Source of the DNA: Chloroflexota bacterium
Lineage (GTDB): Bacteria; Chloroflexota; Dehalococcoidia; SHYD01; JACQUQ01
Reading direction: 5' to 3'
Assembly: GCA_016210175.1 (NCBI GenBank)
Contig: JACQUQ010000078.1
Location: 1 to 62,637, forward strand
Length of the DNA stretch: 62,637 nucleotides
Below, in pieces: positions 1-62,637 of this stretch. The notes under the pieces are model-generated. The model was not told where the DNA came from, made no database searches, and worked only from the letters and a program-made list of their open reading frames with translations. The translations under genes were made by a program, and so were the position numbers. The number at the start of each line of letters is the position of its first letter. Positions within the stretch are counted from its first letter, which is position 1.

Positions 1-490
1 ATGTAACCCGGGCCGGGGGGCGCCTGGCGGCTCTTGCCCCACGATTTCCCCGCCTGGGGCACGGTGTACCATTACTTTCGGCTCTGGCGGAAGGACGGCA
101 CCTGGGAGCGCATCCATGCCGCCCTCCGCACCAAGCTACGGGTCCAATTGGATTGGGCCGAGAACCTACCCCTTCCGCCGGCGCGCTGGACTGCCAGTCG
201 GTGAAGACGACGCAAAAAGAGGGACCCACGGCTACGACGCCGGCAAGAAAGTCAACGGTCGCAAACGACACCTCCTGGTAGATACCCTGGGGTTCATCTG
301 GGCCTTGGCGGTTCTTGCCGCCAACATCCAGGACCCCCAGGGAGCCAGGGTGCTGCTGGAGCAGGTGCGGGGAACGTTGCCCCGCAGGAAACGCATCTGG
401 GCCGACGGCATCTACGCCGGGTCGCTGGTCGCCTGGGTCCTGGAGCACTTCGGCTGGGTGCTGGATATTGTGCGCCGCAGCGACCAGGTC
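1..490 (+). pseudogene. IS5-family transposase remnant, frameshifted and 3'-truncated
   Basis: [35 protein letters not shown], then (D)[11 protein letters not shown], then YDAGKKVNGRKRHLLVDTLG...IVRRSDQV are spread over three + frames. Similarity stops exactly where the next IS begins at 491. Confidence 0.85.
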
Positions 491-1633
491 GGTGGTGACT
501 CCTAAGTGCCGTGATAGACTGGGTGGGTGAGAAACTCGGACCGGGACCAGGCATGGTCGGCCAAACCCAGCACCATCGCCGGGGTCCGCTGCTGGTAGCG
601 CCGCTGACCATCCGGCATTGCCAAGGGCACCCGTAAGGCCACGTGGGGCAGCACCCCATTGTGCTCAAAGAGCACCAGACTGAAGCAGGCCCTCCAGGTC
701 GCGACCACCTTCGCAAACGCATGGGTCTTGCGGGTCAGGCAGGCCAGCCGGTCCCGCAGCACCCCGTTCTGCCGCTCCACCTGCACGGTATAGGGCTGCG
801 CTGCTTGCTCCCCCAGCACTGCCCGCACCTCCACCCGCTTCAGCCGCCGACCCTGCCGGTACTTGACCGCCTGGGTCCAGGCTACCCCTGGCACCGGCAA
901 GAAGACTGGCCACGGCAAGCCTGTAGCTGGCGGCTGGTCCCACCCAGTACACCTCCTGGATGGCATCGCTGTAGGGCGTCCAGCCAGCGCTCACCCAGGG
1001 CATCCCGGCACGGCCCGCGGGGCGCTGCCGGGTCGTGTACACCAGCGTCCTCGCCAGCTCCGTATCGCGGCGACCGGAGGTCCAGGCCACGATGAAGCGG
1101 CTAGGCCGGTCGATGGTGAACGCTCCCCTGTGTTCTCCCCCCGCTGGGATCGGGACCGCGGCGTCCCCGCTCAGCGCCGTGAGCGCAACGGCCCCTTTTT
1201 TCGGACGAAGGACCAGAACTCGTCTACCTCTCCTGCGGTCAGGTGGAGCTCATGGACCAGCACCTCCGTCAGGGCTGCGGCGTGCGTTCCTGCTCGCCGC
1301 AGCCAGGCGCCAATCGTCTCGTACTTGTGGCCGGTGATCTCCTCCGCCGCACGCAGGCTGCCCCGGCGCAGCACCACCAGGAGCGTCCGGGCGATTTCCT
1401 CCACCGGGGTCTTGAGCCCCGCCACCGGGGTGCCCGTCGTCGCCCGGAAGGAACGACCACACTCCCGACAGGACCACTGATGGTGACCATGACTGCTGCC
1501 ATTGCTGACGGTGTGCAGCGATCCGCAATGCCTGCAAGCCGAGTGCGGCATCCTCTGCATTGCACGGTCCTCCTGCTGAACTTCCTCCCAAGCTCAGCAT
1601 AGCACACTCTCACGGCCTTGCAGAGTCACCACC
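491..1633 (-). mobile_element. IS1-family insertion sequence with imperfect terminal inverted repeats
   Basis: Left end GGTGGTGACTCctaagtGCCGTGAtAG (491-517) matches the reverse complement of the right end GGTGGTGACTCtgcaagGCCGTGAgAG. It encodes a zinc-ribbon plus DDE-type IS1-like transposase on the minus strand. Confidence 0.85.
502..1560 (-). pseudogene. IS1-family transposase; zinc-ribbon N-terminus, probable -1 frameshift site, plus a second disrupting frameshift
   Basis: CRHCGSLHTVSNG...CRECGRSFRATTGTP and EVDEFWSFVRKK (1171-1560), then MAWTSGRRDTELARTLVY (frame of ORF 665-1090), then VEVRAVLGEQAAQPYTVQVERQNGVLRDRLACLTRKTHAFAK (frame of ORF 502-966). Confidence 0.8.
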
Positions 1634-1651
1634 CGGCGCGGCCTGTCCATG

Positions 1652-2210
1652 CTTTCAGTACCCTAAAAGCGGGTCGATTGATTGCAAGCGACGTGCCCGA
1701 GGAGCCAGTCCCGCAAAGGGTCCGGCTCTTTCAGTACCCTAAAAGCGGGTCGATTGATTGCAAGGGGGCAGGCAGTGACCGCCGGTGCAATGCCATGCGG
1801 TCTTTCAGTACCCTAAAAGCGGGTCGATTGATTGCAAGGCCTCCTAGCGTTAGGGTTGTGACCTGTGTTGCTATTTCTTTCAGTACCCTAAAAGCGGGTC
1901 GATTGATTGCAAGGGCACCCTGCGCAACTCCACGATGCGATCTCTAATTGACTTTCAGTACCCTAAAAGCGGGTCGATTGATTGCAAGGATGGTGCCTGC
2001 GGGGATATTTGCCTGCCGTCAAGGTCTTTCAGTACCCTAAAAGCGGGTCGATTGATTGCAAGATGCACTTATCGAGACCGACCTGGTGAAGCTCGATCTT
2101 TCAGTACCCTAAAAGCGGGTCGATTGATTGCAAGCACCGGGAGCGTTTGCTGCACCTGGCGGAGATCGAGGGCCTTTCAGTACCCTAAAAGCGGGTCGAT
2201 TGATTGCAAG
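1652..2210 (-). CRISPR. CRISPR array, 8 identical 37-bp repeats, 7 spacers of 35-39 bp
   Basis: Repeat (+ strand) CTTTCAGTACCCTAAAAGCGGGTCGATTGATTGCAAG starts at 1652, 1728, 1802, 1877, 1952, 2026, 2098 and 2174. Its reverse complement ends in ACTGAAAG, resembling the 8-nt 5' handle of type I/III crRNAs, so transcription is inferred to be on the minus strand. Confidence 0.98.
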
Positions 2211-2305
2211 TCCATCTGACTTCCCGGAGCGGGCGGGCTGGCAAGACCTCCGGAGATGGTTGAGGTCCTCTGGCGGGCATGCTGGGCCCTGCGTCCCTGA
2301 CGCCT

Positions 2306-2335
2306 ACTATACTGGACGCGGCCATGAGTGCGCAA
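2306..2335 (-). promoter_or_regulatory. Candidate leader promoter for the CRISPR array
   Basis: Minus strand TTGCGC-N18-TATAGT, ending ~95 bp upstream of the first transcribed repeat. Confidence 0.45.
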
Positions 2336-2496
2336 GGTGATCTTCTGCACGGTTTCCCCTTGGGGTTGCGAAGGTCTCCAGACAGAACTCTCCATTCATT
2401 GATATATGATGCAGAATAATCGCTGCAACAGGTTCGACTGCCCGGCTGCTCCGGGCGATCCGGAAGCGGCGGGTTGCGAGGGGCCGGCGCACCGCC

Positions 2497-3403
2497 CTAC
2501 TCCGGATGGCACGCGCGGTAATAGGGGCAGGCCCGCGGGCACTCAGCCGGCATACCAGGATCGATCTCTTCCTCAACCAGCCGGGCTCGCTCATCCCGAG
2601 ACTCGATGAACCATTGTCGCAGCTCGTCATCAAGCGCATGGAGGTCGCGCTCGACCACCACGAGGCCATCCCGAAACGCGACATATACGACACAGCCCAG
2701 GTTCACCGAGTACTCGTAGATGCTCTCTATTGCCAGGGCATACCCCGTCGTGCTCAGCCGATGAAAGGCTTCCTTGCCGCCAAACTTGATATCCACCACC
2801 ATCTGCTCTGACCATACGAAGGCATCCGCAGAGAGCCGTGACGACAGGCCCAGCAAGGTACCATCCAAATCGTTGCTCGACGATGACCGGCAGGGCGAGG
2901 TGGGCCAGGGCATCGATGCCGATGCCGGGCTGGCGGGCCAGGGCCTCCTGAACCCGGGCGAGGATTCGCCGCTCCTCGAAGGCCCAGAGCAAGCGCCCGT
3001 GATCGGGGAGGCTCTCGTTGGTGGCTGTGGCGTCATCGGGAAGGGGGAGGTCCGGGTGCTGCAACGTGCGCAGCGCGTCCAGGGGATTGCCCTCCGCCGC
3101 GTACAACAGCCGCTTGGCCGCAACGAAGATGCGGGCGAGCACGTCGTGGAGATAGCTCCCCTGGACCATGCGCGGGCTGGGCGGCACCCGTACCTGGAGC
3201 ACGTGGCGCAGGTACAGGTCCCGCCCCGTCGGGCAGTACTGGCCGGCCACCGCGGAGACGCTGAGGCGGGTATCGTAGATGGGGCTGAGGGGCGGCTGGT
3301 GCCAGCTCCAGCCCCGCAAGTCTTCGGCCACGCCCCGCTGCCGGGCCTGGGGCGCCAGGTGGCGCTGGACCCACCGCTTTTCTTCATCAGCGAGGAAGTA
3401 CAT
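2497..3403 (-). pseudogene. csa1: Csa1 (Cas4-related) CRISPR adaptation protein, split by one frameshift near 2868-2878
   Basis: N-terminus MYFLADEEKRWVQRHLAP...LRGWSWHQPPLSPIYDTRLSVSAVAGQYCPTGRDLYLRHV, then after a frame change DGTLLGLSSRLSADAFVWSEQMVVDIKFGG...CPRACPYYRACHPE (nuclease motif and Cys cluster). Confidence 0.7.
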
Positions 3404-3433
3404 ACCGACCTCCCGTTGGTGCTCTTCAGTCGC

Positions 3434-4381
3434 CTATCCTGAAGGGGTGAATAGCCCGTAGCCCACCGCCGTTTTGGCGCCTATGCCAAGGTTGCTCAAG
3501 GCATCATGCAGCCACCGCTCCGCCTGTGCGCGGTCTGCCGGCGCGGCATCCGGGCGCGTGTGGAGGGCGGTGCGGAACCGTGTCCCGGCAGGGACGGTTA
3601 GGAAGAAGACGGGTTGGGGTGCCAGCCAGTCACCCGGTTGTCTCACCTTGCCCTGGTAGTATTCAGCGAAGTGGGGGTTGAGTACATCCACGCGTACGCG
3701 CGGCGGCTCCACCGGATACAGGGCGTGGAAGACCACCGTGCCGGCGCCCCCCGCTTCGGCTGTCTCCGCCGGGCGGTCGCCAAAGGTGCGGGCGAGCGTC
3801 GGCCCAACCAGCCCCTCCCAATGCTGGGCCCAGGCGCGCGTCGCCCCCTTGAGGCTGCTGGCAGGGAGGAAAGGGACGCCCAGGTTGCGGTCCCATACGA
3901 ACCCAACCTCCAGGGCATGGGTCATGCCGGTGCCGCTCACGAGCGGTGTCGCTAGGGTCACGTCCACCTCGTGGGCATCCAGGAAACGCCAGAGGGCCGC
4001 CCTGCGCTCATGGAGCGCGCGGAGCAGCGATGCAAGCTGCGGAGCGACATCCTGGGCGTGCTGGGCCATCTCCTCCAGGAACCGTTGCCGCACCGATCCG
4101 CCGTCCCGCGAGGTTTGTGGCTCCCAGTTCCCGGCATCCCCAGACCAGATATCGGCATAGCGGTCGTACAGCAGGCCAAGGTTGGCGGTCGTGGGCGGAC
4201 GAGGTCGAAGGAGGTCGCGCGCCTCCCGGTACACGGGCCGTACCCGCGCCGGTGGCCCACCCCGGTCCTGCGGGCCTGCCCGTCGGTTGAGGCCCGGTGG
4301 CCTTCCGCCTCCGTCCGGACCCCGGATGCCGCCCCGCCCGCCCTGTGGGGACCGTTCCTCCCTGCGCGGTGGCCGGTTCAT
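3434..4381 (-). CDS. cmr6: Type III-B CRISPR RAMP protein Cmr6
   Basis: TPLVSGTGMTHALEVGFVWDRNLGVPFLPASSLKGATRAWA...HFAEYYQG...GIGAKTAVGYGLF. Start taken at MNRPPR. Confidence 0.9.
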   Translation of the reverse strand: MNRPPRREERSPQGGRGGIRGPDGGGRPPGLNRRAGPQDRGGPPARVRPVYREARDLLRPRPPTTANLGLLYDRYADIWSGDAGNWEPQTSRDGGSVRQRFLEEMAQHAQDVAPQLASLLRALHERRAALWRFLDAHEVDVTLATPLVSGTGMTHALEVGFVWDRNLGVPFLPASSLKGATRAWAQHWEGLVGPTLARTFGDRPAETAEAGGAGTVVFHALYPVEPPRVRVDVLNPHFAEYYQGKVRQPGDWLAPQPVFFLTVPAGTRFRTALHTRPDAAPADRAQAERWLHDALSNLGIGAKTAVGYGLFTPSG

Positions 4382-4427
4382 CGTTCCTCCTTCAGCGCGT
4401 ACGCGCCAGCAAACGTCCGCATCTTCC

Positions 4428-4871
4428 CTATTCCTCGGCCCCCGGTACCGGGCGACTATGCTCCGGCAAGTACGCGTCGGCGAACTTCCGCATCCACCCC
4501 AGGAGCGCCAGGGCTGTCTGCTGTGCCTGTTGGTACTCGGCACGTGAGCCCGCCATCAACGCCGCCATGAGGTCGGTCCCTTCCCGGTATACCTGATCGG
4601 GCCGCTCACTCTGGTGGGATACCGGCCCCAGCCAGTCTTGCAGCTCCTCATACAGCGCCCGCGCTGCCTGTGCCTGCACGCCTTTTCCCCCGGTAGCGGC
4701 CAGCAAGTAGGCGAGGGCCTGGCCCAGCCCGTTCTGGAGCACCATGCTCGGCAGCGAGCGTACCAGGGTCCCGTACTGCGAGGCGTACTTGTCCTGGGCA
4801 TGACGCTGGACGGTCTGGAGGGCGTAGAGCGCCCGTTGCTGTTCCAGGGTCTGCCTAGCCAAGAGCGCCAC
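4428..4871 (-). CDS. cmr5: Type III-B CRISPR protein Cmr5
   Basis: Small helical protein (KYASQYGTLVRSLPSMVLQNGLGQALAYLLA) between cmr4 and cmr6. Confidence 0.9.
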   Translation of the reverse strand: MALLARQTLEQQRALYALQTVQRHAQDKYASQYGTLVRSLPSMVLQNGLGQALAYLLAATGGKGVQAQAARALYEELQDWLGPVSHQSERPDQVYREGTDLMAALMAGSRAEYQQAQQTALALLGWMRKFADAYLPEHSRPVPGAEE

Positions 4872-5844
4872 CTCCCTGTTCTAGCACCCGCACCGCGCAC
4901 CAACCGTGCCCCACTGTCTCGTTGCCGCCCACCTGGACGAAGAAGGGATCGCCGTGGACCAACTCCAGGAACTGGTCCCGTACCGCTTCGGCGCTGGGGG
5001 TACCGGCGCGCTGGCGCCGCTCCAGAGGCGTGCGTGGCTCTTCCGGGAGGACCAACGTCGTGAACAAGCTATCGGCGGGCACCGTCTCCTCATACCAGAG
5101 GTTCCCCCCGCCTCCGGTGGTGGTTTTGTGCTCATTGAGGGCGACACGTGCGGTCACCTGGGTCGCATGCTTCACGAGATACGCGAAATCACCGTCGCTG
5201 ATGAGCGCCACATGACGGGCAAACTTCTCCCGGTAGGTCCGGTGGGCCTCCCCGGCGGGCAGGAGCTCCGCCAGCCATGCCGCCAGATCGCTCCAGGCAC
5301 CGTCTCGGTCCACCTGGAACGAGAGGTCTTCCAGCACGACGGTGCCGGAGCGTTCGTCTGCGGCGATCAGCCGGCCCGGGGCGGGTTGGAGCTGATCGGG
5401 AGAGGACAGGTCTGGCGCCGCGGCAGCGGCCAGGCGCAGGTCCCGTGCCAGCCGGCCCAGCGCCAGGGGGCAGGTGACCCAGAGAAATACGTCGGTCAGG
5501 CTGCGCACCGGGAAGGCCAGCAGCCGGGCATCGCTGAAGGCCAGCGCCCCGGCGTGCAGGTCACTCCCACCACCGGCCTGGGGCCTGGGGCCGAAGAGCA
5601 GGTCCACCAGCCCATCCCGGCCCGACCAGCGGCCCTCCGCTAACCGGCGCAAGCTGCCTTTGAGGCTGGTGGACGGGATAATGGGGAAGTCGGTGTGGCG
5701 CTCCCGCTGCACCGGGAGGTCCACGATCCCCGTGCTCTGACCGGTCCCCGGGTGCAGGGGAGTTTCCGTGTACAGGGCCAGCACCACCGGGGCCGCGCCC
5801 GCGGCGCGCCCGGTGGCAGTGGTCTGGTGGGACGGTATGGTCAT
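4855..5844 (-). CDS. cmr4: Type III-B CRISPR RAMP protein Cmr4
   Basis: LALYTETPLHPGTGQSTGIVDLPVQRERHTDFPIIPSTSLKGSLR...GGNETVGHGWCAVRVL. Confidence 0.93.
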   Translation of the reverse strand: MTIPSHQTTATGRAAGAAPVVLALYTETPLHPGTGQSTGIVDLPVQRERHTDFPIIPSTSLKGSLRRLAEGRWSGRDGLVDLLFGPRPQAGGGSDLHAGALAFSDARLLAFPVRSLTDVFLWVTCPLALGRLARDLRLAAAAAPDLSSPDQLQPAPGRLIAADERSGTVVLEDLSFQVDRDGAWSDLAAWLAELLPAGEAHRTYREKFARHVALISDGDFAYLVKHATQVTARVALNEHKTTTGGGGNLWYEETVPADSLFTTLVLPEEPRTPLERRQRAGTPSAEAVRDQFLELVHGDPFFVQVGGNETVGHGWCAVRVLEQGGGALG

Positions 5845-6980
5845 CGCGTTCCTCCTTCGCTCCAATAGCCGACCACGACGTGGCCGAACCCCGCACGCCC
5901 CCGTGTACCGAGCTTCCGGTCGTGCCATGCGCCGAGGTCGGCGCCGTCCTGGGCGTGTAGGAAATAGACGCTGCCCGCAGGCACGCACGCTTCGGCGGGC
6001 TTGGGCCGCCCCGCGGCGATGTCCCAGCCACCGATACGCGCAGGCTTGTCCACTGCCGCGGAGACGATGGTCACCGCCTGCCCTTCCAGGTCGCCGTGCC
6101 ACCCGTCACCAGCTTGACGGAATTCCTGGGGGAGCCACCGGCCACCCCAGCGTGCCGGGGTCAGCAAAACCAGGCGGGCCCGCGCGCCGCCCGGCGTGAC
6201 CGGTGTGGAGGGCTCCTGATGCACCTCGACAGCGGCCAACCGACCTTCCCCACCCAGGCGGTGGAGGCCGGCGCACCGCTCCTGGAGCAGGGCATCAATG
6301 CCGTTCACCCGCAAGCCGATGCCCACCCGCCCGGCGTGGTCATCCTTGAGGCGGACAAAGACCGGGGCGTAGAGCATCCCTTCCTCGGTGGCGCGCGACG
6401 CTGGGTTGCGCCCGATACCGACCCGCCGCTCCTCGCAGAAAAACGCGGATGCCTTCGCGATCTGGCTATCCGGCACGAGATCCCCTCTTAGGTAGGCGGC
6501 GAGCCCTTCCTGGGAGATCCACATCCCGACCTTGGTCTCGCGGTCGCCCTCCTCCAGCTTCGGGAGGAAGGACACTGCCCCCAGGTCGCAGTCCAGAGGA
6601 TCGCCGGGGTTCGTCGGGTGCCATACGCTGCCTTCCCGTCCTCGCAGGTCCAGGGGCGCGGGGTACCAGCGCTGCACCACCCCACCCGCCTGCCGGATGA
6701 GGTAGGGGCCACGCAGGTCAAGCTGTCCCAGGTCATCCAGACCCCCCAAGAGCTTAATGGCCTCTGGCACCTCCGGGAAGCCGCCACCCCTTCCCTGCAC
6801 CGCAGCCGCATAGTCTTGGACGGCGACGCCCAGGGCGGCCAGCAACGCCGTCCGCACAAAGCCCTGCATGACCTCCGGGGAGGGCGGAAAACGGCTGTGG
6901 ATCACGGTAGCCTCGCCGGCGTTCATGGGTTCCAGGCCCCTGAAGAACAGCACGTCCAGGGGAAAGATGCGCCATTCCAT
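5841..6980 (-). CDS. cmr3: Type III-B CRISPR RAMP protein Cmr3
   Basis: MEWRIFPLDVLFFRGLEPMNAGEATVIHSRFPPSPEVMQGFVRTALL...RVGIGRN...; overlaps cmr4 by 4 nt. Confidence 0.92.
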   Translation of the reverse strand: MEWRIFPLDVLFFRGLEPMNAGEATVIHSRFPPSPEVMQGFVRTALLAALGVAVQDYAAAVQGRGGGFPEVPEAIKLLGGLDDLGQLDLRGPYLIRQAGGVVQRWYPAPLDLRGREGSVWHPTNPGDPLDCDLGAVSFLPKLEEGDRETKVGMWISQEGLAAYLRGDLVPDSQIAKASAFFCEERRVGIGRNPASRATEEGMLYAPVFVRLKDDHAGRVGIGLRVNGIDALLQERCAGLHRLGGEGRLAAVEVHQEPSTPVTPGGARARLVLLTPARWGGRWLPQEFRQAGDGWHGDLEGQAVTIVSAAVDKPARIGGWDIAAGRPKPAEACVPAGSVYFLHAQDGADLGAWHDRKLGTRGRAGFGHVVVGYWSEGGTR

Positions 6981-6982
6981 GA

Positions 6983-8839
6983 TCAATCCTCCTCTCCGGC
7001 GAGGAAGGCCGCCAGCAGCACCGGTGCCGTATCCCGCCAACCCACCCCGGCCAGGCGGCGCAGCACCACGACCCGCGCCTCAGCTTCCTCACGGGTGGCC
7101 GTCCGCTCTCGGCTCTTGAGGTACTCGGCCGCCAGCAGCTTATCTACCGTCTCCTCCGTCCATTCTGGGCTGGCGGCGGGGAGCAGGTCCCGCAGATGGT
7201 AGAGGAACCCGCGGCCGTACTGGTTCTTTTCCAGCTTCTTTCCCAGCCCATCCCTGACCGTCTCAATATCATCCACGAGCGGGATGTCCCCCTCCCGACC
7301 GCTGTCCCACTTCCTGGCGAACTCCAGGACGATGCCCGGCCGCTTCCACACCGCCACGGCCAGCGCATCCCGGCCCGCGGTGTCTTTGGCCTGCTCCTCC
7401 AGGATGCGGTGGGCAGTGGCGACGACCTCCCGCAGCGGGGCGTTCATGTGGGCGTAAACCAGCCCGGCGCTGATAGTCGCTTTCATCTCTGGCAGGTGCT
7501 TCGTGAACTCGTCGTGGTACGTCCCTCGGAGGTCTGCTGCGACCCGCAGCGCCGTATCTTTGGGCAGCAGGGCCAGCACATCGTCGCCTCCCGCATAGAT
7601 CAAGACCCCATTGGCCTCCCGCCCTTCTACGATCTCCGGCACCCGGCGGCTGAATGCTGCGAGGGCTTGGGAGATGTGCTCCTTCCGGTCAGCATGTGTC
7701 CGCAAGAGCTTTCCCATCGAGTCTCCGTCCATTGCCAGGAGTGCGTAGGACGTGCTCGGCATGGGCAGACGCACGGCACGCACTGCGTCCAGAAGCTCCC
7801 GCAGCGTCCCCAGGACCGCCGTCCGCTGGTCGCCCAGTTCCGCCTCCCGCTCGCGGTCACCTACCACCTCCGGGGAGAACCAGTCGCCGTCGATCTGGAT
7901 GAAAGCATCCGCGACTTCCCGGTCACTTGGAGACCAGGCATCGGCCGCGTCCCGGAGCGCCGGAAAGAACGAGCGCGGGATGCTGAGCGGGACCCTGGCT
8001 TCCTCAAGTGCCCACATATGCAGCGATACCGCATCCCGTAGCCGAGGGTCGGTCGCTCCGGCCTTCAGCACGCTGAGCCGCCAGGGAATGCTGGCCATCG
8101 TCGTTGTCGAAGGAAAGCCCGTGGGTACCGACCACCCAAGGGCGTCGGCCGCAATGTAAGGAAAGAATCGTTTGACCGTGCATAGCGTGCAGAGCCGTTC
8201 CTTGCCCTTCGGCTGCACATCGTGCAGCCCCCCGTGGTGTGCGACCTCCGTCCAGAAGTCACGCACCTCCTTGCGCGAACCGTCGCCGGCGTGCAGGGCC
8301 TCCCGCGCGCCGCAGCAGGTACACTTCTCCCCCGGCTCGTCCTCCAGTGTGAAGGCCCGTAGCGTCTTGCGGCGGGCCATCCCGGCTGGATCGCCCAGGA
8401 CCCAGGCGTGAGTCCAGACGCCAGCGACTTGTCGCTCCCAAACCTCACCCGTCGTTGCGGTCCAGGGGAGACGTCGCCGTTGCCACTCCGCCCGGACGGC
8501 CTTGCTCACGCGCTTCCACGCCTCCTGCCACCCAGCAACCGCCGCCTGGGCGACCTGGCCGGCCCGTTCCGCGGGAGCCCGCAGTTCTGCCACGTGCGGG
8601 ATCGATCCCACGCGGCTGCCGCTCTCCTGGGGCACGCCGCCACGCCTGAGCGCATCCATCAGCGGGTTGCCCTCGATGGCCGGGAGCACCATCTCACAGG
8701 AGTCGGCGACGCGTGCCAGCGCGCTGCCCGCCAGATAGGACAGCAGGTAGGACCCGGCCCACAGGTCCCGGGTGCGCCGGGCCTGGCTGATGAACTCCTG
8801 GACTGGGCCAAACGCGAGGTAGATGGTCTGTTCGCTCAC
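6983..8839 (-). CDS. cmr2: Type III-B CRISPR Cas10/Cmr2, no N-terminal HD domain, intact GGDD cyclase motif
   Basis: VSEQTIYLAFGPVQEFISQARRTRDLWAGSYLLSYL at the extreme N-terminus; CTCC...LCTLC zinc site; ALLAMDGDSMGKLL; LIYAGGDDVLALLP. GTG start overlaps cmr1 stop. Confidence 0.95.
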   Translation of the reverse strand: MSEQTIYLAFGPVQEFISQARRTRDLWAGSYLLSYLAGSALARVADSCEMVLPAIEGNPLMDALRRGGVPQESGSRVGSIPHVAELRAPAERAGQVAQAAVAGWQEAWKRVSKAVRAEWQRRRLPWTATTGEVWERQVAGVWTHAWVLGDPAGMARRKTLRAFTLEDEPGEKCTCCGAREALHAGDGSRKEVRDFWTEVAHHGGLHDVQPKGKERLCTLCTVKRFFPYIAADALGWSVPTGFPSTTTMASIPWRLSVLKAGATDPRLRDAVSLHMWALEEARVPLSIPRSFFPALRDAADAWSPSDREVADAFIQIDGDWFSPEVVGDREREAELGDQRTAVLGTLRELLDAVRAVRLPMPSTSYALLAMDGDSMGKLLRTHADRKEHISQALAAFSRRVPEIVEGREANGVLIYAGGDDVLALLPKDTALRVAADLRGTYHDEFTKHLPEMKATISAGLVYAHMNAPLREVVATAHRILEEQAKDTAGRDALAVAVWKRPGIVLEFARKWDSGREGDIPLVDDIETVRDGLGKKLEKNQYGRGFLYHLRDLLPAASPEWTEETVDKLLAAEYLKSRERTATREEAEARVVVLRRLAGVGWRDTAPVLLAAFLAGEED

Positions 8840-9873
8840 AGCCGCACCTCCACCGCATCGGGCTGCTGCTCGTCCAGGAAGTCCTGGACCACCTGCCGGG
8901 TATTGTCGGGCCAGCGCACGCCGTCCAGGTCGGGCAGCGGCGCGGGTAGGAAGAGGAAAGCCAGATGGTAGGAATGGCCCAGGCGCAGCACCCGCATGAA
9001 CAGCGGCGAGGCCATCCGTTCCTGGGACACCACGGTGAGCGGCAGTCCGAAGCCCACCCGTTCCGCGACCTTGACGCCACGGCGGAAGCGTTGCAGGCGT
9101 AAGCCCGCGTCGTCCAGCGCCCTTTCCCACGAGTCGAAGCCCTGCCGCAGCACCAACAGTCGCACACCAGGAGCGACGATAGTGTGATCGTTCCCCGGAA
9201 GAGTCGGGAACCAGCGGCGCAGGGTCAGGAGGCCGCTCCCAATCTGGGATTGCCAATCCTCTGGTGTTGCGGCCTGAGAGGGGAGAGGGAGGTCTCCACA
9301 GTCCGGCCAGCCTTCCCAGCCTTCGATACGCAGGCTGCCCAGCCCACGCCGGGAGCGGCTGCCCACACCACCGACATGGACCAGCAGCCAGAGCGATGCC
9401 AACCAGGCGCGCCGCACCTCCGGCGTGTCGCAGCCCGGGCGGGGCTGCACCTCCAGGGTGAAGGCGCTGGGGCTGGTAGGAATCGCCCGGCGGTCGTTAT
9501 CGCCCAAGACGAGGGAGTATCCCAGGTACACGATGCCATTCTCCGGGGGACGCCCGCCGCGTTGGAACCCTCCCCGGTTGACGGGCTGCGTATAGCGGTT
9601 TCGATCCCACCGGATCCTCCCTACCTGCCACTCGCTGACCCGCAGCAGGCAGGGGGATTGCCCGGCCTCCGTACTCCCGAAGAGCCGCGCTTCGCGGGTG
9701 GCGTACTCCCCGTCCAGTGCGGCGTACTCCCCGTCCAGTGCCCGGTACCAGTAGCGTAACAGACCCTTGAACGACGGTGGCCGCAGTTCGGCATACTCGT
9801 TGGGGTCGGCCCCTCCTAGAAACAGGGGCGTCACCGCCGACAGGGCCACGGTCAGTTTAGAGGGTGGGGCCAT
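8836..9873 (-). CDS. cmr1: Type III-B CRISPR RAMP protein Cmr1
   Basis: LSAVTPLFLGGADPNEYAELRPPSFKGLLRYWYRAL...HVGGVGSRSRRGLGSL. Confidence 0.93.
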   Translation of the reverse strand: MAPPSKLTVALSAVTPLFLGGADPNEYAELRPPSFKGLLRYWYRALDGEYAALDGEYATREARLFGSTEAGQSPCLLRVSEWQVGRIRWDRNRYTQPVNRGGFQRGGRPPENGIVYLGYSLVLGDNDRRAIPTSPSAFTLEVQPRPGCDTPEVRRAWLASLWLLVHVGGVGSRSRRGLGSLRIEGWEGWPDCGDLPLPSQAATPEDWQSQIGSGLLTLRRWFPTLPGNDHTIVAPGVRLLVLRQGFDSWERALDDAGLRLQRFRRGVKVAERVGFGLPLTVVSQERMASPLFMRVLRLGHSYHLAFLFLPAPLPDLDGVRWPDNTRQVVQDFLDEQQPDAVEVRL

Positions 9874-11587
9874 CCTCCTGTTCCTCCTGTTCTGCTTCCG
9901 TGCCGTCCAGCACGACCAGTTCCCCCAGCACGAAGGGGTGTGCCCGCTGCTCCTCCGGTGTGCGGCGGTCCACCACCGCCACCCGCCGCACCGCAACACC
10001 CAAGCTACGTGCTGCGCCCGCGATCTGTTCCACGACGTACTGGATGACGGTGGTGCCCCCGGTCAGGTTGACCACGACCTCGCTTGCCTCGACGAGGCTG
10101 CGACGGAACTCGCCATCCAGCAGCGCACGCCCTTCCTGAAAGCCGGTCATGGGGTCTCTCAGTTCCCGCACCACCACCGGAAGCCCCGCCACGTCCGCCG
10201 CAGCCAGCGCGTCCGGAAGCCGCTGCCGTCCCTCGGCCGAAGTGATGACCACGACCCGGTCGGGTCGGACGTGCTGTACCGCCGAGTACAGCACGCCGGG
10301 AGAAAGGCCCAGCGGAGTCACCAGCAGCCGCATGATCCTAGACCGTTGCTGGGCGAGGCGTGGAAGGTCAGGGTCGGCCAGCAGGGCGGCACACTGCTGG
10401 ATGAGGTGGCCCACTTCCGCCACGTCGCCGGGCGTGAGGCGCACTTCGTCCTCGGTCATACCGGCGTGCGCGAACCGGTTGCGACGCTGCGCCACTCCGT
10501 CCCAGACGGTCGCCAGACGCTGCTCGGTAGCCGTAGCCACCCCGCTCCGCACGCGCTGGACCATACCACCGAGCTGGCGCTCCGCGGCCAGGCGTTGGGG
10601 GCGGCCCAGCCACTGCCGGGGACCACTGCTGCGCAGCACCACCAAGCTGACCAGCCACTCCCGCAGGAGCAGCAGCGCCGTTGGCAGGGCGTTCCGTTCA
10701 GCGTACCATTGGACCAGTGCGAGCTGGCGTTGCAGTTCCTCATCAGAGAGTGGCAGGTCCCGCTTGGACGGAGCGGGACGCGTCGCCCATGATGCCACCG
10801 GCCCACTGAGGATCCCCAACGAGCGCCGCCCCACCGATTGCGGACCGGCCTGCTGGGCGAGGGTCTCAACGGCAGCGTGCAACCGCCCGGCGGCCAGCCC
10901 GACCTCTACCGGCAGCCCGGCGGCCAGCGCCGGCGCCAAGTCTTCGATCGCGTCCTTGGCGCGGGAGAGCGCATGATCGCCCTGCCGCTCCTGGAAGAGC
11001 CGGGCCACCTCCTGCCGCAAAGAGTGTGCCACTGGCCGCAGGTCGCCGCTTTCGCGCGCGCTCTGCACTGCGTGGAACCATTCCGTCAAATTGAAGAGGG
11101 CGGTCAGGTCGAGGATCGGCCGCTCTCCCGTCTCCGGGTCTGGCAGTTCGAAGGCCCCATAGTAAATGCCCCGGATCGTGACCCCCCGGTAGGCCGTCAG
11201 GTAGGTGAGCGCGGCCAAATAGACGAAGGGGAGGTGGCGCAGGGCAAAGGTCACGTCAAGGACTACGGACTCCCCCTCCCCTACAGCTTCCACCAGCCGG
11301 TGGAAGGTTTCGAGGAACTCCTCGCGCGTTTTGCCTTCCGGCATGTCCACCGCCTCGGGCTCCAAGCCAGCTTCTGCCAACTCTGCGGCTACTGCCGGAT
11401 ACCATTTGTCCCGAGCGCCGGACGTGACCAGGACACTGGCTTTCCCTCCACGCAGATCCCGCAGCCGCGCCAGGGCAACCGGTGCGAAGCGACTGGCCCA
11501 CGTGCGGTCGTCGAGGGCATAGACCGTCTCGGTGTAGTTGCCCGTTCCGACCGAGCAGACCAGGTGGGGTACCTCCTGCGTCATCAT
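9857..11587 (-). CDS. csx1: Csx1-like CARF-HEPN ribonuclease with an apparent additional C-terminal CARF domain
   Basis: TM1812-type N-terminal CARF (HLVCSVGTGNYTETVYAL...VVLDVTFALRHLPFVYLAALTYL...DLTALFNLTEWFHAV); HEPN motif RNRFAH (Rx4H); C-terminal LLVTPLGLSPGVLYSAVQHVRPDRVVVITS...VVVNLTGGTTVIQYVVEQIAGAARSLG. Confidence 0.85.
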   Translation of the reverse strand: MMTQEVPHLVCSVGTGNYTETVYALDDRTWASRFAPVALARLRDLRGGKASVLVTSGARDKWYPAVAAELAEAGLEPEAVDMPEGKTREEFLETFHRLVEAVGEGESVVLDVTFALRHLPFVYLAALTYLTAYRGVTIRGIYYGAFELPDPETGERPILDLTALFNLTEWFHAVQSARESGDLRPVAHSLRQEVARLFQERQGDHALSRAKDAIEDLAPALAAGLPVEVGLAAGRLHAAVETLAQQAGPQSVGRRSLGILSGPVASWATRPAPSKRDLPLSDEELQRQLALVQWYAERNALPTALLLLREWLVSLVVLRSSGPRQWLGRPQRLAAERQLGGMVQRVRSGVATATEQRLATVWDGVAQRRNRFAHAGMTEDEVRLTPGDVAEVGHLIQQCAALLADPDLPRLAQQRSRIMRLLVTPLGLSPGVLYSAVQHVRPDRVVVITSAEGRQRLPDALAAADVAGLPVVVRELRDPMTGFQEGRALLDGEFRRSLVEASEVVVNLTGGTTVIQYVVEQIAGAARSLGVAVRRVAVVDRRTPEEQRAHPFVLGELVVLDGTEAEQEEQEDGPTL

Positions 11588-11669
11588 CAGCCCTCCTCTG
11601 CCACCCACTTACCTCCAAGAGCAACACACTCAGTCCTCAGTCCTCAGCACTCAGCACGCATTTACTCGT

Positions 11670-12293
11670 TCACCACACATCCGGGCACAGATTGCGGAAC
11701 TCGCAGTCCACGCACCTCCCCCGCATCCGGGTGGCCTCCGGAAGCGCCTCCTGCGCGATCGCCGCCCGGATCTCCCGTAAAGCTTTCCGCACCCAGCCCC
11801 GCATGTTCGACGTGATGCGCACCTCCTGGGCCCGCTTCTGGGGGATGAGGTAGATGAAGCCCCGGCGCACCGGACGCCGCCAGACCTCCTCCACCAGCAG
11901 GGCGTACGCCGTCAGCTGGTACTTGTGGTTCAGCCCGACCGCACCCTCGGAGTTCTTGAAGTCCACCGGGATGACCTCCCCCAGCGCCTCGACGACCATA
12001 TCCAGCCGGCCCCGCAGGCCCAGCCGGTCCGAGGACACGGCCACATCGAAGTGGCGCTGACCCTCAGCGAGGCCGTAGGCCCGCAGGCTCCGCCGCTCCT
12101 CCAGCTCGGCGATACGCTCGTGCTCCCGCCGGCCCTCCTCCATCTTGTAGGTGGTGGGCCGGGCCCGCACCGGCAGCAAATACGAGTAGTAGACGATGCG
12201 CGGGCAGTAGGGGTACTGCTTCACGTCGCTCACCGTGAGCATGAGGGGAGCCTCCCCGACGAGGGAGGGGCTAGCGGTCCACTCGGTAGTCAT
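11670..12293 (-). CDS. cas4: CRISPR-associated exonuclease Cas4
   Basis: DVKQYPYCPRIVYY...LRGRLDMVVE...IPVDFKNSEG...YQLTAYALLVEE...CVDCEFRNLCPDVW (RecB-like motifs and Cys cluster). Confidence 0.95.
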   Translation of the reverse strand: MTTEWTASPSLVGEAPLMLTVSDVKQYPYCPRIVYYSYLLPVRARPTTYKMEEGRREHERIAELEERRSLRAYGLAEGQRHFDVAVSSDRLGLRGRLDMVVEALGEVIPVDFKNSEGAVGLNHKYQLTAYALLVEEVWRRPVRRGFIYLIPQKRAQEVRITSNMRGWVRKALREIRAAIAQEALPEATRMRGRCVDCEFRNLCPDVW

Positions 12294-12537
12294 CGGTGAC
12301 CACCTCTTTCATGAGGCGGAGGTCCTTCTCGCACACGGGCACCAGCTGGATGCGCGCCGGCCGCTGCCCGATAATGCGGCGCAGGCGCAGCAGGATCTCC
12401 TGCTGGCGGTTGTGGTTGAGCTCGCCCAGGAAAGCGCTGTACTGGACGCGGGCCAGGCCGTAGTCCAGGCAGGCGTCGGCCACCTTGGCCCGCGTCCCGT
12501 CGTGGGGGATGTCGTAGAGGAGGAGCACGGTGGTCAC
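12271..12537 (-). CDS. cas2: CRISPR-associated endonuclease Cas2
   Basis: MTTVLLLYDIPHDGTRAKVADACLDYGLARVQYSAFLGELN; overlaps cas4 by 23 nt. Confidence 0.96.
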   Translation of the reverse strand: MTTVLLLYDIPHDGTRAKVADACLDYGLARVQYSAFLGELNHNRQQEILLRLRRIIGQRPARIQLVPVCEKDLRLMKEVVTDDYRVDR

Positions 12538-12555
12538 TGGACGTATCCTTGGCGG

Positions 12556-14886
12556 TCAGTCGGGAGACATATCGGTGCGCAGGCCGATTTCGGGATCGTA
12601 CGGGAGGTTAATGGTGTTCAGGAACCAATCCTTCTCCCACGACAAGTGCTCGCGGAAGCGGTGCTCTTGCCATTCGGCAATGGGGACGAGAAGCTCGTTG
12701 GCGTGAAGGACAGAGGCTTCCCGCCGTCGTTCGTATTCATTCCGGAGGGCGAGAGGAAGCACTTCTGTGCCCTCGAACAGGTCGTCAAACTGGCGGCCGA
12801 GATCTTCGTCGCTCGCGAACGCCCGCAACGTGTCCAGGCATCCTCGCTGAAAGGTCATGAGAGCGCCCTCCACCCGGCGGATCCATTCCTCCGCCAGACC
12901 ATCCTTATACGCCTGGTCCAGCCACTCGCTCAGGCGGGCTTCGTCAATGTCTTCCCCATCGTGGCCGGACAGGATATCCAAACAGTTCTCGACCAGCCCG
13001 TCGTCGTAAATCCGTTGCCCGCTGCGGGGCTGGGTAAGCACCGTGACCGGCACGATCCCTTTCCTGCCCCGGCGATTGACGCGACCGAAACGCTGGGCCA
13101 GCGCTTCCAGGGGGGCGGGCTCTGTGACGATCCCGTCGAAGTCCAAATCCAGGCTGACCTCAATGACCTGTGTGGCCACCACTGCCAAGGGCCGAGAAGT
13201 CCCCAGTCGGCTGCGGATCACCTCTTCCTTTGCCAGCCGGTCTTCCACGGTGAACCGACTGTGCAGGAGCAGCACGGTTTCGGGGCCGAGCCGGTCCCGT
13301 AGCTCCTGCCAAGCTGTCTGCGCGGTCCGCACAGTGTTGGCGGCGACCAGGAGACGCTGGTTCTTGCGGCAGCGCTCGGCAATATGGTCAAGGATGGAGG
13401 GCGAGAGCAACTCGCCCTCCATGAGCTCAATCCTGTGCCGGCGGAACTCAGCAAAGAGGGATGGTTCCACAGCGAGCCGCTGGAGGCCCAAGTGCTTATC
13501 GAGCAGCCCAGCGAGCCAGGTGGGTGTCGTCGCGCTCATCGAGCAGACGACGCTGCCCCATGTACGCTGGAGTTCGGCTACGAGGCCAACGAGCAAGCCA
13601 AGCCGCTCCGCCTCATACGCATGGACCTCATCGAGGAGAAGGATGCTTCCACTCATTGCAGTCCAGAGGGCTTCATAGCCTCGCACGCGGTAGGCCGCAC
13701 GCAGCAACTGGTACGGTGTCGTGACCCATATCGCAGGCTGGTGCAGACGAGTCAGGTCAGTAGCTCGACGCGCGGCCAAATCCGCCTCCCGCGCTCGGTA
13801 GCCCTTCTGCTCCGTCAATTCCTTGTACAAGACCTGTGCGCTCCTCCCGTGCATGAGCGCGATGGGAGCGCCGGTCAGCCGTTGCAGCCGCGTCCGCATC
13901 GCATTGATACTCGCCTGATAGGGCAGCACGTAAATAAGACTCGCGTGGTGCCGCTCCTCCGTCTGCCTGCGCGCCCAGAGGAGCGCGGCCTCGGTTTTGC
14001 CGCTCCCCGTTGGGGCGACGAACATGATCGGGCCGCTCTGCTGCGCGGCGTCCCGCTGGTGCGAGCGGAGTGCCGAGAGGTTCAGCGTACGCAGGGTTTG
14101 GTCGGCATCTGGAAGGACCAGAGGCGCCAGGGGCGAGGCGTGGGCAGAGCCGAGATGATCCGAGAGCAACACCAGACCGCGCAGCGCCACGGCAGCACGG
14201 TTTTCCGGGCTGTCGGCAGGTTGCGCTCCGAGGCGACGCCACAACCGCTCATAGGCCCGCAGCCCGCGCCGGATCACCGCACTCGCCTCTTCGCAAAAGC
14301 GCTTCGGGTCGGGTGAGGTCGGGACTGCCCTGGGCGCTTCAACGTGCTCCGCGAATCCGAGCTCCGTAATCCACGGGCCGCTCATCGCGGAAAGCCACTG
14401 GGCAACCCCCGTAATCCACTTGTGTTGGATGCTGGCGATCCATTGCTCGATGTCCCAGTCCTCGACAGGAAAGTTGGGATTATAGCGCTCCGCGATGATC
14501 TCCTCAGCATCTCGATGGTGCGAAGCGATTCCCGCCGCGATCCACGGGAAGTCGGGGCCAGTGGGGTCCGCGACCCAGGGGAGGAAGGCCAGCGAGAAGA
14601 CCTCGTGGCGGTGACCTCTCCAGGATGCGCCGGTGCGGAGGTAGTCTTGGAATCCTTGCGTAAGCTTGCCCAGGTCATGGAGCCAGCAGGCCCAGAAGGC
14701 ACGGTGCGATAGTCGAGGCTCGCCCACCAGCTCCGGAAGCTGGGGATGTCGTTGCGCAAGCTGTGCCAAGCGACGCAGCACCTGCCGGGTATGCTGGGTA
14801 ATGGACTCACCAGCCTGGCCGCCGGTACCGCTTTTCGCAAAGGCATCCGCCAGCAAGGTTTGCCAATCGGAGTTACGGACCATCAT
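12556..14886 (-). CDS. cas3: CRISPR-associated Cas3, HD nuclease plus DExH helicase
   Basis: HD residues (ITQHTRQVL, CWLHDLGKL, ASHHRD); Walker A APTGSGKTEAA; LLDEVHAYE; SMSATTP; QRFGRVNRRGR. Confidence 0.96.
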   Translation of the reverse strand: MMVRNSDWQTLLADAFAKSGTGGQAGESITQHTRQVLRRLAQLAQRHPQLPELVGEPRLSHRAFWACWLHDLGKLTQGFQDYLRTGASWRGHRHEVFSLAFLPWVADPTGPDFPWIAAGIASHHRDAEEIIAERYNPNFPVEDWDIEQWIASIQHKWITGVAQWLSAMSGPWITELGFAEHVEAPRAVPTSPDPKRFCEEASAVIRRGLRAYERLWRRLGAQPADSPENRAAVALRGLVLLSDHLGSAHASPLAPLVLPDADQTLRTLNLSALRSHQRDAAQQSGPIMFVAPTGSGKTEAALLWARRQTEERHHASLIYVLPYQASINAMRTRLQRLTGAPIALMHGRSAQVLYKELTEQKGYRAREADLAARRATDLTRLHQPAIWVTTPYQLLRAAYRVRGYEALWTAMSGSILLLDEVHAYEAERLGLLVGLVAELQRTWGSVVCSMSATTPTWLAGLLDKHLGLQRLAVEPSLFAEFRRHRIELMEGELLSPSILDHIAERCRKNQRLLVAANTVRTAQTAWQELRDRLGPETVLLLHSRFTVEDRLAKEEVIRSRLGTSRPLAVVATQVIEVSLDLDFDGIVTEPAPLEALAQRFGRVNRRGRKGIVPVTVLTQPRSGQRIYDDGLVENCLDILSGHDGEDIDEARLSEWLDQAYKDGLAEEWIRRVEGALMTFQRGCLDTLRAFASDEDLGRQFDDLFEGTEVLPLALRNEYERRREASVLHANELLVPIAEWQEHRFREHLSWEKDWFLNTINLPYDPEIGLRTDMSPD

Positions 14887-15640
14887 GTGCTCCATCGAAC
14901 CGGTGCCACACCACGATGCGGCGCAGACCATTTTCCTCCGGGCTCAGCGGGTCTATCGAGAAAATCTCGCCCGGATCGGGTCGCATCGCTGAGGTTCCCT
15001 GGGTTGCTCCCTCACGGACCGCTACCCGGCGCTCCAGCACGACGTAGGGAGCCCACTCCACCCGTCGGCGATCCGTCGGGTCGATGAACCGCGGCATGGT
15101 TGCCATAACACCCACCGGGGTGCGCAGCCGCCAAGTCCAGGGGAGCAGCGTCCCTTCGAGGTAGCCCGATGCGGCCGCTTCCAGGTCCACGACTTGGACG
15201 GTGCGGTAGGCCGCCAGGTCCTGGGACCGACCCAAGACCACCGGGTAGCAGGGCTCGCGGAAGGCGCGCTCCAATTGCTCCAGCCAGCCCGGTGCGTCCA
15301 AGTACAACACCATCCGAGGGAACAGCAAGACCTCCCGCAAGAGCGGGTTGATATTCCCTTCCAGGTTCTTGGTGAACCCCATCGCCCTGTCGAGGCGTCC
15401 GCTGGCCGCCTCCACCAGGTGGGTGTTTTCCAGGTCATCCCCCTTTCCGGCAGCGGTGAAGGAGTAGGCGAACCGCAGCGTCGCCCGGTCGGGGAACTCG
15501 CCGAGCGCGCTGGCACTGTGTCCGTAGACCGTGGCGGGCGGCGGCATGGGAAAGCTAGGCTGCCGCCCCACCAGGAAATGGGGATACCGGAAGGATGTCG
15601 TCGTCCCTTCCAACTCGATGCGGAGCACCTGGCCGGCCAT
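14873..15640 (-). CDS. cas5: CRISPR-associated Cas5 (type I-B-like)
   Basis: LRIELEGTTTSFRYPHFLVGRQPSFPMPPPATVYGHSASALGE. Confidence 0.92.
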   Translation of the reverse strand: MAGQVLRIELEGTTTSFRYPHFLVGRQPSFPMPPPATVYGHSASALGEFPDRATLRFAYSFTAAGKGDDLENTHLVEAASGRLDRAMGFTKNLEGNINPLLREVLLFPRMVLYLDAPGWLEQLERAFREPCYPVVLGRSQDLAAYRTVQVVDLEAAASGYLEGTLLPWTWRLRTPVGVMATMPRFIDPTDRRRVEWAPYVVLERRVAVREGATQGTSAMRPDPGEIFSIDPLSPEENGLRRIVVWHRFDGAHDGP

Positions 15641-15641
15641 G

Positions 15642-16754
15642 CTAGGCCATCCACGCGCTGCTCTGCTCCCCCCCAAGGTCCTCCGTCAACTGCGACAGGA
15701 TGGCACGGGGGTGGTCGAGCCGGTATTCCAGAGGCGGCTGCCGCAGGTCGCTATCTTGGGCGATCTCCTGGAGCGCCTTTTCCAGCGCGCTCCGCTGGTC
15801 GTCGTAGAACCCCTGCACCCAGCCCGCATAGAGCGGTGAAATCATCTGGTCGCCCCAGGCGCGAACCATCTCCTTCAGGGCATCGGTATGGATCCGGAGT
15901 TGCCCATCGGGGCCTGCTCCCACTACATATTGCAGCGGGTCGTTCCCTCCTTTGAAGACGCCTGCCAGGATGACGACCGGTGAGACATCGGTGTAGTGGA
16001 GAGCCTGCTTTGCGCCCCCGGAGACCAGGGCAAGTCCTTTGAGAAGAGCGGCTACCCGCTCAATCCGATCATCGATTTTCAGGCGGTAGCTCTTTTCCTG
16101 TGCGATGTACTCCAGGCCCGCGTCTACCGCCTGCTTGACGCGGTTGTCATCCAGGTTGCGATAGCCTGAACGCTGCACTTCGCTAAAGGTGCCCACCGCA
16201 TGTAGGTTCAGGGAAATGAGGCCCTTCAAGACGGCACGATAGAACTGGTGCTCGTGGGGGACCGGATCCCCTTCGTGCCGGGACATGGTACCGAAGTCGC
16301 GGGTCAGCGTGACGGGTGCGATGGCAATGAGCGGACTCACCCGGAACGGAGACACACGGGTAATCTCGCCGGTCGTGGGCGTCTCGCGGCCTACCCGGGA
16401 CTGATCGGCTTGGCGCGCCGCCGCAGCTTCTGTACGTCGGGAAGGTGCGCGCATGTACCCGAAAAGGTCGTCTTCCCAATACTCAATGGGGTTGCCATCA
16501 GTGTAGGCGACCTTTTGCTCCCGGAAGATGGGTGAGTTGATCCACGGGAGCTCTCCAGCCGCCGCGGCGGAGGCAAGGGTGGTGCGTAGCCAATAGCGGA
16601 ACGCCTGGGCCGAGACATAGGGGTAGGCCCCGTGCCGTGTCTTGATGACCTTGGTTGCAACAGCATTGTCCGTGCTTGCCTCCGGATCTCCCCCGGAGTT
16701 GTTCAAGGCCGATGCCGGCGCATCGACGAGGATGATACCGCTAAGGTACGCCAT
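15642..16754 (-). CDS. cas7: CRISPR-associated Cas7, Cst2/DevR-like
   Basis: YLSGIILVDAPASALNNSGG...TKVIKTRHGAYPYVSAQAFRYWLRTTL...DFGTMSRHEGDPVPHEHQFYRAVLKGLISLNLHAVGTF. Confidence 0.93.
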   Translation of the reverse strand: MAYLSGIILVDAPASALNNSGGDPEASTDNAVATKVIKTRHGAYPYVSAQAFRYWLRTTLASAAAAGELPWINSPIFREQKVAYTDGNPIEYWEDDLFGYMRAPSRRTEAAAARQADQSRVGRETPTTGEITRVSPFRVSPLIAIAPVTLTRDFGTMSRHEGDPVPHEHQFYRAVLKGLISLNLHAVGTFSEVQRSGYRNLDDNRVKQAVDAGLEYIAQEKSYRLKIDDRIERVAALLKGLALVSGGAKQALHYTDVSPVVILAGVFKGGNDPLQYVVGAGPDGQLRIHTDALKEMVRAWGDQMISPLYAGWVQGFYDDQRSALEKALQEIAQDSDLRQPPLEYRLDHPRAILSQLTEDLGGEQSSAWMA

Positions 16755-16789
16755 GATCGTCTACCTCCTGTCTGTCCGATGTCCCGACG

Positions 16790-18352
16790 CTAGACCGTTG
16801 CTCCCACTTCTTCGGCTTGTTCGTCAGCTTCCTCCCGGTCAACCTCGCTCATGATCTCTCGCCCTTCGGGCCGCTGGAACCAGCCGAGCCTGCACAGCTC
16901 CTCGACCATCCGGATACGGAGCAAATCCCACGCCAGACGCCAGTCTGCGCGAGCGACCTCCTCCCCCTCTTCAAAGACCGTGAGGAAATCGTCCAAAGTC
17001 ACCAAGGGCTCTCCCAACCGCTGGACACGCCGCCGATCCGCCCGGATGAGCGTATCCCGGACGGTACGATAGTCAGTGCGACCGGAGAAGAACCGCCGGA
17101 AGATCTGCCGGTCGTTGGTGTCGGCAATATCGGCGGCCACTCGATCTGCCAGCGACCGGATAGCTGTGACACGGACCTGTTCCATTCTCAGCACCTCCTC
17201 AAGAAACATGACCACAAAGGGCCAGCGTTCCTGCTTCAGCAGGGTCTCCGGCGTTAGACCTGCGATCTGCTCAGGGCGCCAGTTGAACCAACGGCGCAGA
17301 AATACACCGGCATTGTCGGGGAGCGTAAACAGGTCGTCGTAAAACCGGTTGCGGAGCGCCCGACGCTCTTCTTCCGGTGGCTCCTCGCCTTCTCGCCGCT
17401 TGCCTTCCCAGGCCCGCCGCACCGTCTGGTTCCACACGCCCCGGTATCGCTGGCCCTGCGCCCGCTTCACGAATTGCACGACGTTCGATGGCAAGGGGTA
17501 GATTTCGATGCCCGGACCCTGCCCGCTGTTGGAGAGGTGGTAGACCGTCAGCGGGCCTGCCTTCTCCACTTCCTCATCTTCACCGTCAGGTGCGCGTTCC
17601 TGCTGCCAGCGAGCCAGTGCTTCGATGACGCGCGTGCGCGGCCCGCGGATGTTGGCGGGCTTCGCGTCGGTCTGCACGCTCAACAACCGCTGGAGGGTTG
17701 CGAAGCGGTCTTGAACCACCGCCCTCAGGATTTCCCTATCCGCGGGGGCGTCTCCAACCTCTACAATGACGGCCTTCCCTTCGCAGTAAGGCGCACCGAT
17801 GGAAAGCGCCTGTAAGGCCACGATGCAGAGGCCGCATAGAGCGAGCCCATGTTGTCCCTGGGGAAAGAAGTTTATGACATCGCGACCTGTAAGCATTGGA
17901 ACTAGGTCACGATACGCTCGGGTTACCCCTTCTTTCTTGCATGAAGGACAGATAGCTTCGTGGTGAACCTGATCGCATCTCCCGCATAGGTTGGCAGGTC
18001 GGACGGACGGGCGGTGACAATACGCACACATGGGTCCGGTCTCGTCGAGCGGCCAGTTGAACGCCCTGAGAACCGCTTGGGCGTACTTTACCTTCTGGTT
18101 AGGAGTCCAACTCGTGTTGAGAAAGTTAGACGTGAAAAGCACAGTAAGGTACCCTGACAGTACCTTGCTGAAGTACCATCGTTCAGCTTCCTGGGCCAAC
18201 CGCTCTAGGTCCTCGACGGTGATCTCCTCCGGCATCTCCTTCCTAGCATAGACCAAGATCGCCGCGATCCCCATGTCGGGGAGCGGGTGTCCCGTCCACC
18301 TCAATCCGGCATACTGCTCACTTACCATTGCGCTCTCTCCTGTGATTACCAT
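16790..18352 (-). CDS. cas8: CRISPR-associated Cas8, Cst1-like large subunit
   Basis: YAGLRWTGHPLPDMGIAAILVYARK...CAYCHRPSVRPANLCGRCD...ICPSC...LVPMLTGRDVINFFPQGQHGLALCGLCIVALQALSIGAPYCEGKAV. Start uncertain (18352 or 18328). Confidence 0.88.
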   Translation of the reverse strand: MVITGESAMVSEQYAGLRWTGHPLPDMGIAAILVYARKEMPEEITVEDLERLAQEAERWYFSKVLSGYLTVLFTSNFLNTSWTPNQKVKYAQAVLRAFNWPLDETGPMCAYCHRPSVRPANLCGRCDQVHHEAICPSCKKEGVTRAYRDLVPMLTGRDVINFFPQGQHGLALCGLCIVALQALSIGAPYCEGKAVIVEVGDAPADREILRAVVQDRFATLQRLLSVQTDAKPANIRGPRTRVIEALARWQQERAPDGEDEEVEKAGPLTVYHLSNSGQGPGIEIYPLPSNVVQFVKRAQGQRYRGVWNQTVRRAWEGKRREGEEPPEEERRALRNRFYDDLFTLPDNAGVFLRRWFNWRPEQIAGLTPETLLKQERWPFVVMFLEEVLRMEQVRVTAIRSLADRVAADIADTNDRQIFRRFFSGRTDYRTVRDTLIRADRRRVQRLGEPLVTLDDFLTVFEEGEEVARADWRLAWDLLRIRMVEELCRLGWFQRPEGREIMSEVDREEADEQAEEVGATV

Positions 18353-19359
18353 CTCCCCACAAAGGGCGTATAGGGTTTCCCTTCGCCCCGTACGAAGGTC
18401 GCCAGGTGGCGGGCCTGGCTCATGAGGACCGTCCGCAGCTTGTGCTTCTTGCCCTCGTAGGGCTCTTCCCCATCCAGGCGCTCGTTCACCCGCTCCGCCA
18501 AGAGGCGGCGGGTGGGCTCGGTCAGGCGGCCCTCCTCTACCTCCAGCGTGGCGCCCCGGTTGAGCAGTCCGAACACCGTCCGGTCCACTACCATCTGCCG
18601 GAACTCCTCGATGAGGTCCAGCACCAGGGAGGGCTTGCCCGCCCGGTCGACGTGCAGATACCCGGCATAGGGGTCCAGCCCGGCCAGGAGGATGGCCCGC
18701 TCCACGTGGCTGTACAGGATGCCGTAGCCGTAGTTCAGCAGCGAGTTCACCAGGTCCGTAGCTCCCCGCGTCTCCCGGCCCTCCCAGCCCACGTCCGGCA
18801 CCAGCAGCTCCCGCATGGCTTCCCAGTAGAGCTTGGCCCCGTGGGCCTCCAGGGTCATCAGCTCCTGGCGCAGGGCGTCCACGGTCTCGCTCCGCAGCCC
18901 CTGGACCTGCCGCCCGTAGTCCTGGATGCGGAAGGCCGCTTCCCGGGCCTGGTCGTAGCGGTCGAAGTCCTTCTGCCGCCGGTTCTTGGCCAGGTAGCGC
19001 AGCAGGGTGGCCTGGTTGGCCAGCTTCCCGGCCACGAAGGCCTTGCACAGGGTGACGCCCCGCCCGTCCAGGTAGGCCAGCAGCTGCTCCCGCCGGGTCC
19101 GCACGGTGCCGGTGAGGGCCGGCGAGATGAGGCGGGCGTAGGGCACGCCGCTCCCGGACAAGAAGGTGATGTCGATGCCCCGCTCGGCGCACTCCCGGAT
19201 GACGTCGCTGGAGAGGGAGACGCCCCCGGAGAGCACCAGCACGTGCTCCAGGCCGTAGAGGGGCCGCTCCTCCACCACTTCGCCCTTGAGGGAGACCCGC
19301 ACCCGCTCCGAGTGCTTGCCCACGAAGGCCCCGTATCGCTCCACGATCAGCTCGGCCAT
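18346..19359 (-). CDS. cas1: CRISPR-associated integrase Cas1
   Basis: Catalytic regions KLYWEAM and YLHVDRAGKPSLVLDLIEEFR are intact. Confidence 0.97.
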   Translation of the reverse strand: MAELIVERYGAFVGKHSERVRVSLKGEVVEERPLYGLEHVLVLSGGVSLSSDVIRECAERGIDITFLSGSGVPYARLISPALTGTVRTRREQLLAYLDGRGVTLCKAFVAGKLANQATLLRYLAKNRRQKDFDRYDQAREAAFRIQDYGRQVQGLRSETVDALRQELMTLEAHGAKLYWEAMRELLVPDVGWEGRETRGATDLVNSLLNYGYGILYSHVERAILLAGLDPYAGYLHVDRAGKPSLVLDLIEEFRQMVVDRTVFGLLNRGATLEVEEGRLTEPTRRLLAERVNERLDGEEPYEGKKHKLRTVLMSQARHLATFVRGEGKPYTPFVGRW

Positions 19360-20303
19360 CGCAACCTCACCCACCCATCGCCCTTGGTACAGTCCTTGCC
19401 GATGTGCGTCACCTCGCTCCAGAGGAGCCAGGGCAGGAATGGCCGCAGGTCGCCCCGGAAGGTGATCTCCCCCACCAGCCCGCCGATGGGCGTGAAACGG
19501 CCCTGCCGGGACGAATAGCTGGGCACGTCCACCCAGCGGGTGCGGTCGTCGGCGACCTGCACCGCCTCGGCCTGCTGCAACAGCTCCTGGTGGTCGAAGT
19601 CGGGCCTGGTCCCCGTTGCCGTCTCGCTCAGGTCGGTCAGGCGACGCAGCACCCGCCGCATGAGCAGCGGGAACGTCAGGCGCTTGACCAGCCGCTTCTC
19701 GACGATCAGGCGCAGCGGGGTCAGCAGCGCGACGGTCACCGCCGGCGGGCTGCCCAGCCGCTCGCACGCCGCCAGCACCCCCGCATGGGTGACGGCCAGC
19801 CCCGGCTGGCGCACCACCCGCTCGCCTGCCTCATAGATGCCTTCCGACTCGCCCGATACCGGGACCTGGGCCGAGATGCGCGCGACAGCGAACCGTCCCG
19901 CGGCCCGGCCCCGGTTCCCGATGCCGCCCTCGCCCATACGCCGGACGCCCAGCACGATATAAGGCAGCAGCGGGCGAGCCTCGCCGAACAGCGTGACGCC
20001 GAAGCTGAAGGCATCGCCGGTCCGGTAGAGTGTCCGGTCTTCCAGCGGCGGCTCCACGGTGCAGGGCCGGGCGACCTCCACCCCGCGGGCGCTCTCCTCG
20101 TCGGCGGTGGCCAGCAGCGCACAGACCGGGCACGCCTGCCGGAGACGGCTGTCGGCGCAGGCGCTCCCGCGCTGGTCCAGGCAGAAGTCCCGGCGTAGGG
20201 CACCGAACAGCGCCCCCCGGAGCATGCTGCCCTTATAGGGCGGCGTGACCATGTCGGTCTCGGCTTTGCACGAGAACTGGAGGACGTGGGCCTGGAGGTT
20301 CAT
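19347..20303 (-). CDS. cas6: CRISPR-associated endoribonuclease Cas6
   Basis: GSMLRGALFGALRR...CPVCALLA...FSFGVTLFGEA...FTPIGGLVGEITFRGDLRPFLPWLLWSEVTHIGKDCTKGDGWVRL. Confidence 0.88.
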   Translation of the reverse strand: MNLQAHVLQFSCKAETDMVTPPYKGSMLRGALFGALRRDFCLDQRGSACADSRLRQACPVCALLATADEESARGVEVARPCTVEPPLEDRTLYRTGDAFSFGVTLFGEARPLLPYIVLGVRRMGEGGIGNRGRAAGRFAVARISAQVPVSGESEGIYEAGERVVRQPGLAVTHAGVLAACERLGSPPAVTVALLTPLRLIVEKRLVKRLTFPLLMRRVLRRLTDLSETATGTRPDFDHQELLQQAEAVQVADDRTRWVDVPSYSSRQGRFTPIGGLVGEITFRGDLRPFLPWLLWSEVTHIGKDCTKGDGWVRLRWPS

Positions 20304-20343
20304 GGCGACCTCTCCTTGGTGCGGTGTACGCGCAGCAGTCGGC

Positions 20344-22197
20344 CTACTCCACCATCCGCAGCTTGCAGGGCGTCGGGTCCACCGCCACCAGGAGGGGCCG
20401 CGCCAGGCTGGTGAAGGAGACGATGGCCTGCCCCGGCGCCAGGTTGGGGAGCTGGCCCCACAGGGCGTCGTCGATGCCCCCGATGGAGCGCCGCAGGCGG
20501 CCCACCACGTTGGCGTCGTTGACCTTGTGGATCACCCAGTTGTTGATGAGCCCCAGCACCTCATCGGGCAGGTGCTGCGGCAACTGGGTGATGAAGACCA
20601 GCCCCAGCCACCTTTTCCGCCCTCTGCGGGCAATGCGCGCCACCTGCTGGAACAGCGCCTCCATCTGCGTGATGCGCTCCGCGGACAAGAACTCGTGGGC
20701 CTCTTCGATGAAGACCACGGTGGGCGTGGGCCGCTTCCCCTCGGCCAGGGCCTTCTGGTAGTTCTCATCCTGCTGGACTTGCACGCCCCGGAGGATCTGG
20801 GCGATGACCAGGTTGTTCACGGTGGGCGAGTCGGTATCGCTCAGGTCGATAATGGACACCCGGCCCGGCTGGAGCATCTTCTCGTAGGTGAGGCTGTGGG
20901 CGTTCGGGTTGTCGAACACCTGGAGCCGGTGCAGCCGCCAGAGCTTGCTCAGTAGCACCCGCCAACTGACCTCGCTGTCGGGCTTGACCGCCTGCACCAG
21001 CCGCTTGATCTGCTCCAGGTGGCCCGTAAAGGGCGCATGGTACAGCTTCGGCTCCCCCGCGGCCTTGGACACCAGGTGGAGGAAGACCCCGGCGATATCC
21101 AGGAGGTGGGAGAGGGTCATGCGGGGGTAGCCGGTCTCCATCTCGTCCAGCTCCTGGGCCTCCCGCTCCTCTCGCTGGTTCCCCCGCGCCGGGTAGATGC
21201 CCACGTCCCGCAAGACCTGCTTGCACACGTCGTAGGCCTGGAAGAAACGGCTTTCCTGAGCCGACGACAGCTCCAGGATCTCCTTCACCGCGTAGGGCGA
21301 CAGTGCCCCGAAGTCCAGCCGGAACACGCCGATGCGTGGATGAGCAGGGTTGGCGGTCTCCCGCCCCACCAGGTGGTAGACGAAGGTCCGCTCGACCCCC
21401 GCCGGCACCAGCCCCCGCCGCGCCAGGGCCCGCAGCATGGCCTCATCCTCGGTGGGCTGGTCGATGGCGGTATACTCTCCCTCGGTGTCGAGGAGGATGC
21501 AGGCCACCCCCGCCTGCTGCAACTGGGCGATGAGGCCGGAGACGGTGGTGGACTTGCCGCCGCCGGTGGTACCCAGGATGCCCGTGTGCCGGGGCAACAC
21601 CGCCTTCTTGTCCGCGGGCACCCGCACCTCGATCTCGTCCTGGCCCTCGACCAGGCCCAGGCGAATGGTCCCATCGGTCCGCAGCACCCTGGCCGTGTCC
21701 TCCGGCGTGAGCAGGAACACCGGGCTGTTGGGCACCGGACGCCGGCGGGGCGGCACCACGCTGCCGTCGTCCAGCTCTTCGCCGAGGATCTCCACCTGGG
21801 CACGCCCGTGGTACTGGGGCATAAAGATGCCGCCCCGCACAGTGGCCGTCACCACGATGGGCGCATCGGCCCGCAGGCCGTCCGGCTCGGTAAAGGGACC
21901 CTTCACCACGATCCCCAGGTAGGTGCTCCTATCGGGTCGGCTCTCGATGCGCACCAGGGACTGGTTGGGCACCACCCCGATGCACGCCAGAGGCAGGAGG
22001 ATGGTCACGGTGCCGTCGGTGCTGGAGGGCGTATCGAACATAGTGTAGGCGACCGCGCCCGCGTCGTCGGGATGGCCCTGCCACTCGCCGCCCGCCGCCG
22101 CGATCTCCTCATCCAGCGCGTCGAGGGCCTCCGCCGGGACGGCCTGCACGCCCTCGCCCATGCTCCCCAGGGGAAGCGGATCGCTCCTGTCCGCCAT
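20344..22197 (-). CDS. herA: HerA-type ATPase (HAS-barrel plus DUF87 ATPase)
   Basis: Walker A GTTGGGKSTTVSG, Walker B TVVFIEEAHEFLS, LVFITQLPQHLPDEVLGLINNWVIHKVND; N-terminal barrel-like region. Confidence 0.93.
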   Translation of the reverse strand: MADRSDPLPLGSMGEGVQAVPAEALDALDEEIAAAGGEWQGHPDDAGAVAYTMFDTPSSTDGTVTILLPLACIGVVPNQSLVRIESRPDRSTYLGIVVKGPFTEPDGLRADAPIVVTATVRGGIFMPQYHGRAQVEILGEELDDGSVVPPRRRPVPNSPVFLLTPEDTARVLRTDGTIRLGLVEGQDEIEVRVPADKKAVLPRHTGILGTTGGGKSTTVSGLIAQLQQAGVACILLDTEGEYTAIDQPTEDEAMLRALARRGLVPAGVERTFVYHLVGRETANPAHPRIGVFRLDFGALSPYAVKEILELSSAQESRFFQAYDVCKQVLRDVGIYPARGNQREEREAQELDEMETGYPRMTLSHLLDIAGVFLHLVSKAAGEPKLYHAPFTGHLEQIKRLVQAVKPDSEVSWRVLLSKLWRLHRLQVFDNPNAHSLTYEKMLQPGRVSIIDLSDTDSPTVNNLVIAQILRGVQVQQDENYQKALAEGKRPTPTVVFIEEAHEFLSAERITQMEALFQQVARIARRGRKRWLGLVFITQLPQHLPDEVLGLINNWVIHKVNDANVVGRLRRSIGGIDDALWGQLPNLAPGQAIVSFTSLARPLLVAVDPTPCKLRMVE

Positions 22198-22216
22198 GGC
22201 TGTCCCTCCCCACACC

Positions 22217-23458
22217 CTAGCGCCGGGTCTGGCGCTCCGTGAAGTACCGAAACGGCTCGCCCGCCTGGAGGTAACCCAGCTGGACCGAGGCATCGAAGGC
22301 GTCCCCGCCGAACATCACCCCGCACACGGTGTCCGCCAGGCTGATGAGCATGGGGAACCCCCGGTGCTCCTGCAACATGCTGTCCGCCAGCGCGATGTGC
22401 GCCGCGCTGTGGGCGTGGTCGCGATGGGCGTAGAAGAGGTGGGCCGGGGCCAGCCGCGAGGTCCGGTACGCCCCGACCACGACCTGGGGGCCAACCTCGC
22501 CGAGAAACTGCCGCAGGCGCGGGAGCACCGCCGTCCACGCGCCCCGGTAGTGCCCCTGGTCCACCAGCCGGCCCATCCAGTCCTCCAGGGTGTCCACGAT
22601 GGCGTACTCCAAAGGCCGGAGCGCATTGCCAATGGTGAGCCAGGCCCGCTCCTTGGGTGCGCTGGGCACGAACACGAACCTCCGGTGCCCCACTACCAGG
22701 TCGTGCAGCAGGTCAAGGCTCTGCTCCACCAGTTCGCTCATGCCGGAGCCGGTCAGCAGCTCATAGGCCAGGGGGTTGCCGTGCCCCATGCGCCAGGGGG
22801 CGGTGGACTTCTGGAGCAGCGCCGCCCGCTCGGCATAGGTCATGATGCCCCGGCGGGCCAGGTCGCTGAGGGTGTCGCTGGGGCTGGTCATGTCATACCC
22901 CGCGCGCTGCTGCCGACGCTCCAGCACCGCCAGAGTCTCGCCGACCGGGTCCACCCCGCCCGCCCGGACGTCGCGCCGGTACACGCGGTGGACCCAGGAA
23001 CCCTGGTCGCCGTGGTAGGCCACCAGGCTCACCCCGATCTGGTGGATGGTGACGGGCAGGGTATCGTGGGTAACGCTGGTGCCGTCGCACGCCTCCACGT
23101 TCCCCGTGAACAGCAGCCCCCGATGGACACGCGCCACCTCCTCGGCGGTGGTCTGGTAGACCCCGGCGCCCGGCGGGGCGTGGGCGCGCTCGCGCAGTCG
23201 GGGAAAGACCTGCTGGCGGATGCGCTTGGTGTACGCGCTCTCCTGCCGGACCGCCAGCGCGATCTCCCGCTCCGTGCGACCATAGAGGCTGAACAGGTCT
23301 TCCCCTGGACGCCAGCTGCCCAGGTCCAGGGTCTGGGACAGCGGTTCCCCCGTTGCGGCCTGGTAGTCATCGGACCCGATCATCACCAGGTCCGGCGGTA
23401 CCGGCGGCACGCTAAGGTCTCCCATCCCGGTATGTTGCTCAGGACTACGCGGGTGCAT
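22217..23458 (-). CDS. NurA-like nuclease (predicted HerA partner)
   Basis: Directly upstream of herA (20-bp gap); GNVEACDGTSVTHD resembles the NurA DGS/DGT active-site motif; C-terminal GFPMLISLADTVCGVMFGGDAFDASVQLG. Confidence 0.6.
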   Translation of the reverse strand: MHPRSPEQHTGMGDLSVPPVPPDLVMIGSDDYQAATGEPLSQTLDLGSWRPGEDLFSLYGRTEREIALAVRQESAYTKRIRQQVFPRLRERAHAPPGAGVYQTTAEEVARVHRGLLFTGNVEACDGTSVTHDTLPVTIHQIGVSLVAYHGDQGSWVHRVYRRDVRAGGVDPVGETLAVLERRQQRAGYDMTSPSDTLSDLARRGIMTYAERAALLQKSTAPWRMGHGNPLAYELLTGSGMSELVEQSLDLLHDLVVGHRRFVFVPSAPKERAWLTIGNALRPLEYAIVDTLEDWMGRLVDQGHYRGAWTAVLPRLRQFLGEVGPQVVVGAYRTSRLAPAHLFYAHRDHAHSAAHIALADSMLQEHRGFPMLISLADTVCGVMFGGDAFDASVQLGYLQAGEPFRYFTERQTRR

Positions 23459-23553
23459 GCGCGTCCTACCTGTCCTGGAGGTCCGTGTGCCCTCCTTCTA
23501 GGGAGTTCCCACCATACGAGCGAAGTGCGACACCCCACACCGCGGCCCGCCCG

Positions 23554-24300
23554 TTAGCGGCCCAGCCATTCCCGGAAAGACGGCCCGCCCCACCAGGCGC
23601 GGGCCAACCCCGCGCCGTAGGACGCCGCCACCGCCTGCGGCAGTCCGAAGTCGGTGGTGAGCGCCGCGACGAGGTGCCGTCGTCCCGCAGCAAACGCCAC
23701 CGGGCGCCCTGACAGGGCAACGCGCCGCTCCACCTCGGCATCCGGCGCCAGCAGTTCCAGGGCCAGCCGGTCGGCCTGGGCCTCGGCGTCCGCCACGGGG
23801 CCACAGCCCAGGACGCCGTCCGGTCGGCGCTCCATCAGGTGCGTGTGGGCGCCCATGGGCGCCTGGCAGAGGATGGCGTCAATCCGCTCGGTTGCCGTGG
23901 GTGGCCGCCGGCCGTCGAACACCTCCAGGAGAGACCGGCCCAGCCGCTGGACCGCGCGCCGGCGCGGCTCTTGGTAGTCCAGCAAGAAGTGGGCGACTTC
24001 GTGGGCGAGCGAGAACCGCTGTTCGTCGGCAGGGTCGGTCCCGTCGAGCAGCACGCACCCGCTCCCCCCGTAGGCGACCAGACAGCCGTGTAGCGGGCGG
24101 TCCGGCCCCCCCGCGCAGAAGGGGAGACCACGGGCGCGCAACCACGCCTCGGCATCCCGCACCCACAGGCGCGGCAGCTTCGCCACCATCAGGGGCAGCG
24201 CCCAGAGGACGGCCCCCTCCAGGCGACGCGGGAAAGGCTCTGGCCCGCCCGCAGCAGCCCAAAACTCCTGTGCGATGCGCTCCAGCCGCGGCTCCGTCAT
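23554..24300 (-). CDS. ImmA/IrrE-family metallopeptidase-like protein
   Basis: SLAHEVAHFLLDY (HExxH) with downstream AEAQADRLALELLAP. Confidence 0.85.
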   Translation of the reverse strand: MTEPRLERIAQEFWAAAGGPEPFPRRLEGAVLWALPLMVAKLPRLWVRDAEAWLRARGLPFCAGGPDRPLHGCLVAYGGSGCVLLDGTDPADEQRFSLAHEVAHFLLDYQEPRRRAVQRLGRSLLEVFDGRRPPTATERIDAILCQAPMGAHTHLMERRPDGVLGCGPVADAEAQADRLALELLAPDAEVERRVALSGRPVAFAAGRRHLVAALTTDFGLPQAVAASYGAGLARAWWGGPSFREWLGR

Positions 24301-24773
24301 TGCTGCTCCGGCGGCCCGCCCTCCGCGCCCGGTGCGGCGGCATCCTCCGTCGGCGCGCCGGAAGCCCCTGGCTCTGTGGGCCCGGCCTCCGGGGCCGCGC
24401 TCGCGCCGCGGTCGCGGGCGGCCAGCAGCATCCCCCGGTCGTCGCAACGGTCCTGCTGCGGCCCGGCCCGGCGCAGGGTGCGGACCACGTCTACCTCCCG
24501 CAGCAGTTGGGCCAGCCGTTCGGCGCGCGCCCCCACGTGCTGCGCAATACGCTCAACCTCGCTGCGGAAGTCTGCTCCCGCAGGGTCCGGCCGCCGGCAG
24601 AGCGCGAGCCGGGGCAATTGTTCCGGTGAACAGCCGAGCAAGTCCGCCAGGGCTTCCTCTCCCACCTGATGCAACTCCATGTATGCGGCCAGATCGCGCG
24701 CGACAAAAAAGGGACGCGCTGCCGCCCGCTGCGCCGCCCGCCGGAGGAACCCGAAGTCGCGACGTTTACTCAC
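24297..24773 (-). CDS. Small HTH-like protein with disordered Pro/Ala/Gly-rich tail
   Basis: DLAAYMELHQVGEEALADLLGCSPEQLPRLALCRRPD resembles an HTH-like region. Coupled by 4-nt overlap to the peptidase and 8-nt overlap to the sigma factor. Confidence 0.55.
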   Translation of the reverse strand: MSKRRDFGFLRRAAQRAAARPFFVARDLAAYMELHQVGEEALADLLGCSPEQLPRLALCRRPDPAGADFRSEVERIAQHVGARAERLAQLLREVDVVRTLRRAGPQQDRCDDRGMLLAARDRGASAAPEAGPTEPGASGAPTEDAAAPGAEGGPPEQQ

Positions 24774-25386
24774 GGAACTGTTCTCCCCATCGCTGGAGGC
24801 GCTTCTTGATCCGGTCCTTGTGCCGCTTCACGATCCTCCGCTGCTGTGCCACGTCGAGCCGTTCCAGTCCCAGCACCGCGCTATAGGCGGCGGTGCGGCG
24901 CTCCCCCTCGAAAATGAGTTGGAGAAGCTGGCGGTCCAGCGGATCGGGGAAGGCTTGGAGCAGCCGCTGCTCCCACTCCCTCGCCGCCCACTCCCTGGCA
25001 ACCACCTCGGCGGGGTCGGTCGCTTCCTCTATGAGCGTATTCCGGTCTCCTCCGCGTTGTGCGACGTCGTCCAGGGGAAGGGTCCGTCCGGAGCGCCGGT
25101 CCTCCCGCGCCCAGGCGTTCTGGAGGTCACGCCAGGCGGACATTGTGAGGTAGGCCAGGAGGCTGCCCCTGGTGGGATCGTAGTGGGAGGGGCCTTCGAT
25201 ATAGTCCATGAGGGCATCCGTGGCGGCGTCATACAGTGCCATGTCGTCCCACGGCCCCCGCAAGCGGGCGCGCAGTCGCCGTATCAGGCGCTCCAGATAC
25301 GCCTCAGCCAGGTCCTCCGGGGCGACCGGGTCGCACGCGCGGAGGCGCTGATGGATCTGAAGCTCGAACGGCGTTGGTGCGGTCAT
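24766..25386 (-). CDS. Sigma-70 family (ECF-like) RNA polymerase sigma factor
   Basis: DAATDALMDYIEGPSHYDPTRGSLLAYLTMSAWRDLQNAWARE (region 2-like) and LLQLIFEGERRTAAYSAVLGLERLDVAQQRRIVKRHKDRIKKRLQR (region 4-like). Confidence 0.75.
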   Translation of the reverse strand: MTAPTPFELQIHQRLRACDPVAPEDLAEAYLERLIRRLRARLRGPWDDMALYDAATDALMDYIEGPSHYDPTRGSLLAYLTMSAWRDLQNAWAREDRRSGRTLPLDDVAQRGGDRNTLIEEATDPAEVVAREWAAREWEQRLLQAFPDPLDRQLLQLIFEGERRTAAYSAVLGLERLDVAQQRRIVKRHKDRIKKRLQRWGEQFRE

Positions 25387-25447
25387 GGTCGTGCTCCGCC
25401 AATCTGGTAAAGGGCAACCCGACCCGGCCTGATGAGCGCCATGCGGT

Positions 25448-25559
25448 CTAGTGTTCTGTCAGCCGTGACCTGATGGGTGAGACCGCCGCCGTGAACGGCG
25501 GGCCCGCCCTTCAGGGCGGCGGGATGGCACCCATCACAGGAGGATTGACAGAGCACTAG
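25448..25559. mobile_element. 112-bp MITE-like non-autonomous element
   Basis: Imperfect 32-bp terminal inverted repeats CTAGTGTTCTGTCAGCCGTGACCTGATGGGTG / CTAGTGCTCTGTCAATCCTCCTGTGATGGGTG around central hairpins ccgccgTGAAcggcgg and gcccgcccTTCAgggcggcggg; no ORF of note. Confidence 0.75.
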
Positions 25560-26172
25560 CCGTACCCTCGACAGGGCCCGCGCCTTGCGCTCCCGTCTCC
25601 ACCGGAAACGGCGCCCACGACGCCGGGACCAGGCCGCGGCACCCGCCAGCACCGCGGCGCAGTCCCGGCCGGCGTCACCGCGTCGATCTCATCCGAACCG
25701 CCGTCGTGGTCATCTGAGGTCCAAAAGGGACCAATTGCGATAATTTTACGCGAATAATGCCACGCTGCGCAAGTCGTCGCAAGTGGAGATGGAAAACTTC
25801 TTCCCGCTATCGATCCCTCCAGGGTGTCGTGGTAGATGCACCATAGTGTGGAAAGCTGCGCGCGCGCTCTGTTATGAGTTCAGCGAAGCATCCGTCCTCC
25901 TGGCGCTCCAACGCACGGGGGCCACGGACGCTTCGGCCTCCGACCTCAGCACGACACCATGCGCCCCGGCCTCTCTCCAGGGTGGCGCGCCCGACTGTTA
26001 TGCCGTCGCGATACTTTCCCGGCGAAATGCGAGAGATTTTCTGCAAATTGACGGCCTCTGAGACTTGTTGCTCAGGTCCGGCTGGTATATACTGGGAACG
26101 TTTCGATGTGCGCTAAATACTAGGTGAAATCCCGCAGAAGGCAGGCGCCTCCCGCAGCCGAAGGAGTTCACG

Positions 26173-26652
26173 ATGGACGATGAGAAAACGCGCCTGGTGC
26201 AGCGCATTCTCGACCTGACCGAAAGCCTCCAGCACATCCTGCGCCGCGTGCTGCCCACCAATTGGAGCACGCTGGACCTGACCATGTCCCAGTTGAAGGT
26301 GGTCTTCCTGCTTTACGCCCAGGGGCCAGCCCACATGAGCCGCCTGGCCACGGCCCTGGGGGTGTCGCTGCCCACCGCCACCGGCATCGTGGACCGCCTG
26401 GTGGAGAGAGGGCTGGTCACGCGCGAGGAGTCGCCCGGCGACCGCCGCCTGGTGGTCATCCGGCTGTCAGAGCACGGCGAAGGTATGATCCTTCGGTCCT
26501 GGGAAGCCTTCAAGCTGAACCTCAGCGATCTGCTGCACGCCGCTGACCCCCAGGACCTTGAGACCCTGGCCGAGGGCCTGGACGTGGTACGACGCCTGGC
26601 CGCGCAGCGCATCGGCGCCCCCGAAGAAGTGCCAGACGCCTTCCCACGCTAG
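26173..26652 (+). CDS. MarR-family transcriptional regulator
   Basis: LTMSQLKVVFLLYAQGPAHMSRLATALGVSLPTATGIVDRLVERGLVTREESPGDRRLVVIRLSEHG. Confidence 0.95.
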   Translation: MDDEKTRLVQRILDLTESLQHILRRVLPTNWSTLDLTMSQLKVVFLLYAQGPAHMSRLATALGVSLPTATGIVDRLVERGLVTREESPGDRRLVVIRLSEHGEGMILRSWEAFKLNLSDLLHAADPQDLETLAEGLDVVRRLAAQRIGAPEEVPDAFPR

Positions 26653-26811
26653 CCGCTGGCACCCTCACCTGTTCCACCCTGGCGCGCCTCCCGCCCACGC
26701 CCAGGCAGTAGCCACCGGGTTCGGCGCGCCCTGCACTCCTGCTGCCGTTCGTCTCCCTTGATGGTCCTGCTGGCGCGCACAACTCCCTGAAGTATCGGCG
26801 CTCGTGGGCTA

Positions 26812-26840
26812 TTGACACGGAGCATCCACTCCCGTATACT
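26812..26840 (+). promoter_or_regulatory. Sigma-70 promoter for tetR/RND operon
   Basis: TTGACA-N17-TATACT. Confidence 0.85.
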
Positions 26841-26854
26841 GACTGACGAGTCAG
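26839..26854. promoter_or_regulatory. Palindromic operator overlapping the promoter
   Basis: CTGACT-GACG-AGTCAG inverted repeat overlapping the end of the -10 box. Confidence 0.7.
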
Positions 26855-26872
26855 CCAGCACGGAGAGGGCCT

Positions 26873-27496
26873 ATGCACACCGACTCGCGGACGGAGCAGC
26901 GCCGGGCGTCGCTCCTCCAGGCGGCCCTGGAGCTGTTCGTCGAGAAGGGCTTTCACGAGACCAAGGTCTCGGAGATCGTCGAGCGCGCCGGGGTAGCCCA
27001 GGGCACCTTCTATCTGTACTTCTCCAGCAAGCGCGAGGCTTTCAATACGCTGATGGGGCTGTGGTTCGACGCGCTGTGGCGCGTCCTGGAGGAGTCGTCC
27101 CGCTTTCGCCCGGCCACTCTGGAAGAAGCCGCCGCCCGCGCCCACGCCGACGTGGCCACGGTCTTTCGGCTGTGCGCCGACCGTCCGCTCCTGGCGCGTC
27201 TCATGCTCAAGCAGGCCGAGGGCGTCGGCCCCGACGTGAGCGAGCGGCTGGAGGACTTCCGGGTCCGGGTCGCGGCCCATATCGAGCAGACCTTCACCTT
27301 GCGCCAGGAAGCTGGCCTCGTGCGGCCCTTCAACGCCAGGGTCCTGGCCCACAGCCTGGTCGGCATGGTGGAGCGGGTCGCCTTCCGCTGGTTCGTCATG
27401 GGAGAGACGCCGCCCCTGTCCCCGGAGGACCTGGCGGAGGAGTTGGTCCAGTTCCAGGTCCGCGGCATCGCGCGGGACTGGCCGCCCGCGGTGTAG
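26873..27496 (+). CDS. TetR/AcrR-family transcriptional regulator
   Basis: RRASLLQAALELFVEKGFHETKVSEIVERAGVAQGTFYLYFSSKREAFNTL. Confidence 0.96.
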   Translation: MHTDSRTEQRRASLLQAALELFVEKGFHETKVSEIVERAGVAQGTFYLYFSSKREAFNTLMGLWFDALWRVLEESSRFRPATLEEAAARAHADVATVFRLCADRPLLARLMLKQAEGVGPDVSERLEDFRVRVAAHIEQTFTLRQEAGLVRPFNARVLAHSLVGMVERVAFRWFVMGETPPLSPEDLAEELVQFQVRGIARDWPPAV

Positions 27497-27595
27497 GGCA
27501 CGGCCGGCACCCACCCCGCTCTGGGCCAGGTGTCGGGCGCCGCGCGGCGGGGAACGGTGCCGGGGCATCGCAGATCGCTGGGAAAGGAACCGGTC

Positions 27596-30500
27596 ATGTG
27601 GCTGTCCGACCTCTCCATCCGCCAGCCGGTGTTCATCAGTATGGTCCTGGCCGCGGCCGTGGTGCTGGGCGGTATGTCCTACAGCCGGATGGCCGTGGAC
27701 CTGTTCCCCGATGTGGCGTTCCCGGTGGTGGCGGTCCGCACCACCTTCCCCGGCGCGGGGCCGGCTGAGGTCGAAACCCTGGTGACCAAGCCCCTGGAGG
27801 ACGCCCTGGGCTCCATCAGTGGAGTCGAGCACGTGCGCTCCACCTCGTCGGAGTCGGTCTCCCTGGTGGTGGTGGAGTTCGACCTGGGCCACCCCGTGGA
27901 AGAGGGGGCTAACGCGGTGCGTGACCGGGTGGCCGCGGTGCGGCCCCTGCTGCCCGACGGCGCAGACGACCCGGCGGTGCTCCGCTTCGACCCTAGCCAG
28001 ATGCCCATCATGTCCATCGCGGTGTCCGACCGCTCCGGACGACTCGCCGCACCCCAGATCCGCAAGCTGCTGGAGGACGCCGTGGAGCCCCGGCTGGAGC
28101 GGCTGGAGGGTGTGGCGGCGGTGACCGTGGAGGGCGGCGGGGAGCGGGAAATCCAGGTGGCCCTGAGCCTGGATGCCACCCGCGCGCGCAACCTGTCCGT
28201 CCCCCAGATCGGTGCGGCCCTGCGCGCCGAGAACCAGAGCATCCCCGGCGGCCGCCTGGCAGAGCGCCAGCAGGAGTACCTGCTGCGGACCACCGGCGAG
28301 TTCTCCTCGGTGGCCGAGATCGGCAGCGTGGTGGTGGGCACCCGCAACGGCGTGCCCGTCTTCCTGCGGGACATCGCTACCATCTCCGACGGGTTCAAGG
28401 AACAGCGCACCATCAGCCGCCTCAACGGCCAGGAGGCCGTGGCCCTGGCCATCACCAAGCAGTCCGGGGCCAACACGGTGCAGGTTGCCGAGCAGGTCAC
28501 GAAGGAGCTGGCGGCCGTCGGCGCACGCTACCCCGACCTGGACTTCGCCGTCGTCCGGGACGACTCCACCGCTATCAAGGAGGCCAACGACGATGTGCGC
28601 CTGGCCCTGGTCCTGGGCGCCCTGTGCGCCACCGTGGTGGTGTACCTCTTCTTCCAGGACTGGCGCAACACCCTGGTGACCGTTGCCGGGCTGCCCATCA
28701 TCGTCACCAGCACCTTCGCCGTCATGCACTGGCTGGGCTTCAGCCTGAACATGCTGAGCCTGCTGGGGCTCTCCCTCTCCATCGGCATCCTCATCGATGA
28801 CGCCATCGTGGTGCGGGAGAATATCTTCCGCCACACTGAGCAGGGCGAGGAGCCCGTGGTGGCGGCGAGCAAGGGAACGCGGGAGATCGCCTTCGCCGTG
28901 CTGGCGACTACCTTCTCTATTGTGGCGGTCTTCCTGCCGGTGGGCTTCGCCAGTGGGATGATCGGCCAGTTCTTGCGGGAGTTCGGCATCACGGTAGCCG
29001 CGGCGGTGCTGATCTCCCTGGTGGAGGCCTTCACCCTGGCCCCCATGCTCTCGGCCCACTTCTTTCACCGCACGCAGCACGGGCGGGAGCGCCGCGCCGG
29101 TGGGCTGGGCGCCCGGCTCGGCCGGGCCTATGACCGGGTGACCGTGGGGTACGGCCGGCTGCTGGGCTGGAGTCTGGGCCACCGCCGCGTGGTGGTGGGC
29201 GTCGGCATCACAAGCCTGGCGGGGAGCCTGGCGCTGGTCTCTCTGGTGGGCGTGACCTTCTTCCCCCGCACCGAAGAACGACAGTTCACCATGAGCCTGG
29301 AGCTGCCCGCCGGGACCACGCTGGAGGAGACCGACCTGGCCGTCCGCTACCTGGGCGAGGTGGTCGCTGCCCAGCCTGAGGTCCGGCACGTCTACACCCG
29401 CACCGGCGCCTCCGACGGCGCGCCGGAGCGGGGCTCGGTGTACGTGCGTCTGCACGAGCACGCCGAGAGCGCCCGCGTCCAGGAGCGGCTGCGGGAGCAG
29501 CTGCGCCACCTTCCAGGGCTGACCTTCAGCAGCCAGGACCCCATGGGCGGCGCCACCACCTCGGTGGCGAACCGCCCCCTGGTGCTCGCGGTCCAGGGGG
29601 GATCCTCCCTGGCGGACCTGGATGCGGCCTCCCGCAGCATCCTGGAGGCCATCCGGGAGGTCCCCGGCCTGCAAGACCTGGACCGCACCTACAAGCCCGG
29701 CAAGCCGGAGCTGCGCATCGTGGTGGACCGCCAGCGCGCCGCCGACCTGGGCCTCAGCGCCGGCACCCTGGGGGCCACGGTTCGCACCCTGGTCAATGGC
29801 GATGTCCCCAGCACGCTGCGGGAGGGCGACACCGAGACCGACATCCGGGTGCGCCTTCGGGAGCAGGACCGGACCCGCCTCAACGACCTCCTCCGCCTTA
29901 CAGTTCCCACAGCCCAGGGCGTCGCGGTGCCCCTGAGCGCCGTGGCCCGGGTCGAGATCGCCGTCGGGCCGGTGCAGATCGAGCGGGAGGACCGCCAGCG
30001 GCAAGTGCTGGTCGGGGCGGAAACCGGCGGGCGGCCCCTGGGCGACGTCGCGGCGGAGGTGCGCCAGCGCCTGGAGCAGGTGGCCCTGCCGCCCGGCGTG
30101 ACGTATGCCTTCACCGGGAACACCCAGCAGTCGGAAGAGTCTTTCGGCTCCCTCCTCCAGGCGCTGCTGCTGGGCATCGTCTTCCTGTACATGGTGCTGG
30201 CGTCCCAGTTCGGGTCGTTCCTGCACCCCTTCACCATCATGCTCTCGCTGCCGCTGTCCCTCGCCGGGGCCTTCCTGGGGCTGCTGGTCTTCGGCAAGCC
30301 CCTGGACATCATGGGCATGATTGGTATCATCATGCTCATGGGGCTGGTGACCAAGAACGCCATCCTGCTCATCGATTTCATCCTGCGGCTGCGGCGGGAT
30401 GGCTACGACCGGCGCACCGCCATCATGACCGCCGGGCCGGTCCGCCTGCGGCCCATCCTGATGACCACGCTGGCGATGGTCTTCGGCATGGTGCCGACGG

Positions 30501-30724
30501 CGCTCTCGGTGGGGTCAAGCTCCGGGTTCCGGGCGCCCATGGCTATCACCGTCATCGGCGGTCTCATCACCTCCACCCTGCTCACCCTGGTGGTGGTGCC
30601 CGTCGTCTACACGCTGCTCGACGACGTGCAGGGGTGGCGTCCCCGGCGCCACAGCCGGACGGCGGGACCGGAGTGGTCGGCGTTCGCGGGCGAGGAGATG
30701 GTCGGCGCCCGGCGGGACGGTTAG
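27596..30724 (+). CDS. RND efflux transporter permease (AcrB/MdtB-like)
   Basis: MWLSDLSIRQPVFISMVLAAAVVLGGMSYSRMAVDLFPDVAFPVV...GLSLSIGILIDDAIVVRENIFRH...MGLVTKNAILLIDF. Confidence 0.97.
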   Translation: MWLSDLSIRQPVFISMVLAAAVVLGGMSYSRMAVDLFPDVAFPVVAVRTTFPGAGPAEVETLVTKPLEDALGSISGVEHVRSTSSESVSLVVVEFDLGHPVEEGANAVRDRVAAVRPLLPDGADDPAVLRFDPSQMPIMSIAVSDRSGRLAAPQIRKLLEDAVEPRLERLEGVAAVTVEGGGEREIQVALSLDATRARNLSVPQIGAALRAENQSIPGGRLAERQQEYLLRTTGEFSSVAEIGSVVVGTRNGVPVFLRDIATISDGFKEQRTISRLNGQEAVALAITKQSGANTVQVAEQVTKELAAVGARYPDLDFAVVRDDSTAIKEANDDVRLALVLGALCATVVVYLFFQDWRNTLVTVAGLPIIVTSTFAVMHWLGFSLNMLSLLGLSLSIGILIDDAIVVRENIFRHTEQGEEPVVAASKGTREIAFAVLATTFSIVAVFLPVGFASGMIGQFLREFGITVAAAVLISLVEAFTLAPMLSAHFFHRTQHGRERRAGGLGARLGRAYDRVTVGYGRLLGWSLGHRRVVVGVGITSLAGSLALVSLVGVTFFPRTEERQFTMSLELPAGTTLEETDLAVRYLGEVVAAQPEVRHVYTRTGASDGAPERGSVYVRLHEHAESARVQERLREQLRHLPGLTFSSQDPMGGATTSVANRPLVLAVQGGSSLADLDAASRSILEAIREVPGLQDLDRTYKPGKPELRIVVDRQRAADLGLSAGTLGATVRTLVNGDVPSTLREGDTETDIRVRLREQDRTRLNDLLRLTVPTAQGVAVPLSAVARVEIAVGPVQIEREDRQRQVLVGAETGGRPLGDVAAEVRQRLEQVALPPGVTYAFTGNTQQSEESFGSLLQALLLGIVFLYMVLASQFGSFLHPFTIMLSLPLSLAGAFLGLLVFGKPLDIMGMIGIIMLMGLVTKNAILLIDFILRLRRDGYDRRTAIMTAGPVRLRPILMTTLAMVFGMVPTALSVGSSSGFRAPMAITVIGGLITSTLLTLVVVPVVYTLLDDVQGWRPRRHSRTAGPEWSAFAGEEMVGARRDG

Positions 30725-30815
30725 GTAGGCGGTCCGCCGGGCTTGCCGGAGCGGAGTCGGGGTTGCCTCCAGGAGCCGAGTCCCCGTGGAGATCTCCCAG
30801 GAAGGGAGGAGCGGT

Positions 30816-33059
30816 ATGCGTCTCCGGTTTTCTCGTTGGTTGGGCCTGGCGCTGGTGTCCCTGGTGGCCCTCGCGGCCTGCCAGGGACAGGGCGACGGCC
30901 AGCAGTCCGCCGGTGCGGTGGCCGTGCCGGTGAGGGTCGCGTCGGTCCGGGAGGGCGCCATCAGCGCCACATTGTCCTTCTCCGGCTCTATCCAGGCGGC
31001 GGACCAGGTCGAGTTGCTGCCGGGCACGTCCGGCAGGATTGAGCGCATCCTGGTGGATGTGGGCTCCGTCGTCCGGCAGGGGGAGCCCATCGCGCAGTTG
31101 GAGACCGATACCCTGCGGGCCGCGCTCAAGTCGGCAGCGGCCACTCTCCAGAGCGCCCAGGCCCAGCTGAATAATGCCCTAGCGGGAGCCCGGCCTGAGC
31201 AGGTGGCGGCGGCCAGGGCCGGTCTGGAGGCGGCGCGCGTCAAGCTGACGGACATGCGCGACGGCGGGCGCGCCGAGCAGATCGCGACGGCAGAGGCCAA
31301 CGTCGCCCGCGCCCAGGCGCGGCTGTATGAGCTGCGGGCCATCTCCCAGGCCCAGGTGGACAAGGCGGCAGCCGACCTGGCGAGCGCAGAGGCCCGGCTG
31401 AACCAGGTGCTTAACCCCACCCTGGCGGACCTCCAGGCGGCGGAAGCCGCGGCGGGCGCGGCCCAGGCCAGCCTCCAGAGCGCCCAGGCCGGTCTCGACC
31501 GGCTGTTGCACCCGGGCCCCGGCGACGTGGCGGTGGCGGAGGCGAATCTCGAAAGCGCACGGGCGCGGCTGGCCGCGGTGCGAGAGCGTCCGACCATCGG
31601 CATCATTGAAGAAGCCCAGCGCGCGGTCGAGGGCGCACGGGAGGCGCTGCTGGAGGCGCAGCGGCGCCTCGCCGGGTTCGATAACCAGCTCCGGGATGTC
31701 TCGGGTGGGGCGGCGTACCTCGCGGCCTGGTCGGCCCTGAACACGGTCCGGACCAGGCTGGAGCAGGACCTGGCCGGCAATGTGCCGCCCACACAGCTCC
31801 AGGCGGACCAACTCGCGGTCGAGGCTGCCTGGCAAGGGATAGAGAACGCGGAGCGGGACGTGGTCTGGAGCAAACTGGGATTCACGGCGGGGGAGTACAC
31901 CGCCGCGCAGTCGGGAGTGAAGACCGCGACCCAGAACCTGAAGGATGCCCGGAAGACGCTGGTGGACCTGGACCCGGCGCCCAAGGACGAAGAGTTGCGC
32001 GCCGCAGAGGTGGCGGTGCGGTCGGCCGAGGCGAGTCTGGACCGGCTCGTGAACCCGTCGGCGGCCGATGTGGCGGCCGCGCAGGCGGCCGTGGATCAGG
32101 CGCGGTCGGCGCTGGCCGCGGCCCAGAACCGGCTGACGACCCTCAAGGACCCCACGCCCGCCGACGTTGAGGCGGCCAGGGCCGCCGTCGCTAGCGCGCG
32201 GGTAGCCTTCCAGGCCGCGCAGGCCAAATGGGGCCAGCCCAAGGATGGGGTCTCTCCCTCCGAGCTCCAGGCAGCGGAGAGCGACCTGATCCGGGCCCAG
32301 AATGACCTGGCCCTGGCCCGCAACCCCTTCACCGCGGCGGACCTCCAGGCACAGGAGCAGCAGGTAGCCCAGCTCGCAAACCAGGCAACCCTGGCAGAGA
32401 ACCCGTACACCAGCCACGACCTCCAACGGCTGACGGCTGGGGTCGCAGTGGCCGAGGCCGCGGTGGAGCAGGCCCGGCTCGTGCTCGACCAGGCGACGGT
32501 CACTGCCCCCTTCGATGCCATCGTGGCGAAGAAGTATCTGTCCAGGGGTGCGCTGGCAGGCCCCGCCACCCCCATCGTCTCTCTGGTGTCCTCGCGCGTC
32601 GAAGTGGTCTTCCACGTCGAGGAGGCGGCGCTGGGCCGCATTGGGACCGACCAGGCCGTTACCTTCACCGTACCGGCCTACGAGGAGCGCGCCTTTATGG
32701 GACAGGTGAGCAGTATCGCCCCCATTGCCGATGCGGCCAGCCGCACCTTCACGGTCAAGATCACGCCGGAGGACGCGGCGGGCCGGTTGAAGGCCGGGAT
32801 GTTCGCCAACCTCCAGGTCATCGTCGCCGGGAGGGAGCGCGCGCTGGTCATCCCGCGCCCGGCGGCGCTGGAGCGGCCCGACGGCCCGGTAGTCTTCGTG
32901 GTCCGGGATGGCACGGCGGAAATGCGCCGGGTGCGTTTGGGGCTGACCGGCGACAGTGATGTGGAAGTGCTGGAGGGCCTGGCCGCGGGCGAGGCAGTGG
33001 TGGTGCAGGGCAACCGCACCCTGCGGGACAACGACCCGGTGAAGGTCATCGAGCCGTAG
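30816..33059 (+). CDS. RND efflux periplasmic adaptor/membrane fusion lipoprotein with unusually long coiled-coil
   Basis: Lipobox LVALAAC; barrel-sandwich LLPGTSGRIERILVDVGSVVRQGEPIAQLETD ... ATVTAPFDAIVAKKYLSRGALAGPATPIVSL; Ala-rich repeats between. Confidence 0.93.
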   Translation: MRLRFSRWLGLALVSLVALAACQGQGDGQQSAGAVAVPVRVASVREGAISATLSFSGSIQAADQVELLPGTSGRIERILVDVGSVVRQGEPIAQLETDTLRAALKSAAATLQSAQAQLNNALAGARPEQVAAARAGLEAARVKLTDMRDGGRAEQIATAEANVARAQARLYELRAISQAQVDKAAADLASAEARLNQVLNPTLADLQAAEAAAGAAQASLQSAQAGLDRLLHPGPGDVAVAEANLESARARLAAVRERPTIGIIEEAQRAVEGAREALLEAQRRLAGFDNQLRDVSGGAAYLAAWSALNTVRTRLEQDLAGNVPPTQLQADQLAVEAAWQGIENAERDVVWSKLGFTAGEYTAAQSGVKTATQNLKDARKTLVDLDPAPKDEELRAAEVAVRSAEASLDRLVNPSAADVAAAQAAVDQARSALAAAQNRLTTLKDPTPADVEAARAAVASARVAFQAAQAKWGQPKDGVSPSELQAAESDLIRAQNDLALARNPFTAADLQAQEQQVAQLANQATLAENPYTSHDLQRLTAGVAVAEAAVEQARLVLDQATVTAPFDAIVAKKYLSRGALAGPATPIVSLVSSRVEVVFHVEEAALGRIGTDQAVTFTVPAYEERAFMGQVSSIAPIADAASRTFTVKITPEDAAGRLKAGMFANLQVIVAGRERALVIPRPAALERPDGPVVFVVRDGTAEMRRVRLGLTGDSDVEVLEGLAAGEAVVVQGNRTLRDNDPVKVIEP

Positions 33060-33077
33060 CCCGCGAGCGGGCGCCCC

Positions 33078-33575
33078 TCAGCCCAGGCGGACGTAGCGTC
33101 TGCCGTAGAACACCAGGGGCGCGTCGGCGGCGCCCACCCCCGCGGCCTCTACCTGGCCCAGGAAGATGGTATGGTCGCCGCCGTCGTACTCAGCAGCCAC
33201 GCGGCAGTCCAGCCAGGCCAGGGCCTGCCCCAGGAGCGGGACGCCGGTTGCCGCGGTGCGGTAGGGCACGCCCTCGAACCGAGGGCTCACCAGGGGCGCC
33301 TGGCCCGAGAAGCGGTCGGCCAGAAACATCTGGCCGCGGCCCAGGATGCTGACCCCGTAGACGCCGCTCTCCCGCACGTAGTCGTGACTCAGGCTCAGGC
33401 GGTCGAGGCACACCAGCACCAGGGGCGGCTCCAGGGACACCGAGCAGAAGGCGTTCACCGTCAGGCCGTGGAAGCCCTCCGGCCGCAGGGTCGTGACCAC
33501 CGCCACCCCGGTGGCGAAATGGGCCATGACCTCCCGGAAGGTCTGGGCATCAACCGCCATCGGCCCCCTCAGCAC
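33078..33575 (-). CDS. Flavin reductase family protein
   Basis: FREVMAHFATGVAVVTTLRPEGFHGLTVNAFCSVSLEPPLVLVCLDRLS. Confidence 0.93.
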   Translation of the reverse strand: MLRGPMAVDAQTFREVMAHFATGVAVVTTLRPEGFHGLTVNAFCSVSLEPPLVLVCLDRLSLSHDYVRESGVYGVSILGRGQMFLADRFSGQAPLVSPRFEGVPYRTAATGVPLLGQALAWLDCRVAAEYDGGDHTIFLGQVEAAGVGAADAPLVFYGRRYVRLG

Positions 33576-33590
33576 AGCGAGACGCTCTTC

Positions 33591-33692
33591 TCACCACAGA
33601 GTATACAGAGATGTTGTTAAGAGGGCCAGAGAGAGAACGCTGATGCGCCTCTCCTTTTTCTCCCTCTGTGTCCTCTGTGATCTCTGTGGTGC
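33591..33692. repeat. ~100-bp inverted-repeat intergenic element (copy A)
   Basis: tCACCACAGAGtatacagag ... cctctgtgatCTCTGTGGTG; related to 35708-35805. Confidence 0.55.
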
Positions 33693-33709
33693 ATCCTGCT
33701 CGTCCGGTG

Positions 33710-35176
33710 TCAGCCCTTGATCACGCCCATCGGCCGGGCGCGGGCCACCTTGCGCGCGATGCCCGCCTGCTCCACGACGTCCACCACATCCGCAACGTCT
33801 TTGTACGCCTCGGACGCTTCCTCCGCCAGGAGCTTCATGTTCTCGGCGCGCACGATGATGTTGCGCTCCAGCATCCGGGCCGCGATGTCCACGCCCTGGA
33901 GCATGCGCTTGGCCGCGCCCCGGCTCTGCACCCGTCCCGCCCCGTGGCAGGTGGAGCCGAAGGATTCGCCCATCGCGGTCCCGGTGCCCACCGCCAGGAA
34001 GGAGTAGCGTCCCATGTCGCCGGGGATGATGACCGGCTGGCCCACCTCCCGGTAGGCCGCGGGGACCTGGAGGTGGCCCGGCGGGAAGGCGCGAGTAGCG
34101 CCTTTGCGGTGGACGCACAGGGTTACGGCGCGGCCGTTAACCTGGTGCTCCTCTCGCTTGGCGATGTTATGGCACACATCGTAGATCAGGCGCATGCCCA
34201 GGTCGTGGGGCGTCTTGCCGAACACCTGGCTGAAGCTCTCCCGGACCCAGTGGGTAATGCACTGGCGGTTGGCCCAGGCGAAGTTGGCGCCGCAGGCCAT
34301 CGCCCCCAGGTACTCCTTGCCTTCGGGGGAACTCACGGGCGCGCAGGCAAGCTGGCGGTCCGGCAGTTCGATGCCGTACTTGCGGGTGGCCGCCTCCACC
34401 GTCTTGAGGAAGTCCTGGCAGACCTGGTGTCCCAGGCCGCGCGAGCCGCAGTGGACCATGATCGTCACCTGGCCGGGGCCGGTAATGCCCAGGGCCTGCG
34501 CCACTTCCGGCAGGTAGACCTCATCAATGACCTGGACCTCCAGGAAGTGGTTGCCGGAGCCCAGGGTGCCCAGCTCCGGCGCACCCCGGCTGCGGGCGCG
34601 CTCGCTCACCTGGGCGGGGTCGGCGCTCCGCAGGCAGCCGCCCTCCTCCATGTGCTCCAGGTCCTCGGGCCAGCCGTACCCCTGCGCCACGGCCCAGGCC
34701 GCGCCCTGCGCCAGCACCTCCGCGATCTCGTGCCCCTTGAGCCGGATGCGGCCGTGGGACCCGACGCCGGAGGGCACGTTGCGGAAGAGGGCGTTGACCA
34801 GCTCCCGCAGGCGGGGCCGCACCTCGTCCTCGGTCAGGTCGGTGCGGAGCATGCGGACACCGCAGTTGATGTCGAAGCCCACGCCGCCGGGCGAGACCAC
34901 GCCATCCTCCCAGCGGGTGGCAGCCACGCCCCCGATGGGGAAGCCGTAGCCCCAGTGGATGTCGGGCATGGCCAGGGAGTACTTGACGATGCCGGGCAGG
35001 AAGGCGACGTTGGCGACCTGCTCCAGGGACTGGTCCTCGCGCAGCTCGCGGATGATCCGCTCATCCGCGATAATCCGGCCTGGCACCCGCATCCCAGGCT
35101 TGTAGTCCTGGGGGATCTCCCAGTGGTACTCGTCCACCCGGACGAGACGCTCCCACGCGTGCGCTTTGGTGGTCAT
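33710..35176 (-). CDS. rtcB: RtcB-type RNA-splicing ligase
   Basis: MPDIHWGYGFPIGGVAA...GGVGFDINCGVRMLRTDL...GTLGSGNHFLEVQ...VHCGSRGLGHQ...STCHGAGR. Confidence 0.97.
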   Translation of the reverse strand: MTTKAHAWERLVRVDEYHWEIPQDYKPGMRVPGRIIADERIIRELREDQSLEQVANVAFLPGIVKYSLAMPDIHWGYGFPIGGVAATRWEDGVVSPGGVGFDINCGVRMLRTDLTEDEVRPRLRELVNALFRNVPSGVGSHGRIRLKGHEIAEVLAQGAAWAVAQGYGWPEDLEHMEEGGCLRSADPAQVSERARSRGAPELGTLGSGNHFLEVQVIDEVYLPEVAQALGITGPGQVTIMVHCGSRGLGHQVCQDFLKTVEAATRKYGIELPDRQLACAPVSSPEGKEYLGAMACGANFAWANRQCITHWVRESFSQVFGKTPHDLGMRLIYDVCHNIAKREEHQVNGRAVTLCVHRKGATRAFPPGHLQVPAAYREVGQPVIIPGDMGRYSFLAVGTGTAMGESFGSTCHGAGRVQSRGAAKRMLQGVDIAARMLERNIIVRAENMKLLAEEASEAYKDVADVVDVVEQAGIARKVARARPMGVIKG

Positions 35177-35233
35177 GACACCCTCCTCCTCCCCCTTCCC
35201 TGCGAGGGAAGGGGGCTGGGGGGTTAGGTCTGC

Positions 35234-35680
35234 TCAGATATCCAGCACGACGCGCACCCAGGCGCCTTCAGGGGTTTCCTGCACTGCCAGCAGGTGGTAG
35301 GTCACGCCCTTGATAAACACCCGTAGCTCGTGGCGGGTGGGGTCCATCGGCTCCCCGTAGGCCGTAGCCCGGAGCTCCGTATCTGTCAGGTGGTCCACCG
35401 CGAAGCGCCGGAAGAGCAGGCGGTCCACCTCGAAGCGGTAGAGGAGTTCCGTTAACCATTCGACCAACAGCCCCTCCCGGTCCTCCGCCTGCACCTGGAT
35501 GGGCACGGCCTGGCGCTCCTGCACCGTGTCCAGGTCTGCCAGGACGCTGAAGGTGGCGAGGGCCGCCCGCTCGAAGACCGTCTTCAGGTCCGGGCCCCGG
35601 ACCTCAAAGCCCACGTCGGCGGTGATATCCAGGAAGGTCACGCCGGGCAGGTCCGACGCAGGAAGGGGCGCGCTGGTCAC
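35234..35680 (-). CDS. Archease
   Basis: VTFLDITADVGFEVRGPDLKTVFERAALATFSVLADL...LLVEWLTELLYRFEVDRLLF...HELRVFIKGVTYHLLAV. Confidence 0.93.
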   Translation of the reverse strand: MTSAPLPASDLPGVTFLDITADVGFEVRGPDLKTVFERAALATFSVLADLDTVQERQAVPIQVQAEDREGLLVEWLTELLYRFEVDRLLFRRFAVDHLTDTELRATAYGEPMDPTRHELRVFIKGVTYHLLAVQETPEGAWVRVVLDI

Positions 35681-35707
35681 GGTCTCTCCCTCCTGCCGTG
35701 GGGTCCT

Positions 35708-35805
35708 GACGCACCACCGAGCGCATAGAGGAAGGAAGGAAGCGGACAGAGGGGCATCTGTCCCCCGCAACCCCTCCGTGGTCTCCGTGCTCTCTGTGGT
35801 GCGTC
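35708..35805. repeat. ~100-bp inverted-repeat intergenic element (copy B)
   Basis: GACGCACCACcgagcgca ... tgctctctGTGGTGCGTC; resembles 33591-33692. Confidence 0.5.
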
Positions 35806-35816
35806 TGGAGTCTGCC

Positions 35817-36995
35817 TCACACGTCCAGCCGGGCTACCTGGGAGGGCACGAAGTCCCGGATCTCCCGCACCGACGTGAGGGGACGGACGACCCGCCCGTT
35901 CTCCACTAGAGGCGTCAGCAACTCCGCGAAGGTCCCGTCGCAGCCGGGGTGCTCCGGGCGCAGCCCCAGGGGCGTCACCGCATCGGCCAGGCAGACCGGA
36001 CACCGCCACAGGCTCTTGGCGCCGGAGCGCTTGCCCCGCTTGGCGCGGGGCCGGCCCTCGACTTCAACGATGTCCATAGAGTAATCAACGATGGGCGCCG
36101 CCGCGATGTCGGCTCCCACGCCGTAGGCGTCTACCAGGTCGTTCAGCTCCCGGATGGTAGTCTCGGTGATGCCGCCGCTGACGAACAGCCGGACGTGCCG
36201 GTAGCCCCGCAGGTCCAGCTCCCAGCGCACTTCCTCCAGGATCTGGCGGAAGTTGCCCCGGCGGGAGGCCGGCGTATCCAGGCGCACCGCGAAGAGCCGG
36301 TCTCCCAGGGCCTCGGCCACCCGCACCGCCTCGAACTTCTCATCGTTGAAGGTATCAATAAGGGCCACCCGCCGCACCGCCGGATCGATCACCTCATCGA
36401 AGGCCCGGACGGCCTCGACCGTGTCGCCCAGGAGCAGGATGAGGGTGTGGGGCATGGTGCCGGTCGGCGGTGCGCCGATAAGGTCGGCGCTGGCGATGAC
36501 GGAAACCCCGTCGCAGCCACCCAGGTAGGCGTTGCGCTCGATCATGGGGGCCAGGGCCGGGTGCATGCGCCGGGCGCCGAAGCTGGCCACGATGCGGTCT
36601 CCCGCCAGGCGCTTGCAGCGGGCCGCCTGGGTGGCGATCCCGGAAGCCTGGCAGAAGAATCCCAGCAAGGCCGTCTCGAACACCGCGAAGGCGGAGTAGC
36701 GCCCGGTGATCTCCATGACCGGCTGCCCCGGTCGGAAGACCGTCCCCTCTTCCAGGCAGCGCACCGTCACCGGCAGGTCCGCCAGCACGGTCAGGCACTC
36801 TTCTACCCCGGCGAAGACCGCCCAGGGCCAGCCCTTGGGCAAGCTCTTAGCGAAGAACTCGGCCCGCACGTGGGGGTCCACGCCCCTGGCCCGCAGGACA
36901 CGCATGGTGCGGTCGAAGTACACATCGGTCACCCGACCGGCCTTGATGTCCTCCAGGGATGCCACCTGGAGCCGTGGTCCGGCGGCAACTTCCAT
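35817..36995 (-). CDS. Nicotinate phosphoribosyltransferase family protein
   Basis: SFGARRMHPALAPMIERNAYLGGCDGVSVIASADLIGAPPTGTMPHTLILLLGD...LDTPASRRGNFRQILEEVRWELDLRGYRHVRLFVSGGI. Confidence 0.9.
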   Translation of the reverse strand: MEVAAGPRLQVASLEDIKAGRVTDVYFDRTMRVLRARGVDPHVRAEFFAKSLPKGWPWAVFAGVEECLTVLADLPVTVRCLEEGTVFRPGQPVMEITGRYSAFAVFETALLGFFCQASGIATQAARCKRLAGDRIVASFGARRMHPALAPMIERNAYLGGCDGVSVIASADLIGAPPTGTMPHTLILLLGDTVEAVRAFDEVIDPAVRRVALIDTFNDEKFEAVRVAEALGDRLFAVRLDTPASRRGNFRQILEEVRWELDLRGYRHVRLFVSGGITETTIRELNDLVDAYGVGADIAAAPIVDYSMDIVEVEGRPRAKRGKRSGAKSLWRCPVCLADAVTPLGLRPEHPGCDGTFAELLTPLVENGRVVRPLTSVREIRDFVPSQVARLDV

Positions 36996-37109
36996 AGCTG
37001 GCTCCCCACCTCTCTCCCCTGACCTCTCTCCCCTGGTAGGGGAGAGAGGAGATCAGTTCCCCCTTCCCTGCGAGGGAAGGGGGAAGGGGGTTAGGTCTGT
37101 CTCTCCAGG

Positions 37110-38468
37110 CTAGCGCCGGAACATATCCATCATTTGGGCACGGGACATGCGGGACCCCTTGCCGCCCCGCTGCGCCTGGGTCAGTTGCTGGATGAGCTTG
37201 CGCATCTGCTGGAACTGGTTGAGCAACTGGTTCACATCCTGGGGCGTCGTACCGCTGCCCCTGGCAATGCGCCGCCGCCGGCTGCCGTCAATGAGGTCCG
37301 GGTTGCGCCGCTCGGCCATAGTCATGGAGAGGATGATGGCTTCCACCTTCTTGAGGGCGCCATCGTCCAGGTTGGCCCCGGCGGGCAGGTTGCGCGCGAC
37401 CTTGTTGAACCCCGGCAGCATCTCCAGGATCTGGGTCAGCGGCCCCAGCTTCTTGAGCTGGCGCAGTTGGTCCAGGAAGTCCTCCAGGTCGAACCGGGCC
37501 TGGCGCAGCTTCTTCTCCAGCTCGCGGGCCTTGGCCTCGTCGAAGTTCTCCTGGGCCCGCTCGATAAGGGTGAGCATGTCGCCCATACCCAGGATACGGG
37601 ACGCCAGGCGGTCCGGGTGGTACGGCTCCAGGCCATCGGTCTTCTCGCTGGTGCCCAAGAACTTGATGGGCACTCCCGTCACCGACCGGATGGAGAGGGC
37701 CGCTCCACCCCGCGCGTCGCCGTCCATCTTGGTGAGGATGAGGCCGGTCACGCCCACCTTGGTATTGAACTCCTCGGCGGCGCGCACCGCATCCTGGCCG
37801 GTCATGGCGTCCACCACCAGCAGCACCTCGTGCGGCTGCACGGTCTGCTTGATGCGGGCCACCTCCGCCATCATCGCCTCGTCGATGTGGAGCCGGCCGG
37901 CGGTGTCCAGCAGGACCACCGTGGAGGCGGTCTCGGTGGCGCGGCGGACCCCGTTGCGGCTGATGGCGACTGGATCCGCCTGGGCGCCCTCCTCGTACAC
38001 CGGGATGTTCAACTGCTTGCCCAGGGTAACGAGCTGGGTGATGGCCGCGGGCCGGTAGACGTCGGCGGCCACCAGCAAGGGGCGCTGCCCGTTCTTGCGC
38101 AGGTGGAGGGCCAGCTTGGCCGCGGTGGTAGTCTTGCCCGAGCCCTGGAGGCCCACCAGCATCACGATGGTGGGCGGGGTATTTGCGGTGTTCAAGCGGC
38201 CGCCCTGCCCTAGCATGGCGATCAGTTCTTCATGGACGATCTTGACCACATGCTGGGCCGGCGTCAGGCTTTGCAGCACCTCCTGACCGACCGCGCGCTC
38301 GCGGACGCGGCCGACGAACTCCCGGACCACCCGGAAGTTGACATCCGCCTCCAGCAGCGCCAGCCGCACCTCCCGCAGGGCTTCCTCGACGTCCCGCTCC
38401 GTCAGGCGGCCCTTACTCCCCAAGCGGTTGAAGATACCGTCAAGTTTTTCCGTTAATTGCTCGAACAT
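37110..38468 (-). CDS. ffh: Signal recognition particle protein Ffh
   Basis: MFEQLTEKLDGIFNRLGSKGRLTERDVEEALREVRLALLEADVN; GLQGSGKTTTAAKLA; Met-rich C-terminus. Confidence 0.98.
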   Translation of the reverse strand: MFEQLTEKLDGIFNRLGSKGRLTERDVEEALREVRLALLEADVNFRVVREFVGRVRERAVGQEVLQSLTPAQHVVKIVHEELIAMLGQGGRLNTANTPPTIVMLVGLQGSGKTTTAAKLALHLRKNGQRPLLVAADVYRPAAITQLVTLGKQLNIPVYEEGAQADPVAISRNGVRRATETASTVVLLDTAGRLHIDEAMMAEVARIKQTVQPHEVLLVVDAMTGQDAVRAAEEFNTKVGVTGLILTKMDGDARGGAALSIRSVTGVPIKFLGTSEKTDGLEPYHPDRLASRILGMGDMLTLIERAQENFDEAKARELEKKLRQARFDLEDFLDQLRQLKKLGPLTQILEMLPGFNKVARNLPAGANLDDGALKKVEAIILSMTMAERRNPDLIDGSRRRRIARGSGTTPQDVNQLLNQFQQMRKLIQQLTQAQRGGKGSRMSRAQMMDMFRR

Positions 38469-38549
38469 ACGCCCTCCATGCCCCATTGTAGCTTCCCGCA
38501 AGGGCAGGGGTCAATGCGGGGCGGGGCCGGGCACGCCCCACCACCCACT

Positions 38550-38578
38550 TTGACAGGGCGGATCGTGCCCGGTATAGT
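38550..38578 (+). promoter_or_regulatory. Sigma-70 promoter upstream of acnA
   Basis: TTGACA-N17-TATAGT. Confidence 0.8.
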
Positions 38579-38697
38579 ATGCTGGGCAGGCGCTTCGTGT
38601 GCAGGGGCTCACGTCCTGGGCCGATGCCACGCCCGGTCCGAGCAGACCATCGAAGGTGGGCCACGTTCTGGCGTTGATGGTACGTAAGAGGGGTGCG

Positions 38698-41451
<2,754 letters not shown>

Positions 41452-41482
41452 ACGCTGGGTCGCTGCCCATCACGCTGCAATC

Positions 41483-41517
41483 GCGAGGCCACCTCTCCTG
41501 AGAGGTGGCCTCGCTTT
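41483..41517 (+). terminator. Rho-independent terminator after acnA
   Basis: Perfect 14-bp stem gcgaggccacctct-CCTG-agaggtggcctcgc followed by TTT. Confidence 0.85.
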
Positions 41518-41619
41518 CCAGATCCCTCCGTCTCCGCCTCGCGCTTCCCCCGCACCCCCCTTTGTATGCGCCCCTTCGGTGACCGACTCCGAAGCGGTCT
41601 CCTGATCCTGTGCTCGGCG

Positions 41620-42570
41620 CTAGAGTGGTCCCGCCGCGCAGCGCCGCTGGAGGCGCTCCCAACTGTCGTCTACCCAGCGCTGGATCTCCTCCACCAGCGC
41701 GACGTTCTCGGGCCGGAGCAGGTGGGAGAACCGCCCCTGGGAGCGCAGCCACTCGACGATAGGCCGTCGCTCCCGCGGCTGGTAGTTCAGCTTCCAGGTC
41801 CCGTTCTCCACCTCGTAGAGCGGCCAGATGCAGGTCTCGGCCGCCAGCTTGGACACCGCGATGGTCTCCTGCGGGTCGTGGCGCCAGCCCCGGTTGCAGG
41901 ATGCCAGGATGTTGAGGAAGGCGGGACCATCGGCTGCGGCCGCTTTGCGGACCTTGGTCATGAGGTCCTTCCTGTTGTGGGGCGAGGCCTGGGCCACGTA
42001 GGGGAGTTGGTGGTCGGCCATGATGGCCGTCAGGTCCTTGCGGTGCTCGGTCTTGCCGGGGACCTGCGCGCCCACCGGGGTGGTGGTGGTCCAGGTGCCC
42101 AGGATCGTCGCGCTGCTGCGCTGGATCCCCGTGTTCATGTAGGCCTCGTTGTTGAGGCAGACATAGATCATCTTGTGGCCCCGCTCCATAGCACCGCTGA
42201 GGAACTGAAGCCCGATGTCGTAGGTAGCGCCGTCCCCGCCGAAGGCCACGAATTGCACGCCCCGCTCGGGGATCTTGCCCCGGCGCACCCAGGAGCGGTA
42301 GACCGCCTCCACCGCACCCAGGACCGTGGCCGCGTTCTCAAAGGCAACGTGGATCCAGGGTACTTTCCAGGAGGTGTAGGGGAAAGGCGAGGTGCCGATC
42401 TCCAGGCAGCCCGTGGCGGAGGCCACCACCACCGGGGCATCGAGGGCGAGCAGGACCTGACGGACAATGATGCTCTCGCCGCAGCCGGCGCACAGGCGAT
42501 GGCCGGGAGCCAGCCGGTCGTCGTGCTGCGCCAGGTCCCTCAGGTTCAGACTGGCGACGTTGGTTGCCAT
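41620..42570 (-). CDS. porB: 2-oxoacid (pyruvate):ferredoxin oxidoreductase beta subunit
   Basis: HRLCAGCGESIIVRQVL...GDGATYDIGLQFLSGAMERGHKMIYVCLNNEAYMNTGIQRSSAT. Confidence 0.92.
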   Translation of the reverse strand: MATNVASLNLRDLAQHDDRLAPGHRLCAGCGESIIVRQVLLALDAPVVVASATGCLEIGTSPFPYTSWKVPWIHVAFENAATVLGAVEAVYRSWVRRGKIPERGVQFVAFGGDGATYDIGLQFLSGAMERGHKMIYVCLNNEAYMNTGIQRSSATILGTWTTTTPVGAQVPGKTEHRKDLTAIMADHQLPYVAQASPHNRKDLMTKVRKAAAADGPAFLNILASCNRGWRHDPQETIAVSKLAAETCIWPLYEVENGTWKLNYQPRERRPIVEWLRSQGRFSHLLRPENVALVEEIQRWVDDSWERLQRRCAAGPL

Positions 42571-42580
42571 TGCTGTCTCC

Positions 42581-43816
42581 TTACCGCGCGTCGTAGGGCG
42601 GAGGCCCGTCCAGAAAGCGCATCGGCCGCGTCACCGGGTGGCCCCTGCCGATGGCCAGCAGTTCCTGGAACACCGCCCGGATGTGGCCGGGCACGATATC
42701 CCGCCCGCCCAGGCCGCCGATGTAGTTCACCGTCTGCGGGGCGAGTCCCCGCTGGTACAGCGCGGTGCAGGTGTCCAGGAACAACGGTCCCCCTTGCCCG
42801 CCAAAGCACGAGGAGCGGTCCAGCACCCCGACCACCGTGGCCCCACGCAGGGCGTCCGCCACGGCCTGGGCCGGGAAGGGTCGGTAGCAGCGGATCTTCA
42901 GCAAGCCAACCTTGACCCCCTCGCTCCGCATCTCCTCCACCACCATCCTGGCGACCCCGGCCACCGAGCCCAGGACTACCAGGACCACCTGGGCGTCGTC
43001 CAGCCGGTACCCCTCGAAGTAGCCATAGGGGCGGCCAGTCAGCTGGCCGTAGGCTGCCCCGATCTGGGGGATGACGTCCAGGGCATGCTCCAGCGCGTCC
43101 CACTGCTGGCGCTTGTGCCAGAAGAAGTCGTTGCGGTCGTCGTTGGCGCCGAAGGATACCGGATGGTCAAGGTCCAACAGGGAGTGTTCAGCCTGATAGT
43201 CGCCGATAAAGGTCCGCACCGCCTCGTCCGGCAGGAGCTGCACCCGCTGGACCGCATGGCTAATGGTGAACCCGTCCTGGCACTCCATGACGGGCAGGAG
43301 GACCTGGGGATGCTCGGCGATGCAGAGAGCCTGAATGGCGTTGTCGTAGGCCTCCTGGGCGTTCTCGGCGTAGAGCTGGACCCAGCCGGTGTCCCGGCAG
43401 CCCATCGCGTCGGTGTGGTCGCCCAGGATGTTGAGGGGAGCGGAGAGGGAGCGGTTGACCACGTGCATGACGATGGGAAGGCGCATGCCCGAGGCGCACC
43501 ACAGCAGCTCCCACATGAAGGCGATGCCCGCCCCGGCGGAAGCCGTCTGGGCCCGAGCGCCCGCGGCCGCGGCCCCGATGCAGGCGCTCATGGCGGCGTG
43601 CTCGCTCTCCACCGTCAGCAGCTCCGTGTCCACCAGGCCATCGGCCACGAACTGGCAGAACAGCTCCATGAGCACGGTCTGCGGGGTGATAGGGTAGGCT
43701 GCCACCAGGTCGGGGTTCATCTGGCGCAGAGCGTGGGCCACCAGTTGGCCGCCGTTGAGGGCGACGTCCTTCCCCTGGACGTACTTCGTCCGTTGCTGGG
43801 CAGTCGTCAGGGTCAT
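42581..43816 (-). CDS. porA: 2-oxoacid (pyruvate):ferredoxin oxidoreductase alpha subunit
   Basis: GGQLVAHALRQMNPDLVAAYPITPQTVLMELF...TVESEHAAMSACIGAAAAGARAQTASAGAGIAFMWELL. Confidence 0.94.
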   Translation of the reverse strand: MTLTTAQQRTKYVQGKDVALNGGQLVAHALRQMNPDLVAAYPITPQTVLMELFCQFVADGLVDTELLTVESEHAAMSACIGAAAAGARAQTASAGAGIAFMWELLWCASGMRLPIVMHVVNRSLSAPLNILGDHTDAMGCRDTGWVQLYAENAQEAYDNAIQALCIAEHPQVLLPVMECQDGFTISHAVQRVQLLPDEAVRTFIGDYQAEHSLLDLDHPVSFGANDDRNDFFWHKRQQWDALEHALDVIPQIGAAYGQLTGRPYGYFEGYRLDDAQVVLVVLGSVAGVARMVVEEMRSEGVKVGLLKIRCYRPFPAQAVADALRGATVVGVLDRSSCFGGQGGPLFLDTCTALYQRGLAPQTVNYIGGLGGRDIVPGHIRAVFQELLAIGRGHPVTRPMRFLDGPPPYDAR

Positions 43817-43820
43817 ACCT

Positions 43821-44120
43821 TTACCCTCCTCCCCGTACGGCCATTTCCTCGACCATCTCAATGCACTGCTTGGGGCACTCCACGGCGCAGATGCCGCAGC
43901 CCTTGCAGTGCTCCAGGTCCACCCCGATCAGCAGCTTCCCTTCGGTCAGGAAGGCGCTATCGGGGCAGAAGAGCCAGCAGATCATACAGTGAGAGCACGC
44001 ATCGAAGTGAATGATGGGACGCAGGGTGCGCCAGCTTCCCGTCTCATACAGGACCGAGTTCCCGGCCTGCGTCACCACCCCCCCAGGGGAGATCGTTCGC
44101 CAGCCTGCTCCAGTTTCCAT
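43821..44120 (-). CDS. porD: 2-oxoacid:ferredoxin oxidoreductase delta (2x[4Fe-4S]) subunit
   Basis: DACSHCMICWLFCPDSAF...DLEHCKGCGICAVECPKQCIEM. Confidence 0.92.
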   Translation of the reverse strand: METGAGWRTISPGGVVTQAGNSVLYETGSWRTLRPIIHFDACSHCMICWLFCPDSAFLTEGKLLIGVDLEHCKGCGICAVECPKQCIEMVEEMAVRGGG

Positions 44121-44286
44121 GTCTTCTCCTTCTGCCTGCGCCGTGGCAGCGCCGTCGGACCGTGGCGGATCCCCCGCGTGCCTTCAGGGACTGGGGGTTG
44201 CTCCGGTGGGCATCTCCGAGCAGCGCCGCCGGACCGCGGCGGATCCCCCGCGTGCCCAGAGGTCTGCCGCAGCCCCCGGAGCATCC

Positions 44287-44859
44287 TTAGCCTGCCTGGG
44301 TCTCCGCAAAGGCCCGCTTCAGGGCCTGGACGTTCCCCTCGACCACTTTGGCAGCCACCCGGGATCCCAGGCGGCTCTGCACCGTCTGCACGACTCCGGC
44401 CAGCTCTACGACGGGACTCGCCCGGAGCAGGGCGCCCAGCATAGGGGTATTGGGGATGTTCCGGCCGTAGGCGTCCAGGGCGATGCGCGTGGCATCGACC
44501 GTGTAGACCCGGCCGGTGTGCAGACCCAGGCGCTCCCGGAGCTGCTGCGGCGAGAGCGTGGTGTTGGCGACCAGCGTTCCGTCGGGTTTGAGTCCTTCGG
44601 TGACCTTGACCACGCCCAGGAGCGTGGGGTCGAGCACGACGACAATATCGGGGTTTGTGACGGAACAATGGAGGTGAATGGGGGAAGAGCTGAGGCGAGT
44701 GTAGGCTCTGAGGGGCGCCCCGCTGCGCTCCGCACCGAATTCTGGCAGGGCCTGGAAATACTTTCCTTCCACCAGGGCCGCTTCTGCCAGCAGCTCGCTG
44801 GCAGTCACGACTCCCTGTCCACCACGCCCGTGCCATCGGATCTCGACGACGTCAGCCAT
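44287..44859 (-). CDS. porG: 2-oxoacid:ferredoxin oxidoreductase gamma subunit
   Basis: VEIRWHGRGGQGVVTASELLAEAALVEGKYFQALPEFGAERSGAPLRAYTRLS. Confidence 0.93.
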   Translation of the reverse strand: MADVVEIRWHGRGGQGVVTASELLAEAALVEGKYFQALPEFGAERSGAPLRAYTRLSSSPIHLHCSVTNPDIVVVLDPTLLGVVKVTEGLKPDGTLVANTTLSPQQLRERLGLHTGRVYTVDATRIALDAYGRNIPNTPMLGALLRASPVVELAGVVQTVQSRLGSRVAAKVVEGNVQALKRAFAETQAG

Positions 44860-45186
44860 ACCGCTCCTCCTTGCCGATCCCAGGTGCTGACGCTCAGGAG
44901 GTCTGAGCGATGCGCAGCACCCATTGCGGGCTCCGGTGCGAGGTGCGCACGTGCGCCGGAGGCCATCCCATCGCGGCGTCCGAGCACGCTCCGCCAGCGT
45001 TGCAAGGGATATATTGATTTTCCCTATAGATAGTATCAGCTGCCATAATACCGCGGTGGCTGAAAACCCCATGAAAAACCTTGCACCTGACGTCACGGTT
45101 GGGGAGATCTGGTCAGAACGCTTGCCCCGGGGCGGATGCGTCCGCGCTGGCTACCGACACTGGTGATACTCTGAACGGATGGTCTG

Positions 45187-46398
45187 CTAGCGCGGCTCCA
45201 CCCGGCCAGCAACGACCCGGTAGCAGGTCGCATCGGCCAGGAAGTTGGCGGGGAACTGGGCGGGGTCGGTCGTGGTGATGAGGACTTGCTGGAAGGACCG
45301 GGCGGCGGCGGCCAGGGCGGTCCGCCGCTCGCTATCCATCTCGGAGAGCACATCGTCGAGCAAAAGCACGGGGTCGTCGCCGGTCTGGCGGCGCAGGTGC
45401 TCCGCCTCGGCCAGCTTGAGCGCCAGAGCCGTGGTGCGCTGCTGGCCCCGCGAGCCGAAGGCTCCCACCGCAGCGCCGTTCACCAGCAAGTGCAGGTCAT
45501 CCCGGTGCGGGCCGACCACGGTCTGCCCCTGGGCCAGTTCCCGCCGCCGGGCGCGCTCCAGGGCTGCGGCGAGACCCGCCCGCACCTCGGTCGGGGTGCC
45601 GGCACCCGCCTCCGGCAACACTGCTTCTGCGGCCGCCGCGTACCGGGCTTCCAGGATATCGCGGCCGCCGGTGAGTTGGGCCTGGATGGCGGAGGCGAGG
45701 GGCGCCAGCCCGGCCAGCTCCTGGAGCCGCCGCCACACGATCGCCGCGCCCAGGTCCAGCAGCGCCCCATCCCAGAACGCAAGCTCCCGCTCCTGGGCCT
45801 GGCCCTCGTGTACCAGGCGGAGCAGGTGGTTGCGCTGAAGGACCACCCGCTGGTACCGCTGCAAGGTGCGAGCGTAGCCCGGATCAAGCTGCGAGAGGGT
45901 AATATCCAGGGCGCGCCGTCGCACGACCGGCGACCCCGTCACCAGTTCCAGGTCTTCCGGGCTGAACAGCACCGCGGGGAGTTGGCCGACGAGGTCCAGC
46001 AGGCGCCGGGGCGTGCCGTTCACCCGCACCCGCTTCTGCACGTTCCCGCCGGACCCCACGCGCGATCCCGCGGCCAGGGGAGCCGAGGCCTTCCCTCCCC
46101 GTGCTGCATCGGCCCAGTCCTGCGCCAGGAGCACCAGCTCCAGCTTGAGGGGACCGGCCGCACGCTGCACCTCCGCGGCCAGCCTGGTCATGGGCAGGGC
46201 CTCGGGCGGGAGACAGCGCGTCATGAACTCCCGGTCTGCCGTGGCCCGCGGCGAGCGCCCTGTGGACAGCAGGTACACCGCCTCCAGCAGGTTGGTCTTG
46301 CCCTGGGCATTGTCGCCCCAGAGTACCGTGGGACCGGGCGCCAGGGCCAGGTCCAGGGCCGTGTAGTTGCGAAAGTTTTGCAGGGAGAGATGGGTCAC
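45187..46398 (-). CDS. recF: DNA replication/repair protein RecF
   Basis: LSLQNFRNYTALDLALAPGPTVLWGDNAQGKTNLLEAVYLLSTGRS...GSRGQQRTTALALKLAEA...PVLLLDDVLSEMDSERR; GTG start inferred. Confidence 0.96.
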   Translation of the reverse strand: MTHLSLQNFRNYTALDLALAPGPTVLWGDNAQGKTNLLEAVYLLSTGRSPRATADREFMTRCLPPEALPMTRLAAEVQRAAGPLKLELVLLAQDWADAARGGKASAPLAAGSRVGSGGNVQKRVRVNGTPRRLLDLVGQLPAVLFSPEDLELVTGSPVVRRRALDITLSQLDPGYARTLQRYQRVVLQRNHLLRLVHEGQAQERELAFWDGALLDLGAAIVWRRLQELAGLAPLASAIQAQLTGGRDILEARYAAAAEAVLPEAGAGTPTEVRAGLAAALERARRRELAQGQTVVGPHRDDLHLLVNGAAVGAFGSRGQQRTTALALKLAEAEHLRRQTGDDPVLLLDDVLSEMDSERRTALAAAARSFQQVLITTTDPAQFPANFLADATCYRVVAGRVEPR

Positions 46399-46604
46399 CA
46401 GCAAGCGAGCGCCTCTTTCCGGGACGGCGACCGGGCCTCGTGGCTGGCGGCGGGAAGACGGAGGGGGCACCAGCCAGTACGCACTCCTGCTTCCATTGTA
46501 GCATAGGCGCCATTCCGGGCGCCGTCATGCGGCGCTCCTGCGCCGTGCCAGCGCGCCGGGATCTCACCCACAGCATCACTGTCTCTGCACCATGCTGGCG
46601 AGGA

Positions 46605-47342
46605 TCAGCGGCCGACACTCAGCCGCTGCGCCAGGAAGGTGGGCAGCCCGGCCGCTGCCATCTTCTGCAGCACCGCGGGGATGTCGTATGCCACCCGGTA
46701 GCCGGTGATGGTCCTCGCGGCGTCGTCATAGAGCGCATAGGCGGCCCGCGGGTCGCCGTCCCGCGGCTGGCCCACGCTCCCCGGATTGACGATCCAGCGT
46801 CCTGTGCTGAGGGAAACGGCCTCCTCGGAGGTCAGGGCCGTGCGGCGGGGCCGTGTGCCCACAGTCTCCTGGCGAAAAGCCAGGGCCACGTGGCTGTGTC
46901 CGACGAGGCCGTGGAGGGTCAGCAACAACGTGAAGTTATCCCGCGCGTCCTCCGGGTCCAACAGGTACTCCCAGATGGGCTCGCGCGGGCTGCCATGGGC
47001 GAGGGTGAAGGGATCGCACCGTATCGTGGTGGTCAGGTTGGCGAGGTAGCGGGACTGCTCCGGGCTGATCTGATCCACGGTCCAGCGGATGGCCGCCGCC
47101 GCGTAGGGGTTGAAGTCGGACAACGGTACCTTGCCGACCACCGCCCAGTCATGGTTGCCGGCCACGCTGATCCCGCCCAGGTCCCGTACCAGGTCCAGGC
47201 ACGGGCCGGGGTCCGGCCCATAGCCCACGATGTCGCCCAGGCACCAGACGACATCCCACCCACCACGGGCGCGGGCATCCGTGAGCACGGACCGGAAAGC
47301 CTCAAGGTTGCTATGGATGTCCGACACCAGCAAGGCACGCAT
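46605..47342 (-). CDS. Metallophosphoesterase family protein
   Basis: MRALLVSDIHSNLEAFRSVL...CLGDIVGYGPDP...VAGNHDWAV...LAHGSPREP...GHSHVALAF. Confidence 0.93.
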   Translation of the reverse strand: MRALLVSDIHSNLEAFRSVLTDARARGGWDVVWCLGDIVGYGPDPGPCLDLVRDLGGISVAGNHDWAVVGKVPLSDFNPYAAAAIRWTVDQISPEQSRYLANLTTTIRCDPFTLAHGSPREPIWEYLLDPEDARDNFTLLLTLHGLVGHSHVALAFRQETVGTRPRRTALTSEEAVSLSTGRWIVNPGSVGQPRDGDPRAAYALYDDAARTITGYRVAYDIPAVLQKMAAAGLPTFLAQRLSVGR

Positions 47343-47513
47343 CGGCGGTCCCCCAGCACGCGGCGCAGGTAGTTCCGTTATACCAGGTTTCGGTCCCAGC
47401 GCCTACGTGAGCGCGTGGGCCTGGCGCTGCGGCGGGTATGGGAGAAAGGTGGTATACGGTAGGTACGCGCTCGTCCTTGTGAGGGCGGGGACCGGCCCGG
47501 TATAATGAGGACG

Positions 47514-48566
47514 ATGAAGGCCGCAGTATTGGGCGAATTCGGGCTGATTGCGCACCTGGCAGAGGTCATCGCCAGCGAGGAGCGCGCTGCCTCGCTCGGG
47601 GCAGCCGCTCCCGGCCCTGCTGGCACGCCGCCTGCCCGCCTGCTGCTGGGCATCGGCGACGATGCTGCGGTATGGCAGCTGGGGGATGTGCTGGAGCTGG
47701 CGACGACGGATACCCTGGTGGAGAGGGTACACTTTCTGCCCCAGCGCACCCCCTGGCGCGACCTGGGGTGGAAAGCCCTGGCGGTCAACCTGAGCGACAT
47801 CGCGGCGATGGGGGGCATCCCTCTCTATGCCCTCATCACGCTGGGCCTGCCCCCGGATGCCGAGGTGGAGCACCTGACGGATCTGTACCGGGGGATGCTG
47901 GAGGCGGCCCACACCTACGGCGCCCGGCTGGTGGGCGGCGATATCGTCCGTTCTCAGGTTTTCTTCCTGACCGTTGCCCTGCATGGCGTTGCCGCGGGCG
48001 CGGGCTACCCGGAAGGTGTGCTACGGCGCGCCGCAGCCCGGCCAGGGGAGGTGGTGGCCGTGACCGGCTCGCTCGGCGCTTCCGCCGCGGGGCTGGAGGT
48101 CCTGCGCTCGGGCCGGCCGCTGTCCGATGAGGCGGCCGCGACGCTGCTGAGGGAGGCCCACCTGCGGCCCCGGCCGCGACTGGCCGAAGGCCAGGCCCTG
48201 CTCCGGGCGGGCGTGCGCTGCGCGATGGATATCTCGGATGGGCTGCTGGCGGACCTCAGCAAGCTGTGCGCCGCCAGCGGTGTGGCCGCCCAGGTGGAGT
48301 TGAAGCAGGTGCCGGTCCTTCCCGCGGTCCGCCAGCACTTCCCAGCGTGGCAGTCCCTCGCCCTGTCGGGTGGGGAGGACTACGAACTGCTCTTTACCGC
48401 TCCCGCCGCGATCCTTGCCGAACTCCAGCGGCAGGCCGCGTTCCCAGTCACAGCTATCGGCACCATCGCAGCGGGAACGCCGGGGCAGGTCACACTGGTG
48501 GATGCCGCAGGCGAGCCGGTGCCCTGGCAGAACGGCGGCTGGGACCACCTCGCACGGGAGACGTGA
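47514..48566 (+). CDS. thiL: Thiamine-monophosphate kinase ThiL
   Basis: LLLGIGDDAAVWQLGDVLELATTDTLVERVHFLP...GWKALAVNLSDIAAMGGIPLYALITLGLP; start 47505 or 47514. Confidence 0.95.
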   Translation: MKAAVLGEFGLIAHLAEVIASEERAASLGAAAPGPAGTPPARLLLGIGDDAAVWQLGDVLELATTDTLVERVHFLPQRTPWRDLGWKALAVNLSDIAAMGGIPLYALITLGLPPDAEVEHLTDLYRGMLEAAHTYGARLVGGDIVRSQVFFLTVALHGVAAGAGYPEGVLRRAAARPGEVVAVTGSLGASAAGLEVLRSGRPLSDEAAATLLREAHLRPRPRLAEGQALLRAGVRCAMDISDGLLADLSKLCAASGVAAQVELKQVPVLPAVRQHFPAWQSLALSGGEDYELLFTAPAAILAELQRQAAFPVTAIGTIAAGTPGQVTLVDAAGEPVPWQNGGWDHLARET

Positions 48567-49063
48567 TGACGCTGACGTTGGAGACCTCGAGCCCGGAGCA
48601 GACCGCCGCGGTGGGCATCGCCCTGGGACGGCTGGTCCAGCCGGGCGACGTGTTGCTCTTGCAGGGACCCCTGGGCGCCGGGAAAACCCAACTCACCCAG
48701 GGCTTGGCCCAAGGGGTGGGTATCCCGGAAGAGGTGACCAGCCCCACCTTCATCCTGGTCAATGAGTACCGGACCGGGCGTCTCCCCCTCTACCACGTGG
48801 ACCTGTACCGTATCGAACGGGTGGAGGAAGCGACCGACCTGGGCCTGGATGAGTACTTCTTTGGGCCGGGGGTCACGGTAGTGGAGTGGGCTGACCGCGC
48901 GCCCGCAGCCATGCCCGACGAGCACCTATTGGTTGAACTGAGGTACGTGTCCGGCCAGGAGACCGACCGCCGGCTGCGCCTGACGCCCCGCGGGGAGCGG
49001 TACGAGCAGCTGCTCGCAGCCCTGAAAGCCGCGATCCCTGCGGCCCTGGTCGCCTCCGGGTGA
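48566..49063 (+). CDS. tsaE: tRNA threonylcarbamoyladenosine biosynthesis ATPase TsaE
   Basis: LLLQGPLGAGKTQLTQGLAQGVGIPEEVTSPTFILVNEY...LYHVDLYRIE...VVEWADRAP; overlaps thiL stop (TGATG). Confidence 0.95.
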   Translation: MTLTLETSSPEQTAAVGIALGRLVQPGDVLLLQGPLGAGKTQLTQGLAQGVGIPEEVTSPTFILVNEYRTGRLPLYHVDLYRIERVEEATDLGLDEYFFGPGVTVVEWADRAPAAMPDEHLLVELRYVSGQETDRRLRLTPRGERYEQLLAALKAAIPAALVASG

Positions 49064-49094
49064 GACCGCCACGGGGAGCAGGAACCGGGGGGAG

Positions 49095-49490
49095 ATGACC
49101 AGGGAAGCACGAAGGGCGCTGCTGGTGCTGGTGGCGATGCTCAGTTTGGGCGTGGCCGCGTGTGGTGCGCCGCCGCTGGTGTACCCGGACCAGGCCCCCG
49201 GCGTGCCGCGTGAGGCCCTGCGGCGGCTGAAGACCCAGGCCGGGCAGCCCTTCAAGCTCCGGCGGCTCGCTTACCTCCAAGTCACCGATGCAGAGATGAC
49301 GGGTGACACGCCGGACCACGTGAAAGGTACCGTGGTGTTTCGGACGCTCTTCGGCATCCCCTTCGGAGTGAGCTCTGTCTCCTCCCGGGACCTTAATTGG
49401 AGCATACCTGCGGTAACCTGGGCAGTGTTTCTCCTGGCTGAGACGGTGCTGGGCATCGTAGTCCTGAGGCGGCTCTGGGACATGCCCTGA
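49095..49490 (+). CDS. Hypothetical lipoprotein/membrane protein
   Basis: MTREARRALLVLVAMLSLGVAACGAPP (lipobox) and C-terminal TM-like segment. Confidence 0.6.
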   Translation: MTREARRALLVLVAMLSLGVAACGAPPLVYPDQAPGVPREALRRLKTQAGQPFKLRRLAYLQVTDAEMTGDTPDHVKGTVVFRTLFGIPFGVSSVSSRDLNWSIPAVTWAVFLLAETVLGIVVLRRLWDMP

Positions 49491-49544
49491 CCGCATCCGG
49501 CGAGCAGGTGACTCCTCGATCGGGCGACGGAAAGCGAGCGAAGC

Positions 49545-50258
49545 GTGGCCGACACCATCCACCTGGCGATCGATACCTCGACGGTCTATGCGGGGCTGGC
49601 GGCCAGCCGCGCGGGGACGGTCCTCGCGGAGTACACCTGGCGGGCCGACCGCGACCACACCCGGACCCTGATGCCGGCCATCGTGCGTGTGCTGGAGTTC
49701 CACGGGTGGAAGCCGGAAGACTTGGCGGGCGTGGTGGTCGCCATCGGGCCGGGGAGCTTCAACGGGCTGCGGGTGGGGCTGTCGGTGGCCAAAGGGCTGG
49801 CCCTTGCTCTGGAGGTGCCCCTGGTGGGCGTGAGCACTCTGGCCGCGTCCGCCTACGCCCATGTGTCGGGCGGGCTGCCCGTCTGCGCCATCCAGGACGG
49901 CGGTCGGAAAGAGCTGGCCGTTGCCATCTACCAGCAGCAGGGCGAGCGCTTCGTCTGCCTGCTGGAGGAGCAGATCCTCGCCCCCGAGGCCGTCGCGCGC
50001 CAGGTTACCGGCCCGACGGTGGTGACCGGCGAGGTGCCGGACTGGGCGGCGTCCACGCTGCGGGAGCGCCTCGGCGACCAGGCCCGCTTCGTTCCTCCTA
50101 TGATAGCCGTGCGGCGGTCGGCGGCCCTGGCGGCCCTGGGGTGGCAACGGCTCGCGGCGGGCGACCACGACGATCCCGCTGCGCTGCAACCGCTCTATCT
50201 ACGGCGGCCCCCTATCACCCCGCCCAAGCACGCCGCCGGGGGACACTCACCATCCTGA
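49545..50258 (+). CDS. tsaB: tRNA threonylcarbamoyladenosine biosynthesis protein TsaB
   Basis: LAIDTSTVYAGLAASR...HTRTLMPAIVRVL...GVVVAIGPGSFNGLRVGLSVAKGLALALEVPLVGVSTL. Confidence 0.94.
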   Translation: MADTIHLAIDTSTVYAGLAASRAGTVLAEYTWRADRDHTRTLMPAIVRVLEFHGWKPEDLAGVVVAIGPGSFNGLRVGLSVAKGLALALEVPLVGVSTLAASAYAHVSGGLPVCAIQDGGRKELAVAIYQQQGERFVCLLEEQILAPEAVARQVTGPTVVTGEVPDWAASTLRERLGDQARFVPPMIAVRRSAALAALGWQRLAAGDHDDPAALQPLYLRRPPITPPKHAAGGHSPS

Positions 50259-50267
50259 GGAACGCCG

Positions 50268-51008
50268 GTGTACTTCATCGTGATTGGCGGCGGCTGGTAC
50301 GGCAGCCTGCACACGCGGCAACTGTGCAAGGCGGTGGCGCGGGGCAAGACCGCCTGTGACGGCATCATCGTTGTAGACCGGGACCCGGCCTGCGCCGCGG
50401 CCCAGGAGTTCGCCGGGAACGCGGTGGTGCGCCTGGTGACCGCGGACTGGCTGGCCTTCCTTGGTGCCTATTTTCCTGACGGGGACACCCACGCCGACGA
50501 CCACATCGTTCCCGCCCCCTTCGCTCCCCACCTCGCCTTTGACTGGCTGGTGACCAGCGTCCAGACCGCCTGCCCCGGCGCGACGCTCACCCGTGGGGCC
50601 TTCGACCTGGAACTGGGCCTGCCCTTCGAGAAGCTGGATGCCCAGGGCAACCGCTACCTCAGCGCGGCGGACTGGGTGTGCCCCGTGACTTGTATTGAAC
50701 CCGCAACGTGTCCGGCCATCCGGGGGCCGCGCACCTGGGAGCTGGGCGACCTCCTCGCGACGCACGCCACGCCGGAGCAGGGCTACACGGGACTGGAGCT
50801 CTTCACTTGCCGCCATGCGGTCTACGGTATTGGCACCATCCCGGCGGCGCGGCTCCTGGAGGCCCGCGCCCACGTGCTGGAGGCCCTGGCTCGCCGCCAA
50901 CCGCAGCGCATCGCCGTGGCTACGGTCTCCTCCTGCCACGGTGTGGTCGCCACGCTCCACGCCCTTCCCGCCGAGGATGCCATAGCACCGCCTGGTTGTC
51001 CTCACTGA
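50268..51008 (+). CDS. Uncharacterised protein with N-terminal Rossmann-like GGGWYG motif and Cys-rich centre
   Basis: MYFIVIGGGWYGSLHTRQL...GIIVVDRDP...WVCPVTCIEPATCPAIRGPRTWELGD. Confidence 0.6.
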   Translation: MYFIVIGGGWYGSLHTRQLCKAVARGKTACDGIIVVDRDPACAAAQEFAGNAVVRLVTADWLAFLGAYFPDGDTHADDHIVPAPFAPHLAFDWLVTSVQTACPGATLTRGAFDLELGLPFEKLDAQGNRYLSAADWVCPVTCIEPATCPAIRGPRTWELGDLLATHATPEQGYTGLELFTCRHAVYGIGTIPAARLLEARAHVLEALARRQPQRIAVATVSSCHGVVATLHALPAEDAIAPPGCPH

Positions 51009-51013
51009 CCCCC

Positions 51014-52006
51014 TCAGGCCGGGGTAGCTCCGTTGGTCTCCTGGTCGTGCTGGATGAGGCGGGCCAGCACCGGCAGGCTCACGTTGCCGCCGCTCAGGAC
51101 CACCGCGATGCGCTTGCCCGGCCGCGCGATGCGCCCGGCGGCCAGGGCGGCCGCGCCCACTGCGCCCGCCCCTTCCACCAGCAGCTTGGCCCGCTCCGCC
51201 AGCAGCACCATGGCGTGGGCGATCTCGTCCTCCGTGACGGCCACCATGTCGTCCACGTAGCGCCGTATCATCCCCAGGGTGATGTGGCCGGGGCGGGAGA
51301 CCGCCACCCCATCGGCCAGGGTGGGCGTGGGCCGCACCGTCTCCAGGTGACCGCTGCGGTAGGAGCGCAGCGCCGCGGGCGCGGCCGCCGCCTGCACCCC
51401 GATCAATTCCACCTGGGGGCTCAGGGTCTTCAGCACCAGCCCGATGCCGCTGATAAGCCCGCCGCCACCGACTGGCACCACCACCACCTCCACGTCCGGC
51501 AGCTCGTCCAACACTTCCAGGGCGATGGTGCCCTGGCCGGCGATGACGTAGCGGTTATCGTAGGCGTGGATGAGGGTTTTGCCCTCGGCCCGGCTCAAGC
51601 GTTCGGCGTACTGGAAGGCTTCGTAGTAGTTCTCGCCGTGCAGGATGACCTCGGCGCCGTAGCCGCGCGTCGCCTCAAGTTTGGGAAGGGGCGCGGTACG
51701 GGGCATGACGATGGTCACGGCGATCCCGGCCGCCCGGCCGCCCAGGGCCACCCCTTGGGCATGGTTGCCCGCGCGGGCGGCCACCACGCCGCGCGCCCGC
51801 AGCTCCGGGTCCAGGTGGGCGATCACGTAGAGCGCGCCCCGCAGCTTGAAGGACCCGGTGCGCTGGAGGTTCTCCGGCTTGAACCATACCTCTGCCTCCG
51901 CCAGGCGGCTGAAGGTCTGGGAGCGCAGCAGGGGGGTATGGTAGACCGTCGTCCGCAGAGCGACCCGCGCGGCCTGGACATCGGCAATGGTGGGGGCCGT
52001 CGTCAT
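51014..52006 (-). CDS. Threonine ammonia-lyase / PLP-dependent dehydratase
   Basis: TPLLRSQTFSRLAEAEVWFKPENLQRTGSFKLRGALYVIAHL...GGGGLISGIGLVLK. Confidence 0.93.
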   Translation of the reverse strand: MTTAPTIADVQAARVALRTTVYHTPLLRSQTFSRLAEAEVWFKPENLQRTGSFKLRGALYVIAHLDPELRARGVVAARAGNHAQGVALGGRAAGIAVTIVMPRTAPLPKLEATRGYGAEVILHGENYYEAFQYAERLSRAEGKTLIHAYDNRYVIAGQGTIALEVLDELPDVEVVVVPVGGGGLISGIGLVLKTLSPQVELIGVQAAAAPAALRSYRSGHLETVRPTPTLADGVAVSRPGHITLGMIRRYVDDMVAVTEDEIAHAMVLLAERAKLLVEGAGAVGAAALAAGRIARPGKRIAVVLSGGNVSLPVLARLIQHDQETNGATPA

Positions 52007-52143
52007 GCTGTCCGTCGTGGGGAGAGAAAGGGGCGCGCTGCCCCGGCGCTGCCGCATAGCTCCCTCGGTTCAGGAGGCAGGAGCAGCCGGCAGAAGGCAG
52101 AGAACCGATAGGGAACTGCCTTCTGCCCTCTGCCTGGTGCCTG

Positions 52144-53505
52144 CTAGACCATCATCCCCGGCTGCATAGCTTCCAGGCGCCACCGGACCGCCTGGAGGAA
52201 GGCAAGCGCCTCCGCACCGTCCAGGATACGGTGGTCGAAGGACAGGCACAGGTTTATCATGGCTCGGATGGCGATGGCATTGTCCCGCACCACCGGGCGC
52301 TTGATGATGGCTTCCATGTTCAGGATAGCCGCCTGGCCCACCGGGACGATGGGCTGCGACAGCACCGAGCCGAAGGTGCCGGGGTTGTTGACGGTGAAGG
52401 TGGACCCCTGGACGTCGTTCAGGCTCAGGTTGCCGCGGCGCGCCCGCTCGATGAGATCGGAGCAGGCGCGCGCCAGCCCGGCGATATTCAGCTCGTCGGC
52501 ACGGCGGATCACCGGCACCAGCAGCCCATCGGGGCGGGACACGGCCACGCCGATATGGATACCCCGCTTGCGGATGATGTGGTCGTCGCCCCAGGCCGAG
52601 TTGACCATGGGGTTTTCCCGCAGGGCCTCGGCCACCGCCTTGATCACGAAGGGCAGGTAGGTCAGGTCCAGGCCGGTGCGCCGCTGGAACTCCTCTTTGG
52701 CCTGCGCCCGCACCTGCACCAGCCCGGTCACGTCCACCTCCACCATGGTCCAGGCGTGGGGGATGGTGCGCGCGCTGCGGGCCATGTGCTCGGCGATGGC
52801 CCGGCGCATGGGCGTCAGGGGGATGATCTCCTCCTCGACCGGCGCCTGGGGGGGCATGGCGACCCGCTCCGAGGCCCAGGGCTGGGGGGCGGAGGGAACC
52901 GGCGCGGTCAGTTCGATATGGGCTGCGGCCGCGGCGATCTGCTCCGGCAGCGGCGTCTGGGGCGAGGGCGGCGGCGGGGCCGTGGGCCGCTCGATCTCCT
53001 GCTGCTCCTGGAGGTAGCGCAGCAGGTCCTCCTTGGTGACCCGGCCGCCCAGGCCGGTGCCGGGCACGTCCTCCAGGTTGACGTGGTACTGCTGGGCCAG
53101 GCGCACCACCACCGGGGTGTAGCGGCGAGCGCCGGGGCCGTCCGCCGGCGGGACCACGGGGATCGCGGTCGCCATCGCGCTCACCAGGGCCGGTTCAGGC
53201 GCGCGCTGCGCCTGGGTGCTGGCGGCCCCGACCGGCTCCGGCTCCCGCCGCGGCGCGCCGACCTCCCCGGCCTCCAGGATGACCGCGATCTCGGTCCCGA
53301 CGGGCACCGTCGCGCCCTCCGGCACCGCGATACGCTGGAGGGTGCCGGCCACCGGGGAGGGCACCTCCACGTTCACCTTCTCCGTGATCACCTCGACCAG
53401 GGGCTCGTACTTCTGGATGGTCTCGCCTTCCCGCTTCAGCCAGCGGGCAATGGTCCCCTCGACCACGCTCTCGCCCAGTTGGGGCATGGTGATGCTGGTC
53501 GCCAT
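52144..53505 (-). CDS. 2-oxoacid dehydrogenase E2 (dihydrolipoamide acyltransferase)
   Basis: MATSITMPQLGESVVEGTIARWLKREGETIQKYEPLVEVITEKVNVEVPSP; C-terminal LSFDHRILDGAEALAFLQAVRWRLE. Confidence 0.95.
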   Translation of the reverse strand: MATSITMPQLGESVVEGTIARWLKREGETIQKYEPLVEVITEKVNVEVPSPVAGTLQRIAVPEGATVPVGTEIAVILEAGEVGAPRREPEPVGAASTQAQRAPEPALVSAMATAIPVVPPADGPGARRYTPVVVRLAQQYHVNLEDVPGTGLGGRVTKEDLLRYLQEQQEIERPTAPPPPSPQTPLPEQIAAAAAHIELTAPVPSAPQPWASERVAMPPQAPVEEEIIPLTPMRRAIAEHMARSARTIPHAWTMVEVDVTGLVQVRAQAKEEFQRRTGLDLTYLPFVIKAVAEALRENPMVNSAWGDDHIIRKRGIHIGVAVSRPDGLLVPVIRRADELNIAGLARACSDLIERARRGNLSLNDVQGSTFTVNNPGTFGSVLSQPIVPVGQAAILNMEAIIKRPVVRDNAIAIRAMINLCLSFDHRILDGAEALAFLQAVRWRLEAMQPGMMV

Positions 53506-53617
53506 TCCCCCTCCTCCCCTCCGGAGCCATCCCTTGTCCGTGTACCGTTGTCCGTCCCCCCACCCCGGCCCGCTCTGAGGGAGGGGGGGCGGGGAGCTGA
53601 TGACTGACGACTGAGGG

Positions 53618-54601
53618 CTAATACGCCGCCAGACGGCGCAGGGCCTGCTCGATGGTATCCACGTTCGGCATGACGTGGCGCTCCAGGGGCGGGCTGAAGG
53701 GCATGGCCGGGACATCGGGGGTGGCTACCCGCAGGATCGGCCCGTCCAGGGAGTCGAAGGCTTCCTCGGCGATGAGGGCGGCCACTTCCGCCCCGGCGCC
53801 GATGCTCTTGTTGTCCTCGTAGGCGATGAGCACTTTGCCGCACCGCTGCGCCCACTCCAGGATGGTCGGTCGGTCCAGGGGCGCAATGGTCCGCAGGTCG
53901 ATGACCGCGGTGTCGATGCCGTCCTGGGCCACCCGCTCGGCGGCCTCCAGGGCGTAGTGCAGCATCAGGCCGTAGCTGAACAGCGCGATGGTCCGGCCCT
54001 GCCGCCGTACCTCGGCCCGGTCCAGAGGGACGGTGAAGCTGCCTTCGGGCACCTCGCCCTTGATGAGGCGGTAGGTGCGCTTGTGCTCCAGGAAGATCAC
54101 CGGGTCGGGGTCGGCGATAGCGGCCCGCAGCATACCCTTGGCATCGTAGGGCGTGGCCGGGGCCACCACCTTCAGGCCGGGGATGTGGCCCAGCAGCGCC
54201 TCGATGCTCTGGGAGTGGTAGAGCGCGCCGTGGACCCCGCCGCCGTAGGGCACCCGGATGACGAGCGGACAGTGGAAGTCGTTATTGGAGCGGTAGCGGA
54301 TCTTGGCCGCCTCGTTCATGATCTGGTCGAAGGCCGGGTGGATGAAGTCCGCGAACTGGATTTCGGCCACCGGCAGCAGGCCGTGCAGCGCCGCGCCGAT
54401 GGCTACCCCCACGATACCCGACTCGGCCAGGGGCGCATCGATGACCCGCTCCTCGCCGAACTCCTGCATCAGGCCCTCGGTGATGCGGAACACGCCGCCC
54501 CGCAGGCCCACGTCCTCCCCGATGACGATGATCCGGTCGTCCTGCTGCATGGCCTCGCGCAGGGTATCCCGGACCGCTTCGGCAATAGTCTTGACGGCCA
54601 T
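53618..54601 (-). CDS. 2-oxoacid dehydrogenase E1 beta subunit
   Basis: RDTLREAMQQDDRIIVIGEDVGLRGGVFRITEGLMQEFGEERVIDAPLAESGIVGVAIGAA. Confidence 0.96.
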   Translation of the reverse strand: MAVKTIAEAVRDTLREAMQQDDRIIVIGEDVGLRGGVFRITEGLMQEFGEERVIDAPLAESGIVGVAIGAALHGLLPVAEIQFADFIHPAFDQIMNEAAKIRYRSNNDFHCPLVIRVPYGGGVHGALYHSQSIEALLGHIPGLKVVAPATPYDAKGMLRAAIADPDPVIFLEHKRTYRLIKGEVPEGSFTVPLDRAEVRRQGRTIALFSYGLMLHYALEAAERVAQDGIDTAVIDLRTIAPLDRPTILEWAQRCGKVLIAYEDNKSIGAGAEVAALIAEEAFDSLDGPILRVATPDVPAMPFSPPLERHVMPNVDTIEQALRRLAAY

Positions 54602-54740
54602 ACCTCCCCCCTCCTCCCTGAGGCCACCAGCGGTCAGCGTGCAGCCGTCAGCTTCCGGCCTGGGGACCACATGCTATGGGCTGCCTGGTCACGCGCAAGG
54701 GGGGTCGAGGGTCGGGGACTCCCCGCCCCCCACACCAGGG

Positions 54741-55775
54741 CTACGCCACCCGCGGCGCACCATCTCCGTAGACGTGGCGCAGGGCATCCTCCGGCCGGGG
54801 CAGGGGCGCGCGCTCCGCCGCGTCCGTGGCCTCGTCCACCTGCTGCGCGACCCGCGCGCGGATGGCCTGGTCCAGCTCCGGCGTCAGGATGCCGCCCTCC
54901 TCCAGAACGGTCTTGAAGCGCACGATGGGGTCCTTGGCCCGCCAGGCTTCCACTTCCTCCCGGCTGCGGTAGGTGCGGTCGTCGTCGTCGCTGGAGTGGG
55001 GAGTGAAGCGGTAGGTCTTGGCCTCGATGAGGGTAGGGCCGTCGCCCCGCCGGGCCCGCTCGACCGCCTCTTTCATGGCCCGGTAGACCGCCAGCACGTC
55101 GTTGCCATCCACCGCCACCCCAGGGAAGCCATAGCCTTTGGCACGGTCCGCCACGTGGTCGATCGCCATTTGCTTGTGCCGGGGGACGGAGATGGCGTAG
55201 CCGTTGTTCTCACACACGAAGATCACCGGCAGCCGGTGGATGCCCGCGAAGTTCAGCCCCTCGTGGAAGTCACCCTTGCTGGTCGCGCCGTCACCGAAGT
55301 AGGCGACCGCGACCCCCGCCTCCCGTCGGTACTTCATCGCCAGGGCCACCCCCGCGGCATGGGGGATCTGGGTCGCCACGGGGCTGGAGCCGGTGATGAT
55401 GTTCAGGCGGCGGCTTCCCCAGTGGGCCGGCATCTGGCGGCCGCCGCTGCTGGGGTCCTCGGCCCGCGCCAGCAGGCCCAGCAGGACCTCCCGCGGTGTC
55501 ATGCCCATGACCAGCACCACCCCCAGGTCCCGGTAGTAGGGTAGCACCACATCCTGGCCCCGCTGCAAAGCCCAGGCCGACCCGACCTGGCAGGCCTCGT
55601 GCCCCTGGCACGAGACCACGAAGGCCGCCTTGCCCTGACGCTGGAGGATCCACATGCGCTCGTCCAGGGCGCGGGCCAGCAGCATCGCCTCATACATGCC
55701 CAGGAGATCCTCCCGGCTCAGCCCTTGCTGGCCGGAGCGTACTGATGCTTTTGTGGGGGTACGGGTGCTCGCCAT
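54741..55775 (-). CDS. 2-oxoacid dehydrogenase E1 alpha subunit
   Basis: LLGMYEAMLLARALDERMWILQRQGKAAFVVSCQGHEACQVGSAWAL...VAVAYFGDGATSKGDFHEGLNFAGIHRLPVIFVCENNGYAIS. Confidence 0.96.
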   Translation of the reverse strand: MASTRTPTKASVRSGQQGLSREDLLGMYEAMLLARALDERMWILQRQGKAAFVVSCQGHEACQVGSAWALQRGQDVVLPYYRDLGVVLVMGMTPREVLLGLLARAEDPSSGGRQMPAHWGSRRLNIITGSSPVATQIPHAAGVALAMKYRREAGVAVAYFGDGATSKGDFHEGLNFAGIHRLPVIFVCENNGYAISVPRHKQMAIDHVADRAKGYGFPGVAVDGNDVLAVYRAMKEAVERARRGDGPTLIEAKTYRFTPHSSDDDDRTYRSREEVEAWRAKDPIVRFKTVLEEGGILTPELDQAIRARVAQQVDEATDAAERAPLPRPEDALRHVYGDGAPRVA

Positions 55776-56189
55776 ATCCTCCTCCTCACCCACCGCCCTG
55801 CTGGGCGCGACCGCCCTCATGCTTTCCTGTTTCTATTGTACCTCTATCGTTCGTCTGTAGGTAATAACGAAAGAACTCCCTCTCTGTGGCGCCGTCGTCC
55901 AAGATTCTGGGCCATTCGCCATGGTCGTGGCGATGCACCGTCTCCATGGCGTGCCGAGGGCCGGGGACGGTACCCCGGCCCTCTCCGGGCGCTCGCCTGC
56001 GGTGGTACGGGCACCCAAGGCGGTCTGGAGGGCTCCCAGCGCACTGAGGCCACAACACGGCCCTAGAACACCTGGCTCACCACCCAGATGAGCACGAGCA
56101 CACTGAAGGGAACGCCCAGGAGCCATGCCAATATGTACTTCATGACCGCATCTCCTTCGCAGTAGTCCTCCAGGGTCGGGAGCGCGTGC

Positions 56190-56804
56190 TTACGCGACCC
56201 GGCGCTCTACCCTTTCCTCTCGGGTGCGGTACGCGGTAAGCGTCATCGGCTCTCCCGATGCCATCCACCCACCGATCACGCTGCCGACCAACCCCAGCAG
56301 CAGCGCCGTCACCGCGCCGAGTGCGCTGTTGCGCGCGACCACTGCGGCATTGGGGTCCACGGTCGCAGGCGGGGCGACCGCCCAGGCGGGTGTTCCGGCC
56401 AGGCCGCCAATCCACCCGCCGAAGTAGCCGCCGGCGCCCCAGGCTGCCAGGGCAAGCAGCAGCGGCACCGTCACCAGCCAGACGATAGCGCCGTGGAGCA
56501 TCGCCGGCTCGGACCGGTGGAGGCCCGCGATCCGGCCCGCAATCCATCCGCCGACCACGAACGACAAGAATGCCCCGAATACACTGAAGGCCAATACCCC
56601 CAGGCCGACACCACCCCAGTCGGTGATGCGCTGGGCCGGGCCGAGCTGGTGCGCCCCCAGCGCGATGCCGACCAGGCCGAAGACGAGAGCGGTGGCGAGC
56701 GCAGCCAGCGCTCCCACCCAAACGGCGCTCCAATTGACCGGCCATGGCTGCCAGCGTTCCGCGGGCAGCACGGTAGCCGGGAGATCACCCCGTACAGTAG
56801 TCAT
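56190..56804 (-). CDS. Hypothetical multi-pass membrane protein
   Basis: Several hydrophobic glycine/alanine-rich segments (VGALAALATALVFGLVGIALGA; LGVLAFSVFGAFLSFVVGGWIAGRIAGL). Confidence 0.6.
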   Translation of the reverse strand: MTTVRGDLPATVLPAERWQPWPVNWSAVWVGALAALATALVFGLVGIALGAHQLGPAQRITDWGGVGLGVLAFSVFGAFLSFVVGGWIAGRIAGLHRSEPAMLHGAIVWLVTVPLLLALAAWGAGGYFGGWIGGLAGTPAWAVAPPATVDPNAAVVARNSALGAVTALLLGLVGSVIGGWMASGEPMTLTAYRTREERVERRVA

Positions 56805-57003
56805 CGCAATCTACTCCTCAAGCCCATTGAATTATCATTGGTATAACAGAAATACCACATACTAAGTAAATCATTTGCTGTATGCTCTAGCGCATCTGTT
56901 CCCGTTGCGCCCATGTACAACGCCCGTGGGGGCTCCGCAACGGAGCCCCCACGTTTCGCCAGCCTGGTCGGCGTGGTGGTCTACCGGAGAGGCGCGCCTG
57001 CCG

Positions 57004-57678
57004 TTACGCGGCCTTCGACCGGCCCTCCCACTCTTCCCGCTCCGAGGCTATCTCCGGCGCTTTGGGCCGGATGCGCTCCTCTTCAACCTGGGAGCGAGCC
57101 TCCTCGTGGCGCCGCTCCGTGATCTTTCCCTGACCGAGCGTCACTTCCGCGAGGTTCTGCGCGGTGATGAGGCCCAGGTAGCGGCCCTGCTCGTCCACGA
57201 CCGGTACGGCCATACCGCCCGCGCGCGCCAAGATCTCAGCTGCCTCGCCAATGAGCGCATCGGCATGCACCGCCGCCACGTCCCGCGTCATCAGGTCGCC
57301 GACCCGCCGCTCCTGCACCCGGTAGCCGGGCTGCTCCCAGTAGGGCGTGATCTGCCAGAAGTCACAGAGTTTGCGCTCGTACTCCCGATTGAACTGGGGC
57401 GGCTGGTACGGGCTGAAGGAAGGCGCTTCTTTCAAGATATCCCGCGAGGCCTCAAGCCGCACCCGGTCCTCGCCGATGGTGATCCGATCGCAGGGGACAG
57501 CAAAAAGCTTATCTTCGATGCCCAGGGCGGACAGCACGCCGCCCGTGCCGACCAGGGCGTAGTGGACGCATCCCTCCTGGGCGTCCAGGACAACATCGCG
57601 GATATTGCCAACCCGCTGGCCCTCGCGGTCATACACATCCATACCCTTCAGCCGCTCCACGGATAGCACCGCCATCAT
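57004..57678 (-). CDS. PRC-barrel and CBS domain protein
   Basis: VERLKGMDVYDREGQRVGNIRDVVLDAQEGCVHYALVGTGG (PRC barrel); VGDLMTRDVAAVHADALIGEAAEILARAGGMAVPVVDEQGRYLGLIT (CBS). Confidence 0.85.
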   Translation of the reverse strand: MMAVLSVERLKGMDVYDREGQRVGNIRDVVLDAQEGCVHYALVGTGGVLSALGIEDKLFAVPCDRITIGEDRVRLEASRDILKEAPSFSPYQPPQFNREYERKLCDFWQITPYWEQPGYRVQERRVGDLMTRDVAAVHADALIGEAAEILARAGGMAVPVVDEQGRYLGLITAQNLAEVTLGQGKITERRHEEARSQVEEERIRPKAPEIASEREEWEGRSKAA

Positions 57679-57744
57679 GTCCCCCCGCATATTCGTGAGA
57701 TATCGTAGCTCAGCAACGCCGGGGCTCGGCGGCAGGTTGGGTCC

Positions 57745-57876
57745 TTATTTGAGGGCCTGTTTCCCCTTCTCGGTGACATCCTTCGCTTTTTCCTCACCAT
57801 GCTCGGTCGTCACCTTGGTCTTCTCTTTGACCTCCTCCGCCCCCTCTTTGATGGTCTGCCCGATCTTCTCGACCAT
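57745..57876 (-). CDS. Small charged coiled-coil/LEA-like protein, 43 aa
   Basis: MVEKIGQTIKEGAEEVKEKTKVTTEHGEEKAKDVTEKGKQALK. Confidence 0.55.
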   Translation of the reverse strand: MVEKIGQTIKEGAEEVKEKTKVTTEHGEEKAKDVTEKGKQALK

Positions 57877-58159
57877 GTCGTTCACCTCCGCCAAATAGTG
57901 TGCCAGCCGCATTATTGTAGAGCGTGCGGCCAAGAGCACAGGCTCACCGCTGCACGCAAGAGTCTCGCAATTGTATGCCAGTACCCGGGAAGACCGCGTA
58001 CCAGCGCCATGCGGAACCGGCGCGGATGACCTGCCTGGCCGCGACACACGGCAAGCACCGGGAGGAGCCACAGCCAGGTGGGAGAGCCGCGTAAGGCGCA
58101 GGTGATGGGCGGCCCGGCTGCCCGCCGGAAAAGCCGGGCATTACCGGCCCCCCGGACAC

Positions 58160-58197
58160 AAAAAGGGAGCGGGCAGCCAGTGTAGGCTGTCCGCTCC
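58160..58197 (-). terminator. Rho-independent terminator downstream of tRNA-Glu
   Basis: Minus strand 13-bp stem ggagcggacagcc/ggctgcccgctcc followed by CTTTTTG. Confidence 0.8.
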
Positions 58198-58216
58198 AAG
58201 GGATAAGTGCGTTGGT

Positions 58217-58289
58217 AGCGCATGCGGGATTCGAACCCGCGATCTCCGCCTTGAGAGGGCGGTGTCCTGGGCCGCTAGACGAATGCGCC
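58217..58289 (-). tRNA. tRNA-Glu(CTC)
   Basis: ggcgcattcgtctagcggcccaggacaccgccCTCTCAAggcggagatcgcgggttcgaatcccgcatgcgct folds as a cloverleaf with anticodon CTC and GGTTCGAATC T-arm. Confidence 0.95.
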
Positions 58290-58536
58290 ACCCAAAAGTC
58301 CAGGGCCTTTGCCGGACATGGTTAGCATACCATACTTACCGGGCGGTGGGCAAGCCTTTCCGGGACAGCATCCCTACTTGGTCCGTGATTGAGACGGCCG
58401 CCCTGGGGAAGCAGCCCTCCTGGACCACCACACGGCCACGTCCAGGACCACCCAACGTCGCTCCACCCAGCATGGTAGGCCGTGGGCGGTGCCCGGAACT
58501 GCCGCGCTCCCGCCGGCACCGGCTGGGAAAGGCGCG

Positions 58537-60093
58537 CTACGTCAGACGTAGGGCCCGACCAGGGAAGGCTCCGGTGTGCTGCCCCTGATCGATGACCAAC
58601 CGACCGTTGACCAGCACATAGTCAATGCCGATGGGAAACTGCTTGGGATCCTCAAAGGTGGCCGTGGCCTGCACCGTGTCGGGGTTGAAGATGACGATGT
58701 CCGCTTTCATGCCATCCCGCAGGATGCCCCGGTCCTTCAGGCCCAGGCGCTGGGCCGGGATGGCGGTCATCTTGCGCACCGCCTCCTCCAAGCGCAGGAG
58801 CTTCTCCTCGCGCACGAACTGGCCCAGGACGTAGGGGAAGGTGCCATAGGTGCGGGGGTTAGGTTTGTCCCCGGTGAGCAGGCCATCGCTGCTCACCATC
58901 TGGGCAGGATGCCGGAGGATGGTGCGGATGTTGTCCGGGTTGCCCGTGCGGGCAACAAAGGCCACCCCCAAGTTCTCCTCGATGAGCAAGTCACAGATGG
59001 TATCCACCAGGCGCTTGTCCTGGGCCTGGGCCATCTCCACCAGCGACCTGCCCTCCCATTCCTTGTTCTTCTCGGAGTTGATGTGGCTGAAGATGTAGCC
59101 GTCCAGGGTGCCGCTCCGGGGATAAATGTCGTCCTGGATCTGGTCCCGTACCTGGCGGCGCTGGATGCGCTCCAGAAGCGCCTGCGGGCCACCGGCGTGG
59201 ACCCAATAGGGCAGGAGGGAGTGCAGCAAGGTGCTGCCGGCGGCATAGGGATACTGGTCGAAGGTGACATCAACGCCGGCGTGGCGACTTTCGTCGATGA
59301 GGGCGAGCATCTTCTCCCCCATACCGTCCACGGGGTTATGGTAGTGGGAGATCTGCACCGGAACGCCGCTCTGCCGGCCGATGGCGATGGCCTCACGGAA
59401 GGGATCCAGCAGGGTATCGCCGAGAGAATACCGACAATGAGTCACGTAGATGCCGCCGTATTCGCTCACCGCCCGGCACAGCTCCACCACCTCGTTGGTA
59501 TCGCTATAGGCGCCCGGAATATAGGTCAGTCCGGTAGCGAACCCGAACGCGCCATCCCGCATCCCCTGGCGCACCAGGTCCTGCATACGCTGCAGTTCCT
59601 CTGCGGTGGGGAGTCGGGCCTCCCAGCCCATGGCCTCGATGCGCACCGCCGCGTGGGGAAGAAAATAGACCACGTTGCAGGAGGTGCGCTGCTCAAAGAG
59701 CGCCAGGAACTCCTTGACGGAGCCCCACCGGACATCGGCGGGCGGATAGCCATTGAGCGCCGCCAGATAGTCCAGGAGCGGCCCCAGGTTCTGCGGTGAG
59801 ATCGGGGCATAGGAGAGGCCGTCCATGCCCAGGGCCTCGGTGGTCACGCCCTGGCGCACCTTGGGCTCGTGGCGGGGGTCGGACAGCATCGCCAGGTCGG
59901 AATGGGAGTGCATGTCAATGAAACCCGGACACACCACATACCCCGTGGCATCGATGACCCGCCCCGCCAGTACGTGAGCGGTATCCCCGCGCAGGATGGT
60001 CAGGGTGTCGCCTTGTATACCAACATCGGCGCGAAACCAGGTCTGGCCCGTGCCATCGACCACACGACCGCCGCTGATGAGCAGATCAAACAC
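58537..60093 (-). CDS. D-aminoacylase / N-acyl-D-amino-acid deacylase family amidohydrolase
   Basis: DLLISGGRVVDGTGQTWFRADVGIQGD...VVCPGFIDMHSHSDLAMLSDPRHEPKVRQGVTTEALGMDGLSYAP. Confidence 0.93.
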   Translation of the reverse strand: MFDLLISGGRVVDGTGQTWFRADVGIQGDTLTILRGDTAHVLAGRVIDATGYVVCPGFIDMHSHSDLAMLSDPRHEPKVRQGVTTEALGMDGLSYAPISPQNLGPLLDYLAALNGYPPADVRWGSVKEFLALFEQRTSCNVVYFLPHAAVRIEAMGWEARLPTAEELQRMQDLVRQGMRDGAFGFATGLTYIPGAYSDTNEVVELCRAVSEYGGIYVTHCRYSLGDTLLDPFREAIAIGRQSGVPVQISHYHNPVDGMGEKMLALIDESRHAGVDVTFDQYPYAAGSTLLHSLLPYWVHAGGPQALLERIQRRQVRDQIQDDIYPRSGTLDGYIFSHINSEKNKEWEGRSLVEMAQAQDKRLVDTICDLLIEENLGVAFVARTGNPDNIRTILRHPAQMVSSDGLLTGDKPNPRTYGTFPYVLGQFVREEKLLRLEEAVRKMTAIPAQRLGLKDRGILRDGMKADIVIFNPDTVQATATFEDPKQFPIGIDYVLVNGRLVIDQGQHTGAFPGRALRLT

Positions 60094-60494
60094 GGTCTCC
60101 CTCCCTCACATACGAGCGCGGGTGACGGTGGTGCGTTGGTCCACCATCCTGTCGGCCACGGCTGCCTTCCTTCTGCCGCAATGCTCTCCTTCGGCTGATC
60201 TTCTGCTGTCAAGAGCGACCGAAGAGCACGGTTGGAATGTACCACAGGCCCTGAGCCATTGCAACGTCAGGCCGCGATGGTTCCCTGGGGCTGCCGCTTG
60301 GTGCCCGCTTTGCCCGGCGTTGCCTCCTGACCCCACCACAACAGCACGCCCCGGCGCTGCTATCACAGCCCAGGGCGTGGTCAGGCAGGACACCCGGAAA
60401 GGCGTCCGACGGGAGCATGGTACCGCACGGGAGGGGAGCGCAAGGAAAGCGCAGCCTTCTCAGGCAGCGCTTGGTGCGCCGTGCTCAGCGCACC

Positions 60495-61889
60495 CTACAG
60501 TCCCAGCTTGCCCGGATTCAGGATGTGGTTGGGGTCCAGGGCCCGCTTGATGGCCCGCAGCACGTCGATCCCCTGGCCGTGCTCTCGCTCCATGAGGTGG
60601 GCCAGGCGCACCCCGACCCCGTGGACGTACTCCATGCTGCCGGCCATATCCTGGGCCAGCATCAGCACGGCATCGACGGCGGCAGCCAGGGCCGCCCGGT
60701 CCTCCTGCGCCGTACCCCGGCGCGAGAGGCTCATGCTGAACAGCTCCGGCTGGTTCCAGAGGCCGTACTCCCGGACCCGCACGCCGTGCCGGTGCAGGAG
60801 GTCACGGCAGCGGTCCCGGTACGCCAGCACTCGCGAGGCCGGCAAGGCCACGTGGACGTAGTCCCAGGTCTCCTCCGCGCCCACCCAGTGGGACAGGTCC
60901 TCGCCCGCGGAGCGCCGCGCAGCGAAGCGTTCGGCGATGGCATGCCGGGTCGTCCAGAACTCCTGGGCCACGGCCTCCGGCAACTCCTGCCCTCTGTGAT
61001 CGCGGCACACCAGCAGGGCCCGGCCCTCCTGGGCCGCCACCTCCTCCCGAAAGCCCTCGAAGCCCAGGTAGAGGGTAGCCGTGGGGTCGTCGTCTCCCTC
61101 GTCGCCGTAGTCCACCAGCGCGGGCGTGAGCCCGATGTGGAACATAGCGTCAATGGCATGGAAGCCCGCGGCGAAGTCCGGGAAGGTGAAGGCGTGCAGC
61201 GCGCGGGCCTCGGGCTTGGGGAACGCCCGCAGGGTGGCCGCGGTGATGATGCCGAAGACACCCTCCCCCCCGATGAACAGGTGGCGCAGGAGGGGGCCGG
61301 TGCTGGAGCGCGGGACGGGACGAAGGCGCAGCACATCGCCCATCGGGAGGACGACCTCCAGCCCCAGCACCTGGTCACCCATGGAGCCGTAGCGGGCGCC
61401 CCGGTAGCCCAGGCTGTTGGTGGAGATGGTGCCGCCGACGGTGGCAATGGGGACGGTCCAGGGATCGTGGCCCAGGATGAGGCCGTGCTCCTGGAGCGCC
61501 AGGTCCAGGTCTTTCAGGACCACCCCGGCCTGGGCGGTGGCCGTGCGGTCGCCTGGCTGTATCTCCAGGATACGGTTCATCTCGCTCAGGTCGAGCACAA
61601 TGCCCGGCTGCACCGTGAGCGCGCCGCCCATCAGCCCGGTGCCGCCGCCGTAGGGGACGATGGGTATCCGCTCCCGGTTGGCCAAGGTCACGACCTGGAC
61701 CACGTCTTCGGTGGAGCGGGGACGGACGACGACCAGGGGGCGGGTGGCAAGCTCCTGGTAGGCCAGGAAGGACCGGCCGGGGGCCAGGGCATCCCGGCCG
61801 TACCGGGACAGGGTGGGTTCCTCGTGGTGGACTTGGCCCGGGCGCAGCAGCTTGCCCAGGGCCTTGGCTAACTGATCTTCAGAGCGCAT
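60495..61889 (-). CDS. FAD-binding oxidase, GlcD/D-lactate dehydrogenase-like
   Basis: RPLVVVRPRSTEDVVQVVTLANRERIPIVPYGGGTGLMGGAL...LGHDPWTVPIATVGGTISTNSLGYRGARYGSMGDQVLGLEVVLPMG. Confidence 0.93.
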   Translation of the reverse strand: MRSEDQLAKALGKLLRPGQVHHEEPTLSRYGRDALAPGRSFLAYQELATRPLVVVRPRSTEDVVQVVTLANRERIPIVPYGGGTGLMGGALTVQPGIVLDLSEMNRILEIQPGDRTATAQAGVVLKDLDLALQEHGLILGHDPWTVPIATVGGTISTNSLGYRGARYGSMGDQVLGLEVVLPMGDVLRLRPVPRSSTGPLLRHLFIGGEGVFGIITAATLRAFPKPEARALHAFTFPDFAAGFHAIDAMFHIGLTPALVDYGDEGDDDPTATLYLGFEGFREEVAAQEGRALLVCRDHRGQELPEAVAQEFWTTRHAIAERFAARRSAGEDLSHWVGAEETWDYVHVALPASRVLAYRDRCRDLLHRHGVRVREYGLWNQPELFSMSLSRRGTAQEDRAALAAAVDAVLMLAQDMAGSMEYVHGVGVRLAHLMEREHGQGIDVLRAIKRALDPNHILNPGKLGL

Positions 61890-62012
61890 CGTCGGCCTCG
61901 CTTCTCCTGATATCGGGTGGCTGGCTCCCTGTGCTTTCAGCCTACCCCAGGCCAGCCTGGGGCGCAAGGGGCATGCGGCACCCGCAGCACAGACTCCGTC
62001 GGACCAGGCTGC

Positions 62013-62040
62013 TTGACATTGTTCCTTGCACGCGTATAAT
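62013..62040 (+). promoter_or_regulatory. Sigma-70 promoter upstream of the enoyl-CoA hydratase gene
   Basis: TTGACA-N16-TATAAT. Confidence 0.75.
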
Positions 62041-62144
62041 GAGGCCGATTCTCATCTTCCACCGGGCCTACGCACCGGGATGCGCAGGTCCACGGCGAGG
62101 GACCCGCGGGAGCGAGTACCCCTGGAAAGGGAGGGACGGCTGCG

Positions 62145-62637
62145 ATGGCGTTTACCGGGAATGAGGCGGTCCTGTACGAGAAGCGGGACAGAAAAGCATA
62201 TATTACCCTGAACCGGCCGGAAGCGATGAACGCGCTCAACACCGCGGTCCGTCAGGGCCTGCGCGCGGCCATGGAAGACCTGCGGGATGACGATGACATC
62301 CTGCTCGGCATCGTCACCGGCGGGGGTGGTCGGGCCTTCTCTGCCGGCATGGACCTCAAAGAGCGGACCCAGTTGGACCAGGCCGGCGGCCTCCAGCAGC
62401 GAGAGGCGCCCCGGGACGGCCGCTTCACGGAACTGGGGGTCTGGAAGCCGCTCATCGCCGCGATTGACGGCTACTGCCTGGCGGGGGGCCTGGAACTGGC
62501 CCTGGAGTGCGACATCCGCATTGCCACCCAGCAGTCCCGCTTCGGCCTGCCGGAGCCGCGGCGCAGCCTGCTGGCCGGCTACGGCCTGCACAACCTGTCC
62601 CGCATGATCCCCCTGGGCCACGCGCTCTACATCCAGC
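62145..62637 (+). CDS. Enoyl-CoA hydratase/isomerase family protein (truncated by window end)
   Basis: YITLNRPEAMNALNTAVRQGLRAAMEDLRDDDDILLGIVTGGGGRAFSAGMDLKE...PLIAAIDGYCLAGGLELALECDIRIA. Confidence 0.93.
   Translation, partial: MAFTGNEAVLYEKRDRKAYITLNRPEAMNALNTAVRQGLRAAMEDLRDDDDILLGIVTGGGGRAFSAGMDLKERTQLDQAGGLQQREAPRDGRFTELGVWKPLIAAIDGYCLAGGLELALECDIRIATQQSRFGLPEPRRSLLAGYGLHNLSRMIPLGHALYIQ

Follow-up and report, generated by a model that had tools for sequence, protein, structure and literature searches.

A Csx1-like protein with a second CARF domain behind its HEPN domain, encoded next to the cmr genes of a Chloroflexota bacterium

A csx1-like gene adjoins the type III-B genes

The DNA analyzed here (the window) is a stretch of 62,637 nucleotides from a Chloroflexota bacterium. 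Its features of interest are listed in Table 1. The csx1-like gene starts with an ATG at 11587 (or 11584), preceded by the Shine-Dalgarno-like GGAGGG, about 80 nt past the end of the neighbouring cas4, and stops with TAA at 9857-9859. It is followed on the same strand by cmr1, cas10/cmr2, cmr3, cmr4, cmr5, cmr6 and a Csa1-like cas4, and a type I-B module lies upstream of it. From this order and the spacing we infer that it is the first gene of a complete III-B operon. The 17-nt overlap with cmr1 reported in an earlier note on this DNA is exact and includes the stop codon (the cmr1 start codon is at 9873-9871), which supports the suggestion made there that the protein is likely produced together with the Cmr effector.

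Table 1. Features of the CRISPR locus in the window and domains of the csx1-like gene product.
Feature	Position	Strand	Evidence
csx1-like gene, CARF2-HEPN-CARF, 576 aa	9857..11587	(-)	ORF translation; PADLOC PDLC01839 E=1.3e-136, residues 8-560
N-terminal CARF (CARF2/TM1812 type), residues ~7-181	11045..11569	(-)	TIGR02221 E=2e-22; DSSP of AF2 model
Helical linker and HEPN ribonuclease domain, residues ~182-410	10358..11044	(-)	RNRFAH; Foldseek to Csx1/Csm6
RNRFAH, residues 369-374	10466-10483	(-)	motif position in translation
C-terminal CARF, residues ~418-560	9908..10336	(-)	AF2, Foldseek, PADLOC PDLC01839 positions 380-517 E=6.3e-49
Overlap of csx1-like gene 3' end with cmr1 start, 17 nt	9857..9873	(-)	sequence
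cmr1	8836..9873	(-)	PF03787 2.2e-19, TIGR01894 8e-14
cas10/cmr2 with GGDD cyclase motif	6983..8815	(-)	TIGR02577 1.5e-50; YAGGDDVLALLPK in translation
cmr3, cmr4, cmr5 (4431-4871), cmr6	3434..6992	(-)	NCBIfam/PADLOC
Type I-B module: cas4, cas3, cas5b, cas7b, cas8b, cas1, cas6	11670..20303	(-)	Pfam/PADLOC
CRISPR array, 8 repeats, 72-76 nt spacing	1648..2223	not assigned	

Several other features of the locus were recorded. Two Cas4-type genes are present, the Csa1-like one (2497-3403, TIGR01896 3.2e-35) beside the array and an ordinary cas4 (11670-12293, PF01930 1.2e-17) between the III-B and I-B modules. The cmr1 gene contains an exact 21-nt tandem duplication (9700-9741), so that ALDGEYA is encoded twice. 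By the I-B module, at 20344-23458, a HerA-like ATPase gene (DUF87, 3.7e-19) adjoins an ORF of 413 aa, which matched no Pfam or PADLOC profile and may encode a NurA-like partner of the ATPase.

Domain composition and predicted fold

All three parts that the earlier note had read in a protein of ~577 aa, namely a TM1812/Csx1-type N-terminal CARF, a HEPN region with the Rx4H motif RNRFAH and a C-terminal Rossmann/CARF-like unit, are present in the translated minus-strand ORF. Chance similarity is excluded by the match to PDLC01839 along most of the protein and by that of NCBIfam TIGR02221 to the N-terminal CARF (N-CARF), while the Pfam profile search of the protein matched no family. The N-CARF carries the motif DVTFALRHLPF (first residue 111). 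The C-terminal CARF (C-CARF), which ends about 16 residues before the C-terminus, carries LGLSPG from residue 426 (motif I, G428-L429-S430-P431) and TGGTT at 509-513 (motif II, T509-G-G-T-T513). The protein has the R-x4-6-H motif of Csx1/Csm6 ribonucleases, which is kept in relatives (R-N-x3-H in P0002-P0004, L039 and the second L041 piece; the loci are described below), and, like these ribonucleases, it is linked to a type III effector, here the cmr1-6 operon with an intact Cas10 cyclase motif.

Modelled alone with AF2 from a six-sequence alignment, the C-terminal domain reached pLDDT 88.4 and pTM 0.86. CARF proteins occupy the first 29 places among its Foldseek matches: the top eight are Thermus thermophilus Csm6 (best E=1.1e-7, TM 0.67), followed by Cam1, Can2, Csx1-Crn2, Csm6', Can1, Cdn1 and Card1. 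The structure comparison of the tail alone, which the earlier note had proposed as a check, thus returned a CARF fold. In the whole-protein model (pLDDT 78.5, pTM 0.52) the arrangement between the domains is less certain; its closest solved fold is the Csx1-Crn2 fusion (PDB 8y6z, E=2.8e-15). Among PDB sequences, phmmer with the whole protein found no match, and the profile of the C-CARF matched weakly Can1 and Cdn1 only. Internal duplication of the N-CARF as the source of the C-CARF was rejected, the hhalign probability between the two being 0.2%.

A rare family with a catalogued architecture

The domain order is already known and gives its name to three PADLOC-DB profiles, CARF2--CARF_HEPN_CARF (PDLC01838, PDLC01839 and PDLC01840), and the family was therefore known by sequence by 2023. 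PDLC01839 matched at profile positions 2-517 of 518, and the matches to PDLC01840 and PDLC01838 are also near-full-length. Searched alone, the C-CARF has its best matches in the C-terminal parts of the three models (6e-49 to 2e-32) and its next in the second CARF region of Can1 (E=9.5e-10). The PADLOC CARF labels presumably follow the 2020 classification of the CARF superfamily; a survey of 2014 had mentioned, in general terms, proteins in which two CARF domains are fused. The earlier note's statement that no characterised protein of this order is known agrees with the literature searched, where we found no biochemical study and met the phrase in a single paper only, within CARF-HEPN-CARF-HEPN (Csm6-2). 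The protein is an additional member of a catalogued, apparently unstudied architecture.

Six natural members were collected, the window protein and five others, four from Chloroflexota or an unassigned phylum and one from Obscuribacterales. Identities are 49-50% for L008/L037 (L037 from Chloroflexi/Chloroflexota), 46% for L002/L038 (L038 from Chloroflexi/Chloroflexota, L002 in the class of the window), 47% for L039 and 42-52% for L003+L006 / L040+L042 (L040 and L042 from Chloroflexi/Chloroflexota, L003 in the class of the window), apparently a single gene divided between two contigs. The most distant member, L041 (7947-9739, 33-34% identity), comes from a Candidatus Obscuribacterales MAG; its gene has an apparent frameshift just upstream of the HEPN motif, which may be a sequencing error.

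Members of the family are rare. Of the 399 genomes sampled across the phylum, two contained the C-CARF and 28 had a match to the CARF-HEPN part; among the 396 genomes of the class, three matched the C-CARF strongly. When genome contigs were scanned, a single-sequence query found no relative and an alignment-based query recovered the relatives. Scans of viral contigs yielded no relative, and TBLASTN against plasmids yielded CARF-HEPN relatives only, spanning the first two-thirds of the protein, with no match to the C-CARF.

Overlap of the gene with cmr1 is seen in the window, in L008 and in L003; in L039 the overlap is with the start of cmr2, by 4 nt. The neighbours of the L038 gene (7905-9593) are molybdopterin and formate-dehydrogenase-like ORFs, and no cas genes were seen in the long ORFs read on this 11-kb contig. 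One locus, L015, was considered as a split CARF-HEPN / C-CARF pair and rejected, because the gene downstream encodes a CARF4-PDDEXK effector that carries the common GGTK. CARF8-TM (Cam1-like) genes adjoin CARF-HEPN genes in two of the phylum's genomes (L019 and L020), so that two cA4-type effectors are paired there.

Conservation of the tail and of its ligand site

Pairwise identity among members is 32-57% for the C-CARF, 35-60% for the sensor N-CARF and 29-40% for the HEPN part. The C-CARF equals the N-CARF in conservation and exceeds the HEPN part, which argues that it is under selection and is not a relic. Its ligand-site motifs, GxSPG and TGGTT, rank with the best-conserved columns of the alignment.

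The signatures of CARF ring nucleases are motif I (GTS) and motif II (G-R-K) (PMC10018336). The matching residues of T. thermophilus Csm6 are G58-T59-S60 and K137; K137A abolishes binding of cA4, cleavage is lost in T59A/S60A, and Y161 and N164 take part in it (PMC10897365). In the C-CARF, the motif-I Gly and Ser are invariant in all six members, as is a Ser that aligns with Thr81, an adenine-contacting residue in T. thermophilus Csm6. The position of Thr59 is L/F/N/D, so that motif I reads G-[L/F/N/D]-S in place of G-T-S. The basic residue (Lys/Arg) of motif II is replaced: Thr stands at the position of Lys137 in all six members (Thr513 in the window protein), a position that holds the essential Lys in CARF ring nucleases and in most cA4 sensors. 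The position of Tyr161 is non-aromatic and that of Asn164 is Arg in five members and Gln in L041. All other CARFs examined beside Csx1-like genes (L015, L019, L020, L025 and L046) keep GGTK; TTHB144 has GGTK and T. thermophilus Csm6 has SGTK.

The only known CARF that matches the motif-II Thr is the second CARF of Can1, whose Thr384 contacts cA4 across from Lys90 in the first CARF; no ring nuclease activity of Can1 was seen (PMC6981274). With Thr for Lys and the cleavage residues absent, the signatures speak against a Crn1-like mechanism and not against binding of cyclic oligoadenylate (cOA). On these residues, a possible ring-nuclease role of the C-CARF is less well supported than first proposed.

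Possible roles of the second CARF domain

Upon binding of target RNA, Cas10 would make cOA, most likely cA4; its binding by the dimer of N-terminal CARFs would open the HEPN dimer, and RNA would be cut. The fused C-CARF may also bind the ring and damp the signal in a constant 1:1 ratio, through slow ring cleavage or through sequestration (as a sponge). We give an even chance to the reading of the protein as a cOA-activated Csx1 whose C-CARF damps the signal; taken separately, damping by cleavage is a tentative proposal and damping as a sponge a less probable one.

The conservation of the tail, its CARF fold with cA4-binding CARFs as the best structural matches, and the invariant motif-I Gly/Ser and Thr81-aligned Ser are consistent with damping, as is the closest full-length solved fold, a fusion that limits itself. 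Damping is also favoured by analogy, since the same class of Csx1 is found fused to Csx3, Csx16, Csx20 and Crn2. PADLOC models of the CARF2-HEPN class carry tails of Csx3, Csx16 or Csx20; cA4 ring nuclease activity is confirmed for Csx16 and Csx20 (PMC12409355), Csx3 is the cA4 ring nuclease Crn3 (PMC7371418), and in the self-limiting Csx1-Crn2 of Marinitoga the Crn2 tail is a cA4 ring nuclease (PMC7293037). A sponge role was raised for Csx15 by the authors of the ring nuclease survey (PMC12409355). Among the loci collected, L004 (1486-3012), in the same class, encodes a Csx1 of 508 aa with a C-terminal Csx3 (Crn3; PF09620 E=1.7e-6), hence a fusion of Csx1 and a ring nuclease, and adjoins a cmr6-like gene.

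The ORFs scanned in this cas locus included no ring nuclease gene. The genome of the window, which is 91%-complete, gave no match to Crn1 (PF09651) or Crn2 (PF08960), for which positive controls were detected, and none to Csx3 (PF09620) or Csx16 (PF09652), for which no positive control was detected either, so that these two negatives carry no information. The absence of a separate ring nuclease counts for little, since only 39% of loci with cA4-activated effectors have one and about 61% do not (PMC12409355).

The ligand-site residues stand against damping: the motif-II Lys is Thr in every member, the equivalents of Thr59, Tyr161 and Asn164 are gone, and Can1, which has the same Thr in its second CARF, showed no ring nuclease activity (PMC6981274). 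The tail could instead be a CARF adapted to hold cOA uncleaved or to bind another ring, a built-in sponge or second-signal gate with the Lys-to-Thr change as its mark, by which a single protein would answer the alarm signal and buffer it as well; we put this forward with some doubt. Similarly, it is possible, and in our judgement not probable, that the C-CARF is a second sensor which binds the same or another cOA and adjusts HEPN activation, the ligand not being destroyed. The CARF fold, the conserved residues typical of ligand contact, the missing catalytic residues and the next closest profile, that of Can1, whose Thr contacts cA4 with no cleavage (PMC6981274), would all agree with such a sensor; however, no known Csx1 requires two CARF inputs, and a C-CARF homodimer with no basic residue at the base of its pocket may bind cA4 poorly.

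The motif-II Lys and the cleavage residues are missing from every member, which could also mean that nucleotide binding was lost and that the C-CARF serves in oligomerisation or docking, for example to the Cmr complex. The oligomeric state does matter in Csx1, SisCsx1 requiring a homo-hexamer (PMC10897365), but the high conservation of GxSPG and TGGTT is unlike that of a degenerate pocket, and we consider this role improbable. In monomeric Can1, a CARF with the Lys and one with the Thr pair around one cOA (PMC6981274). Pairing of this kind between the N- and C-CARF of a single chain would fit Arg117 of the N-CARF at the DxTHG-motif position and Thr513 of the C-CARF. Such pairing is very improbable, though, as the N-CARF belongs to the CARF2 class, which homodimerises in Csx1, its profile is unlike that of the C-CARF, and the HEPN domain requires a dimer.

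CARF_HEPN_CARF proteins are catalogued in a defence-gene library, and their C-CARF is conserved like a sensor yet lacks the residue considered essential for binding cA4. This makes it a clean test case for whether a CARF can damp cOA signalling with no ring cleavage, and for how far motif signatures reach in predicting ring nucleases. A 2025 survey of ring nucleases applied a length cut-off of 250 aa (PMC12409355), by which fused cases such as CARF-HEPN-CARF would be missed.

Comparison with known systems

The protein shares the domain order of the PADLOC CARF2--CARF_HEPN_CARF models along nearly their full length, and no difference from them was found. With the CARF of T. thermophilus Csm6 (TTHB152) and with Crn1 (Sso2081) the tail shares the CARF fold and the motif-I Gly/Ser, whereas the motif-I Thr, the motif-II Lys and the cleavage Tyr/Asn of those proteins are missing from it. 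The second CARF of Can1 (TTHB155) has the closest profile outside CARF_HEPN_CARF and likewise has Thr for the motif-II Lys; Can1, however, lacks a HEPN and has two domains of the nuclease type, and the Pfam and PADLOC profile results for the window protein include no PD-D/ExK nuclease domain. In Csm6-2 (CARF-HEPN-CARF-HEPN) two CARFs also stand around a HEPN, but that protein, a fused dimer, contains two HEPNs; in the window protein no HEPN follows the second CARF, which belongs to a different type of CARF. The Csx1-Crn2 fusion of Marinitoga (PMC7293037; PDB 8y6z) differs in its tail, which is Crn2 (DUF1874, PF08960) there, with proven ring nuclease activity in that protein only, and a CARF here; what the two have in common is a CARF-HEPN unit followed by a second domain at the C-terminus that binds, or in the present case may bind, cOA.
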